A DNA stretch of 44,995 bases, taken from NCBI GenBank assembly GCA_016650245.1, contig JAENWD010000062.1:1-44995 (forward strand). The letters are read 5' to 3'. Shown in pieces: positions 1 through 44,995 of the stretch (the first letter of the stretch is position 1; each line of letters starts with the position of its first letter). The notes under the pieces are model-generated. The model did not search any database, was not told where the DNA came from, and worked only from the letters and a program-made list of their open reading frames with translations. Made by a program: the position numbers and the translations under genes. The stretch comes from Vicinamibacteria bacterium (lineage in GTDB: Bacteria; Acidobacteriota; Vicinamibacteria; Vicinamibacterales; JAENWD01).

Positions 1-1700
1 AGCAGCGGCGTCAGCGCGTCCAGCGGCCGCGTGTTGAGGACGTCCTCCCTCGAGAGCCACGCGCGGCGCGCGACGCCGATCCCCAGGTCGAGGACGCCAA
101 ACGCACCGGCGGCATGGGCGTCGCTCGAGATGACGAGCGGAATACTCCGATCGCGTGCGGCGCGGGCCACCGTGTCACCGACATCCAGGCGATCGACCTG
201 GCAGTTGATCTCGAGCGCGAGGCCGGAGGCCGCGGCCTGGCCAAGGACAGCGTCGAGATCGAAACGCAGCGGCTCGCGTCGCAGCAGCAGGCGACCAGTC
301 GGATGCCCGAGGACGTCGACCCACGGGCATGCGATGGCCGCCAGGAGACGGTCGGTCATCGCGGCCGGTTCGAGCCCGAAGCCGGAATGCACCGAGGCGA
401 CGACGAGGTCGAGCTCGGCGAGGCAGTCGTTGGCCAGGTCAAGGGTGCCATCGAGACGGATGTCGCATTCGATGCCCGCCAGCAGGCGGATGCCGTCGAG
501 CCGGGCGTTGAGGCCGCGGACGCGGGCGGCGTGTTCGAGCGCCCGGCGCTCGTCGAGCCCGTTGGCCATGGCCAGCGCCTGGCTGTGGTCCGTGATGGCC
601 AGGTACTGCAGGCCAGCGGCCCTGGCCGCGCGTGCCATGGTCTCGAGGTCGTCTTTGCCGTCGGTCGCCGTGGTGTGGCAATGCAGGTCGCCGAGCAGGT
701 CACCTCGCGTGATGAGCGAGGGCAGCGTCCGCTGCGCGGCGGCCTCGACTTCGCCGCGGTTCTCGCGCAGTTCTGGCGGGACCCACGCCAGGCCGAGCGC
801 ACCATAGATGTCTTCTTCATTGGCCCCGGCCACAAGGGCCCCATCGGCGAGTCGGGTCAGACCGTATTCGTTGAGGCGAAGACCGAGCGCCATCGCGCGG
901 TCGCGCAGCGCGATGTTGTGCGCCTTCGACCCGGTGAAGTACTGCAGCGCCGCGCCCTTCTGCGCTGGCGTCACGAGCCTGAGGTCGGCCTGCAGCCCAG
1001 AGTCGAGCAGGACGCTCGACTTGGTCTCGCCGTGACCCAGCACGCGCGTCACCTGGGGCAGCGTGGTGAAGGTGTCCATGACGTTCGGGCCGGCGCCCAC
1101 GGCGAGGATGTCGAGGTCGCCACAGGTCTCTGCGCGACGGCGAAGGCTGCCGACGGGCACGAACTCGGCCGCGGGCTCCGCGGCCGACAGCGCGGCCACC
1201 ACACGGTCGGCAAGGACGGCCACCTCGGCCGACAGGTAGCGCCCGGCATAGCGGCGGCGCTCCTCGATGGCCCGCAGAATGAGCGCCTCCTTCTTCGCGC
1301 CCATCCCCTTGAGCGCGCGGACCCGCCCGTCGCGGGCGGCCTGTTCGAGGGTGTCGAGCGAGGTGACGCTCAGCTCGTCGTACAGGCGCTTGACGGTCTT
1401 GGGTCCGACACCCTGCAAGCGAAGCAGGTCGAGAATCGTCGCCGGAAAGTCGGCGAGCAGCTCGCGGCGGAACGGCGTGTCGCCGCTGTCGGCGATCTCA
1501 CGGATGCGGGCGGCCAGGTCGCGGCCGATACCCGGCAGGGCGCGAAGTCCCGTCTCGTCCAGGACGGCCACCGCTGTCGGCTCGGCCGTCACGGTCTCGG
1601 CGGCATTGCGGTACGCGCGGATCTTGAACGGGTTGTCGCCTCGAATTTCGAGCAGGTCTCCGATCTCGAACAGCAGGCGGGCGATGGCGGCGTTGTCCAC
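1..1700 (-). CDS. polX: DNA polymerase X family protein with PHP domain (3' end cut by window)
   Basis: Family-X DNA polymerase/3'-5' exonuclease of the bacterial PolX type, a repair and gap-filling enzyme. Reading leftward from a GTG at 1700 the frame is open to the window edge (566 codons). Helix-hairpin-helix signatures appear near residues 54-60 (LPGIG) and 96-101 (LQGVGP). The nucleotidyltransferase motif VGSLRRRAETCGDLDI (about 183-198) carries the D-x-D metal pair, with a third Asp in ADLRLV. A C-terminal PHP phosphoesterase starts at GDLHCH (about 337), followed by TDHS, SVHSGF and SSDAH (about 523). The family is usually about 570-580 residues and ends near the LNTRPL motif seen here at the edge, so only a few residues should be missing. 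It is divergent from nagZ, and a TATAAT lies 12 nt before the GTG, implying a very short or absent leader. Confidence 0.95.
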   Translation of the reverse strand, partial: MDNAAIARLLFEIGDLLEIRGDNPFKIRAYRNAAETVTAEPTAVAVLDETGLRALPGIGRDLAARIREIADSGDTPFRRELLADFPATILDLLRLQGVGPKTVKRLYDELSVTSLDTLEQAARDGRVRALKGMGAKKEALILRAIEERRRYAGRYLSAEVAVLADRVVAALSAAEPAAEFVPVGSLRRRAETCGDLDILAVGAGPNVMDTFTTLPQVTRVLGHGETKSSVLLDSGLQADLRLVTPAQKGAALQYFTGSKAHNIALRDRAMALGLRLNEYGLTRLADGALVAGANEEDIYGALGLAWVPPELRENRGEVEAAAQRTLPSLITRGDLLGDLHCHTTATDGKDDLETMARAARAAGLQYLAITDHSQALAMANGLDERRALEHAARVRGLNARLDGIRLLAGIECDIRLDGTLDLANDCLAELDLVVASVHSGFGLEPAAMTDRLLAAIACPWVDVLGHPTGRLLLRREPLRFDLDAVLGQAAASGLALEINCQVDRLDVGDTVARAARDRSIPLVISSDAHAAGAFGVLDLGIGVARRAWLSREDVLNTRPLDALTPL

Positions 1701-1720
1701 GGCGTCTCCGGCATTATAAT
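1693..1720. promoter_or_regulatory. Putative bidirectional promoter between polX and nagZ
   Basis: The plus strand has TTGTCC (1693-1698), a 16-bp spacer and a perfect TATAAT (1715-1720), placing a start site about 29 nt before nagZ. The core ATTATAAT (1713-1720) is self-complementary, so the minus strand also reads TATAAT (1718-1713), 12 nt before the polX GTG. No good -35 is seen for the minus direction. The assignment is pattern-based. Confidence 0.6.
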
Positions 1721-1755
1721 GGCGACACTGAGGGGTCCCTCCACGTTCGCGCTGC

Positions 1756-2886
1756 ATGTCGCCCGTCCACCTTCGCCACCAGATCGGACAGTTGCTCATG
1801 GCCGGGTTTCCGGGCACGAGCCTCACGGTGGAGCTCCGCGCGCTGGCGCGCGAGTTCTCGCTGGGCGGCGTCGTCTACTTCGCGCGCAACGTCGAAGAGC
1901 CTGCGCAGGTAGCCGAAGTGTCGCGCGAGATCGCGACGCTGACCGACGAGTTGCCGCCGTGGGTGAGCGTGGACCAGGAGGGCGGCCGCGTCGCCCGGTT
2001 CAAACGTGGGTTCACGCTGTGGCCGCCGATGTCGACGCTGGGTCGCAGCGGCGATGTCGAGTTGGCGCGGCAGTTCGCGCGCGCGCTAACCGTCGAGCTG
2101 CGCGCGGTCGGCATCACGCTGGATTTCGCGCCGGTGCTCGATGTCTTCACGAACCCGAAGAACACGGTGATCGGTGATCGGGCGCTGGCCCAGCGGGCCG
2201 AGGATGTGGCCACGCTCGGCGTGGCCATCATCGAGGAACTGCAACGCGGCGGCATCGCGGCGTGTGGAAAGCACTTCCCGGGGCATGGCGACACGCTGGC
2301 CGATTCGCACCACGACCTGCCGCTGGTCGAACACGAACCCGACCGGCTCCGCGCCGTCGAGTTCGTGCCGTTTCGCGCGGCGATCGCGGCCGGCGTCGCC
2401 TCGCTGATGAGTTGCCACGTCCTGCTCCCGGCCTTCGACGAAACGAGGCCGGGCACACTGTCGCCGGACATCGTGCAGGGGTTGCTGCGCGACGAACTCG
2501 GTTTCGACGGCCTGATCTTCACCGACGACATGGAGATGAAAGCCATCGCGGCCCGCATGCCCGTGCCCGATGCCTGTGTCGCGGCCATCGCGGCAGGGTG
2601 CGACGCCGTGCTGGTCTGCAGCGGCAATCACGACCTGCAGGCCGCGACCATCGAGGCCTTGATTCGGGCGGTTGAACGCGGTGAGCTGCCATATGCACGC
2701 GTCGAGCAGGCCTTGGCCCATCAGCGCCGAGCCAAGCAACGGTTCCTCGTGTCGGCGCCGTCCCCGACGGTGTCGCTCACCGACCTGCTCGCCACCGAGG
2801 CCCACCAGGCAGTAGCCGACCAGATGGCGCGCTTCGCATGGGTGCGCCGTTGCGGCGTCCGCCGGCGTTGCGCCAGGGCGACGTAG
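1756..2886 (+). CDS. nagZ: Beta-N-acetylglucosaminidase NagZ (glycoside hydrolase family 3)
   Basis: Removes GlcNAc from GlcNAc-anhydroMurNAc peptides in cytoplasmic murein recycling. The 376-residue protein carries the family signatures: VDQEGGRVARF (about 72-82), GKHFPGHGDT (171-180), the mobile-loop ADSHHDLP (182-189) supplying the general acid/base His, and the nucleophile loop IFTDDMEM with the predicted nucleophile Asp257. No signal peptide is visible, fitting a cytoplasmic enzyme. The C-terminal 20 or so residues are Arg-rich and overlap the start of ldcA by 49 bp, so this tail may be under little constraint. It is the first gene of the recycling/murein operon and lies behind a consensus-like promoter. 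No strong Shine-Dalgarno is visible before ATG 1756. Confidence 0.95.
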   Translation: MSPVHLRHQIGQLLMAGFPGTSLTVELRALAREFSLGGVVYFARNVEEPAQVAEVSREIATLTDELPPWVSVDQEGGRVARFKRGFTLWPPMSTLGRSGDVELARQFARALTVELRAVGITLDFAPVLDVFTNPKNTVIGDRALAQRAEDVATLGVAIIEELQRGGIAACGKHFPGHGDTLADSHHDLPLVEHEPDRLRAVEFVPFRAAIAAGVASLMSCHVLLPAFDETRPGTLSPDIVQGLLRDELGFDGLIFTDDMEMKAIAARMPVPDACVAAIAAGCDAVLVCSGNHDLQAATIEALIRAVERGELPYARVEQALAHQRRAKQRFLVSAPSPTVSLTDLLATEAHQAVADQMARFAWVRRCGVRRRCARAT

Positions 2887-3773
2887 TGGCGCTGGTGGCG
2901 CCGGCCAGTCCGTTCGATACCGAAGAGTTCGACGCCGGCGTCGCAGAGTTGGCGACGTTGGGCTTCCACCCGGAGTGGCACCACGACCTGTTTGCCCGGC
3001 GACGATACGTCGCAGGCGCGGCCGCGACGCGCGCCGCCGACTTTCTTCGGGCATGGCAGGATCCGCACGTGGCCGGTCTATTCGGTGTGCGAGGGGGCTA
3101 TGGCAGCGCACAGATTGTCGCGTCACTCGACCCTGGGACGATTCGCGCGACGCCGAAGACCTTCGTCGGCTACAGTGACCTCACGACGCTGCTGACGTGG
3201 TTGGTGGGGCACTGCGGCGTGGTCGCGTTCCATGGACCGACCGTGGCGGGACGTCTGGGCCGCGGGTCCGCCGCCTACGACCGCGCGTCACTGATCTCGG
3301 CGCTGACCGTCGCGGCGCCGATGGGCGAACTGGTGCTCGACGGCGCGGAGACGCTGATCCAGGGCGACGCCACGGGGCGCTTGCTGGGCGGGACGCTGAC
3401 ACAGCTGGCGGCGGCCGCGGGAACGCCTTACGGTCTTGCGCCGTGGGACGACACGATTCTGCTGCTCGAGGACGTCGGCGAGCGGCCGTATCGCCTCGAC
3501 CGCCTGGTGCAGCAGGTCCGCGACGCCGGCATGCTGCGAAGGGTTCGCGGCGTGCTGCTGGGAACGTTTCCGAGGTGCGATGAGCCCGGCGGCACGCTGA
3601 CCGCGCGCGAGGTCCTGGCCGATCTGTTCGCGGAGTTTCCCGGTCCCGTGGTGTTCGGCGCGCGGACTGGACACGTCGACGGCCCGGCGTTGACGCTGCC
3701 CCTGGGCGTGCAGGCGCGGCTGGTGGCCGGTGCGACGCCCTGGCTCGTGGTGCAAGAAGCCGCCGTGGCATGA
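2838..3773 (+). CDS. ldcA: Muramoyltetrapeptide LD-carboxypeptidase (peptidase S66)
   Basis: Cytoplasmic L,D-carboxypeptidase that trims the terminal D-Ala from recycled tetrapeptides, giving the tripeptide used by Mpl. Aligning from memory with the P. aeruginosa enzyme (Ser115/Glu217/His285), the triad here is Ser113 in VGYSDLTTLL, Glu211 in LLLEDVGERPYRL and His279 in GARTGHVDG. The RGGYGS motif (85-90) is also present. The length of 311 residues is normal. The ATG at 2838 is chosen because the family's conserved LRQGDVVALVAPASP strand begins about ten residues after it, even though this makes a 49-bp overlap with nagZ. The neighbours nagZ and mpl are the preceding and following steps of the same recycling route. 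Confidence 0.94.
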   Translation: MGAPLRRPPALRQGDVVALVAPASPFDTEEFDAGVAELATLGFHPEWHHDLFARRRYVAGAAATRAADFLRAWQDPHVAGLFGVRGGYGSAQIVASLDPGTIRATPKTFVGYSDLTTLLTWLVGHCGVVAFHGPTVAGRLGRGSAAYDRASLISALTVAAPMGELVLDGAETLIQGDATGRLLGGTLTQLAAAAGTPYGLAPWDDTILLLEDVGERPYRLDRLVQQVRDAGMLRRVRGVLLGTFPRCDEPGGTLTAREVLADLFAEFPGPVVFGARTGHVDGPALTLPLGVQARLVAGATPWLVVQEAAVA

Positions 3774-3786
3774 GCTCCAGCAGCCT

Positions 3787-3800
3787 GTAGTCCGTAGTCT
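3787..3800 (+). repeat. Heptanucleotide tandem repeat (GTAGTCC/GTAGTCT, 2 copies)
   Basis: Two tandem 7-mers fill the gap between the ldcA stop (3771-3773) and the mpl ATG (3801). Each contains TAG on the sense strand. It is one of four such heptad arrays of different sequence at gene ends in this window. Confidence 0.6.
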
Positions 3801-5234
3801 ATGAAGGTTCACCTGATCGGCATTTGTGGCACGGCGATGGCCACGCTGGCCGCGTTGCTCAAGCAGCGGGGACTCGACGTGCAGGGGTCGGATCACGGCG
3901 TCTATCCGCCCATGAGCGAGTTCCTGGCGTCGGAGGACATCCGCGCGTTTGACGGATACGACGCGGCCCACATCACGAGCGACCTCTCCCTGGTCGTCAT
4001 CGGCAACGCCATCTCGAGAGGCAATCCGGAGCTGGAGGCCGTCCTCTCACGCAAGATCCGGTACTGCTCGCTTCCCGAAGCGATTCGTGAGCACTTCCTC
4101 TGGGGCGCCCGCTCGATCGTCGTTGCCGGCACCCACGGCAAGACCACGACGACCTCACTCGCCGGCTGGGTGCTTACCTCGGCCGGCACGGACCCGACGG
4201 TGCTCGTCGGCGGCATCGCCCGCAATTTCGGCGACGATGGCTCGAGCTATCGCATCGGCGCGGGTCGCGAGTTCGTCATCGAGGGCGACGAATACGACAG
4301 CGCGTTCTTCGACAAGACCGCGAAATTCCTGAAGTACCTCCCGGACATCGCCGTCGTCGGTAACGTCGAGTTCGACCACGCCGACATCTATCCGAATCTC
4401 GATGCGGTGCTTCAGGCGTTTGAGCGACTCGCCCTGCTGGTGCCGCGCAACGGCCTGCTGCTGCTCGGCCACGACAGCGAGCACGCGCTCGGTCTCAAAG
4501 CGCGTGCCGTGTCGCCGGTCGAGACATTCGGCTTCAGCGAAGAGGCCGACTGGGTCGCCTACGACCTGACGGCCGCCGACGGCGTGCAGCACTTCTCGGT
4601 GCGGCACGGCCGCGACTACTTCGGCGCCTTCGATCTGCCGCTGATGGGCGAGCACAACGTGCGCAACGCGCTGGCGGCCATTGCCGTGGGCGCTGCCGTG
4701 GGCCTCGACCAGACGACGATTGCGCGTGGCCTGCGCACCTTCCGTGGTGTCAAGCGCCGACTCGAAGTGGTGGGCGAGGTGGGAGGCGTCACGGTGTACG
4801 ACGACTTCGCCCATCATCCGACCGCCGTCGTCGAGACCCTGCGTGCGGTGAGGCAGGCCTATCCCGGCCGGCGTGTGTGGGCCGTCTTCGAACCGCGCTC
4901 GGCGTCGTCGTGCCGAAGGATCTTCCAGCGAGACTTCGCGCGTGCCTTCAGCGGCGCGTCGGCCGACGAGACCCTCATCGCGACGGTCTTCCGATCGACG
5001 CTGCCTGATGGCGAGCGCCTGTCGGTTGAGGATCTCGTGGACGAGATCTGCAAGGCCGGGCGCAAGGCCCGCCACGTGGGCGGGGCCGACCACATCATCG
5101 ACACCATCATCACGGAACGTCACCCAGGCGACGTCGTCGTGATCATGTCCAACGGCGGATTCGACAACATTCATCGGCGGCTCCTCGCACGCTTGCGCGA
5201 AAGCGGTCAGCCGCAGACGGAGGGAGCAGCATGA
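3801..5234 (+). CDS. mpl: UDP-N-acetylmuramate:L-alanyl-gamma-D-glutamyl-meso-diaminopimelate ligase
   Basis: ATP-dependent ligase that attaches recycled murein tripeptide directly to UDP-MurNAc. The 477 residues have the Mur-ligase layout: an N-terminal Rossmann motif HLIGICGTAMATLA (4-17), then GSDHGVYPPMSEFL, which is Mpl-like rather than MurC-like, the ATP-binding P-loop AGTHGKTTTTS (about 110-120), the EGDEYDSAFFD metal/ATP motif, an FDHADIYPN stretch, and a C-terminal domain with VYDDFAHHPTAV. MurC is the closest alternative, but the ICGT and VYPPMS signatures favour Mpl, as does the position after nagZ-ldcA. Its TGA overlaps the next ATG (ATGA). Confidence 0.93.
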   Translation: MKVHLIGICGTAMATLAALLKQRGLDVQGSDHGVYPPMSEFLASEDIRAFDGYDAAHITSDLSLVVIGNAISRGNPELEAVLSRKIRYCSLPEAIREHFLWGARSIVVAGTHGKTTTTSLAGWVLTSAGTDPTVLVGGIARNFGDDGSSYRIGAGREFVIEGDEYDSAFFDKTAKFLKYLPDIAVVGNVEFDHADIYPNLDAVLQAFERLALLVPRNGLLLLGHDSEHALGLKARAVSPVETFGFSEEADWVAYDLTAADGVQHFSVRHGRDYFGAFDLPLMGEHNVRNALAAIAVGAAVGLDQTTIARGLRTFRGVKRRLEVVGEVGGVTVYDDFAHHPTAVVETLRAVRQAYPGRRVWAVFEPRSASSCRRIFQRDFARAFSGASADETLIATVFRSTLPDGERLSVEDLVDEICKAGRKARHVGGADHIIDTIITERHPGDVVVIMSNGGFDNIHRRLLARLRESGQPQTEGAA

Positions 5235-7237
5235 CCCGTACGGCCATCCGGCACATCGTCGTGGGAATGGTGACGCTGGCGGCGATTGCCACGCCGCTGT
5301 GGGCACAGTCGCAGAGCACCTACGCGGGCCACGGGGCAGACAGCGTGCCGCGCGAGAAGATCGTCAAGTACGCGCCGCCGCCCCTGCCGGGCGACGTGAC
5401 GCGGCGCATTCAGACCATGCTCGATGTGCGCGGTGCGGCGCTCGGCACCATCGCGCCGGACGGCAGGCGCTTGTTCTTCACCTGGGGCATCACGGGCACT
5501 CCGAACGTGTGGCGACTGGATGGGCCCAAGAGTTTTCCCGTCCAGATGACCGGCGGTGAGGATCCGACGCGCGTTGCCGGAGTGACGCCGGACGGCCGGA
5601 CGTTGATCCTGTCGCGCGACGTCGGTGGCCAGGAGGACCCAGGTCTGTACGTCCAGTCGGCCGATGGCGGCCCTCTCGCGCTGATCCACCATACGAAGGG
5701 CACGCGAGCGTTTTACGCGTTCACGACAGACGATTCCAGGACGATCTACTTCGGCGCCAACGACATCAAGCCCGACAGCTACGCGATCTATCGCTACGAC
5801 CTGGGAACCAGGCGGCGTGAGGTGGTGTTCGACCAGCCGGGTCTGTGGAGCGTGAGCGACCATCGCGGTGACGCCGGAGGCCTGAAGCTGTTGCTCAGCA
5901 AGGCCACGGGCGCGTTGTCGCGGGAGTACGCCGAGTACGACATCGGGGCCAGGACGCTGACACCGCTGCTGGGACAGAGCGAGACGGTTGAGTATCAGGC
6001 GGCCTACGCGGCCGATCCGGGCGAGTTGCTCGTGCTCACCAACAAGCTCGGCGAGTTCCGCCGTCTCTATCGCTGGAAGCCAGGTGGCGCGCTCATCGCC
6101 GTCACGCCCGAGATGGCGATGGATGTCGCGGACTTCGATCTCGACGAGGCCAAATCGCGGCTCTACCTGAGTCTGAATGACCGGGGCTATCAGCGCGTCC
6201 GCGTGCACGATGCGCGCACGCTGGCCGAACTCAAGGTCTCGGTCCCTGCCGACGCTGCGGCCATCTCGATCGGCTCGCTGAGCCGGGACGGGCGATTCGC
6301 GGTATTGGGCGTCGACTCGGGCAAGGCCCCCCGCACCAGTTTTGTCATCGACTGGCAGTCGGGCAGCCTCACCGAGTGGGCGCTCGGGACGGCGCCAGAG
6401 GTCGACGTGACGAAGTTTGCCTCGGCCAGGCTGGAGAGCTACACGGCGCGCGACGGCACGAAGATCCCGATGTTCGTGCGCTACCCGGCCCAATGCGCGC
6501 CAGAGGCCGCAGCCTCCGCTGACCCGTGCGCGATCGTGGTCGAGTTCCACGGCGGGCCCGAAGGGCAGGCGACGCCGGGGTTCAGCGGTTTCTCGCAGCT
6601 GTTCGTCGACGCCGGGTTCATCTTCGCCGAGCCCAATGTCCGTGGCAGCGACGGATACGGCAAGGCGTGGCTTGATGCCGACAACGGCGCAAGACGTCTC
6701 GACGTGATCTCTGACATCGACGACGCGGGCAAGGCGCTTCGCGCGCGATTCACACGAAACGGCAAGGCGCCGAAGATCGCGATTACCGGCGGCAGCTACG
6801 GCGGCTACTCTGTGCTCATGGGCATGACCATGTTTGGGGGCACCTACGACGTCGGCGTGTCCATCGTCGGGATCTCGAACCTCGCGACGTTTCTGCAGAA
6901 CACAGCGCCGTATCGGCGAGCGCTGCGGGCCAGCGAGTACGGCGATCCCGGGAAAGACGCCGAGGCCCTGAAGAAACTGTCCCCGACGACGTATCTCGAT
7001 CGGGTGAAAGCGCCCCTGCTCATCATCCAGGGGGTCGACGACCCGCGGGTGCCAGCGGGAGAAGCGATTCAGATCCAGGAGGCGCTCGAAGCGCGCGGCG
7101 TGCCCTCCAAATTGATCCTGCTTGAAGGGGAAGGCCATGGCGCCGCACGGCGGGGCGGCCAGGTCCTGATGATCGGGCACATGTTGCGATTCCTCGAGGG
7201 GCATCTGTCACCCAAGGCGGGAGCGCCCACCAACTGA
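5231..7237 (+). CDS. S9 family (prolyl-oligopeptidase-like) serine peptidase, exported
   Basis: A 668-residue serine peptidase of the dipeptidyl-peptidase/acylaminoacyl-peptidase type. The N-terminus has a basic start, a hydrophobic core (about 9-24) and an AQS-like cleavage site, so it is probably periplasmic. Residues about 60-390 hold WD40-like beta-propeller repeats. The C-terminal alpha/beta-hydrolase domain has GGSYGGYS with Ser522, GVDDPRVP with Asp604 and GEGHGAA with His636, a complete triad. It starts by ATGA overlap with mpl and is followed 14 nt later by pxpB. The precise substrate cannot be told. Placement in a muropeptide recycling operon suggests peptide turnover in the envelope, which is inference. 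Confidence 0.9.
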   Translation: MTRTAIRHIVVGMVTLAAIATPLWAQSQSTYAGHGADSVPREKIVKYAPPPLPGDVTRRIQTMLDVRGAALGTIAPDGRRLFFTWGITGTPNVWRLDGPKSFPVQMTGGEDPTRVAGVTPDGRTLILSRDVGGQEDPGLYVQSADGGPLALIHHTKGTRAFYAFTTDDSRTIYFGANDIKPDSYAIYRYDLGTRRREVVFDQPGLWSVSDHRGDAGGLKLLLSKATGALSREYAEYDIGARTLTPLLGQSETVEYQAAYAADPGELLVLTNKLGEFRRLYRWKPGGALIAVTPEMAMDVADFDLDEAKSRLYLSLNDRGYQRVRVHDARTLAELKVSVPADAAAISIGSLSRDGRFAVLGVDSGKAPRTSFVIDWQSGSLTEWALGTAPEVDVTKFASARLESYTARDGTKIPMFVRYPAQCAPEAAASADPCAIVVEFHGGPEGQATPGFSGFSQLFVDAGFIFAEPNVRGSDGYGKAWLDADNGARRLDVISDIDDAGKALRARFTRNGKAPKIAITGGSYGGYSVLMGMTMFGGTYDVGVSIVGISNLATFLQNTAPYRRALRASEYGDPGKDAEALKKLSPTTYLDRVKAPLLIIQGVDDPRVPAGEAIQIQEALEARGVPSKLILLEGEGHGAARRGGQVLMIGHMLRFLEGHLSPKAGAPTN

Positions 7238-7251
7238 CCGCTGGGCCGACG

Positions 7252-7929
7252 GTGTCGAGTCCGAGGCTGAGCAGGCTCGGCGACTACGCGTGGCTCGTGA
7301 CGTTTGAGCCACGCGTGGACGCCGAGACATCGGCGCGCGTGCTTGATTTGGCTGCGTGGGTCGTGGCCCAGCGATGGGCAGGCGTCCGTGATGTCGTGCC
7401 AGCGCTGACGTCGGTGGCGGTCCACCTGTCGCCGGAATGCGCCGAGGCGGGCGAGGTCCAACGCCGGCTTGCCGAGCATCTGGCGCAACACACCGCAGCC
7501 CGGGACGCGGAGGGCCCGGTCATCGAGATCGCGGTGTCGTACGGCGGGCCCGATGGGCCCGATCTGGCGGCTGTTGCCGACGCGGTGCAACTCGAGCCCG
7601 ACGAGGTTGTGCGCCGCCACTGTGCCGTGACCTACCGCGTGTTCATGCTCGGGTTTCTCCCGGGGTTTCCGTATCTGGGCCCCGTGGACCCATCGATTCA
7701 GGTGCCGCGCCTGGCCGTTCCGCGTGCTCGCGTGCCGGCGGGATCGGTCGGCGTGGCCGGCCAACAGACCGGCATCTATCCGCGAGAGAGTCCCGGCGGA
7801 TGGCAGATCATCGGCCGGACCTCAGAGGTCCTCTTCGACGCGGCCCGCACGCCGCCGGCCCGGCTCATGCCTGGCGATCGCGTGCGCTTGGTTCCGCTTG
7901 CGGCGCCGAGCCCACACGAGGCCGCATGA
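7252..7929 (+). CDS. pxpB: 5-oxoprolinase subunit PxpB (KipI family)
   Basis: One of the three subunits of the ATP-dependent bacterial 5-oxoprolinase (PxpABC), which opens pyroglutamate to glutamate. The 225-residue protein shows the cyclophilin-like KipI signatures: LGDYAWLVTF at the start, ITEIAVSYGG-like strand at about 84-92, VFMLGFLPGFPYLG (about 127-140) and the PRARVPAGSVGVAGQQTGIYP block. It starts at GTG 7252; I see no strong Shine-Dalgarno. Its stop overlaps pxpC by ATGA. PxpA (LamB/YcsF) is not adjacent. Confidence 0.9.
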   Translation: MSSPRLSRLGDYAWLVTFEPRVDAETSARVLDLAAWVVAQRWAGVRDVVPALTSVAVHLSPECAEAGEVQRRLAEHLAQHTAARDAEGPVIEIAVSYGGPDGPDLAAVADAVQLEPDEVVRRHCAVTYRVFMLGFLPGFPYLGPVDPSIQVPRLAVPRARVPAGSVGVAGQQTGIYPRESPGGWQIIGRTSEVLFDAARTPPARLMPGDRVRLVPLAAPSPHEAA

Positions 7930-8867
7930 GGACGCTGGTAGTCGAGCGTCCCGGACTGCTGACGACGGTTCAGGACGAGGGGCGATGGGGCCTGCAGCAC
8001 CTCGGCGTGCCCGTGTCGGGTTGGATGGACGACTGGTCGGCGCGCCTGGCCAATCGTCTGGCCGGTAACGCCGACGGCGAGGCGTTGCTCGAAGTGACGT
8101 GGCTGGGGCCGGCGCTGCGTGCCGAGGGCGCGATGTCGATCGCGATCGCGGGCGCCGTCTTCGACGTGAGTGTGGGGGGCTACCGCACGCGCACGCCGCT
8201 GGCGTGCCCGGTGGGCGACGGGGCCACCATCGAGTTTGGCGAACGTCATCGCGGCACGCGGGCCTACCTCGCCGTCACCGGTGGCATCGCGGTCGTGCCG
8301 GTGCTCGGCAGCCGTGCCACCGACATTCGCTCGGGGCTTGGTGGGCTCGACGGGCGCCGCCTGCAGAGAGGCGATCGTCTCCCGGTGGGCGGCTCCGCAT
8401 ATGGCGGCGTGGACAGCCTCAGGAACCTGCCGTCACCGTCGTGGCTGAGTGAGGAGCCTCGCCTGCGCGTCCTGCGTGCCTCCGACGATTCGTCATGCAA
8501 CGAGCAGCACTTCCTTCGCCTGTGCCACGCGCAGTATCGCCTTGCGGCGGCCTCGGACCGTACAGGCTACCGATTAATGGCGGACCGTCCGCTGCCCCAG
8601 GCAGAAGGCTCGCTGATCTCGCAGCCGGTAGTGACCGGCGCGATCCAGTTGCCGCCGGGCGGCTCGCCGTTACTGCTGATGGCCGACCGACAGACAACGG
8701 GCGGGTACGCGGTCGTCGCCGTGGTGGCCGCTGCCGACCTTCCCTTGGCCGGCCAGCTGGGGCCTGGCGATTCGTGCCGGTTCGTGCCGTGTACGTGGGA
8801 CCAGGCCCGCGAGGCGGCGGCGGATCGAGCGCGCGCGCTCGATGCGATCGCAGCGAGGATCGGATGA
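7926..8867 (+). CDS. pxpC: 5-oxoprolinase subunit PxpC (biotin-dependent carboxyltransferase domain, KipA family)
   Basis: Partner of PxpB in 5-oxoproline cleavage. The 313-residue product opens with LVVERPGLLTTVQDEGRWG, the standard N-terminus of the KipA/allophanate-hydrolase-like fold. It continues with GVPVSGWMDDWSARLANRLAGN, LEVTWLGPAL, and a C-terminal SDRTGYRL ... GAIQLPPGGSPLLLMADRQTTGGYAV block typical of the family. The start at ATG 7926 is fixed by the ATGA overlap with pxpB, and its own TGA overlaps the murB ATG the same way. The frame stays open upstream as far as 7437, but that part is antiparallel in reading to pxpB and carries no family signature, so the shorter start is used. 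Confidence 0.9.
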   Translation: MRTLVVERPGLLTTVQDEGRWGLQHLGVPVSGWMDDWSARLANRLAGNADGEALLEVTWLGPALRAEGAMSIAIAGAVFDVSVGGYRTRTPLACPVGDGATIEFGERHRGTRAYLAVTGGIAVVPVLGSRATDIRSGLGGLDGRRLQRGDRLPVGGSAYGGVDSLRNLPSPSWLSEEPRLRVLRASDDSSCNEQHFLRLCHAQYRLAAASDRTGYRLMADRPLPQAEGSLISQPVVTGAIQLPPGGSPLLLMADRQTTGGYAVVAVVAAADLPLAGQLGPGDSCRFVPCTWDQAREAAADRARALDAIAARIG

Positions 8868-9853
8868 CGCCAGACGAGCGCCTGAAAGGCGTGCACGGCG
8901 CGCTCGAGCATTGCCTCGGTCCAGGGCGCGTGGCGACCAATCGTCCGCTTGCGTCGCTCACGACGTTCAACGTGGGCGGCCCGGCGGACCTGTTCTTCGA
9001 GCCGCGGTCGTCTGACGAGCTCGTCACCGCTCTTGGTCTGGCGCACGCGCATGGTGTCGGAGTGACGATGCTTGGCGGCGGCTCCAACGTCCTGGTGGCG
9101 GATGCCGGAATCCGGGGACTGGTCCTGCGTCCGCGCGGGGGACACGTCGAGCGCGAAGGCGAGACGCGGGTGCGGGCCGACGCTGCGGTGACGATCAACG
9201 GGCTGGTGCGCTGGCTGATCAGCCACGGGCTGGCCGGACTCGAGGCGTGGGCTGGGACTCCAGGTACGGTCGGCGGCGGCGTCTACGGCAACGCGCACTG
9301 GGCCGGGCGCCTGCTCTCGGACGTGGTTGCCGGTGCGCGATTGGCTAGTGTCGACGGAAGCGTGAGCGACGTGGCCCCGCAGGCGATGGGGTTTGGGTAC
9401 GATCGGAGCCGGCTGCAGCGGACCCGGGAGGTCTTGTTGTCGGCGCTGTTTGTGGTCGCGCCTGGCGACCCGGCGCGATTGCGCGAAACGGCGCGTGCGT
9501 CGCTGGCCTATCGTAAGCGTACGCAGCCGTTGGCCTCGCCCAGCGCAGGCTGTATCTTTCAGAACCCTGCCGCCGATGTCGCCCTGCCACCGGGAGTGCC
9601 CGCGTCGGCCGGCGCGTTAATCGACAGAGCAGGACTCAAAGGCGCCGCCATCGGCGGGGCGATCGTCTCACCCACGCACGCCAACTTCATCGTGAACGCG
9701 GGGACGGCGACGGCCGCGGACATCCGCGCGCTGGTGGAACATTGCCGGCGGGCCGTGGTCCAGACCAGTGCCGTCAGGCTGACCGAAGAGATCGTGTATC
9801 TCGGGGACTTCGGTCCCGAGGCTGGAGGAGAGGGTGTCGACGCTACTGATTGA
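8864..9853 (+). CDS. murB: UDP-N-acetylmuramate dehydrogenase (UDP-N-acetylenolpyruvoylglucosamine reductase)
   Basis: FAD- and NADPH-dependent reduction of enolpyruvyl-UDP-GlcNAc to UDP-MurNAc, the second committed step of murein synthesis. The 329-residue protein has TTFNVGGPADLFFEP (33-47), the FAD-binding GGGSNVLVADAG (71-82), GTPGTVGGGVYGNA (131-144), GFGYDRSRLQ and HANFIVN. The usual proton-donor motif G-S-x-F-x-N-P reads GCIFQNP here (Cys230), with Cys instead of Ser. The start at ATG 8864 is set by the ATGA overlap with pxpC, and TTFNVGG falls at the expected distance. It overlaps murA by 20 bp, so the two steps are probably translationally coupled. Confidence 0.95.
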   Translation: MTPDERLKGVHGALEHCLGPGRVATNRPLASLTTFNVGGPADLFFEPRSSDELVTALGLAHAHGVGVTMLGGGSNVLVADAGIRGLVLRPRGGHVEREGETRVRADAAVTINGLVRWLISHGLAGLEAWAGTPGTVGGGVYGNAHWAGRLLSDVVAGARLASVDGSVSDVAPQAMGFGYDRSRLQRTREVLLSALFVVAPGDPARLRETARASLAYRKRTQPLASPSAGCIFQNPAADVALPPGVPASAGALIDRAGLKGAAIGGAIVSPTHANFIVNAGTATAADIRALVEHCRRAVVQTSAVRLTEEIVYLGDFGPEAGGEGVDATD

Positions 9854-11090
9854 GGGCGGCCAGCGGCTCAGCGGGCGGGTTCACGTCGAGGGCAACAAGA
9901 ACTCCGCGTTGCCGCTCCTTGCGGCGTGCCTGCTGACCCAGGACGAGTGCGTGCTTCACAACGTGCCTCGCATCGGCGACGTCGAGGTGATGGCGCGCCT
10001 GCTGCTGGATCTGGGCGCCGAGGTCGACGGGATCGGCACGACGACCCTTCGGGTTCGCTGCCCTGAGATCCTGAAGGACGAGCCCGACCCGACGCTGGTT
10101 GGGCGTCTACGCGGCTCGGTGCTGCTGCTGGGTCCGCTGCTGGCGCGGCGCGGGCGCGTGCGGCTGGCCGCACCCGGCGGCGACTTTCCGGTGCGACGCA
10201 CGATCGACACGCACCTGGCCGCACTCAAGGGAATGGGCGCACGCCTCGCCGATGGGCCCGGGCATGCCCTCGATGCCCCAGATGGGCTCACGGGTGTCTC
10301 GATCTTCCTGGATGAAGCGTCGGTGACCGGCACCGAGACGGCTCTGCTCGCTGCGGCCTGCGCCACGGGACGCTCCGAGATCCGCCATGCGGCCACCGAG
10401 CCGCACGTCGCCGAGCTCTGCCGGTTCCTGGAATCGATGGGCGCCGGGATCACCGGGGCCGGCACGTCGACGATTCAAGTCGAGGGCGTCGCCCGTCGGC
10501 ACGGCACCACGCATACGCTCTGGGGCGACTACATCGACGCGGGAAGCTGGGCGGTCATCGGCGCGATCACCGGAGGCACCGTCGAGGTGACCGGCGCGCG
10601 TGCCCAGGACGTCGAGGTGTGCGCGGCGGTGCTTCGCCGGCTTGGCGTGCAGATCACATTCGAGGACGGCCTTCTTCAGGTCGAGCCGTCACAGTTGGTC
10701 GGCGCCGGCCGGATCACGACAGGGCTGTGGCCCAGCTTTCCCAGCGATCTGGTGAGTCTGGTCACGGTGCTAGCGACACAGGCGCAGGGCAGCACGCTCG
10801 TGCACGATTGGATGTACGAGTTGCGTTTATTTGCGCTCGACCAGATGAGTGGCATGCACGCCGATCTGTTTCTCTGCGATCCTCACCGCATCATTGTCAG
10901 CGGCCCGTGCCGCCTGCGCGGGCGCTCGCTCGACAGCCGGGACCTGCGATCGGGGATGTCGCTGATCGCGGCCGCGCTCACGGCCGACGGCGAAAGCCGC
11001 GTGAGCCCGCTCGAGACGGTCGAGCGGGGCTACAGCCGGCTCGTGGAGCGACTGCAGTCGCTGGGTGCGAGGGTGACGAAGCTGACGTAG
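9834..11090 (+). CDS. murA: UDP-N-acetylglucosamine 1-carboxyvinyltransferase MurA (Cys-to-Asp active site)
   Basis: Transfers enolpyruvate from PEP to UDP-GlcNAc, the first committed murein step. The 418 residues follow the EPSP-synthase-like fold: GNKNSALPLL near the N-terminus supplies the conserved Lys-Asn pair, GDVEVMARLL follows, LRGSVLLLGPLLARRG precedes the active-site loop, then FPSDL (conserved Asp) and ERGYSRLVERL at the end. The loop that carries Cys115 in E. coli reads APGGDFPVRRTID, with Asp117 (codon 10182-10184) at the Cys position and the conserved Arg retained. Asp at this site is known in mycobacterial and chlamydial MurA and gives intrinsic fosfomycin resistance. GTG start at 9834 lies inside murB. 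It is the last gene of the operon and converges with the secretin gene after 11 bp. Confidence 0.93.
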   Translation: MSTLLIEGGQRLSGRVHVEGNKNSALPLLAACLLTQDECVLHNVPRIGDVEVMARLLLDLGAEVDGIGTTTLRVRCPEILKDEPDPTLVGRLRGSVLLLGPLLARRGRVRLAAPGGDFPVRRTIDTHLAALKGMGARLADGPGHALDAPDGLTGVSIFLDEASVTGTETALLAAACATGRSEIRHAATEPHVAELCRFLESMGAGITGAGTSTIQVEGVARRHGTTHTLWGDYIDAGSWAVIGAITGGTVEVTGARAQDVEVCAAVLRRLGVQITFEDGLLQVEPSQLVGAGRITTGLWPSFPSDLVSLVTVLATQAQGSTLVHDWMYELRLFALDQMSGMHADLFLCDPHRIIVSGPCRLRGRSLDSRDLRSGMSLIAAALTADGESRVSPLETVERGYSRLVERLQSLGARVTKLT

Positions 11091-11101
11091 CCGTCCTGTC
11101 C

Positions 11102-12943
11102 CTACTGCGGCGGAGGCTGAGGCCGCGGCGGCGGGGTCGGATCTGGCGGCGTGATCGGCACCGCCGGACGCTGCCCCGGGAGCAGGGGCGTCGGCGCGGT
11201 CTCGTCCGGGCCCACGGGCGCCAGGGCCGGAGCGGTGGGGATCTCGGTCGTCGGGCTGCCGCCGCTTTCGCGCCCAAGGCGGAAGGGCCGCAGATCGGAT
11301 TCGGTGAGGTCAAGCACCCGCACGATGTGTGGTGTCAGCGTGAGGATGATGTCGGTCTCTTGCGTCTCGCGCTTGGTGCGGCCGAACAGCCGCCCAATCA
11401 CCGGCAGGTCGCTCAGACCCGCCACTCCATCGAGCACACGGCGCTCGTCGTCGCGGATCAAGCCCGCCAGCATGTTGGTCTCGCCGTCCTTGAGCCGGAT
11501 CACGGTGTTGATGTACCGGTTGCCGAAGGTCGGCAAGCCGCCGAATCCCTCACCCGACACGTTACTGACCTCGACCTTCAACGCCAGCGAGACGTCGTCG
11601 TTGTGGTGGACGCGCGGCGTGATGTCGATGTTGACACCGATGTTCTCGTAGTTGAACGAGGTGACCGGCTGCTGGGGCACGCCGCCGGTCGCAATCGGCG
11701 AAAACACGGTCACCGGCACGGGCACGCGCTCGCCGAACTTTGCCTGCGCGGGAATGCCCTCGGCCGTGCGCAACTGAGGACTGGCCAGTGCACGCGTGTT
11801 CGTGTCGGACCTCAACAGACGGTAGTACAGCGCCGGCACACCCGTCAGGAACACGTCGGCCGACGTGAGCCGCCGCAGGCTATCGAGTGTCAGGCCGTCC
11901 CGGTTCACATCGGCGGCGCCGCTGATGCCTGGGGACCCTGGCGAGGCCAGTTGCAACCCGAACTCCCGTAACCGCCTCCGATCGACCTCGAGCAGCTCGA
12001 CGTCGATCACGACTTCCGGACGGGCTTTGTCGATGGCCGCGATGATTCGTCCGGCTGCAGCGAGCCGCTCGGGCGTGTCCTTGATGGTGATGGCGTTGGT
12101 GCTCGGCACGCCTGCGAGCCTGCGCAGGTCCACGACGATGCGCAGCAGGTCGATGGTGTCCTTGAGTTCGGCGTTGCTCAGGTAGAACGTGCGGACGACC
12201 TCGTCTTCGTACTCGCGCCGTTTGGCTGGCGTGTCGGGCACGATGGTGATCGTGCGCGGTGCGGTGACCTTGTAGAAGTTTCGCGTGCTCGAGGTCACCG
12301 ACATCAGCGCGGCTTCAAACTCCGCGTCGCGCAGCTCGACGGTGATCGGCGCATCGCGGAACGCCGGGTCGAAGACCACGTTGACGTTGGCCAGCCGCGT
12401 GATGGTCGTCAACACGTCGCGCACCCCGGCATCGCGAAAGACCATCGCCGAGGCGGGCAGCTTGACGTCGCGCGGCAGTTCGAGCCCGGCCGGCTGCATG
12501 TCGCGCGAGCGCTCGACCAGCGCTTCCAGCCGCGTCTTGCCGTCAATTGGCACGGCCAGCCTGTTGCGAAGCCCCACTCGCGTTCGACGCAACTCGGTGT
12601 CGATCTCGCCGCTGGTCGGATTGAGTTCCGAGGCCAGCTGCATCTCGACCAGCGCCTCTTCGAACTTGCCCGTGGCGTACAAACGGCGGCCCCGGCCGAA
12701 ATGCAGTTCGGCGGCGCGCAGCTTCGCCCGCTCCAACGCCAGTCGGGCGTCGAGGTTGTCGGGGTCTTCCTTGAGGGCCCTGGTGTACTCCACGACGGCG
12801 CGGTCGTAGTCGTCGACGCGCTCGGCGGCGCGTCCGTTGCGCAGGGCGCTGCTGGTGGCGCATCCGGCCGCAAGCGCCGCGGCGACGATCAGCCACGCCA
12901 TCGAGCGCGCGACGCGCCTGGCGACAGCGTCAGCGGCCCGCAT
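11102..12943 (-). CDS. Secretin-family lipoprotein with N-terminal TPR region (GspD/PilQ-like)
   Basis: A 613-residue outer-membrane secretin-like protein. Order of parts: signal peptide with lipobox AALAAGC (Cys28); TPR-like helices (about 40-115, DDYDRAVVEYTRALKEDPDN and KFEEALVEMQLASELNP); an STN/N0-like segment (about 165-240, VFRDAGVRDVLTTI); an N1-like segment (about 250-305, TFYLSNAELKDTIDLL); then the secretin domain (about 380-545) ending in NMLAGLIRDDERR and LPVIGRLFGRTKRETQETDI. The last 50 or so residues are Pro-rich. Such TPR-secretins are typically linked to type II secretion-like or pilus systems; which substrate is moved cannot be read here. Having its own lipid anchor suggests it may reach the outer membrane without a separate pilotin. 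The start overlaps lolA by 14 bp. Confidence 0.88.
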   Translation of the reverse strand: MRAADAVARRVARSMAWLIVAAALAAGCATSSALRNGRAAERVDDYDRAVVEYTRALKEDPDNLDARLALERAKLRAAELHFGRGRRLYATGKFEEALVEMQLASELNPTSGEIDTELRRTRVGLRNRLAVPIDGKTRLEALVERSRDMQPAGLELPRDVKLPASAMVFRDAGVRDVLTTITRLANVNVVFDPAFRDAPITVELRDAEFEAALMSVTSSTRNFYKVTAPRTITIVPDTPAKRREYEDEVVRTFYLSNAELKDTIDLLRIVVDLRRLAGVPSTNAITIKDTPERLAAAGRIIAAIDKARPEVVIDVELLEVDRRRLREFGLQLASPGSPGISGAADVNRDGLTLDSLRRLTSADVFLTGVPALYYRLLRSDTNTRALASPQLRTAEGIPAQAKFGERVPVPVTVFSPIATGGVPQQPVTSFNYENIGVNIDITPRVHHNDDVSLALKVEVSNVSGEGFGGLPTFGNRYINTVIRLKDGETNMLAGLIRDDERRVLDGVAGLSDLPVIGRLFGRTKRETQETDIILTLTPHIVRVLDLTESDLRPFRLGRESGGSPTTEIPTAPALAPVGPDETAPTPLLPGQRPAVPITPPDPTPPPRPQPPPQ

Positions 12944-13622
12944 CGGTAATCACATCGACGCCGCGGGGAATCGTAAAGACAAACTCGCGATCCGGCACCC
13001 CGGTATTCTCGCGAAGATTGGTGAAGGCGAAGGTCGACGTGCCGCCCTGGCGGTCGGTCGTCACGAGCATCCGCCACTGGAGGCTTTCTCGATCGACGAC
13101 CAACACGAGCGTCTCGTACTCCCGCTCGGGTTTGATCGGGGTGAGCGTGATGGCCGCCGAACCAACGGGCGCACCGGCCGGCGCTGCGGGCGCGGCCGTG
13201 AAGTCACGCGTCAGGTGGCCCTTCCCGGCCAAAAACATCGCAGGCGTCGACGCGTCGTCGCCCGTAGGGACGGTGGCGACGTAGACCTGCTTGTCGGCTG
13301 GCACGTAGGAGTAGAGTTTCACGCCGTCCGAGACGAACACCTTGTGCTCTGGACTGGTGTACGTCCAACGCATGCGCCCAGGTTTCCGGATTGCCATCTG
13401 TCCGCGTTCGACCGTCTTCTTGCGCAAGACGCCGCCTTCGTAGGTGTGCGTGAAGTCTGCCCGGAAGTCGCGGATGCGCTCGTAGTGCTGCTGAATGGCT
13501 GCCGCCAGGGCCTGCGCCTCGTCGGCGTCGGCCTCGGAGGTGGGGCTGGCGCCGACGCCGACCGCCAGCGCGACCAGCAGCACGCCGACCAGACTGGACC
13601 ATCCCCTCCACACTGCGGTCAT
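12930..13622 (-). CDS. lolA: Outer-membrane lipoprotein carrier protein LolA
   Basis: Periplasmic chaperone that ferries lipoproteins from the inner-membrane Lol complex to the outer membrane. The 230-residue precursor has a signal peptide (hydrophobic core about 10-24, ending VGVGAS). The LolA strand pattern is clear: IRDFRADFTHTYEGGVLRK, ERGQMAIRKPGRMRWTYTSPEHKVFVSDG, KLYSYVPADKQVYV, then PEREYETLVLVVDRESLQ and a C-terminal GVPDREFVFTIPRGVDVI. It lies 36 bp after the DUF2723 gene and overlaps the secretin lipoprotein gene by 14 bp; linking a lipoprotein carrier with a lipid-anchored secretin makes functional sense (inference). Confidence 0.9.
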   Translation of the reverse strand: MTAVWRGWSSLVGVLLVALAVGVGASPTSEADADEAQALAAAIQQHYERIRDFRADFTHTYEGGVLRKKTVERGQMAIRKPGRMRWTYTSPEHKVFVSDGVKLYSYVPADKQVYVATVPTGDDASTPAMFLAGKGHLTRDFTAAPAAPAGAPVGSAAITLTPIKPEREYETLVLVVDRESLQWRMLVTTDRQGGTSTFAFTNLRENTGVPDREFVFTIPRGVDVITDAGR

Positions 13623-13658
13623 ATCGAATCGAAACCTCGTAAGCCTAGCATAGCCCCC

Positions 13659-15617
13659 TCAGGGCCCTCGGCGGGCTGGCGCCAGCCGGGTCAAGACGCG
13701 TGGGAGGGGCGCAAGCAGGCCCGAGGCGTAGGCCACACTGCGTGTCTCTCCATCCGGGCCCAACAGCACCAGTGACACCCCGCGCTCGAGTGTGAGCGCG
13801 TGCCGGCGGTTGGCGACGACGTGGCCGAAGCCGGCGCGGCGCATCGTGTCGGCCGGCAGCCACGACTCCATCCGCACGTCCAGGTGCACGCCGGCCACGC
13901 GGAGGGCAGCCCGGAAGGGCTGGTTCTCCCGGCGATCCAGCACGGGCGCTTCGCCGAGTCGACCGGCTAGTACTTGATAGGACGGTCCCACCGCCAGCAT
14001 GGCCGCTCCGGAAGTGAGTTGCTGCGAGGCCTCGGCCAGTTCCTGCGCGTCAAAGGGCAGGTCGCCGTAGGGCGCCAGCAACGCGAGCACGTAGATGGTG
14101 TCGGCGGGCAGGGCGCCAAGGCGTGCTGCCAGCGGCCGGGCGTCGACGCGGGGGTCCGGTCCGAAGGTAAAGAGCCCGCCGTAGGAGGCCTCGGCGATTC
14201 GGCGGCTCTGGGGCGTCATCACCACGTCGCGTCCGGCGGCCAGGTTGTCGCGGACCAGGAACGGCAACGTCAGCACGCGATCGGTGACGCGTGCGACGTT
14301 GAGGTCAGGCCGCACGTGCCTGGCGTAGTAGTCGAGCCCGTTTTCGAGTTGCCAGTTGATGTCGGCCAGCAGCAGTGCGTTGGCGCCAACGCCGCGCGTG
14401 AGATCGTCGAGCCAGCTGATGGGTCGTGTGTCGTCGTGGCGATCGACGGCAGGCCATGTGTCCCAGACCCGCCCGGCGGGCACGGCAAACAGCGCCACCG
14501 TCAAGACGACAGACGCCGCGCCGCGGGCTGACGCGGGCAGAGACGCCGGAAGTCGCCAAACCGCCGACGCGCCGAGGGCCGCCGCCAGGATCACGATCTG
14601 ATGCGACGGCAGGAAGAACACGTGCACGTCGCCGACGTTGTACGTGTAGGCGAACACGAAGGCGGTGCCGTACGCCAGCAGCAGCACGGCCAGCATCTGC
14701 CACCGGCGCCACAGGGAGGCCAGGCCGACCAGAGCCAGGGCGACGCCCGGCAGGCCGATTTGCTGCTGCAGATCGAAGGCGTACAGCCCGGCGCGGCGCT
14801 TCAGTGCCGTCTCGTGCACGCCCAGCACCATCGTCGAGCGCCAATCGGACTTGGTGACGTCGAACCAGAACGTGCGCACTCCGTCGGCCAGCGACGGCGT
14901 GGGGTCAGCGACCTGCCAGAGATACGCGGCATTCCACAAGTACTGCGACGCCCCGAGTGCCGCGCACGCGACGGCCAGGCTCACGCCTCTGCCTGAGGTC
15001 GCCTGCGAAAGCCCCCCGGGCGTGAGGACGATGAGCGCCGTCAGGGCCGGCGCCAGCAACACCATCATCAAGTGGTTGCCGAACCCCAGCGCGTAGAGGC
15101 CCAAGAGCAGCGCCAGGCGGGGGAGTGACGGGCGCCGGTGCCACCACATCCCAGCGGCCAGGACGAGCGCGGTCAGCAGCAGGTGCAACGTGTACACCTC
15201 GCCGATGATGGCCTGCGACCAGAACGTGTAGGAGGCGCCGAGCAGCAGGCCTGCCCAGGCGCCAGCCAGCACCGATCCGGTGAGCGCAGACGCCACCCAG
15301 ACGAGCGCGCCGCAGGCGGCTCCGCCGGCCAGGGCCGAGGTGAGGTTCAGGCTGTGGGCAGGGTCGCCGCCAGCGACGGCAAAGACCGTGTTGGCGAAGG
15401 CGTAGTAGAGCGGATAGGCCTGTCGAGGTGTGAGACGCCAGTCGCCGACAGCCGCCTGAAAGGCCGCGGTATCGCCGAAGTCGAGTCCCGGCAGCAACGT
15501 GCCGTGATAGCAGGCGAACGTGAGCGCGGTGACAACCGCGCAGGCGGCCAGGCGCTGGCCACGGGCCGGCGCGGCGGGCAGTAAGGATGGGTCTGGCACG
15601 CGGATGGCGCGTGCCAT
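13659..15617 (-). CDS. DUF2723-type polytopic membrane protein (glycosyltransferase-like)
   Basis: A 652-residue integral membrane protein with about ten hydrophobic segments between residues 25 and 375 and a soluble C-terminal part. The N-terminal block LPGLDFGDTAAFQAAVGDW, followed by YPLYYAFANTVF, SYTFWSQAIIGEVYTLHLLL and GFGNHLMM, matches the DUF2723 family, which resembles GT-C protein O-mannosyltransferase-like enzymes. The Asp of the LDFGDT loop is the probable catalytic/lipid-sugar contact by analogy with GT-C proteins. No substrate can be assigned. The C-terminal half contains repeated alanine-rich helices and may be periplasmic. Its start codon lies within nested inverted repeats (see 15611-15650). 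lolA follows 36 bp downstream. Confidence 0.8.
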   Translation of the reverse strand: MARAIRVPDPSLLPAAPARGQRLAACAVVTALTFACYHGTLLPGLDFGDTAAFQAAVGDWRLTPRQAYPLYYAFANTVFAVAGGDPAHSLNLTSALAGGAACGALVWVASALTGSVLAGAWAGLLLGASYTFWSQAIIGEVYTLHLLLTALVLAAGMWWHRRPSLPRLALLLGLYALGFGNHLMMVLLAPALTALIVLTPGGLSQATSGRGVSLAVACAALGASQYLWNAAYLWQVADPTPSLADGVRTFWFDVTKSDWRSTMVLGVHETALKRRAGLYAFDLQQQIGLPGVALALVGLASLWRRWQMLAVLLLAYGTAFVFAYTYNVGDVHVFFLPSHQIVILAAALGASAVWRLPASLPASARGAASVVLTVALFAVPAGRVWDTWPAVDRHDDTRPISWLDDLTRGVGANALLLADINWQLENGLDYYARHVRPDLNVARVTDRVLTLPFLVRDNLAAGRDVVMTPQSRRIAEASYGGLFTFGPDPRVDARPLAARLGALPADTIYVLALLAPYGDLPFDAQELAEASQQLTSGAAMLAVGPSYQVLAGRLGEAPVLDRRENQPFRAALRVAGVHLDVRMESWLPADTMRRAGFGHVVANRRHALTLERGVSLVLLGPDGETRSVAYASGLLAPLPRVLTRLAPARRGP

Positions 15618-15650
15618 CTGGCACGCTCGGCATTGTCGGCATGCCGAGCG
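15611..15650. repeat. Nested inverted repeats over the start of the DUF2723 gene
   Basis: A perfect 10-bp inverted repeat (CGCTCGGCAT at 15624-15633, ATGCCGAGCG at 15641-15650, 7-nt spacer) abuts a second one (GTGCCA 15611-15616 and TGGCAC 15619-15624) that contains the start codon at 15615-15617 of the minus-strand gene. The two share base 15624. An operator or a translation-limiting hairpin are both possible. Confidence 0.6.
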
Positions 15651-15672
15651 AGGGGTGTCAAGACCGACAGCG

Positions 15673-15686
15673 GGCTATCGGCTATG
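15673..15686 (-). repeat. Heptanucleotide tandem repeat (GGCTATC/GGCTATG, 2 copies)
   Basis: Two tandem 7-mers at the end of the small minus-strand gene. On that gene's sense strand the unit contains TAG, and the gene's actual stop codon (15677-15675) is inside the repeat. Confidence 0.55.
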
Positions 15687-15881
15687 CGCGTGCGTCGCCA
15701 GATGCCGTGGGTTGCTGGTCACGGGCACCGGCAGGCGAAGGTCGACCTGCGCGTCTGCGCGCAGTTCCCAACCCATGGACCGCTTACCGCAGTGGTTGCA
15801 GGACAGGAAGATCGCCCCCGGCTCGCAGCGAACCTGGAAGTCGTGGCGCCCAGAGAGATAGCAGCTGATCAAGTTCCACAT
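15675..15881 (-). CDS. Small conserved-looking CxxC protein of unknown function
   Basis: A 68-residue product starting MWNLISCYLSGRHDF. Its core, VRCEPGAIFLSCNHCGKRS followed by MGWEL, has a CxxC knuckle with neighbouring aromatic and Gly residues that resembles half of a zinc ribbon; an extra Cys lies at residues 7 and 19. Its C-terminal third is basic and ends inside a heptad repeat that supplies the TAG stop. A TATTAA that could be a -10 lies at 15917-15912. I do not recognise a named family. The structured motif and the position alone between tRNA-Ala and the DUF2723 gene favour a real gene, but coding status is not certain. Confidence 0.55.
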   Translation of the reverse strand: MWNLISCYLSGRHDFQVRCEPGAIFLSCNHCGKRSMGWELRADAQVDLRLPVPVTSNPRHLATHAHSR

Positions 15882-16182
15882 GGTCGAACCCGCTTCGTCG
15901 TTGGCGTGTCGTTAATAGAACCCTCCACGCGATGGCCGCGGCCTGAGGAATGCCGGGCACTCGCATGAACTCTTGCTGTCGCCCTGTGCATGTGGCGTGC
16001 CAGCGTGAGCGGCCGCACGTGAGGGTGAGAGAGGTGGAGCAGTGGCGTGAAGAATGACGCCAACGCCCCGCCCCGCGAGGGCATGTACCTGCCGCGCATG
16101 ACCGCCTGGACCGTCGGAGTCTTGGCGCGGGATCACAGATTCGTCAGCAGAGGTCTGCCGTGGTAGGCCCGCGAGTGAAGGA
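15882..16182. other. Intergenic stretch without recognised gene
   Basis: About 300 bp between the small CxxC gene and tRNA-Ala. Several open frames cross it but none shows a family motif or start context. A TTAATA (TATTAA on the minus strand) at 15912-15917 could be the -10 of the small gene. Otherwise I see nothing in it. Confidence 0.5.
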
Positions 16183-16258
16183 TGGTGGACGGCGGGGGGA
16201 TCGAACCCCCGACCTCTGCATTGCGAACGCAGCGCTCTCCCAGCTGAGCTAGCCGCCC
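16183..16258 (-). tRNA. tRNA-Ala (anticodon CGC)
   Basis: The minus strand folds into a full cloverleaf. The acceptor arm GGGCGGC pairs with GCCGTCC (16258-16252 with 16193-16187, one G-U pair). The D-loop region is TAGCTCAGCTGGGAGAGC. The anticodon arm CTGCG-TTCGCAA-TGCAG gives anticodon CGC, which reads GCG. The T arm is CGGGGGTTCGATCCCCCCG. Discriminator A and an encoded CCA (16185-16183) follow. Confidence 0.97.
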
Positions 16259-16324
16259 GGACCCTCAAGGATACCACGCGTTTAGCGACACCGGCAACGG
16301 CCCAGGTGGCGCCAAATGGCGAGG

Positions 16325-16330
16325 TATACT
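16325..16330 (+). promoter_or_regulatory. Possible -10 element for pfkA
   Basis: TATACT (5 of 6 matches to TATAAT) lies 22 nt before the preferred pfkA ATG. No convincing -35 is present 16-18 bp upstream. Confidence 0.4.
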
Positions 16331-16352
16331 CGTGTCCCCTCAGTGGTCTTGC

Positions 16353-17435
16353 ATGCCAAAACTCAAGCGTATCGGAGTGCTCACAGGCGGCGGCGACGCC
16401 CCCGGCCTCAACGCGGTCATCCGTGCGGTCGTCAAGTCGGGTGTCAATCACGGCATCGAGGTGATCGGGCTCGAAGACAGTTTCGACGGGCTCATCGAGC
16501 CCAATCGCTCGCGGGTGCTCACCGCCAAGGACGTCACCGGTATCCTCCGGCGCGGCGGCACCATTCTGGGCACCGTCAACCGCGGCGACCCGTTTGCCTA
16601 TCCCATTGACACGTCCGACGGCAAGCAGGACTACAGCGAGCGCGTGGTGGACATGTTCCACCGCATGGGCCTGGACGCGCTGGTGGTCATCGGCGGCGAC
16701 GGGACGCTGGCCATCGCGAACAAGTTCGCCAAGATGGGGATCCCGCTGGTGGGCGTGCCCAAGACCATCGACAACGACATCGTCGGCACGACCAACACGT
16801 TCGGATTCGACACCGCCGTCAGCTTCGCCACCGACGCCATCGATCGCCTGCACACGACGGCGGAAGCGCACCGGCGCGTCATGGTGGTCGAAGTGATGGG
16901 CCGCTACGCCGGGTGGATTGCGCTCTATGCCGGGGTGGGCGGTGGCGCCGACTCCATCCTGATCCCCGAGATCCCGTACGACATCACGAAGGTCGCCCAG
17001 CAGATCAGGGACCGCGACGCATGGGGCGCCTATTTCTCGATCATCGTCGTCGCTGAAGGCGCCAAGCCGCGGGGCGGCAGGACCTCGCTCATCCAGCACG
17101 CCGGCGTGGGGCGCGCGGAGCGGCTGGGCGGAGCCGGTCACAGCATCGCAGCGGCGCTCGAGGAACTGACCGGCAAGGAGTCGCGCACCGTCGTGCTCGG
17201 CCACCTGCAGCGCGGCGGTTCGCCCACCAGCTTTGACCGCGTCCTGGCGACGCGGTTCGGCGGCAAGGCCGTCGAGTTGCTGCTCAATGGCGAGTTCAAC
17301 CGGATGGTCGCGTTTGCGCCGCCCGACATCTCATCGGTCCCCATCGACGATGTCGTCGGCAAACAGCGCCTCGTGCCAACCGACTTCGACCTCGTGCAGA
17401 CCGCACGGTCGATTGGCGTCTCATTCGGAGACTGA
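16353..17435 (+). CDS. pfkA: 6-phosphofructokinase, mixed-signature (Gly104/Lys124) type
   Basis: Phosphorylates fructose 6-phosphate in glycolysis. The 360-residue product has GVLTGGGDAPGLNAVIRAVVK (nucleotide loop, 8-28), VVIGGDGTLAIANKF (111-125), the catalytic PKTIDNDI with Asp140, GTTNTFGFDTA, and EVMGRYAGWIA. At the two positions that discriminate phosphoryl donors it has Gly (Gly117, equals E. coli Gly104), as ATP enzymes do, but Lys at the second (Lys137, equals Gly124), as PPi enzymes do. This combination is that of group III PFKs, where donor choice cannot be read from sequence alone. ATG 16353 is chosen over GTG 16332 because MPKLKRIGVL is the usual N-terminus and a TATACT lies at 16325-16330. 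It converges on thrC with a 15-bp overlap. Confidence 0.94.
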   Translation: MPKLKRIGVLTGGGDAPGLNAVIRAVVKSGVNHGIEVIGLEDSFDGLIEPNRSRVLTAKDVTGILRRGGTILGTVNRGDPFAYPIDTSDGKQDYSERVVDMFHRMGLDALVVIGGDGTLAIANKFAKMGIPLVGVPKTIDNDIVGTTNTFGFDTAVSFATDAIDRLHTTAEAHRRVMVVEVMGRYAGWIALYAGVGGGADSILIPEIPYDITKVAQQIRDRDAWGAYFSIIVVAEGAKPRGGRTSLIQHAGVGRAERLGGAGHSIAAALEELTGKESRTVVLGHLQRGGSPTSFDRVLATRFGGKAVELLLNGEFNRMVAFAPPDISSVPIDDVVGKQRLVPTDFDLVQTARSIGVSFGD

Positions 17436-18605
17436 CGAAGTACTTAGCACTTCGAGGTACTTCAACGCTCCGCCGGTATTGAACAAGACGACGAGTTCGT
17501 CGCGGTCGACCTGGCCGCTGGCGACGAGTGCGTCCAGCGCGGCCAGCGTCGCGCCGCCTTCCGGGGCGGCGCTGATGCCTTCCAGCCGCCCCATCCGTCG
17601 CATTCCGTCGATCATCGCCTCATCGGACACCGACAGGGCCGTGCCGCCGCTGTCGCGGATCGCGCGCAGCATCAGGAAATCGCCCACCGCGCTGGGCACG
17701 CGCAGGCCGTCGGCGATCGTGTGGGCGTCGGTGACCGGTGCGGCGGTGTCGCGGCCGTCGGCAAACGCGGCGACGATCGGCGCGCAGCCGTCGGCTTGCA
17801 CCGAGATCATCCGGGGCCGTTGCCCCGGGGCCACCCAGCCGATGTCCTCCAGTTCCTGGAATCCCTTCCACATGCCGATCAGCCCCGTTCCGCCGCCGGT
17901 TGGGTAGATGACGACATCGGGCCAGCGCCAGCCGAGCTGCTCGGCCAGCTCGAAGGCCATCGTCTTCTTGCCCTCGAGACGATACGGCTCCTTGAGCGTC
18001 GAGACGTCGTACCACCCCAGCGGCGCGCCGCGCTGGGCGGCGATGCGGCCAGCATCGGTGATGAGGCCATCGACCAGTTCGACGGAGGCACCGAGCAGCG
18101 TGCACTCCTCGACGAAGGCGCGTTTGACGTCGCGCGGCATGAAGACCCGCGCGTCCAGGCCGGCGGCAGCCGCATAGGCCGCCATGGCGCAACCGGCGTT
18201 GCCGGCCGTGGGCACCGACACGGTCGTGGCGCCCAGGGCCCTGGCGCGGGTGATCGCGGTGGACTGCCCGCGCGCCTTGAACGAGTTGGTGGGGTTGAGG
18301 GACTCGTCCTTCACAAACAGTGCCGACAGGCCAAGCTCGGCGCCGAGGCGAGGCGCGTGCAGCAGTGGCGTGTAGCCTTCGCCCAGTGAGATTGGCGTGT
18401 CGCCGGGGAAGACGGGCAGCAGTTCGCGGTAGCGCCAGAGCGTGGGCTCACGGTCGCGCAGGCTCTCCCGCGTCCACGACCGAAGCGCCGCCAGATCGTA
18501 GCGCGCAAACAGGGGAGCGCCGCATCGACACAGGTGATGTCGCGTCCGCGGGTCCAGCGCCGGCGCTCCACAGGGGCGTGAGCATTCAAGGTGCGTGAAG
18601 GACAT
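17421..18605 (-). CDS. thrC: Threonine synthase (PLP-dependent)
   Basis: Converts O-phosphohomoserine to threonine. The 394-residue protein starts with a small zinc-ribbon-like segment (Cys8, Cys12, Cys26, Cys28), as in the shorter threonine synthases. The PLP lysine is Lys110 in FVKDESLNPTNSFKARG, the phosphate-binding loop is SVPTAGNAGCAMAAYAAAAG, and YPTGGGTGLIGMWKGFQELE follows. The frame is open upstream to 18716, but that extension covers an intrinsic terminator and the frr end, so ATG 18605 is preferred. No thrA or thrB is adjacent. The last 15 bp overlap pfkA tail to tail. A related PLP lyase (for example cysteate synthase-like) is less likely given the conserved N-terminal ribbon. 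Confidence 0.9.
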   Translation of the reverse strand: MSFTHLECSRPCGAPALDPRTRHHLCRCGAPLFARYDLAALRSWTRESLRDREPTLWRYRELLPVFPGDTPISLGEGYTPLLHAPRLGAELGLSALFVKDESLNPTNSFKARGQSTAITRARALGATTVSVPTAGNAGCAMAAYAAAAGLDARVFMPRDVKRAFVEECTLLGASVELVDGLITDAGRIAAQRGAPLGWYDVSTLKEPYRLEGKKTMAFELAEQLGWRWPDVVIYPTGGGTGLIGMWKGFQELEDIGWVAPGQRPRMISVQADGCAPIVAAFADGRDTAAPVTDAHTIADGLRVPSAVGDFLMLRAIRDSGGTALSVSDEAMIDGMRRMGRLEGISAAPEGGATLAALDALVASGQVDRDELVVLFNTGGALKYLEVLSTSSVSE

Positions 18606-18626
18606 CGGCGCGTGGGAGCGTACACG

Positions 18627-18650
18627 AAAAAGGCCGGCGCGGCGCCGGCC
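18627..18650 (-). terminator. Intrinsic terminator after frr
   Basis: On the minus strand a 19-nt GC palindrome (18650-18632), able to form about an 8-bp stem with a minimal loop, is followed by five T (18631-18627). It lies directly after the frr heptad repeat and before thrC, so it should end the rplM-frr transcript. Confidence 0.8.
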
Positions 18651-18653
18651 CCT

Positions 18654-18677
18654 AATCGTCAATCTGCAATCGTCAAT
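18654..18677 (-). repeat. Heptanucleotide tandem repeat (AATCGTC/AATCTGC, 3 copies plus AAT)
   Basis: Three tandem 7-mers. Read on the frr sense strand the units are ATTGACG and ATTGCAG; the first contains TGA, and the frr stop (18675-18673) is inside the array. The frr terminator follows immediately. Confidence 0.65.
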
Positions 18678-19242
18678 GTACCAGCAGTTCCCCATCCTTC
18701 TTCTTCTGCAGGTCATCGACCAGCTTGATGTGTCCGTCGGTGATCTTCTGCACCTCGTCGAGTCCCCGGCGCTCGTCGTCTTCGGAAATCGTGTGGTCTT
18801 TGAGCAACTTCTTCAGCCGCTCGTTGGCCTCACGACGCACCTGGCGCAGCACGTTACGGCCCTCCTCGGCGAGCTTGTGCACGTGGCGCGACAGCTCCTT
18901 ACGGCGTTCGTCGGTCAGCGCCGGGATCGGAATACGGACCACTTTGCCGTCCGATGAGGGGTTGAGGCCGAGGTCCGACGAGCGGATCGCCTTCTCGATG
19001 ACGGCCAGCAGCTGTGGGTCGTACGGCTGCGCGAGAATCAACGCCGGCTCCGGAATCGACAGGCCCGCGACCTGGTTGAGGGGCATCTTCGATCCGTACG
19101 CCTCTACCTGCACGTTCTCGAGCAGGCCGACCGACGCACGCCCCGTACGCACATTGGAGAGCTCGCGGCGGACGTGCTCGACGCCGGCGTCCATGCGTGT
19201 TTTCACCGCCGCGCTGAGTTCCTTGAGATCGTTGACGTCCAT
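18673..19242 (-). CDS. frr: Ribosome recycling factor
   Basis: Splits post-termination ribosomes together with EF-G. The 189-residue product is of normal length (about 185) and shows the family's blocks: ELSNVRTGRASVGLLENVQVEAYGS (N-terminal helix and strand), LNQVAGLSIPEPALILAQPYD, IEKAIRSSDLGLNPSSDGKVVRIPIPALTDERRKEL and the C-terminal coiled helices with RREANERLKKLLKDHTISEDDERR. The frame extends upstream to 19335, but MDVNDLKELS at 19242 is the usual start. Last gene of the rplM-rpsI-rpsB-tsf-pyrH-frr cluster, 61 bp after pyrH; the stop codon sits within a heptad repeat and an intrinsic terminator follows. Confidence 0.97.
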   Translation of the reverse strand: MDVNDLKELSAAVKTRMDAGVEHVRRELSNVRTGRASVGLLENVQVEAYGSKMPLNQVAGLSIPEPALILAQPYDPQLLAVIEKAIRSSDLGLNPSSDGKVVRIPIPALTDERRKELSRHVHKLAEEGRNVLRQVRREANERLKKLLKDHTISEDDERRGLDEVQKITDGHIKLVDDLQKKKDGELLVH

Positions 19243-19303
19243 GGCACGTGGCTCCGCAGGTCCGTCGCATCGACGACGGCGCTGCTGCAGGAATGGCGAA
19301 TCT

Positions 19304-20020
19304 TCAGCCCTTGACGACCGAGCCCACTGGTTCACCCAGAACGGCCCGCCGCAGGTTGCCCGGCGTGCGCAGGTTGAAGACGAGGATCGGCAGCTGGTTG
19401 TCCATGCACAGCGAGATCGCCGTGGCGTCCATCACCTTCAGGCGCTGCTCGAGGACCTGAAGGTACGAGATCGTGTCGTAGCGCGTCGCATTCGGATCCT
19501 TCAATGGGTCGGCGGTGTAGATCCCGTCCACTTTGGTCGCCTTCATGATGACGCTCGCGCGGATCTCCATCGCGCGCAGCGCCGCGGCCGTGTCGGTGGT
19601 GAAGTAGGGGTTGCCGGTGCCGGCGGCGAAGATCACGGCTCGGCCCTTCTCCAAGTGCCGGATGGCGCGCCGTCGGATGAACGGCTCGGCCACCGCACGC
19701 ATTTCGATGGCCGACATCACCCGCGTGGTCACGCCGTGCTGTTCGAGCGCGTCCTGCAGGGCCAGCGCGTTGATGACGGTCGCCAGCATGCCCATGTAGT
19801 CGCCGGTGGCGCGGTCCATGCCGCGCGTGCTGGCTGCCACACCCCGAAAGATGTTGCCGCCGCCGATGACGATGGCCGTCTCGACGCCAAGGCCCTGGAC
19901 GTCCTGGACGTCGCGCGCGATCTGCGAGGTGACGGCCGGGTCGATGCCATACTGCGCGGTGCCCATCAGGGCTTCACCGGACAGCTTCAACAGGATGCGT
20001 TTGTAGGTGGGTTCGGACAC
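19304..20020 (-). CDS. pyrH: UMP kinase
   Basis: Phosphorylates UMP to UDP, feeding pyrimidine nucleotide and thereby UDP-sugar and CTP synthesis. The 238-residue protein belongs to the bacterial amino-acid-kinase-fold UMP kinases: [14 protein letters not shown] (7-20), [51 protein letters not shown] (UMP site) and [13 protein letters not shown]. It starts at a GTG (20020-20018), 20 bp after the tsf stop. A perfect TATAAT lies 8 nt before the GTG, suggesting an extra internal promoter with practically no leader. The tsf-pyrH-frr order is standard in bacteria. Confidence 0.96.
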
Positions 20021-20028
20021 GGCTGGTG

Positions 20029-20034
20029 ATTATA
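20029..20034 (-). promoter_or_regulatory. TATAAT -10 element immediately before pyrH
   Basis: ATTATA on the plus strand reads TATAAT on the minus strand, ending 8 nt before the pyrH GTG. A start site 6-8 nt downstream would fall at the start codon. No -35 match is visible; it would lie inside the end of tsf. Confidence 0.45.
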
Positions 20035-20040
20035 GCGGGT

Positions 20041-20655
20041 TCAGTCGGCGATCTCGCCAATCTTGAAGCGAGCGAAGCGTCCCACCGTGATGTTCTCGCC
20101 CGTCTTGGCAGAAGCCTGGGCGATCATCTGCGCAATGCTGACGCTGGGGTCGCGCACGCTGGGCTGATCCACCAGCACAATCTGCGAATAGAACGAGCCG
20201 ATCTTCCCCTCGACGATCTTTTCGACGACGTTGGCCGGCTTGCCCGAGTCGACAAACTGCGCGCGGTAGATCTCTCTCTCCTTCTCGAGCAGCTCGGCCG
20301 GCACGTCCTCGCGCCGCACGAACCGCGGGTCGGCCGCTGCGATGTGCAGGGCCAGCTCCTTTACGAGCGTCTGGAAGCCGTCGGTGCGCGCCACAAAGTC
20401 GGTCTCGCAGTTCACCTCCACCAGCACGCCCACCTTGCCGCCCATGTGGATGTAGCTGCCGACGACGCCATTGGCCGTGGCGCGGCCGGCACGCTTGGCC
20501 GCCGAGGCCAGGCCCTTCTTGCGCAGCAACTCGATCGCCTTTTCCTGGTTGCCCTCGGCCTCCTGCAGTGCGGCCTTGCACTCCATCATGCCGGCGCCGG
20601 TCTTCTCGCGCAGGCCCTTCACTTGATCTGCCGTGATGATGATTGCTGCTGCCAT
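20041..20655 (-). CDS. tsf: Elongation factor Ts, short form
   Basis: Guanine nucleotide exchange factor for EF-Tu. The 204-residue product has the N-terminal UBA-like domain [24 protein letters not shown], then [18 protein letters not shown] and [31 protein letters not shown], ending after one core subdomain ([15 protein letters not shown]). E. coli EF-Ts is about 280 residues; this is the compact form of roughly 200 residues, as in Thermus. ATG 20655 is chosen because [13 protein letters not shown] is the usual start; the frame runs open to 20682. It lies 146 bp after rpsB, a gap with two strong inverted repeats, and 20 bp before pyrH. Confidence 0.96.
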
Positions 20656-20689
20656 GATCGGTGTCTCACTTGAACTGGTCATTTGTCAT

Positions 20690-20714
20690 GGTGCCAGGTA
20701 CTGTACCTGGCACC
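20690..20714. repeat. Perfect 12-bp inverted repeat in the rpsB-tsf gap
   Basis: GGTGCCAGGTAC (20690-20701), one T, then GTACCTGGCACC (20703-20714). It lies 35 nt before the tsf start codon in the transcript. The arms are perfect. It could be a dispersed REP-like repeat, an RNA hairpin or a binding site. Confidence 0.75.
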
Positions 20715-20736
20715 GATAAGGCCGCCCGTACGCAAC

Positions 20737-20770
20737 GCGCGCCGGCTGGGGGAGGCCCCGGCCGGCGCGC
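20737..20770. promoter_or_regulatory. Long GC-rich hairpin in the rpsB-tsf gap
   Basis: GCGCGCCGGC (20737-20746) and GCCGGCGCGC (20761-20770) are perfect complements. Inside them GGGG (20748-20751) pairs with CCCC (20756-20759) around a 4-nt loop, with a single C/A mismatch in the minus-strand RNA. No T tract follows on the minus strand, so it is not a standard intrinsic terminator; attenuation or RNA processing between rpsB and tsf is possible. Confidence 0.65.
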
Positions 20771-20801
20771 CACGAATGTGCCGCACGTTACCGAAACGCG
20801 C

Positions 20802-21584
20802 TCAGGCGGAGGCGGGGGAGGCCGCCGGCTCCGGACGCCGCAGCTGCCGCCGGGTCTCGTCGCCCTCGCCCTCGGCAACCTCCTCGGCGCTGACGGCCTC
20901 GCGCAGGCCGCGACCGCCGAGGATCGCGTCGGCAACCTTTGACGCGAACAGGCGAATCGCCCGCAACGCGTCGTCGTTGCCGGGGATCACGAAGTCCACC
21001 TCATCTGGATCGCAGTTGGTATCGACGACGCCGATGACCGGAATCTTCAGCTTGCGCGCTTCGTCGACCGCGATCTTTTCCTTCTTCGTGTCGACGATGA
21101 AGATCGCGTCCGGCAGACGGCCCATGTTGCGGATCCCGTCGAGGTTCTTCTGCAGCTTCCGCTTCTCTTTCTCGTTACGGGCGATCTCTTTCTTCGACAG
21201 CGTTTCGTAGCGGCCGTCGGTGACCATCGCCTCGAGATCGCGCAGCCGGCCGAGGCTGCGCTGGATGGTCGAGAAGTTGGTGAGCAGGCCGCCGAGCCAG
21301 CGCTGGTTCACATAGTACATGCCGCAACGCTGCGACTCCTCGGCGATGACGTCCTGCGCCTGGCGCTTGGTGCCGACAAACAGCACTGTCTTGCCGTCGG
21401 CGGCAAGATTGCCCAGGAACTCTTCCGCCTGGCGAAACAGCTTGACCGTCTTGCCAAGGTCGATGATGTAGATGCCGTTGCGCTCCCCGAAGATGAACTC
21501 CTTCATCTTGGGATTCCAGCGCTTCGTCTGGTGGCCGAAGTGCACACCGGCCTCCAATAGTTCCTGCATCGTAATTCCGGTCAA
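20802..21584 (-). CDS. rpsB: 30S ribosomal protein S2
   Basis: Small-subunit protein S2, 260 residues. Conserved blocks: [97 protein letters not shown] and [16 protein letters not shown] Glu/Ala/Pro-rich tail follows. The start is TTG 21584: a GGAGG sits 4 nt upstream of it but 19 nt upstream of the next ATG (21569), and S2 proteins commonly begin about five residues before the MxxLLEAG motif. It follows rpsI by 47 bp. The downstream gap to tsf contains strong inverted repeats. Confidence 0.96.
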
Positions 21585-21631
21585 GCGTCCTCCAATGGTG
21601 TCCGGCCTCGCGGGCTCCAGACCGCGGCGAA

Positions 21632-22024
21632 CTAGCGTTTGCTGAACTGGAAGCGCTTGCGCGCCCCCGCCAATCCGTACTTCTTGCGTTCCTTGGCGCG
21701 GGCATCGCGCGTCAGGAACCCACTCGACTTGAGCGCCCGGCGCAGCTCGGCGTCAAACACGCACAGCGCGCGCGCGATCCCCAGGCGCACCGCGCCGGCC
21801 TGCCCGGATACACCGCCGCCGCTCACAAGGGCGAGCACGTCGAACTTCTCGGTGGTCTCGGTCACCACCAGCGGCTGCTTGATCTGGGTCCGCAGCGCCT
21901 CGGTGGGGAAGAAAGCCGCAAACGCCCGCCGGTTGATCGTGATCTCGCCCGAGCCGGGCCGCAGATAGACACGGGCGGTGGACGTCTTGCGGCGGCCAGT
22001 GCTGTAGAACTGATTCAATGCCAC
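21632..22024 (-). CDS. rpsI: 30S ribosomal protein S9
   Basis: Small-subunit protein S9 (130 residues), which contacts the P-site tRNA through its basic C-terminus. Signatures: [55 protein letters not shown], and [28 protein letters not shown], which ends in the invariant Lys-Arg. It starts at GTG 22024, one base after the rplM TAA; the frame is open further upstream, but only within rplM. The L13-S9 pair is near-universal. Confidence 0.97.
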
Positions 22025-22025
22025 G

Positions 22026-22457
22026 TTACGCGACCTCGAGCGACGACGGTTTCTGAGCGGCGTGCGGATGATCCCCGCCCGCGTAGACCTTGAGCTTGCG
22101 ATACATCGCATCGCCCAGTTTGGTCTTGGGGAGCATCCCCCGGACGGCTTCTTCCATCAGCCGCACAGGATTCTGCTGGCGGACGTCTTTGGCGCGCTCT
22201 TCGCGGAGACCGCCCTCGTAGCCGCTGTGCCGGCGGTAGAGCTTCTGCTCTTCCTTCCGGCCCGTCAGCTTGACCTTGGCCGCATTGACGACCACCACGT
22301 GGTCGCCGGTGTCCATCGACGGCGTGTAGATGGCCTTGTGCTTACCCTGCAGCAGTTTGGCGGCCGTGGAGGCCACCCGGCCGAGCACCCGCTCGCCCGC
22401 ATCAATCACATGCCACGCGCTCGAGATGTCCTTCGGCGTGGCCGTAAACGTACCCAT
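22026..22457 (-). CDS. rplM: 50S ribosomal protein L13
   Basis: Large-subunit protein L13, 143 residues, an early assembly protein. Conserved parts: [50 protein letters not shown], and [37 protein letters not shown] 22457 is used because the L13 homology starts about ten residues later; the open frame continues to 22577 but would run through the promoter. It is the first gene of the translation operon, about 40 nt downstream of a TTGACA-17-TACCAT promoter, and diverges from pilM. Confidence 0.97.
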
Positions 22458-22503
22458 GAGTGCGCGATCCCTTCCGCAATCGACCGACAAACGGCAAACC
22501 CAA

Positions 22504-22532
22504 ATGGTACGTGGAGTTGGCCGGGGTGTCAA
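22504..22532 (-). promoter_or_regulatory. Sigma70-type promoter of the rplM operon
   Basis: On the minus strand TTGACA (22532-22527), a 17-bp spacer, then TACCAT (22509-22504). The -35 is perfect and the spacer ideal. The predicted start site near 22497 gives a leader of about 40 nt before rplM. Confidence 0.8.
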
Positions 22533-22570
22533 GTCGCTGGCGGGTGCCCGGCCAGGGGGGCTGCGACGCC

Positions 22571-22587
22571 TGTGCACAGTGTTACAC
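22571..22587. promoter_or_regulatory. Two adjoining short palindromes (TGTGCACA and GTGTTACAC)
   Basis: TGTGCACA (22571-22578) is directly followed by GTGTTACAC (22579-22587), upstream of the rplM promoter in the divergent rplM/pilM region. They look like operator half-sites. No regulator can be named. Confidence 0.35.
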
Positions 22588-22662
22588 GGAGCGGCTCATG
22601 CCACGCCGAGCAACGTCCGATAACACCCCTCGAACAGGTCTCGCGCCGCTCCCCGCGGTGAC

Positions 22663-22689
22663 CAAAAGTGTAATCGACTGACACTTTTG
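22663..22689. promoter_or_regulatory. Operator-like inverted repeat CAAAAGTGT-N9-ACACTTTTG
   Basis: Perfect 9-bp arms (22663-22671 and 22681-22689) separated by 9 bp. It is AT-rich in a GC-rich genome and lies in the rplM/pilM intergenic region (22458-22825). Its centre is about 130 bp upstream of the start site predicted from the sigma54-like promoter, the usual distance for an enhancer-binding regulator. Confidence 0.5.
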
Positions 22690-22779
22690 TGATCGAGCCA
22701 GGGGGTGCGACGCACGGCCTGTTGACGGCGATGCCAATTCTGGCGCGGCGGCGCTCAACCGAACGAGCGCCCAGGTGGC

Positions 22780-22795
22780 TGGCATTGGCTTTGCC
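22780..22795 (+). promoter_or_regulatory. Sigma54-like -24/-12 promoter of the pil operon
   Basis: TGGCATTGGCTTTGCC matches the conserved TGGCA and TTGC blocks of the sigma54 consensus, with exactly 10 bp between the GG and GC dinucleotides. The predicted start site is near 22806, 20 nt before pilM. No competing sigma70 promoter is clear in this gap. Confidence 0.5.
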
Positions 22796-22825
22796 CCTGC
22801 AGCGCGACGACAACGGCCGGTGAAC

Positions 22826-23899
22826 ATGGAATTCAGTCTCTTTCGGAAACCCAAGACACTCGTCGGCCTCGACATCGGATCGAGCGCGGTGAAGGCCGTC
22901 GAGCTGAAATCGGCTGGAAAGACCGGCTACAAGGTGGTCGCCTTTGCCAGCGAGCCGGTGCCGCCCGACACGATCGTCGATGGCGCCATCGTCGACGGGG
23001 GGGCGGTGGCCGACGCCATCCGACGGATATTCGACACCAAGCGCTTCAAGGCGAAAGACGTCGTCGCCTCGCTGTCGGGCAACGCGGTCATCGTCAAGAA
23101 GATCGCGCTGCCGGTGATGACCGAGGCCGAGCTCGACGAGTCGATCCACTGGGAAGCCGAGCAGTACATCCCGTTTGACATTCAGGACGTCAACCTCGAC
23201 TACCAGATCCTCGGGGCCGCGCCGGGCGAGGGCGGCAAGCAGACGATGGACGTGCTGCTGGTAGCGGCCAAGCGGGACAAGATCGCCGAGTACACCGGAG
23301 TCATCAGCCAGGCGGGGCGGACGGCGGTCGTCGTCGACATCGACGCATTTGCCGTGCAGAACTGTTACGAGGCCAACTACGGCCTCGATCCCGGCGTGAC
23401 GGTGTTGCTCAACGCCGGCGCCTCCGCCATCAACGTCAACTTCATCGCGGGCGAGCAATCGCTGTTCACGCGCGACATCTCGGTGGGAGGCAACGCCTAC
23501 ACCGACGCGGTGCAGCGCGAGTTCAACCTGGCGTTTGACGCCGCCGAGCGAGCCAAGAAAGGCCAGCCGGTCGACGGCGTGCCGTTTGAGGATGTCCGGC
23601 CCGTCCTTCGCACGGTGAGCGAAGCCGTCGTCCTCGAGATCCAGAAGACGTTTGACTTCTTCAAGGCCACCACCTCTCAGGACAAGATCGACCGCATCGT
23701 GCTCTGCGGCGGCGCGAGCCGGGTCGACAGCCTGGCCGAACTGCTCGAGGAGCGCTTCGGCGCACCGGTGGAGTTCCTCGATCCGTTCAAGGCCGTGACC
23801 TTCGACGCCCAGCGGCTCGGCATCGACAACCCGGCCGACATCGCCCCGACGGCGGCGGTGGCTGTGGGTCTGGCGCTCAGAACGGTGCACGGCCGATGA
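22826..23899 (+). CDS. pilM: Type IV pilus assembly protein PilM
   Basis: Cytoplasmic actin-like ATPase-fold protein that binds the N-terminus of PilN and couples the pilus motor to the alignment complex. The 357 residues have LVGLDIGSSAVKAVELK (phosphate-1 loop), LSGNAVIVKKIALPVM, ELDESIHWEAEQYIPFDIQDVNLDYQIL, VVDIDAFAVQNCYE, RDISVGGNAYTDAVQREF and IVLCGGASRVDSLAELLEERFG. ATG 22826 is chosen over an upstream in-frame start at 22775, because the latter would lie before the sigma54-like element and the homology begins at FSLFRKPKTLVGLDIG. It heads pilMNOPQ and overlaps pilN by ATGA. Confidence 0.95.
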   Translation: MEFSLFRKPKTLVGLDIGSSAVKAVELKSAGKTGYKVVAFASEPVPPDTIVDGAIVDGGAVADAIRRIFDTKRFKAKDVVASLSGNAVIVKKIALPVMTEAELDESIHWEAEQYIPFDIQDVNLDYQILGAAPGEGGKQTMDVLLVAAKRDKIAEYTGVISQAGRTAVVVDIDAFAVQNCYEANYGLDPGVTVLLNAGASAINVNFIAGEQSLFTRDISVGGNAYTDAVQREFNLAFDAAERAKKGQPVDGVPFEDVRPVLRTVSEAVVLEIQKTFDFFKATTSQDKIDRIVLCGGASRVDSLAELLEERFGAPVEFLDPFKAVTFDAQRLGIDNPADIAPTAAVAVGLALRTVHGR

Positions 23900-24516
23900 T
23901 TCACATCAACCTGCTCGCCAGCGAGCGAGAGAAGCAGCCGCGCAAGGCGTCGGCCGGGTTCGACCTCGGACAGAAGGTCACGCTGGTCTGCAGCCTCATC
24001 CTGCTGGCCACTGCCCTGGGCATCGGCTGGTGGTGGTGGATGCTCGGTCGCGAGTCGGTGCGCCTGACCAGCGAGACCGCGACGGCCGAACGCGAGACGG
24101 CGCGCCTCAAGACCATCCTCACGCAAGTCGCGCAGTTCGAACGGCAGAAGCAGCAGCTGCAGGAACGCGTGAAGCTGATCGAGCAGCTGCGCAAGGGGCA
24201 GGGCGCGCCGGTCCACATGATCGACGAGCTGAGCAAGGCGATGCCAGAGATGCTGTGGCTCACCGAGCTCAAGCAGGATGGCGGCGATCTGACGGTCGAC
24301 GGCCGCTGCACGACGCTGACGGCGCTGTCGGACTTTGTCGGCAATCTCGAGCGCAGCGGCTATTTCCGCCGGCCCGTCGAAATCCTCGACAGCAAGGTCG
24401 AGCAGGCCACGGCGCCGGCCACCGAGCTGATCAGGTTCACGTTGAAGGCCACCTTCGCGATGCCCGGTTCAGAACCGGAACCGCCCGCCTCGGCGCGTCC
24501 GGGAGGACGGCGCTAG
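23896..24516 (+). CDS. pilN: Type IV pilus assembly protein PilN
   Basis: Inner-membrane protein of the pilus alignment subcomplex; its short cytoplasmic N-terminus docks on PilM. The 206-residue product starts with IHINLLASEREK, the conserved INLLP-type motif for PilM binding. A single membrane segment (about 29-49) follows, then a coiled coil (about 55-100) and a ferredoxin-like periplasmic domain containing LSKAMPEMLWLTELKQDGGDLTVDGRC. The tail is Pro/Arg-rich. It overlaps pilM by 4 bp and is separated from pilO by 59 bp. Confidence 0.93.
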   Translation: MIHINLLASEREKQPRKASAGFDLGQKVTLVCSLILLATALGIGWWWWMLGRESVRLTSETATAERETARLKTILTQVAQFERQKQQLQERVKLIEQLRKGQGAPVHMIDELSKAMPEMLWLTELKQDGGDLTVDGRCTTLTALSDFVGNLERSGYFRRPVEILDSKVEQATAPATELIRFTLKATFAMPGSEPEPPASARPGGRR

Positions 24517-24575
24517 GCGCCTAGGCGGCGACGCGAGTTTGTAGAGCGGTTCGCGAAGGTTCTCGATAGGAACGG

Positions 24576-25199
24576 ATGAACATGGGTCTTGGCCTGAACA
24601 AACTGCCCTGGAAGGCGCAAGTCGGCGTTTTCCTCGCCATCGCTGTGGCAGCGCTGGGCGGCTTCTATTGGTACTACGTCCAGGACGTGCGGGCGAGGCA
24701 CGCCACCGAGCAGGCCAAGCTCGATCGCCTTCGCGCCGACATCACCAAGGGCTCGGCGACGGCGCGGCAGTTGCCTCAGTTCCGGCAGGAGGTCGGCGAG
24801 CTCGAGGCGCGCCTCGCCAACCTGCGCGCGGTGCTGCCAGAAGAGAAGGACGTGGGCGACCTGCTGCGGCGCATTCAGACGCTGGCGACGCAGTCGAACC
24901 TGCAGATCAAGGGGTTCAAGCCTGCGCCGATCGTCACGCGGCAGATGCACGCCGAGTGGCCGATCAACCTGGAACTCGACGGCACGTATCACAACCTCGG
25001 CGTGTTCTTCGATCGCGTGGGCAAGTTCTCGCGAATCATCAACGTCGGCGCCGTGAAGATCAAGGCGAAGGAAAAGCCGGCGCCCGGGTCCACCATCGGC
25101 GTGTTGTGCACCGCGACCACCTTCGTGCTGATCGAGCCGAAGGCCGCACCGGTGCCAAGTAAATCCGCGGCTCCGGCCGTACCGGCGAGGGCCAGCTGA
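24576..25199 (+). CDS. pilO: Type IV pilus assembly protein PilO
   Basis: Inner-membrane partner of PilN in the alignment subcomplex. The 207 residues begin with LNKLPWKAQVGVFLAIAVAALGGFYWYY, where the membrane segment spans about 14-32. A coiled coil (about 38-80, ARHATEQAKLDRLRADITKG) and a periplasmic ferredoxin-like domain with LPEEKDVGDLLRRIQTLATQSNLQIKGFKPAP follow; this last block is characteristic of PilO. An AGGAACGG before ATG 24576 can act as a Shine-Dalgarno. It is followed by pilP after 2 bp. Confidence 0.93.
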   Translation: MNMGLGLNKLPWKAQVGVFLAIAVAALGGFYWYYVQDVRARHATEQAKLDRLRADITKGSATARQLPQFRQEVGELEARLANLRAVLPEEKDVGDLLRRIQTLATQSNLQIKGFKPAPIVTRQMHAEWPINLELDGTYHNLGVFFDRVGKFSRIINVGAVKIKAKEKPAPGSTIGVLCTATTFVLIEPKAAPVPSKSAAPAVPARAS

Positions 25200-25201
25200 C
25201 C

Positions 25202-25660
25202 ATGACGACCTTCGTGCTTCTGGCCGTGCTGACGGCGTTGGTGCCGGCACAGACGCCCTCCGCGCCGCCCCCGGCGCCGGCGGCAACGCCCGCCGCGGCT
25301 GACTCTTTCACCTACAACCCCGAAGGGCGACGCGATCCGTTCGTCAGCCTGGTGCGCGGCGGATCGGACCAGCGCGGCGCGCGGACAGGAGCGTCCGGCG
25401 TGGACGGTCTCGCGGGCCTGTCGGTGGACGAAATCTCGGTGAGGGGCGTGGTGGCCGGACGAGCTGGCTACGTCGCCATGGTGATGGGACCGGACAACAA
25501 GACGTACATCGTGCGGCCCAACGACAAGCTGCTCGACGGCACGGTGAAGGCGGTCACCGCCCAGGGCCTGGTCATCTTGCAGGAAGTCAACGACCCGCTG
25601 TCGCTCGTCAAGCAGAAGGAAGTACGGAAGATGTTGCGCGGACTCGAGGAAGGGAAGTAG
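25202..25660 (+). CDS. pilP: Type IV pilus assembly protein PilP
   Basis: Periplasmic linker between PilNO and the PilQ secretin. The 152-residue precursor has a short hydrophobic N-terminus (about 3-17), a Pro/Ala-rich flexible stretch (18-34), the entry motif FTYNPEGRRDPFVSL (35-49) and a compact beta domain: LSVDEISVRGVVAGRAGYVAMVMGPDNKTYIVRPNDKLLDGTV. PilP is commonly a lipoprotein, but no lipobox Cys is visible here, so it is likely anchored by its uncleaved N-terminus or secreted. Two bp after pilO and 4 bp before pilQ. Confidence 0.9.
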   Translation: MTTFVLLAVLTALVPAQTPSAPPPAPAATPAAADSFTYNPEGRRDPFVSLVRGGSDQRGARTGASGVDGLAGLSVDEISVRGVVAGRAGYVAMVMGPDNKTYIVRPNDKLLDGTVKAVTAQGLVILQEVNDPLSLVKQKEVRKMLRGLEEGK

Positions 25661-25664
25661 TCCC

Positions 25665-27950
25665 ATGCGTCGATATGGCATTGCCCTCACGCTGACGGCA
25701 CTGGCGGCCTTCGTGGCGGCCGGACACGGCCGCGTGGCGGCCGCAACCGGTGCGCGCCTGACGGCGATCACCGCCACCGATGGCGCCGCGCCCGTGGTCC
25801 TCATAGAGGCCTCCGAGCCGGTGGCGTACCGCACAGCTCGGCCCGACCCGTTCACGGTGCTCGTCGATCTGCGTAACGTCGCCACCAGCGGTTACGCCAA
25901 CGGCTTCACCGCCAGGCCCGGCAGCCCCGTGCGCAGCGTCGGCGTCGAAAGCGCGCGCGACGCCGAAGGCCACCAGGTGGCCCGGGTGCGCGTGTCGCTG
26001 TCCGAGCCGATCAGCCATCGCGTGCGCAGTCAGCGCAATCTGATCTTTGTCGAACTGTCCGGGGACGCCGGCGTGGCGGGTGCGTCGACCCCGCCGCCGG
26101 TCAGCGCACGGATTGCACCGCCCGCGCCTGCATCAACGGCATCGCCGATGGCGGTGACCCCCGCACGCGCGCTGGTGGACGTGAAGACCAGCGTCGACGG
26201 CACCGCGACCAGCATCATCCTGGTCGGCAACGGACGCCTCGCGCCGTCGCACGTCGAGCGAGCCGGCACCAAGCGTCTCTACCTCGACTTTCCCGGCGTC
26301 GCCGCGGAGGCGCCTGCGGTCACCCTCGTCAACCAGGGGCCGATCGATCGCGTGCGCGTCGCCCTCAACAGCCAGAAGCCGATGGTCACGCGCGTCGTCG
26401 TGGATCTGGACCGCCCGGCCGCGCACCTGGTGGAGTCGGTGGGCGATGGCCGCGAAGTGAAGGTGACCTTCCGCGAAAGCGGCGCGACCGGGCCGCCCGT
26501 GGCTGTGCCGGTGGCGGTGCCAGTGGCACAGCCTGCGCCAGGCGCGGCTGCGGCCGAGCCGCCGGCCTCCGACATCGTCGATTTGACCGCGCCGGCTCCT
26601 GCCCCTCCGGTGGAGGTTGTGGAGACCCCGGTGCCGCCGCAGCCCTCGCGCGTGCTGACGCAAACGCCGGCGCCGTCGCAGGGCGTGGCGCAGGCGCCCG
26701 GCGGCAGGCAGTACACGGGGCACCCGATCAGCCTCGACTTCCAGGGCGCCGACCTTCGCGCCGTGCTCCGCACCTTCGCCGAGATCAGCGGCCTCAACAT
26801 CGTGATCGACCCGGCCGTGCAGGGATCGGTCGACGTCGCCTTGCGCGACGTGCCGTGGGACCAGGCACTCGACATCATCCTGCGGGCCAACAAGCTCGGC
26901 TACTCGGTGGACGGCACGATCGTCCGCGTGGCGCCGCTGACCGTGCTGGCCGACGAAGAAAAGCAGCGCCGGCAACTGGCCGAGCAGCAGGCCCTGGCTG
27001 GCGAGCTGGTGGTGATGACGGCGACGCTGAGCTACGCGACGGCCGACCAGATACGTCCGCTGTTGCTCAAGAGCGCGCTCACCCAGCGCGGGACGGTCGA
27101 AGTCGACACGCGCTCGAACACGCTCATCATCTCGGACCTGCAGTCGGCGCTCGACAAGGCATCTTCACTCATCGCGACGCTGGACCGCGCGCAACCGCAA
27201 GTGGAGATCGAAGCGCGTATCGTCATCACCAACAAGTCGTACCGCCGCGAGATCGGCGCGCAGCTCGGGTTGGGCGGTGAGATGTCACCGCGCCTGGGCA
27301 ACACGACGCCCCTGGCCTTCCCCAACTCCATCATCGGCGGTGGCCGCACCGGCGCGCCCAGCACGCCCGGCGCGCCCAACGCCGTCGATCTGGGCGTCAC
27401 CGGCGCGACCTCGGCCCTCGGCCTGGCGCTGGGCGCCGTCAACGGCGCGTTCAACCTCGACCTGGCGCTGACGGCACTGGAGAACGAGGGAAAGCTGAGC
27501 GTCATCTCGACACCCCGCGTGTCGACGCAGAACAACGTCGAGGCCGAGATTGCGCAGGGCACGCAGATTCCAATTCAGACGGTCGCCAACAACACCGTCA
27601 CCGTGACGTTCAAGGACGCCGCGCTGGTGCTGCGCGTCACGCCCCAGATCACCGCGGCCAACACCGTGATCATGAAGATCGCGCTCGAAAACGCGCAGGC
27701 CGACTTCGGCCGCAGCGTCAACGGCATCCCGCCCATCGACACGCAGCGCGCCAACACGACCGTGCTGGTCGGCGACGGGCAGACCACGGTCATCGGCGGC
27801 ATCTACTTCAGCTCGCAGGAAGCCCAGCAGGGTCGCACGCCGGTGCTCCACAAGATCCCGCTGCTCGGCTGGTTGTTCAGGCACGACCTGACGAACAACC
27901 AGAACAACGAGCTGTTGATCTTCATCACGCCGCGGATTCTCAAGAGTTAG
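25665..27950 (+). CDS. pilQ: Type IV pilus secretin PilQ
   Basis: Outer-membrane channel through which the pilus fibre passes. The 761 residues comprise a signal peptide (about 1-26), two AMIN-type domains (about 30-132 and 168-270) that bind peptidoglycan, a Pro/Ala/Val-rich linker (about 275-345), an STN/N0 domain (ISLDFQGADLRAVLRTFAEISGLNIVIDP, about 355-425), an N1 domain (TLSYATADQIRPLL to LIATLDRAQ) and the secretin barrel (about 510-761), with VISTPRVSTQNNVEAEIAQGTQIPIQT and GQTTVIGGIYFSSQEAQQGRTPVLHKIPLLGWLFRHD. It ends FITPRILKS, typical for PilQ. Last of the pilMNOPQ block and followed 20 bp later by two lipoprotein genes. Confidence 0.96.
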   Translation: MRRYGIALTLTALAAFVAAGHGRVAAATGARLTAITATDGAAPVVLIEASEPVAYRTARPDPFTVLVDLRNVATSGYANGFTARPGSPVRSVGVESARDAEGHQVARVRVSLSEPISHRVRSQRNLIFVELSGDAGVAGASTPPPVSARIAPPAPASTASPMAVTPARALVDVKTSVDGTATSIILVGNGRLAPSHVERAGTKRLYLDFPGVAAEAPAVTLVNQGPIDRVRVALNSQKPMVTRVVVDLDRPAAHLVESVGDGREVKVTFRESGATGPPVAVPVAVPVAQPAPGAAAAEPPASDIVDLTAPAPAPPVEVVETPVPPQPSRVLTQTPAPSQGVAQAPGGRQYTGHPISLDFQGADLRAVLRTFAEISGLNIVIDPAVQGSVDVALRDVPWDQALDIILRANKLGYSVDGTIVRVAPLTVLADEEKQRRQLAEQQALAGELVVMTATLSYATADQIRPLLLKSALTQRGTVEVDTRSNTLIISDLQSALDKASSLIATLDRAQPQVEIEARIVITNKSYRREIGAQLGLGGEMSPRLGNTTPLAFPNSIIGGGRTGAPSTPGAPNAVDLGVTGATSALGLALGAVNGAFNLDLALTALENEGKLSVISTPRVSTQNNVEAEIAQGTQIPIQTVANNTVTVTFKDAALVLRVTPQITAANTVIMKIALENAQADFGRSVNGIPPIDTQRANTTVLVGDGQTTVIGGIYFSSQEAQQGRTPVLHKIPLLGWLFRHDLTNNQNNELLIFITPRILKS

Positions 27951-27970
27951 GCAAGACGGAGCACAGGCAC

Positions 27971-28582
27971 ATGACTACCGTATTGATTCGTCGAACCGTT
28001 TGCCTCGGCCTGCTGGCCACCGTCGTGGCTGGGGCCTCCGGCTGCAGCAGCACGGTGCGCGAGGGTCGTTCGCCGGCCTACCTGATCGTGCAGCGCATCG
28101 AGGCCGCGTCGGGCGCCGAAGACGACATCTTCTCCGATGAGCTGTCGTCCGACGTGCTGACCAACAACTCGGTCTTCGAGGACCTGGCGCGAGTCACGTT
28201 CCGACTGGGCCTGAAAGACATCGGACCGGCCGGCGTGCCGACCTCGCCAACCGCGAACAACTTCATCACGGTCAACCGATACACGGTGACATTCCGTCGC
28301 ACCGATGGCCGCAACGCGCCTGGTGTGGATGTGCCCTATCCCTTCGAGGGCGCTGGCACCGTCACCGTGTTGGCGACCGACTCGACGATGTCGTTCGTCA
28401 TCGTCCGGACGCAAGCCAAAGTCGAGTCGCCCTTGAGGGAACTGACCAACGGCGGGACCGTGCGCACCATCTCGACCATCGCCGACATCACGTTCTACGG
28501 CCGCGACCAGGCGGGCAACGACGTGTCGGTGTCCGGCGCGATCAGCGTGAACTTCTCGGATTGGGGCGATCCGGACGCGTAA
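27971..28582 (+). CDS. Lipoprotein of unknown function linked to the pil operon
   Basis: A 203-residue predicted lipoprotein: basic start, hydrophobic core (about 9-22) and lipobox GASGC (Cys25), followed by SSTVREGRSPAYLIVQRIEAASGA. The mature part is predicted mostly beta-sheet, with no Cys and a C-terminal DITFYGRDQAGNDVSVSGAIS block like a beta-sandwich edge. I recognise no named family. It lies 20 bp after pilQ and 35 bp before the PKD lipoprotein gene, so a pilus-associated surface or periplasmic role is suggested by context only. The 35-bp gap contains no obvious terminator. Confidence 0.8.
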   Translation: MTTVLIRRTVCLGLLATVVAGASGCSSTVREGRSPAYLIVQRIEAASGAEDDIFSDELSSDVLTNNSVFEDLARVTFRLGLKDIGPAGVPTSPTANNFITVNRYTVTFRRTDGRNAPGVDVPYPFEGAGTVTVLATDSTMSFVIVRTQAKVESPLRELTNGGTVRTISTIADITFYGRDQAGNDVSVSGAISVNFSDWGDPDA

Positions 28583-28617
28583 AGACGCGGTGACGTAGAC
28601 ATCAGGCGGACATATCC

Positions 28618-29877
28618 ATGGCTTCCATCATTCGCTTCACCGCTGTCGCCGCACTCGCGCTGTTTGCAGGCGCGTGCACGACGAAGAAAACCGAACCGCC
28701 GGCCCCCTCGGGTCCCTCCGAGCTCGGCACGACGCTGGCCATCGCGGCTACGCCCGACCTGCTGCCGCAGGACGGGTCGAGTACGTCGCAGGTCGTGATT
28801 CGCGCCTTCGACCCCAATGGGCAGCCCGTGCGGAACCTGTCGCTGCGGGTCGAAATGGCCGTCGGCGGCATCATCACGGACTTTGGACGGTTGTCGGCCA
28901 AGGACATCTCGACGGGCAGCGATGGCCGCGCCGTCGTCGTCTATACCGCGCCGCAACCGGTGGACAACGTCGACCGCAACACGCGCGTGCAAATCATGGT
29001 CACGCCGGTCACCGGCAACTTCAACGGCGCCCAGGCGCGCTACGCCGAGATTCGCCTGGTGCCGACCGGTGTGGTCGGCGGCGAGACCAAGGTGCCCGAT
29101 TTCACCTTCAGGCCTACGGCGCCCAAGCAGCTCGAGACGGTGACGTTTGACGCCTCCGACCCGACGCTCGACCAGACGCTGACGAAGTACGAGTGGGACT
29201 TCGGCGACGGCAGCAAAGGCCAGGGCCGGGTGACGTCACACCAGTTCCGCGAGGTCGACAGCTACACGGTCACGCTGACCGTCACCGACATCGCGGGTCT
29301 CAAGGGCTCTCGCTCGAAGAGCGTGCCGGTGGGAACCTCGGGAGTCCCGGTGGCCAACTTCGTCTTCTCTCCGGCGGAGCCGGGCATCGGAGAAGAGATC
29401 GTGTTCAACGCGTCAGGCTCAACCACCGTGGCGCCGCGGGTCATCGTCAGCTATGACTGGCAGTTCGGCACCGACCGCACCGGGTCCGGCATGATCGTCC
29501 TCAAGAAGTATGACACCCCGGGGACCTATGTCGTCTCGCTCACCGTCACAGACGACGCTGGCAACAAGTCGACGACGACCCAGTCAGTCACCGTTGCCGC
29601 CAGCAGCCCGGGCGGGTTGACGGCTGCGTTCACCTTCTCGCCGACAGGACCCACGCCAGGGGTCGTCGTCAACTTCAACGCGACGACGTCCACCAGTGCT
29701 GATCCGATCGTCAACTACAAGTGGGACTTCGGAGACGGCGGCACCGCCAGCTCGGCGCTGCCGACTCGCACGCACGCTTACGCAGCCCCTGGGGCCTACA
29801 TCGTCACCTTGACGATCAAGGACTCGAAGGCCCGGACCGCGACGACGACCAAGACCGTCACGGTCGCGGCGCCCTAG
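28618..29877 (+). CDS. PKD-repeat lipoprotein with an N-terminal Ig-like domain
   Basis: A 419-residue predicted lipoprotein with lipobox FAGAC (Cys20). After a short Pro-rich linker, residues about 35-145 form a bacterial Ig-like (Big_1-type) domain with LPQDGSSTSQVVIRAFDPNGQPVRNLSLRVE. Three PKD domains follow (about 158-238, 243-328, 333-419), each with the signature near its second strand: KYEWDFGDGS, SYDWQFGTD and YKWDFGDGG, and ends such as SYTVTLTVTDIAG. PKD domains are typical of surface and adhesion proteins. With pilQ and an unknown lipoprotein directly upstream, a role at the pilus/outer-membrane interface or as an adhesin is plausible, but not shown. Confidence 0.88.
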   Translation: MASIIRFTAVAALALFAGACTTKKTEPPAPSGPSELGTTLAIAATPDLLPQDGSSTSQVVIRAFDPNGQPVRNLSLRVEMAVGGIITDFGRLSAKDISTGSDGRAVVVYTAPQPVDNVDRNTRVQIMVTPVTGNFNGAQARYAEIRLVPTGVVGGETKVPDFTFRPTAPKQLETVTFDASDPTLDQTLTKYEWDFGDGSKGQGRVTSHQFREVDSYTVTLTVTDIAGLKGSRSKSVPVGTSGVPVANFVFSPAEPGIGEEIVFNASGSTTVAPRVIVSYDWQFGTDRTGSGMIVLKKYDTPGTYVVSLTVTDDAGNKSTTTQSVTVAASSPGGLTAAFTFSPTGPTPGVVVNFNATTSTSADPIVNYKWDFGDGGTASSALPTRTHAYAAPGAYIVTLTIKDSKARTATTTKTVTVAAP

Positions 29878-29886
29878 GCAGTCGGC

Positions 29887-29892
29887 TAGACT
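29887..29892 (+). promoter_or_regulatory. -10-like TAGACT before the TPR gene
   Basis: TAGACT lies 7 nt before the GTG at 29900, in the layout expected of leaderless transcription. No clear -35 element. Read-through from the pil operon is an equal possibility. Confidence 0.3.
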
Positions 29893-29899
29893 GTCCAGC

Positions 29900-30424
29900 G
29901 TGCCGGACAGCACTCGCATTCAGGAGTTACGGCGCCGGATCCAGCAGGATCCGGCGTCGCTTGCATTTGCCCCGCTCGCCGAGGAGCTCCGGCGCGCCGG
30001 CCGGCTTGGCGAGGCGGTCCAGACATGCCGGACCGGCCTCTCGCGACACCCGGAATACGCCACCGCCCGTGCGACGCTGGGTCGAGCACTGCTCGACCAG
30101 GGCGAGCTCGACGCGGCGCTCGCCGAGCTGAGGGCCGTGCTGGCCGCCGCGCCCGAGCATCTTGCCGCGATCAAAGGCATTGCCGAGGTCCATGCGCGAC
30201 GCGGCGAGGACGCCGATGCGCTCGCCACGTATCGCCGCGCGCAGCTGCTGGCGCGCGAGGACCGCGAGCTGGCGCGCGCGATTGCGGCGCTCGAACACAC
30301 GCTCGCGCCGACCGGGCTCGCCGCTGCGACCGCCAGCGAGAACGATGGCCAGACAGCCTTCGTGGTTCGGCGGCTGGAGCAGTTCCTCGACCGCATTCTC
30401 GCCGACCGTGCCCGCCGCCACTGA
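29900..30424 (+). CDS. Tetratricopeptide-repeat protein
   Basis: A 174-residue soluble protein made of about four TPR helix pairs: FAPLAEELRRAGRLGEAVQTCRTGLSRHPEYATARATLGRALLDQGELDAALAELRAVLAAAPEHLAAIKGIAEVHARRGEDADAL; the A/G-A spacing of consensus TPRs is clear. No signal peptide is visible. Start at GTG 29900, 22 bp after the PKD gene. The function is unknown; TPR proteins mediate protein-protein contacts. Codons 12-19 contain a perfect 10-bp inverted repeat. Its stop overlaps the aminopeptidase start by 17 bp. Confidence 0.8.
   Translation: MPDSTRIQELRRRIQQDPASLAFAPLAEELRRAGRLGEAVQTCRTGLSRHPEYATARATLGRALLDQGELDAALAELRAVLAAAPEHLAAIKGIAEVHARRGEDADALATYRRAQLLAREDRELARAIAALEHTLAPTGLAAATASENDGQTAFVVRRLEQFLDRILADRARRH
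29933..29956. repeat. Inverted repeat inside the start of the TPR gene
   Basis: CGCCGGATCC (29933-29942) and GGATCCGGCG (29947-29956) are perfect complements separated by AGCA. The hairpin lies in codons 12-19 of the TPR gene, 34 nt after its start codon. Confidence 0.6.
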
Positions 30425-31559
30425 CCGGCCGCCGCTGGCGGTACGGCACACTCGGGCCCGCGAGCTGATGGCCCGGGCCGGCGTCACGCGCCTGGCGGTC
30501 ACCTCGCCCCCCAACGTCACGTGGCTGACCGGCTTTGACGGCTCGACGGCCTGTGCCGTGGTCGAGCCCGACCGGGTCGTGCTGGTCACCGACCGGCGCT
30601 ACGCCGAGGCCGCGACGGCGTTGGCGGCAGACGGAGCGATGAGCCTGGTGCTGGTGGAGCAGACCTACGACGAGACGCTGGCCTCGCTCATTGCCGCCGG
30701 CGCGGCACCGGCGGGAATCGAGGCGGGCCATCTGACCGTGCAGCGGCAACGGTGGCTGGCCGCGGTCCTGGCCGCTGGCGGGCGTGGGCACGGGGCCCTG
30801 GTCCCGACGATGGATGTGATCGAGGCCGGGCGCCTGGTGAAGGACGCGTGGGAGATCGAGCGGTTGCGCGAGGCGGGGCGTCGCATTTCGGCGGTGGCCA
30901 TCGGCGCATTGGCCGACCTGGCCCCGGGTCAACGGGAGCAGGACGTGGCCCAGGCCCTGGAGGCCGGACTGCGCCGCGCCGGCTTCACCCGGCCGGCATT
31001 TGATACGATTGTGGCCTCCGGCCCGCGTGCGGCGTTGCCACATGGGCGTGCCTCGGACCGGACCATGGCCGCCGGCGACCTGGTGGTGCTGGACTTTGGC
31101 GGGGTCTACGGCGGATACTGCGTCGACTTGACGCGCACGGTCGTGCTTGGGGCGCCCACGGCGGAAGCCGCCCGCGTTCATGGCGCAGTTGCCGAGGCGC
31201 AGCAGGCAGCCATCGCCGCATTGGCGCCCGGCGTGGCGGTGTCCGAGGTCGATCAGGCCGCACGCGCGGTGCTGGCCAGGCATGGTCTGGCCGACCGATT
31301 CGTGCACGGCACCGGCCATGGTCTGGGTCTGGAAGTTCATGAAGCCCCGAGAGTGGGGCCGGCGCGGCCGGCGCCCCACGCGCCGCTGCCCGGTACGGTC
31401 GTCCTACCCGACGTGCTGGCGGCCGGGATGGTGGTGACAATCGAACCTGGCGCCTACATCCCCGGTTGGGGGGGCGTCCGCATCGAAGACGACCTGCTCG
31501 TGACGGCCACCGGCGCCGAATGGCTGACCCGGGTGCCCGTCATGCTGTCGGTCCACTGA
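30408..31559 (+). CDS. M24 family metallopeptidase (Xaa-Pro aminopeptidase/dipeptidase-like)
   Basis: Cytoplasmic dinuclear-metal peptidase cleaving X-Pro bonds. The 383-residue protein has a creatinase-like N-terminal domain (VTSPPNVTWLTGFDGSTACAVV) and the pita-bread catalytic domain with all five metal ligands: Asp229 and Asp240 (VVLDFGGVYGGYCVDLTRT), His304 (GTGHGLGLEVHEAPRV), Glu346 (TIEPGAYI) and Glu360 (VRIEDDLLVT). An insertion of roughly 15-18 residues, rich in Pro, separates HEAPRV from the Glu-bearing strand. The GTG at 30408 gives the best N-terminus and a 17-bp overlap with the TPR gene; ATG 30468 is the alternative. In many bacteria this peptidase gene, efp, accB and accC are consecutive; here efp is absent. 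Confidence 0.88.
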   Translation: MPAATDRPPLAVRHTRARELMARAGVTRLAVTSPPNVTWLTGFDGSTACAVVEPDRVVLVTDRRYAEAATALAADGAMSLVLVEQTYDETLASLIAAGAAPAGIEAGHLTVQRQRWLAAVLAAGGRGHGALVPTMDVIEAGRLVKDAWEIERLREAGRRISAVAIGALADLAPGQREQDVAQALEAGLRRAGFTRPAFDTIVASGPRAALPHGRASDRTMAAGDLVVLDFGGVYGGYCVDLTRTVVLGAPTAEAARVHGAVAEAQQAAIAALAPGVAVSEVDQAARAVLARHGLADRFVHGTGHGLGLEVHEAPRVGPARPAPHAPLPGTVVLPDVLAAGMVVTIEPGAYIPGWGGVRIEDDLLVTATGAEWLTRVPVMLSVH

Positions 31560-31593
31560 CGCCCCAGGGCCCGAGCCCGAGCCAACGAGGACG

Positions 31594-32058
31594 ATGGACT
31601 TCGAGGAGATCAAGCAGATTCTCGCCCTGGTCAAGGAGCACGAGCTCGCGGAGTTCGAGCTGGCGCATCAGGACTTCAAGATCCGCATCCGGAAGGACAC
31701 CGGCGTGCATGCGCTGGCGGCCGCGCCGGTGCCGGTCGCACCGCTGGTGGCCGCGCCCGCTCCGCAGGCTGCCGTGGCGCCAGGGCCTGTGGCTCCGGCC
31801 GTCGAGGATGGCGACGAGCTGGCGGTCGTGAAATCGCCGATTGTCGGGACCTTCTATCACGCCGCCGAGCCCGGCGCGCCGCCGTTTGTGTCGGTGGGCG
31901 AGGCGGTGCGAAAGGGCCAGGTGCTGTGCCTGATCGAAGCCATGAAGCTGATGAACGAGATCGAGTCGGAGTACGACGGCGAGATCGTCAAGGCTTACGT
32001 GGAGAACGGCAAGCCGGTGCAGTTCGGCGAACGCCTCTTCGCGATCAAGGCGACGTAG
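31594..32058 (+). CDS. accB: Biotin carboxyl carrier protein of acetyl-CoA carboxylase
   Basis: Carries biotin between the biotin carboxylase and carboxyltransferase of acetyl-CoA carboxylase, the first step of fatty-acid synthesis. The 154 residues start with a helical segment DFEEIKQILALVKEHELAEFELAHQDFKIRIRK, continue with an Ala/Pro-rich flexible linker (about 40-75), and end in the biotinyl domain with CLIEAMKLMNEIES, where Lys118 is the biotin site. VKSPIVGTFYHAAEPGAPPFVSVGEAV is the standard approach to that domain. GAGGACG before ATG 31594 may serve as a ribosome site. Stop 3 bp before accC. Confidence 0.96.
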   Translation: MDFEEIKQILALVKEHELAEFELAHQDFKIRIRKDTGVHALAAAPVPVAPLVAAPAPQAAVAPGPVAPAVEDGDELAVVKSPIVGTFYHAAEPGAPPFVSVGEAVRKGQVLCLIEAMKLMNEIESEYDGEIVKAYVENGKPVQFGERLFAIKAT

Positions 32059-32061
32059 CGG

Positions 32062-33438
32062 ATGTTCAAGAAGATCCTCATCGCAAATCGCGGCGAGATC
32101 GCCCTGCGCGTCATCCATGCCTGCCGTGAGCTGGGCATCAAGACCGTGGCGGTGTATTCAGAAGCCGACGAGCACGCGTTGCACGTCCGGTTTGCCGACG
32201 AAGACATCTGCATTGGACCGGCACGTAGCGCCGACAGCTACCTGAGCGTCCCCGCCATCATCAGCGCCGCCGAGATCACCGGCGCCGATGCCATCCACCC
32301 CGGCTACGGGTTCCTCTCGGAAAGCGCGTATCTGGCCGAGGTGTGCGAGGCGTGCCACATCCGCTTCATCGGGCCCGACCCACACGTCATCCGGCTGATG
32401 GGAGACAAGGCACGGGCGCGGCGGGCGATGAAGAAGGCCGGCGTGCCCATCCTGCCCGGATCGGACGGCCCAGTCGAGGGCGACGAGCAGGCGCAGAAAA
32501 TCGCCAGAGAGATCGGCTACCCGGTCATCATCAAGGCAACCGCCGGCGGCGGCGGTCGAGGCATGCGGGTTGTCGAGAATCCGGGCGAGTTGGCGCAGGC
32601 GCTGAAGCTGGCGCAGCGGGAAGCCGAGGCGGCCTTCGGCATCGGCGACGTCTACATCGAGAAATATGTCATCTCGCCTCGCCACATCGAGTTCCAGGTG
32701 CTGGGCGATCACTATGGCAGCGTCGTCTCGCTGGGCGAGCGCGAGTGCTCGATCCAGCGCCGGCACCAGAAATTGCTCGAAGAGTCGCCCTCGGTCGCGC
32801 TCACCGAGAAGATTCGCCGCAAGATGGGCGGGGTGGTCGTGGACGCCGCCAAAGCGGTTCAGTACGCCAACGCCGGCACCTTCGAGTTCCTGTTGGACAA
32901 GGACGGCCGGTTCTATTTCATGGAGGTCAACACGCGCCTCCAGGTCGAGCACCCGGTCACCGAGATGGTCACCGGCATCGACATCGTGAAGGAGCAGATC
33001 CGGGTGGCGGCGGGCGAGCGGCTGTCGTTCAAGCAATCCGAGGTCACCTTCACAGGGCACGCGATCGAGTGCCGCATCAACGCGGAGGACCCCGAGCGGT
33101 TCACGCCGTCGCCGGGCACCATCGACGTCTTCTCGCTGCCGGGTGGTCCGGGCGTGCGCATCGACACGGCCGCGCACACCGACTGTGTGATTCCCCCGTA
33201 CTACGACTCGATGATCGCCAAGGTGATCGCGCACGGGCGCGACCGCAGCGAGGCCATCGCGCGCATGCGGCGCGCGCTCGAGATGACCGTCATCGGGGGG
33301 ATCAAGACCACGATTCCCCTGCACCTCAAGATCCTCAACGACCCGGACTTCCAGGCCGGGCGCCTCAGCACCTCGTTCATGGACCGCTATCAGGCCGCCA
33401 GGCCGGACGGAAACACGCAACTTCGAGAGGCCGTTTGA
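32062..33438 (+). CDS. accC: Acetyl-CoA carboxylase biotin carboxylase subunit
   Basis: ATP- and bicarbonate-dependent carboxylation of the biotin on AccB. The 458-residue protein opens with [35 protein letters not shown] and continues with [10 protein letters not shown], the ATP-grasp glycine loop [12 protein letters not shown] (about 162-173), [36 protein letters not shown], and [22 protein letters not shown], all typical of bacterial AccC. It follows accB after 3 bp and its TGA overlaps the thiE TTG start (TTGA). The accA and accD subunits are not in the window. Confidence 0.97.
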
Positions 33439-34082
33439 GTCTTCCCGGGCTGTACGCCGTGGTGGACGCGGAGGTCGCCTTCGCGCACGGCTGGGCGCTG
33501 GTGGACCTGGCCCAGGCCGTGCTCGCCGGCGGCGCGACGCTGGTGCAGGTCCGTGGCAAGGCGCTGTCGTCGGTCGAGTTGCTCGAGGCGTCACGGCAGG
33601 TCGTGGCCATGGCCGTGCCGTACCGGGCAGCGGTCGTCGTCAACGACCGGGCCGATCTGGCCGTGTTGTCCGGTGCCGCCGGCGTGCACGTCGGGCAAGA
33701 CGACCTGTCGCCCGCCGATGCGCGCGCGATCGTGGGACCTGACCGGCTGGTGGGCGTCTCCACGCATTCGGCCGATCAGATCGCCGTGGCCGCCGGGGAG
33801 CCGGTGGACTACATCGCCGTCGGGCCCGTCTTCGGCACCACGACCAAGCACACCGGATATGACGCTGTGAGTCTCGACTTGGTGCGCCAGGCGGCGGCCA
33901 CCGGCAAAGACGTGGTCGCCATCGGCGGGGTGACGCTGGACCGGGTACCGCAGGTGTTCGCTGCCGGTGCGACCAGCGTGGCGGTCATCGCGGATTTGTT
34001 GGCGGGAGGTGATCCGACCGCACGCACACGCGCCTTCATGGCCGTCGCGGCGGCCGCCAGACCCGCGAAGGCCGCGCTATAA
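33435..34082 (+). CDS. thiE: Thiamine-phosphate synthase (ThiE/TenI family)
   Basis: Couples the pyrimidine and thiazole halves of thiamine phosphate. A 215-residue TIM barrel: [23 protein letters not shown] (thiazole/pyrophosphate side), [31 protein letters not shown] (the VNDR-DxA and HxGQDDL core), [11 protein letters not shown], and [27 protein letters not shown] ending in VAIGGV. The start is TTG 33435, overlapping the accC stop; ThiE homology begins within five residues. TenI-type paralogues with another role share this fold, but the conserved GQDDL and GPVF-TTTK blocks favour ThiE. No other thiamine gene is adjacent and there is no room for a thiamine riboswitch in the junction. Confidence 0.85.
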
Positions 34083-34095
34083 TGCCGCGGTTTTT
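34072..34095 (+). terminator. Weak intrinsic terminator overlapping the thiE end
   Basis: CCGCG (34072-34076) and CGCGG (34086-34090) can pair around a 9-nt loop, followed by TTTTT (34091-34095). The stem is short. The same stretch includes the TATAAT proposed as the -10 element of the permease gene. Confidence 0.4.
34078..34083 (+). promoter_or_regulatory. TATAAT -10 element before the amino acid permease
   Basis: A perfect TATAAT at 34078-34083 overlaps the thiE stop codon, with the predicted start site near 34090 and a leader of about 43 nt. No good -35 is visible 16-18 bp upstream. Confidence 0.5.
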
Positions 34096-34132
34096 GCGTT
34101 AGCACGGCTGCCGCACGGCGGCTGGAGGGCGA

Positions 34133-35812
34133 ATGGACTCAAATCTGCTGAAGACCAAGTCGATCGAGCAGCTGGTCAGCGACGTCGAGCACGGCGGCAA
34201 AGCGCTCAAGCGGACGCTCACGGCCTTCGACCTCACCCTGCTGGGCATTGGCGCGATCATCGGCACGGGCATTTTCGTGCTCACCGGGACCGCGGCGGCC
34301 AACCAGGCCGGTCCGGGCATCGTGCTCTCGTACCTGGCCGCGGGCCTGGCCTGTGCGTTTGCGGCGTTGTGCTATGCCGAGTTCGCCTCGATGATCCCCA
34401 TCGCGGGCAGCGCGTACACCTACGCCTACGCCACGCTCGGAGAGATCGTCGCGTGGATGATCGGATGGGACCTCATCCTCGAGTACGCGGTCGGGTCGAT
34501 GACCGTGGCTGTCGGCTGGAGCGGGTACTTCCAGCGCATTCTCCTGGGCTTCGGCCTGCACTTGCCGTTGTGGATGACGGCCTCGCCCTGGGCGACCGAC
34601 GGCGCGGTGATCAACCTGCCGGCTGCCATCATCGTGCTGTGCATCACCGGGTTGCTCGTGGTGGGCGTGCGGGAGAGCGCTCGCTTCAACGCCGCGATGG
34701 TCGCCATCAAGCTGGTGGCGGTGGTGTTCTTCATCGCCGCCGGCGCCACGTTCGTCAAGCCGGAAAACTGGTCGCCGTTCATGCCGTATGGCTTTTCGGG
34801 CGTGATGGCCGCGGCGGCCGTCGTCTTTTTCGCCTACATCGGGTTTGACGCCGTCTCCACAACCGCCGAAGAGGCCAAGAACCCGCAGAGGGATCTGCCC
34901 ATCGGCATCATCGCCTCGCTCGTGGTGTGCACGGTGCTGTATCTGGCCGTGGCGGCCGTGCTCACGGGCATCCTGCCGGTGGTCGAGTACAAGGCCAACG
35001 CGCAGTTCCTGAACGCGCCTGTGGGCTTTGCGCTGGCGGTGATCGACCAGGATTGGGCGGCCGGGCTGGTCTCGGCCGGCGCGGTGGCCGGCATCACCAG
35101 CGTGCTGCTGGTCATGCTGATGAGCCAGCCGCGCATCTTCTTTGCGATGAGCCGCGACCGCCTGCTGCCGCCAGGCGCCAGCAAGGTGCACCCGCGCTTC
35201 AAGACGCCGTACGTCACCACCATCATCACGGGCGTGGTGGTCGCGGTCTGCGCCGCGTTGGTGCCGATCCAGATTCTGGGCGAGATGACGAGCATCGGGA
35301 CGCTGTTCGCCTTCATGATCGTGTGCGCCGCCGTGATGATGCTGCGCGTGCAGCGTCCCGAGGCCAAGCGTCCCTTCAAGGTGCCGGGCGGCTTCGTGAT
35401 TCCCGCGCTGGGTATCGTGTCGTGCCTCTACCTGATGCTGAACCTGCCGGTGGCCACCTGGGTGCGTTTCCTGGGATGGCTGAACATCGGCATGTTGATC
35501 TACTGGGTGTACGGGCGCGTCCACAGCCCGCTGAGGGATGCCGCCGAAGCCTCCGCCAGGACGCCACTCGAGAACGTCGGCAACTTCGTGACCGTGGCCG
35601 GGGCGCTGCTGCTGTTCAACGGCGGCTTCATGACCATTCTGGGCTTCATGACGGTGCTGGGAGTGACGACGGAAGAACTGGCCAAGTGGCACGAGATCGG
35701 GGTCACCGCGGAGCAGTCCGATCAATTGGGCTTGCTCGTGCTGGGCGCCGGCCTGGTAGTCTTCGTGATCGGGCGCCTGCTGGCCAAGTCGGGCAAGGCC
35801 GCCGCGGCCTGA
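34133..35812 (+). CDS. APC-superfamily amino acid permease
   Basis: Inner-membrane amino acid transporter of the cationic amino acid/basic permease type, 559 residues. The first membrane helix carries the substrate-binding unwound segment LTLLGIGAIIGTGIFVLTGTAA (about 35-56), and SMIPIAGSAYTYAYATLGEIVAWMIGWDLILEY is the characteristic helix 3/4 block. About 12-14 hydrophobic segments cover residues 30-555; the C-terminal third has an extra pair of helices and a long loop (about 465-530). The cytoplasmic entry RTLTAFD matches the CAT-type family. A TATAAT at 34078-34083 provides a likely promoter. Followed 18 bp downstream by a K+ channel gene. The transported amino acid cannot be determined. 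Confidence 0.9.
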   Translation: MDSNLLKTKSIEQLVSDVEHGGKALKRTLTAFDLTLLGIGAIIGTGIFVLTGTAAANQAGPGIVLSYLAAGLACAFAALCYAEFASMIPIAGSAYTYAYATLGEIVAWMIGWDLILEYAVGSMTVAVGWSGYFQRILLGFGLHLPLWMTASPWATDGAVINLPAAIIVLCITGLLVVGVRESARFNAAMVAIKLVAVVFFIAAGATFVKPENWSPFMPYGFSGVMAAAAVVFFAYIGFDAVSTTAEEAKNPQRDLPIGIIASLVVCTVLYLAVAAVLTGILPVVEYKANAQFLNAPVGFALAVIDQDWAAGLVSAGAVAGITSVLLVMLMSQPRIFFAMSRDRLLPPGASKVHPRFKTPYVTTIITGVVVAVCAALVPIQILGEMTSIGTLFAFMIVCAAVMMLRVQRPEAKRPFKVPGGFVIPALGIVSCLYLMLNLPVATWVRFLGWLNIGMLIYWVYGRVHSPLRDAAEASARTPLENVGNFVTVAGALLLFNGGFMTILGFMTVLGVTTEELAKWHEIGVTAEQSDQLGLLVLGAGLVVFVIGRLLAKSGKAAAA

Positions 35813-35830
35813 TCCTGTAGAGGGGACTTC

Positions 35831-36877
35831 ATGCAGGAGCGGCCGCCCCGGCACTCGCGCGCCGGCCGCGCGTTCACCGGGATCGGCCTGGCGGTCACGC
35901 TGCTGGCGCTGGTGTTTACTGGCGGCACGGCCGGCTACATGCTGGTCGAGGGCTGGTCGGTGTGGGACGCGTTCTACATGACGGTGATCACCGTGACCAC
36001 CGTCGGCTATCGGGAGATCCACCCGATGTCCCGGGCCGGTGAGGTGTTCACGGCGGCGCTCGTGATCGTGGGGGTCGGCACGGCGCTCTACACCTTCACC
36101 CAGGCGCTGACCATTGTCGTTGAGGGCGGCTGGCGGGCGCGCATGGCCGCGCGTCGGATACTCCGGATGATCGACGAGCTCGACCACCACTTCATCGTCT
36201 GCGGCTTCGGCCGCATCGGCCGCGTGATCGCCGAGGAGTTCCGGCAACAGGGCATTTCGTTTGTCGTGCTGGACCGCGACCCGGACCTGGTACGGCGCGT
36301 CACCGACGCGGGGATGCTTGGCGTCGAGGGCGACGCGAGCCGGCAGGACGTCCTCGAGCGCGTCCACATCACCCGGGCGCGCGGTCTGGTCGCAGCCGTT
36401 GGCACCGATGCCGAAAACGTCTACGCTATTTTGACCGCGCGCGAACTGGCGCCGCATCTGTTCATCGTCGGCCGGGCAGAGAGTGAAGATTCCCAGCGCA
36501 AGCTGCTGCGCGCGGGCGCGGACCGCGTCATCTCGCCCTACCAGATAGGCGGTAAGCAGATGGCGCAGACGGCGCTGCGGCCGGCCGTGGTGGACTTCGT
36601 GAAGCTGGCGACGGCAGCCGGCAGCCTGGAACTGGCGATGGAACAGGTCAAGGTCAGCGGCGGGTCGTCCCTGGCGGGGCGTTCGATCATCGAAGCCAAC
36701 CTGCGCCAGCGCTTCAGCGTGATCGTCGTGGGCATCCAGCGCAGCGGCGGCCGGATCGAGTTCAACCCACCGCCGGATGCTGTGATGCAGGCCGGCGACG
36801 ACATCGTGGTGCTGGGACGGCCGTCGAGCCTCAAGGGCTTGGAACAGGCCGCAGGCGCGGAGGCGCCCCCCTCGTGA
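35831..36877 (+). CDS. Two-TM potassium channel with TrkA-N/TrkA-C (RCK) domain
   Basis: A ligand-gated K+ channel of 348 residues: transmembrane helix 1 (about 17-38), a pore helix and selectivity filter VTTVGYREIHP (filter Thr57-Val-Gly-Tyr-Arg61), helix 2 (about 72-96), then a cytoplasmic RCK domain. The Rossmann loop is FIVCGFGRIGRVIAEEF (121-137), followed by the nucleotide-binding VLDRDP block, and a TrkA-C-like domain ends the protein (about 250-335). The usual filter is TVGYG; here the fifth position is Arg (codon 36011-36013). The stop overlaps the folD GTG by 4 bp. Gating ligand unknown. Confidence 0.88.
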   Translation: MQERPPRHSRAGRAFTGIGLAVTLLALVFTGGTAGYMLVEGWSVWDAFYMTVITVTTVGYREIHPMSRAGEVFTAALVIVGVGTALYTFTQALTIVVEGGWRARMAARRILRMIDELDHHFIVCGFGRIGRVIAEEFRQQGISFVVLDRDPDLVRRVTDAGMLGVEGDASRQDVLERVHITRARGLVAAVGTDAENVYAILTARELAPHLFIVGRAESEDSQRKLLRAGADRVISPYQIGGKQMAQTALRPAVVDFVKLATAAGSLELAMEQVKVSGGSSLAGRSIIEANLRQRFSVIVVGIQRSGGRIEFNPPPDAVMQAGDDIVVLGRPSSLKGLEQAAGAEAPPS

Positions 36878-37815
36878 GCGCGCGACTGTTGGATGGCGCG
36901 AGGGTCGCCGCCTCGATTCGTGAGCAACTGCGGCCCCGCGCGGAAGTGTTTGCGGCCCGCGCCGGCCGGCCCCCCGGGCTCGGCATCGTGCTGGTTGGCA
37001 CGCATGCGGCCTCCGAGATCTACGTCAGGAACAAGCTGAAGGCCGCGTCCGACGTCGGGTGTCGCGCCGAGTTGTTCCGCCTTCCTGAGCGCGCGACACT
37101 GGCCGACGTGCTCGACACCGTGCGGAGGCTCAACATCGATGAGGCGTTCGACGGCATTCTCGTGCAGGACCCGCTGCCGTCGGCGATGGGAAGCGGGGCG
37201 TCTCAGGCCGTCTTCGATGTGATCGACCCCGCCAAGGACGTCGACGGCTTCACGCCGATCAATGCGGGTCTTCTGTCTCAGGGGCGGTCAGTGCTGGCGC
37301 CCTGCACGCCCTCGGGCGTGATCGCGCTGCTGCAGCGCGAGGGCATCGCGATGAGCGGGAGCCACGCCGTGGTCATCGGCCGCAGTGACATCGTCGGCAA
37401 GCCCATGGCGATGCTTCTGTTACACCAGCACGCCACCGTCACCATCTGCCACTCGCGAACTCGAGACCTGCCGGCGCTGACGCGGCAGGCCGATATCCTT
37501 GTCGCCGCCGTCGGGCGGACCGCATTTGTTCGGCCCGAGCACGTCAAGCCAGGCGCGACGGTCGTCGATGTCGGGATCAACCGCGTCACCGACAGCGGGG
37601 AAGTGGCGGCGCTGTTTCCTGAGGGGTCGCCGCGCCTGGCAGACTTTGCCCGCCGCGGGTCGGTGGTCGTCGGCGACGTGCATCCGGCCGTCGCCGAGGT
37701 CGCCGGGGCGCTCACGCCCGTCCCCGGCGGCGTCGGTCCGCTCACCATCGCGCTCCTGCTGCAGAACACCGTGACGGCCGCCGAGGCGAGGGCCGGATGG
37801 TCCGCGTCGCGCTGA
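36874..37815 (+). CDS. folD: Bifunctional methylenetetrahydrofolate dehydrogenase/cyclohydrolase
   Basis: Interconverts methylene-, methenyl- and 10-formyl-tetrahydrofolate with NADP. The 313 residues include the catalytic Tyr/Lys pair in EIYVRNKLKAASDVG, KDVDGFTPINAG (conserved Asp), PCTPSGVIALL, the NADP loop VVIGRSDIVGKPMAMLL and DVGINRV ... GDVHPAVAEVAGALTPVPGGVGPLTIALLLQNT. The normally VQLPLP loop reads VQDPLP, with Asp for Leu. GTG 36874 is the start, overlapping the channel stop; the folD stop lies 19 bp inside coaE. One-carbon and CoA genes share this stretch without an obvious pathway link. Confidence 0.95.
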   Translation: MSARLLDGARVAASIREQLRPRAEVFAARAGRPPGLGIVLVGTHAASEIYVRNKLKAASDVGCRAELFRLPERATLADVLDTVRRLNIDEAFDGILVQDPLPSAMGSGASQAVFDVIDPAKDVDGFTPINAGLLSQGRSVLAPCTPSGVIALLQREGIAMSGSHAVVIGRSDIVGKPMAMLLLHQHATVTICHSRTRDLPALTRQADILVAAVGRTAFVRPEHVKPGATVVDVGINRVTDSGEVAALFPEGSPRLADFARRGSVVVGDVHPAVAEVAGALTPVPGGVGPLTIALLLQNTVTAAEARAGWSASR

Positions 37816-38393
37816 CCGGCGGCATCGCCACCGGCAAGAGCACCGTCGTCGGCCTGCTGCAGGCGCGTGACATTCCCACCATCGATGCCGACGTGCTGGC
37901 CCGCGATCTGGTCGCGCCCGGCAGCCCCGGGCTCGGTGCCGTCGTCGAGCGTTTCGGCGAGGGCGTGCTCGATTCCCAGGGGGCGTTGGACCGCAAAGCG
38001 CTGGCGGCCCTGGTCTTCAACGACCCGGAAGCGCGGCGGGATCTCGAGCGGATCGTCCACCCGGGAGTCTACGCCGCCATCGGCCACTGGTTCGGGGGAC
38101 TGCCAAGCCAGACCCGGTATGCTGTCGCCGACATCCCGCTGCTGTTTGAATCCGGTCACCGGCTCGACTTCGATCGGATCGTCGTCGTCGCCTGCCCGCC
38201 CGACGAGCAACTGCGCCGCGTGATGACGCGCAACGGGGTGTCGGAATCCGACGCGCGCGCTCGCCTGGACGCGCAGTGGCCGATCGCCCAGAAGGTCGCG
38301 CTCGCCGATGACGTGATCTGGACCACCGGGACGCGCGCGGAAACCGAGCGCCAGGTCGACGAACTGGTCCGAAGGCTGAAGGCTGAAGGCTGA
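37797..38393 (+). CDS. coaE: Dephospho-CoA kinase
   Basis: Last step of coenzyme A synthesis, the 3'-phosphorylation of dephospho-CoA. A 198-residue P-loop kinase: VALTGGIATGKSTV (4-17) is the Walker A loop, followed by DIPTIDADVLARDLV, LERIVHPGVYAAI, the lid region PPDEQLRRVMTRNGVSESDARARLDAQW. It starts inside folD (19-bp overlap). The C-terminal KAEG and TGA stop are read from a 4-copy GAAGGCT repeat, so the exact end is set by the repeat. Convergent with lapB after 15 bp. Confidence 0.94.
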   Translation: MVRVALTGGIATGKSTVVGLLQARDIPTIDADVLARDLVAPGSPGLGAVVERFGEGVLDSQGALDRKALAALVFNDPEARRDLERIVHPGVYAAIGHWFGGLPSQTRYAVADIPLLFESGHRLDFDRIVVVACPPDEQLRRVMTRNGVSESDARARLDAQWPIAQKVALADDVIWTTGTRAETERQVDELVRRLKAEG

Positions 38394-38404
38394 AGGCTGA
38401 AGCC
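38371..38404 (+). repeat. Heptanucleotide tandem repeat (GAAGGCT, 4 copies plus GAAGCC)
   Basis: Four perfect 7-mers and a partial fifth span the end of coaE; the TGA stop (38391-38393) is inside. Each unit boundary contains TGA, so successive copies give TGA in each frame. Confidence 0.85.
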
Positions 38405-38408
38405 AGTC

Positions 38409-39632
38409 CTACGCGCTCAACTGTTGGTCGTCTTTGGCGGGCGCCATTCGCTCTTCGATGAACGTGTTCCACTCATGGCATTGCGGGCACTGCCAGAGCA
38501 GTTCGGTGCTCCGGTAGCGGCAACGTACGCAGACGTGCGGGTCGAGATAGAAGATAGCGTCGCGGGTCAGCCCGAGATAGCGTTCGATCAACTGCGGGTT
38601 GCGTCCAAGGGCCGACAGAGCCTGCCAGATTTCCTGGTGGATCATCAGCGCATGTGGGTTGTACGCCAGAGCCTCGAAGAGCAGCTCGAGGGCGGTGCTG
38701 ACGTCGCCGGCCGCGGTGCGGTGACGCGCCAGCGCCAGCCGCGCCCGCCAGTCCTGCGGGTTGGCGGCGATCAGGCGCCGGCACAGGTCGGGAAACCGAT
38801 GCGGCGCGCCCTGCGCGGCATACGCCGCCTGCAGCCGTTGGAAGGCGAGATAGGCCCGATCCGGTGAGGCTTCGATGAGGTCCTCCCAGGCGGTGATCGC
38901 TCCGGCGACGTCGCCCTCGTTTAGCTTGACGTCGCCGAGGCTCAAGTATGCCGGCGCGGCCGACCGGTCGCGATCGATGGCTGCGGCAAACCGGCGTGCC
39001 GCCTCGGTGCTGTCGCCGGCCTTGGACGCCTCGTCGCCAAGCTCGTTTTCGAGAAAGGCCAGGATAGCGTTGTCGCGTGCCCTCAGCGGCCCGGTGGCGT
39101 CGATCTCCGAGATCTGCTGGCGAATCTCGTACGCCTCGGCCCACTGGTGCTGCTCTTCGTGCAGCTTCTCGAGCTGGATCAGCGCGTGCCTGTTCTTGGG
39201 ATCGAGCCGCAGCACCTCCTTGAACGCCTCGTGGGCGCGGTCGACGAAGCCGCCGCGCCGAAAATCCAGGCCGAGGCACAACAGGATGTAGGCGTGCTCG
39301 AGCGTCTTGAGATTCTGACGCTGCAACAGTCCCTGGTGGATGTTGATGGCGCGGCCCACCTGGCCCTTCTCGCGATAGAGGTTGCCCAGAACGAGGTGGA
39401 TCTCGAGCGCGTCCTCACCGAGCCACGCGGCGCGCGACAGCTCGTCGATGGCCTGGTCGATCTGGTTGGCGACCACCAGGTCGAGTCCGACGATGAAATG
39501 CGGAGACTCGCGCGCCTTCCGGCGATCGATCCACTGGCCGTCGCGCAGCTTGTATCGCTCCCAGGCCTTGCCGATCGCCAGGCCGGCCAGCAGGGCCACC
39601 AGGGCGACAAGCATCGGCAGGTACACGGTCAT
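38409..39632 (-). CDS. lapB: Lipopolysaccharide assembly protein LapB (YciM)-like TPR protein
   Basis: Membrane-anchored regulator that couples LPS synthesis to assembly and controls LpxC turnover in enterobacteria. The 407-residue protein has one N-terminal membrane segment (about 4-20), the post-anchor motif WERYKLRDGQWIDRRKARESPHF, about eight TPR units (roughly 45-350), and a C-terminal rubredoxin-like zinc/iron knuckle with Cys368, Cys371, Cys382 and Cys385 (CVRCRYRSTELLWQCPQC). ATG 39632 is chosen since it gives the membrane anchor directly and overlaps the kdsC stop by ATGA; the open frame reaches 39677. Position at the end of the Kdo operon supports the LPS role. Whether it acts on LpxC here is inferred from family knowledge. 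Confidence 0.88.
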   Translation of the reverse strand: MTVYLPMLVALVALLAGLAIGKAWERYKLRDGQWIDRRKARESPHFIVGLDLVVANQIDQAIDELSRAAWLGEDALEIHLVLGNLYREKGQVGRAINIHQGLLQRQNLKTLEHAYILLCLGLDFRRGGFVDRAHEAFKEVLRLDPKNRHALIQLEKLHEEQHQWAEAYEIRQQISEIDATGPLRARDNAILAFLENELGDEASKAGDSTEAARRFAAAIDRDRSAAPAYLSLGDVKLNEGDVAGAITAWEDLIEASPDRAYLAFQRLQAAYAAQGAPHRFPDLCRRLIAANPQDWRARLALARHRTAAGDVSTALELLFEALAYNPHALMIHQEIWQALSALGRNPQLIERYLGLTRDAIFYLDPHVCVRCRYRSTELLWQCPQCHEWNTFIEERMAPAKDDQQLSA

Positions 39633-40171
39633 GACTGCGTCGGCGCCGGGGTCCACTCGGCCACCAGGGCGTCCCACCGATCCTGAGACTTGAGGACCAC
39701 TTCTGTCAGCTCGCGAACCGCGCCGTCGCCGCCGCGCGACCGACTCACCCAGTGCGCCGTGGCCTGCACCTCGGGCACCGCGTCGGCGGGGGCGGCTGCC
39801 AGACCGACGCGGCCCAGGACGGGCAGGTCGAGCAGGTCGTCTCCCATGAAGGCCACGTCATGGTCCTCCAGCCCGAGCTCGGCCAGCAGCGCCTCGTAGG
39901 TGGTCAACTTGTCGAGGGCGCCCTGACGGACGATCGCGATGCGGAGCTGATGGGCCCGCTCGGTGGTGGCGGCGGATTGGCGTGCCGACAGCAGCCCAAC
40001 TCGAACGCCGGCCTTTTGCGCCAGGACGATGCCAGTGCCGTCGCGGATGTCAAACGTCTTGGATTCGGTGCCGTCGGCATGGACCAGAATCTTGCCGTCG
40101 GTGAGCACGCCGTCGACATCGAGCAGGACCAGGCGCACGCGGCGCGCGCGTTCGGTCAGGGTGAGGGCCAT
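39629..40171 (-). CDS. kdsC: 3-deoxy-D-manno-octulosonate 8-phosphate phosphatase
   Basis: HAD-superfamily phosphatase that releases Kdo from Kdo-8-phosphate. 180 residues with no cap domain: LLDVDGVLTDGKIL (catalytic Asp18 and Asp20), a lysine/Ser segment GLLSARQSAAT (motif II), RQGALDKLTTYEAL (Lys motif III), and VAFMGDDLLDLPVLGRVGLA (motif IV). The length and sequence are standard for KdsC tetramer subunits. It is separated from kdsD by one base and overlaps the lapB start. Confidence 0.95.
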   Translation of the reverse strand: MALTLTERARRVRLVLLDVDGVLTDGKILVHADGTESKTFDIRDGTGIVLAQKAGVRVGLLSARQSAATTERAHQLRIAIVRQGALDKLTTYEALLAELGLEDHDVAFMGDDLLDLPVLGRVGLAAAPADAVPEVQATAHWVSRSRGGDGAVRELTEVVLKSQDRWDALVAEWTPAPTQS

Positions 40172-40172
40172 G

Positions 40173-41126
40173 TCAGATGGCCTCCGTGCGCCACAAGTCG
40201 TGCAGGTGGACGACGCCTTCGATGGCCGAGCCAGCGCTTACGATCACCGACGTGATCTTCCGCCGCTCCATCAGGTTGAGCGCCTCAACGGCCAGCAGAT
40301 GCCGCGGAATGGTGACCGGACTGGTGGTCATCACGTCGGCGGCGCCCAGGCCGAGCACGTCCGGCGTCGTCGTCATGCGTCGGCGCAGGTCGCCGTCGGT
40401 GATGATGCCCACCAAGGCTCCGCGCGAGGTCACGCACGTCATGCCGAGCCCCTTACGCGACATCTCGTAGATGACCTCGCGCATCGACGTCGCCTCGTCG
40501 ACCTGCGGGATGTCGTCGCCGGCGTGCATCAGCTGCTCGACCCGCATCAGGCGCTTCCCCAGCTTGCCGCCCGGGTGCAGGTTGGCGAAGTCCTCGGCGC
40601 GGAACCCCTTCTCCACCAACAGCGTCATCGCCAGCGCGTCCCCCAGGGCCAGTGCCGCCGTGGTGCTCGCCGTCGGAACGAGGTTGAGCGGGCAGGCCTC
40701 CTCGGCGACGTGGCAATCGAGCGTGACGTCGGCGAACTGGCCCAGCGTCGAGCCCGGATGTCCGGTGAGGGCGATGATCCCCGCGCCACCGCGCCTGATG
40801 GTCTCCAGGAGGCGCAGAATCTCGTCGGTCTCGCCGCCATGAGACAACGCGACGACGATATCACCGGCCTGAATGACGCCAAGATCGCCGTGAATCGCTT
40901 CGGCAGGGTGGAGGAAGAACGCGGGCGTGCCGGTGCTGGCCAGCGTCGCGGCGATCTTCCGCGCGATGATACCGGACTTGCCCATCCCGGTGACGATCAC
41001 GCGACCGCGGCAGTCGCGCAGCAGGTCCACCGCGCGCACGAAACGTGCATCGAGTCGGTCGACGAGCGCGAGAATGGCCGCGGCCTCCGTCTGCAGGACC
41101 TTGCGCGCCAGCGAGAGGTCGGGCAT
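40173..41126 (-). CDS. kdsD: D-arabinose 5-phosphate isomerase KdsD (KpsF/GutQ family)
   Basis: Converts ribulose 5-phosphate to arabinose 5-phosphate, the sugar substrate of KdsA. The 317-residue protein has an N-terminal SIS domain (about 35-175) with VIVTGMGKSGIIARKIAATLASTGTPAFFLHPAEAIHGDLG and VVALSHGGETDE, then VPTASTTAALALGDALAMTLL, and two CBS domains (about 205-315; MTTSPVTIP, GIITDGDLRRRM). ATG 41126 is chosen as the family start; an in-frame upstream extension enters kdsA. It lies 19 bp after kdsA and 1 bp before kdsC. Confidence 0.95.
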   Translation of the reverse strand: MPDLSLARKVLQTEAAAILALVDRLDARFVRAVDLLRDCRGRVIVTGMGKSGIIARKIAATLASTGTPAFFLHPAEAIHGDLGVIQAGDIVVALSHGGETDEILRLLETIRRGGAGIIALTGHPGSTLGQFADVTLDCHVAEEACPLNLVPTASTTAALALGDALAMTLLVEKGFRAEDFANLHPGGKLGKRLMRVEQLMHAGDDIPQVDEATSMREVIYEMSRKGLGMTCVTSRGALVGIITDGDLRRRMTTTPDVLGLGAADVMTTSPVTIPRHLLAVEALNLMERRKITSVIVSAGSAIEGVVHLHDLWRTEAI

Positions 41127-41145
41127 GACGGCGCCCGACGGGCGA

Positions 41146-41967
41146 TCAGGACGCTCGGGTGATGGCATCGATGGCCTTGAGCTTTCGCAGCAACGGGGCA
41201 AGCAGGTCGAGTCGCAAGGCGTTCTGCGCGTCGCTCTTGGCGCGCGAGGGCTCCTCGTGGACCTCCAGAAAGACGCCGTCGACGCCGGCAGCGACACCGG
41301 CCCGCGCCAGCGGCTCGATGTACTCGGCCAGACCCGCCGTCACCCCGTCGCCGGCGCCGGGCAACTGCATGCTGTGCGTGACGTCGAAGATGACCGGCAC
41401 GCCGAGCGCACGCATGATGGGGAATGCCCGCATGTCGACGACCAGGTTGTTATAGCCAAACGACGTGCCGCGTTCGGTGACGAAGACGTCGGCGTTGCCG
41501 GCCGCAGTGACCTTCGTGACGGCGTGCCGGATATCTCGTGGCGCCAGAAACTGGCCCTTCTTGATGTTGACGGCTCGGCCCGTGCGTGCCGCCGCCACCA
41601 GCAGATCCGTCTGGCGGCACAGAAACGCCGGAATCTGCAGCACGTCGGCGACCTCGGCTGCCGGTGCGGCCTGATCGGCGTCGTGGATGTCGGTCAGTAT
41701 CGGCAACCCCGTCTCGGCCTTCACGCGGGCCAGCACTGCCAGGCCCTTGGCGAGGCCCGGGCCGCGGAACGAGTCGATCGAGGTGCGATTGGCCTTGTCG
41801 TACGATGCCTTGAACACCATGCGCAGTCCGGCGTCAGTGACGATCGCCTTGAGCGCGAGGGCCGTCTCGAGCGCGTGCGCCTCGCTTTCAATCACACACG
41901 GGCCGGCGATGACCAGCAGCGGCGCGCCACCGCCGAGCGCCAGCGACCCGATGCGGACAGATGGCAT
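41146..41967 (-). CDS. kdsA: 3-deoxy-8-phosphooctulonate synthase (Kdo-8-P synthase), metal-dependent type
   Basis: Condenses PEP with arabinose 5-phosphate. A 273-residue TIM barrel: IAGPCVIESEAHALE with Cys24 (class II, metal-dependent enzymes have Cys; the metal-independent E. coli type has Asn), FKASYDKANRTSIDSFRGPGL, PILTDIHDADQAAPAAEVADVLQIPAFLCRQTDL, NIKKGQFLAP, ERGTSFGYNNLVVDMR, FDVTHSMQLPG (metal His) and EVHEEPSRAKSDAQN. ATG 41967 follows a TATGAT by 6 nt, which may be a separate promoter; it lies 22 bp after the pyrG stop and 19 bp before kdsD. Confidence 0.96.
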   Translation of the reverse strand: MPSVRIGSLALGGGAPLLVIAGPCVIESEAHALETALALKAIVTDAGLRMVFKASYDKANRTSIDSFRGPGLAKGLAVLARVKAETGLPILTDIHDADQAAPAAEVADVLQIPAFLCRQTDLLVAAARTGRAVNIKKGQFLAPRDIRHAVTKVTAAGNADVFVTERGTSFGYNNLVVDMRAFPIMRALGVPVIFDVTHSMQLPGAGDGVTAGLAEYIEPLARAGVAAGVDGVFLEVHEEPSRAKSDAQNALRLDLLAPLLRKLKAIDAITRAS

Positions 41968-41973
41968 CCGACG

Positions 41974-41979
41974 ATCATA
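41974..41979 (-). promoter_or_regulatory. -10-like TATGAT immediately before kdsA
   Basis: ATCATA on the plus strand reads TATGAT on the minus strand, 6 nt before the kdsA ATG, inside the short pyrG-kdsA gap. No -35 is convincing. It has the layout expected of a leaderless transcript. Confidence 0.35.
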
Positions 41980-41989
41980 CACGGTGCCG

Positions 41990-44530
<2,541 letters not shown>

Positions 44531-44531
44531 C

Positions 44532-44537
44532 TAGGAT
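44532..44537 (+). promoter_or_regulatory. -10-like TAGGAT before the PilP-like gene
   Basis: TAGGAT lies 6 nt before GTG 44544, again the short spacing of a leaderless mRNA. No -35 match. The 92-bp gap to kdsB thus holds two outward-facing -10 candidates. Confidence 0.35.
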
Positions 44538-44543
44538 GCGCGG

Positions 44544-44995
44544 GTGACGAGGGCGCGCGCGGCGGCGGTCTGTGGCGGTCTGGTCGCGATGCTTGCGATG
44601 GCGGCCTGTGGGGGAGCGGATCAGCAGCCTGCGCGCAGCGCTGCTGGTCGGTCCGTGCCTGCTGTCCCCGGGCCTGATCTGGCCGTCGAGCAGCTGCACC
44701 GAGCGCTCGACGCGCCGCCCACCCTGTCGCCACTGGCGAGGAACCCGTTCAGATTCGGCGGGCCGGGGCAGACCGCGGGGGCCGGCGTCGCCTTCCGATC
44801 GCCGGGTGCGCCGCTGCCGCCGCCCGACGGGCTGCCTGTTCTCCCGCTGCCGCTGCCTCAGGTCCCTCTACGCTTGCTGGGGCTCGTCACGCTTGCCGAC
44901 GGCGCAAAGGTGGCCGTCATCACCGTGGGCAGCGACCTGGTGCTGGCGCGTACTGGCGAGGTGCTCGCCGGCCGCTACCGCGTGGGCCGCATCGG
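44544..44995 (+). CDS. PilP/GspC-like lipoprotein (3' end cut by window)
   Basis: The frame is open from GTG 44544 to the window end, 150 codons. The N-terminus is a lipoprotein signal: MLAMAAC (Cys22 counting from the GTG), then a Gly/Ala/Pro-rich low-complexity linker. The motif LARNPFRFGGPG (about 70-81) resembles the RNPF/F-type entry found in PilP and GspC-like linkers, and PLRLLGLVTLADGAKVAVITVGSDLVLARTGEVLAGRYRVGRI matches the small beta domain of those proteins (ligand-like DGxxVAVIxxG ... VLAGRYxVxxI). It may head a secretion or pilus operon continuing to the right. Assignment is by fold resemblance. Confidence 0.65.
   Translation, partial: MTRARAAAVCGGLVAMLAMAACGGADQQPARSAAGRSVPAVPGPDLAVEQLHRALDAPPTLSPLARNPFRFGGPGQTAGAGVAFRSPGAPLPPPDGLPVLPLPLPQVPLRLLGLVTLADGAKVAVITVGSDLVLARTGEVLAGRYRVGRI

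Follow-up and report, generated by a model that had tools for sequence, protein, structure and literature searches.

The pilotins Tgl, PilF and PilW, lipoproteins that serve the type IV pilus secretin PilQ, are TPR proteins, as the NCBIfam name of Tgl also states, and other pilotin folds are represented by MxiM, AspS and InvH. Myxococcus uses Tgl as its pilotin for PilQ (PMC10653833, available sections). In the Tad pilus of Caulobacter, CpaD is a 225-residue lipoprotein encoded immediately downstream of the gene for the secretin CpaC and, in a published model, encircles that secretin like a belt (PMC13170226, available sections), and in Thermus thermophilus PilQ carries a ‘crown’ of 13 spikes about 40 Å high, formed by a non-PilQ protein that the available part of that paper does not name (PMC5745081).

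Here we compare with these systems a locus from a Vicinamibacteria bacterium (Acidobacteriota), in which two lipoprotein genes, LP1 and LP2, directly follow pilMNOPQ; ‘the window’ denotes the whole stretch of 44 995 nucleotides analysed, which makes up contig C62 of a fragmented assembly of 4.26 Mb in 448 contigs. The closest precedents are CpaD/CpaC for the layout, the Thermus crown for a possible place and Tgl/PilQ for the partnership of a lipoprotein with a secretin, as far as the available sections of those reports go. LP1 resembles CpaD in being a lipoprotein of about 200 residues whose gene lies directly downstream of that of a secretin, but CpaD has an OmpA-like fold (PMC13170226, available sections) whereas LP1 is a predicted β-sandwich without a Pfam match, and CpaD serves a Tad pilus whereas LP1 belongs to a pilMNOPQ-type pilus. 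Like Tgl, PilF and PilW, LP1 in its proposed role would be a lipoprotein serving PilQ, but it lacks a TPR match and is predicted to be mostly β. The crown caps a type IV pilus secretin outside the outer membrane (PMC5745081, available sections), a place that LP1 or LP2 may possibly share.

On balance we lean towards the view that in many Acidobacteriota LP1 serves PilQ as a dedicated lipoprotein partner in the outer membrane, with LP2 a second lipoprotein of the same complex. LP1 forms a new protein family, whose role would be of a known kind. The phylum is abundant in soil, and to our knowledge its pili have hardly been studied. As a conserved, unnamed family tied to the pilus secretin, LP1 would add a component to one of the most widespread bacterial machines and would be a candidate source of the density around or above secretins for which PilQ does not account; with LP2 it makes a directly testable gene pair.

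The pilus operon and the two lipoprotein genes

The window carries pilM, N, O, P and Q in order on one strand (+), as in the pilMNOPQ operon of type IVa pili. The gene pilM (22829..23899; PF11104, 251.7 bits) overlaps pilN (23896..24516; PF05137) by 4 bp and is followed by pilO (24576..25199; PF04350) and by pilP (25202..25660), which is assigned from its position together with a PF04351 score of 24.5 bits, just below the cut-off of 25.6, and in whose translation no lipobox cysteine was seen. The secretin gene pilQ (25665..27950) encodes 761 residues recognized by TIGR02515 above its cut-off (E 3e-116), with an AMIN domain (PF11741) and a secretin domain (PF00263) at residues 604–760, which thus reaches the C terminus. 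The genome also encodes one PilB and three PilT-family ATPases above curated cut-offs, so that a type IVa pilus with retraction is to be expected.

LP1 (27971..28582, +) encodes 203 residues and starts 20 bp after pilQ, LP2 (28618..29877, +) encodes 419 residues and starts 35 bp after LP1, and each signal peptide ends at a lipobox-like cysteine (VAGASG/CSS in LP1, LALFAGA/CTT in LP2), which bears out the coordinates and gaps on which the preliminary description had attached two lipoprotein genes to the pilus operon. The mature part of LP1, beginning at Cys 25 (28043..28579), is delimited by the lipobox pattern, the family alignment A1 and the structure model; the 179 residues after the cysteine form one domain. 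A gene for a TPR protein with a GTG start (29900..30424, +; TPR families) follows 22 bp behind LP2 and is a neighbour in many relatives too; no signal peptide was seen in its translation, and it is probably not an envelope part.

A crude terminator scan of positions 22000–34000, which lists 8 sites over the two strands where shuffled sequence gives 5.3, places none on the + strand before 29930, in agreement with the earlier remark that no terminator is visible between pilQ and 27971. A terminator dividing pilQ from LP1 was accordingly rejected. The first + strand terminator-like site (29930–29959) lies inside the start of the TPR gene and has a 13-pair stem (10 G-C) and a weak T tail. Both lipoprotein genes may be co-transcribed with the pilus genes.

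Linkage of LP1 to pilQ across Acidobacteriota

A search by the LP1 sequence found the protein in 43 of 60 genomes of the order Vicinamibacterales, and one with the A1 profile in 75 of 247 genomes of the phylum; with 19 genomes common to both searches, 99 of 284 phylum genomes are LP1-positive. Surroundings were viewed in all 99: PilQ lies directly upstream of LP1 in 97, and in the other two the contig breaks off in front of the LP1 domain, at 179 bp in G047 and at 76 bp in G028. Chance adjacency is rejected, since the genes are linked in all 97 testable genomes. Between the PilQ frame and the LP1 domain lie 45 to 284 nt across the 121 loci measured, some genomes contributing two. The single LP1 of the window's genome is the copy beside pilQ; extra copies occur in G064 (L176, on G064:C298), where no PilQ was found in 4.4 kb upstream, and in G278 (L177), at a contig end. 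LP1 also stands behind PilQ in six named records, three of them Aminicenantes, of which at least one repeats a genome counted elsewhere. Beyond Acidobacteriota one single-sequence scan was made, and its six matches come from Vicinamibacterales, Acidobacteria, Aminicenantes (three) and one ‘Acidimicrobiia’ MAG (L039), which looks misnamed, its PilQ being 63% identical to that of the window. The linkage of LP1 to pilQ is real and old.

Presence and absence within the order were compared by searching with the last 424 residues of PilQ, which gave a strong match in 49 of 60 genomes (E 2.3e-81 or better). Eight genomes with assembly breaks at the locus were set aside: two with PilQ clipped at a contig end (G011, G032), two with LP1 at a contig end (G028, G047) and four in which a PilM search found a strong pilM with no strong pilQ (G010, G022, G038, G057). 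In G038 the contig stops about 230 bp after the PilM match, the contigs of the other three presumably end at the locus as well, and pilQ was probably lost to assembly breaks in all four. The remaining 52 genomes comprise 41 with PilQ and LP1, six with PilQ only, none with LP1 only and five with neither (Fisher p 1.8e-4, with kinship ignored and only five genomes in the last class). The PilQ-only genomes (G005, G013, G019, G023, G040, G049) belong to three families, and three of the five genomes with neither (G030, G033, G043, G052, G055) belong to one.

LP2 largely follows LP1: of the 43 LP1-positive genomes of the order, 42 have the LP2 N domain behind LP1, the exception being G059, where LP1 is followed by a TPR gene. 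No LP2 was found behind pilQ in the six genomes which lack LP1, where the next gene encodes a TPR protein (three), a peptidase (two) or nothing recognized (G019). Weak matches to the LP2 N domain on another contig of LP1-less G023 (E 4e-4) and on contig C53 of the window's own genome (E 1e-3) are probably other Ig domains. The linkage claimed from the window therefore holds in relatives, as the order genomes searched contain no separated pair, both genes being absent behind pilQ in six and LP2 alone in G059.

The pair is dispensable in the six PilQ-only genomes, which have neither LP1 nor an LP2 linked to pilQ, and this bears on whether LP1 is a functional pilotin, which would escort PilQ monomers to the outer membrane and be needed for their multimerization in place of the TPR pilotins PilF, PilW and Tgl. 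Such a role would suit a small lipoprotein encoded beside its secretin in 97 of 99 LP1-positive genomes, but the absence of LP1 from six order genomes that retain PilQ is unexpected unless it has been replaced. The window's genome has no protein above the PilW cut-off, a weak point in favour given that none of 14 control genomes has one either, and its 46 hits below threshold for the PilW (TPR) model indicate that a TPR pilotin may be present. We regard a pilotin as unlikely; because six relatives manage without LP1, a collar or crown at the secretin is favoured over it.

The same comparison speaks to the possibility that both genes are neighbours of pilQ by operon inertia, held there by shared transcription while serving the envelope in some way that has nothing to do with the pilus. 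The TPR gene, a peptidase gene and accB also remain nearby in many relatives, as if this part of the chromosome were conserved in general, and loss together with the pilus can be judged on only five order genomes, those without pilM and pilQ. LP1 was not found in any of these five, however, a copy lies by pilQ in every one of the 97 testable genomes (G064 having one more, unlinked), and LP1 keeps its place even where different genes come after it. We consider inertia quite improbable and a partnership of LP1 with PilQ the better account; as LP1 stays beside the secretin gene over such distances, it most likely works on the secretin.

LP1-like lipoproteins also occur where the A1 profile does not reach. 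Among 40 profile-negative genomes sampled around pilM, pilQ was visible in 36, and 19 of them encode a lipoprotein directly behind the pilQ stop, of LP1 size except in L123 (902 residues), 16 falling in groups B to E and G and three in a doubtful group F. Comparison of the LP1 profile (A) with those of the groups gave E 2.7e-7 for B, 1.4e-14 for C, 3.7e-16 for D and 8.4e-26 for G, while none of the controls (six other alignments and reversed ones) did better than E 8e-4 (probability 24%). Group E reaches B and D at about 5e-12 but A directly only at 0.005, no better than controls, and is thus tied to LP1 only through B, C and D. Group F (L127, L131, L140) consists of lipoproteins of the right size in the right place behind pilQ, but its E of 2e-4 and probability of 46% are hardly above the worst control, and its relationship was left open. 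Each group holds few sequences (two in B, six in C, seven in D, four in E, two in F and three in G), and the E-values of most sampled sequences against the group profiles arise by construction, the profiles containing most of them, though not L119, L123, L128, L140 and L149. The script that built the groups gave no start cysteine for six further members, and it cut L089 at a later cysteine, and L120 and L148 at an earlier one, than would be preferred.

By script, an LP2-type lipoprotein lies behind LP1 in 49 of 84 loci, some genomes being represented twice; three of the 35 others (L094, L162, L165) matched the LP2 N domain otherwise, and some of those stretches end early. L117, L127, L131, L142 and L145 are among the lineages with a TPR or other gene directly behind LP1. 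As several lineages keep LP1 beside pilQ without LP2, LP1 appears to be the core of the pair and LP2 more optional.

The other 17 of the 36 sampled genomes show no LP1-type lipoprotein behind pilQ and often have a Roadblock-like protein or a peptidase instead. Judged by eye, a small Roadblock/LC7-like protein is encoded within about 140 bp of pilQ in such LP1-less genomes (L125, L126, L134, L135, L137, L138, L143, L144, L150); that of L137, the one scanned, matches PF03259 below cut-off (E 0.004). Several LP1-bearing lineages place a Roadblock/LC7-like protein after the TPR gene, and none was seen at the corresponding place of the pil genes in the window. It is possibly an MglB-like polarity regulator in the pil operon.

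Sequence and predicted folds of LP1 and LP2

The earlier view that the 203-residue lipoprotein belongs to no recognized family is upheld, as LP1 matches no family in Pfam at E up to 1 or in NCBIfam at 0.1, and all 32 rows of A1 are likewise without a Pfam match at 0.01. Pfam, which we take to hold a CpaD model, thus places neither LP1 nor its relatives in the CpaD family, and the same searches, by Pfam and NCBIfam for LP1 and by Pfam for the alignment, returned no TPR pilotin of the PilF/PilW/Tgl kind. Of the 19 invariant columns of A1, nine fall in RxDGRNxPGVDVP and VRAQAKxExPL and three in SDV, the first column, C1, being invariant by construction because rows were cut to start at the lipobox cysteine; the RTDG part of the motif recurs in several diverged relatives. 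A1 leaves out L015, L023, L037, L042 and the window itself (L007), and a second alignment, A2, leaves out nine loci, namely the window and others clipped by locus ends or near kept ones. A strict lipobox pattern fits LP1 in 19 of 36 loci; elsewhere the cysteine was taken by eye or by a looser script rule (e.g. GASC, GAAC).

The AlphaFold2 model of LP1, built from the 32-row alignment (pLDDT 89.7), is a β-sandwich with two short helices. Its top fold match is a TRAP complex subunit (Z 10.1, rmsd 3.2, 118 aligned), followed by factor XIII (Z 8.8), RhoGDI (8.5) and pilus chaperones (about 8). The matches from Foldseek and VIA are all generic Ig-like sandwiches that do not indicate function, and identification of LP1 by fold was dropped. 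None of the MxiM, AspS, InvH or CpaD folds is among the LP1 fold matches listed, 50 rows from one search and those from a second, which cannot exclude them, and searching solved structures by profile produced a single match (E 0.5), which was not used.

Four LP1 frames of 451 to 903 residues (L087, L109, L171, L123) carry long C-terminal extensions, with no separate LP2 found behind them. They were considered as LP1–LP2 fusions, a reading we do not claim. A Pfam scan of L087, L109 and L123 found no family at E 0.001 in L087 and L123 and only a sub-cut-off β-sandwich match in L109.

LP2 had been described as a lipoprotein with three PKD domains, and these are confirmed at 29122–29316, 29347–29595 and 29650–29865 (PF18911, 162.7 bits against a cut-off of 27); a separate Ig-like domain in front of them had been overlooked. 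The conserved N-terminal part (28675..29079; alignment A3, VIA) comprises the cysteine of the lipid anchor, a GPSELG linker and an intimin-like Ig domain, whose model superposes on intimin 6tpl_A with Z 13.2 and rmsd 2.0 over 97 residues and whose sequence scores 19.8 bits for Invasin_D3, below the cut-off of 33. Despite the similarity of this domain to intimin and invasin, LP2 differs from them in being a lipoprotein encoded behind pilQ, and no intimin-type β-barrel was matched in LP2 by Pfam. For one PKD domain of LP2 the best row among solved PKD domains is 2c26 (Z 16.7, 87 aligned, 40% identity). The arrangement of the domains in the LP2 model is not trusted, given its pTM of 0.48.

It is the PKD part of LP2 that varies. 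A profile built from LP2 proteins counted no PKD copy in five, one in 10, two in 10, three in 19, four in three and five in one of 48 frames, taken from order relatives and named records, some being clipped by locus ends and one (L037) coming from a genome already counted. In A4, a hand-picked subset of 50 LP2-type proteins of the phylum, matches at E up to 0.001 were to Big_1 in 25 (judged by this E-value, not by the family cut-off), PKD in 16, TIG in 11 and Invasin_D3 in 10, from which it appears that other Ig-type modules replace PKD in distant lineages.

An intimin-like N domain (Z 13.2) with PKD or TIG modules in variable number, as in surface rods, would suit a surface adhesin, LP2 (with LP1) being co-expressed with pili but outside the secretin complex. 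The better conserved LP1, however, stays by pilQ where LP2 is unseen, and an independent adhesin would be expected to have moved in some lineages. That LP2 is an adhesin, which the preliminary description had entertained, is neither supported nor contradicted by the evidence here; as an explanation of both genes we find the adhesin doubtful beside a lipoprotein complex at PilQ.

A possible place at the secretin channel

An accessory role for the pilus, also suggested earlier, is supported by the conserved linkage, and the literature searched (mostly titles and abstract openings) contained no such pair at pil loci, in line with the earlier impression that none had been described. If LP1 is the partner of PilQ that we propose, the PilQ operon would also supply LP1, which after lipidation would sit at the secretin channel; there its β-sandwich could pack against PilQ as a ring, belt or collar and help it to assemble or stay anchored, and might in this way affect the pilus. 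The N part of LP2, with its lipid anchor, GPS linker motif and intimin-like Ig domain, may then bind either LP1 or PilQ, while the PKD or TIG modules of LP2 may form a rod of variable length which sets a spacing or contacts polysaccharide at the channel mouth. The size of an Ig-like domain is about the height of a crown spike (40 Å). More tentatively, and with rather less confidence than we attach to the partnership itself, LP1 might represent a phylum-wide unnamed β-sandwich class that replaces the usual PilQ accessories, with LP2 forming a crown or collar of Ig spokes whose length is tuned by lineage through PKD or TIG modules.

Two other genes of the window, both on the − strand, were also noted. 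A second secretin-domain protein of 613 residues (11102–12943) combines PF00263 and Secretin_N with TPR repeats in front, and a TMEM260-like candidate protein O-mannosyltransferase (PF11028, 56 bits) is encoded at 13659–15617.
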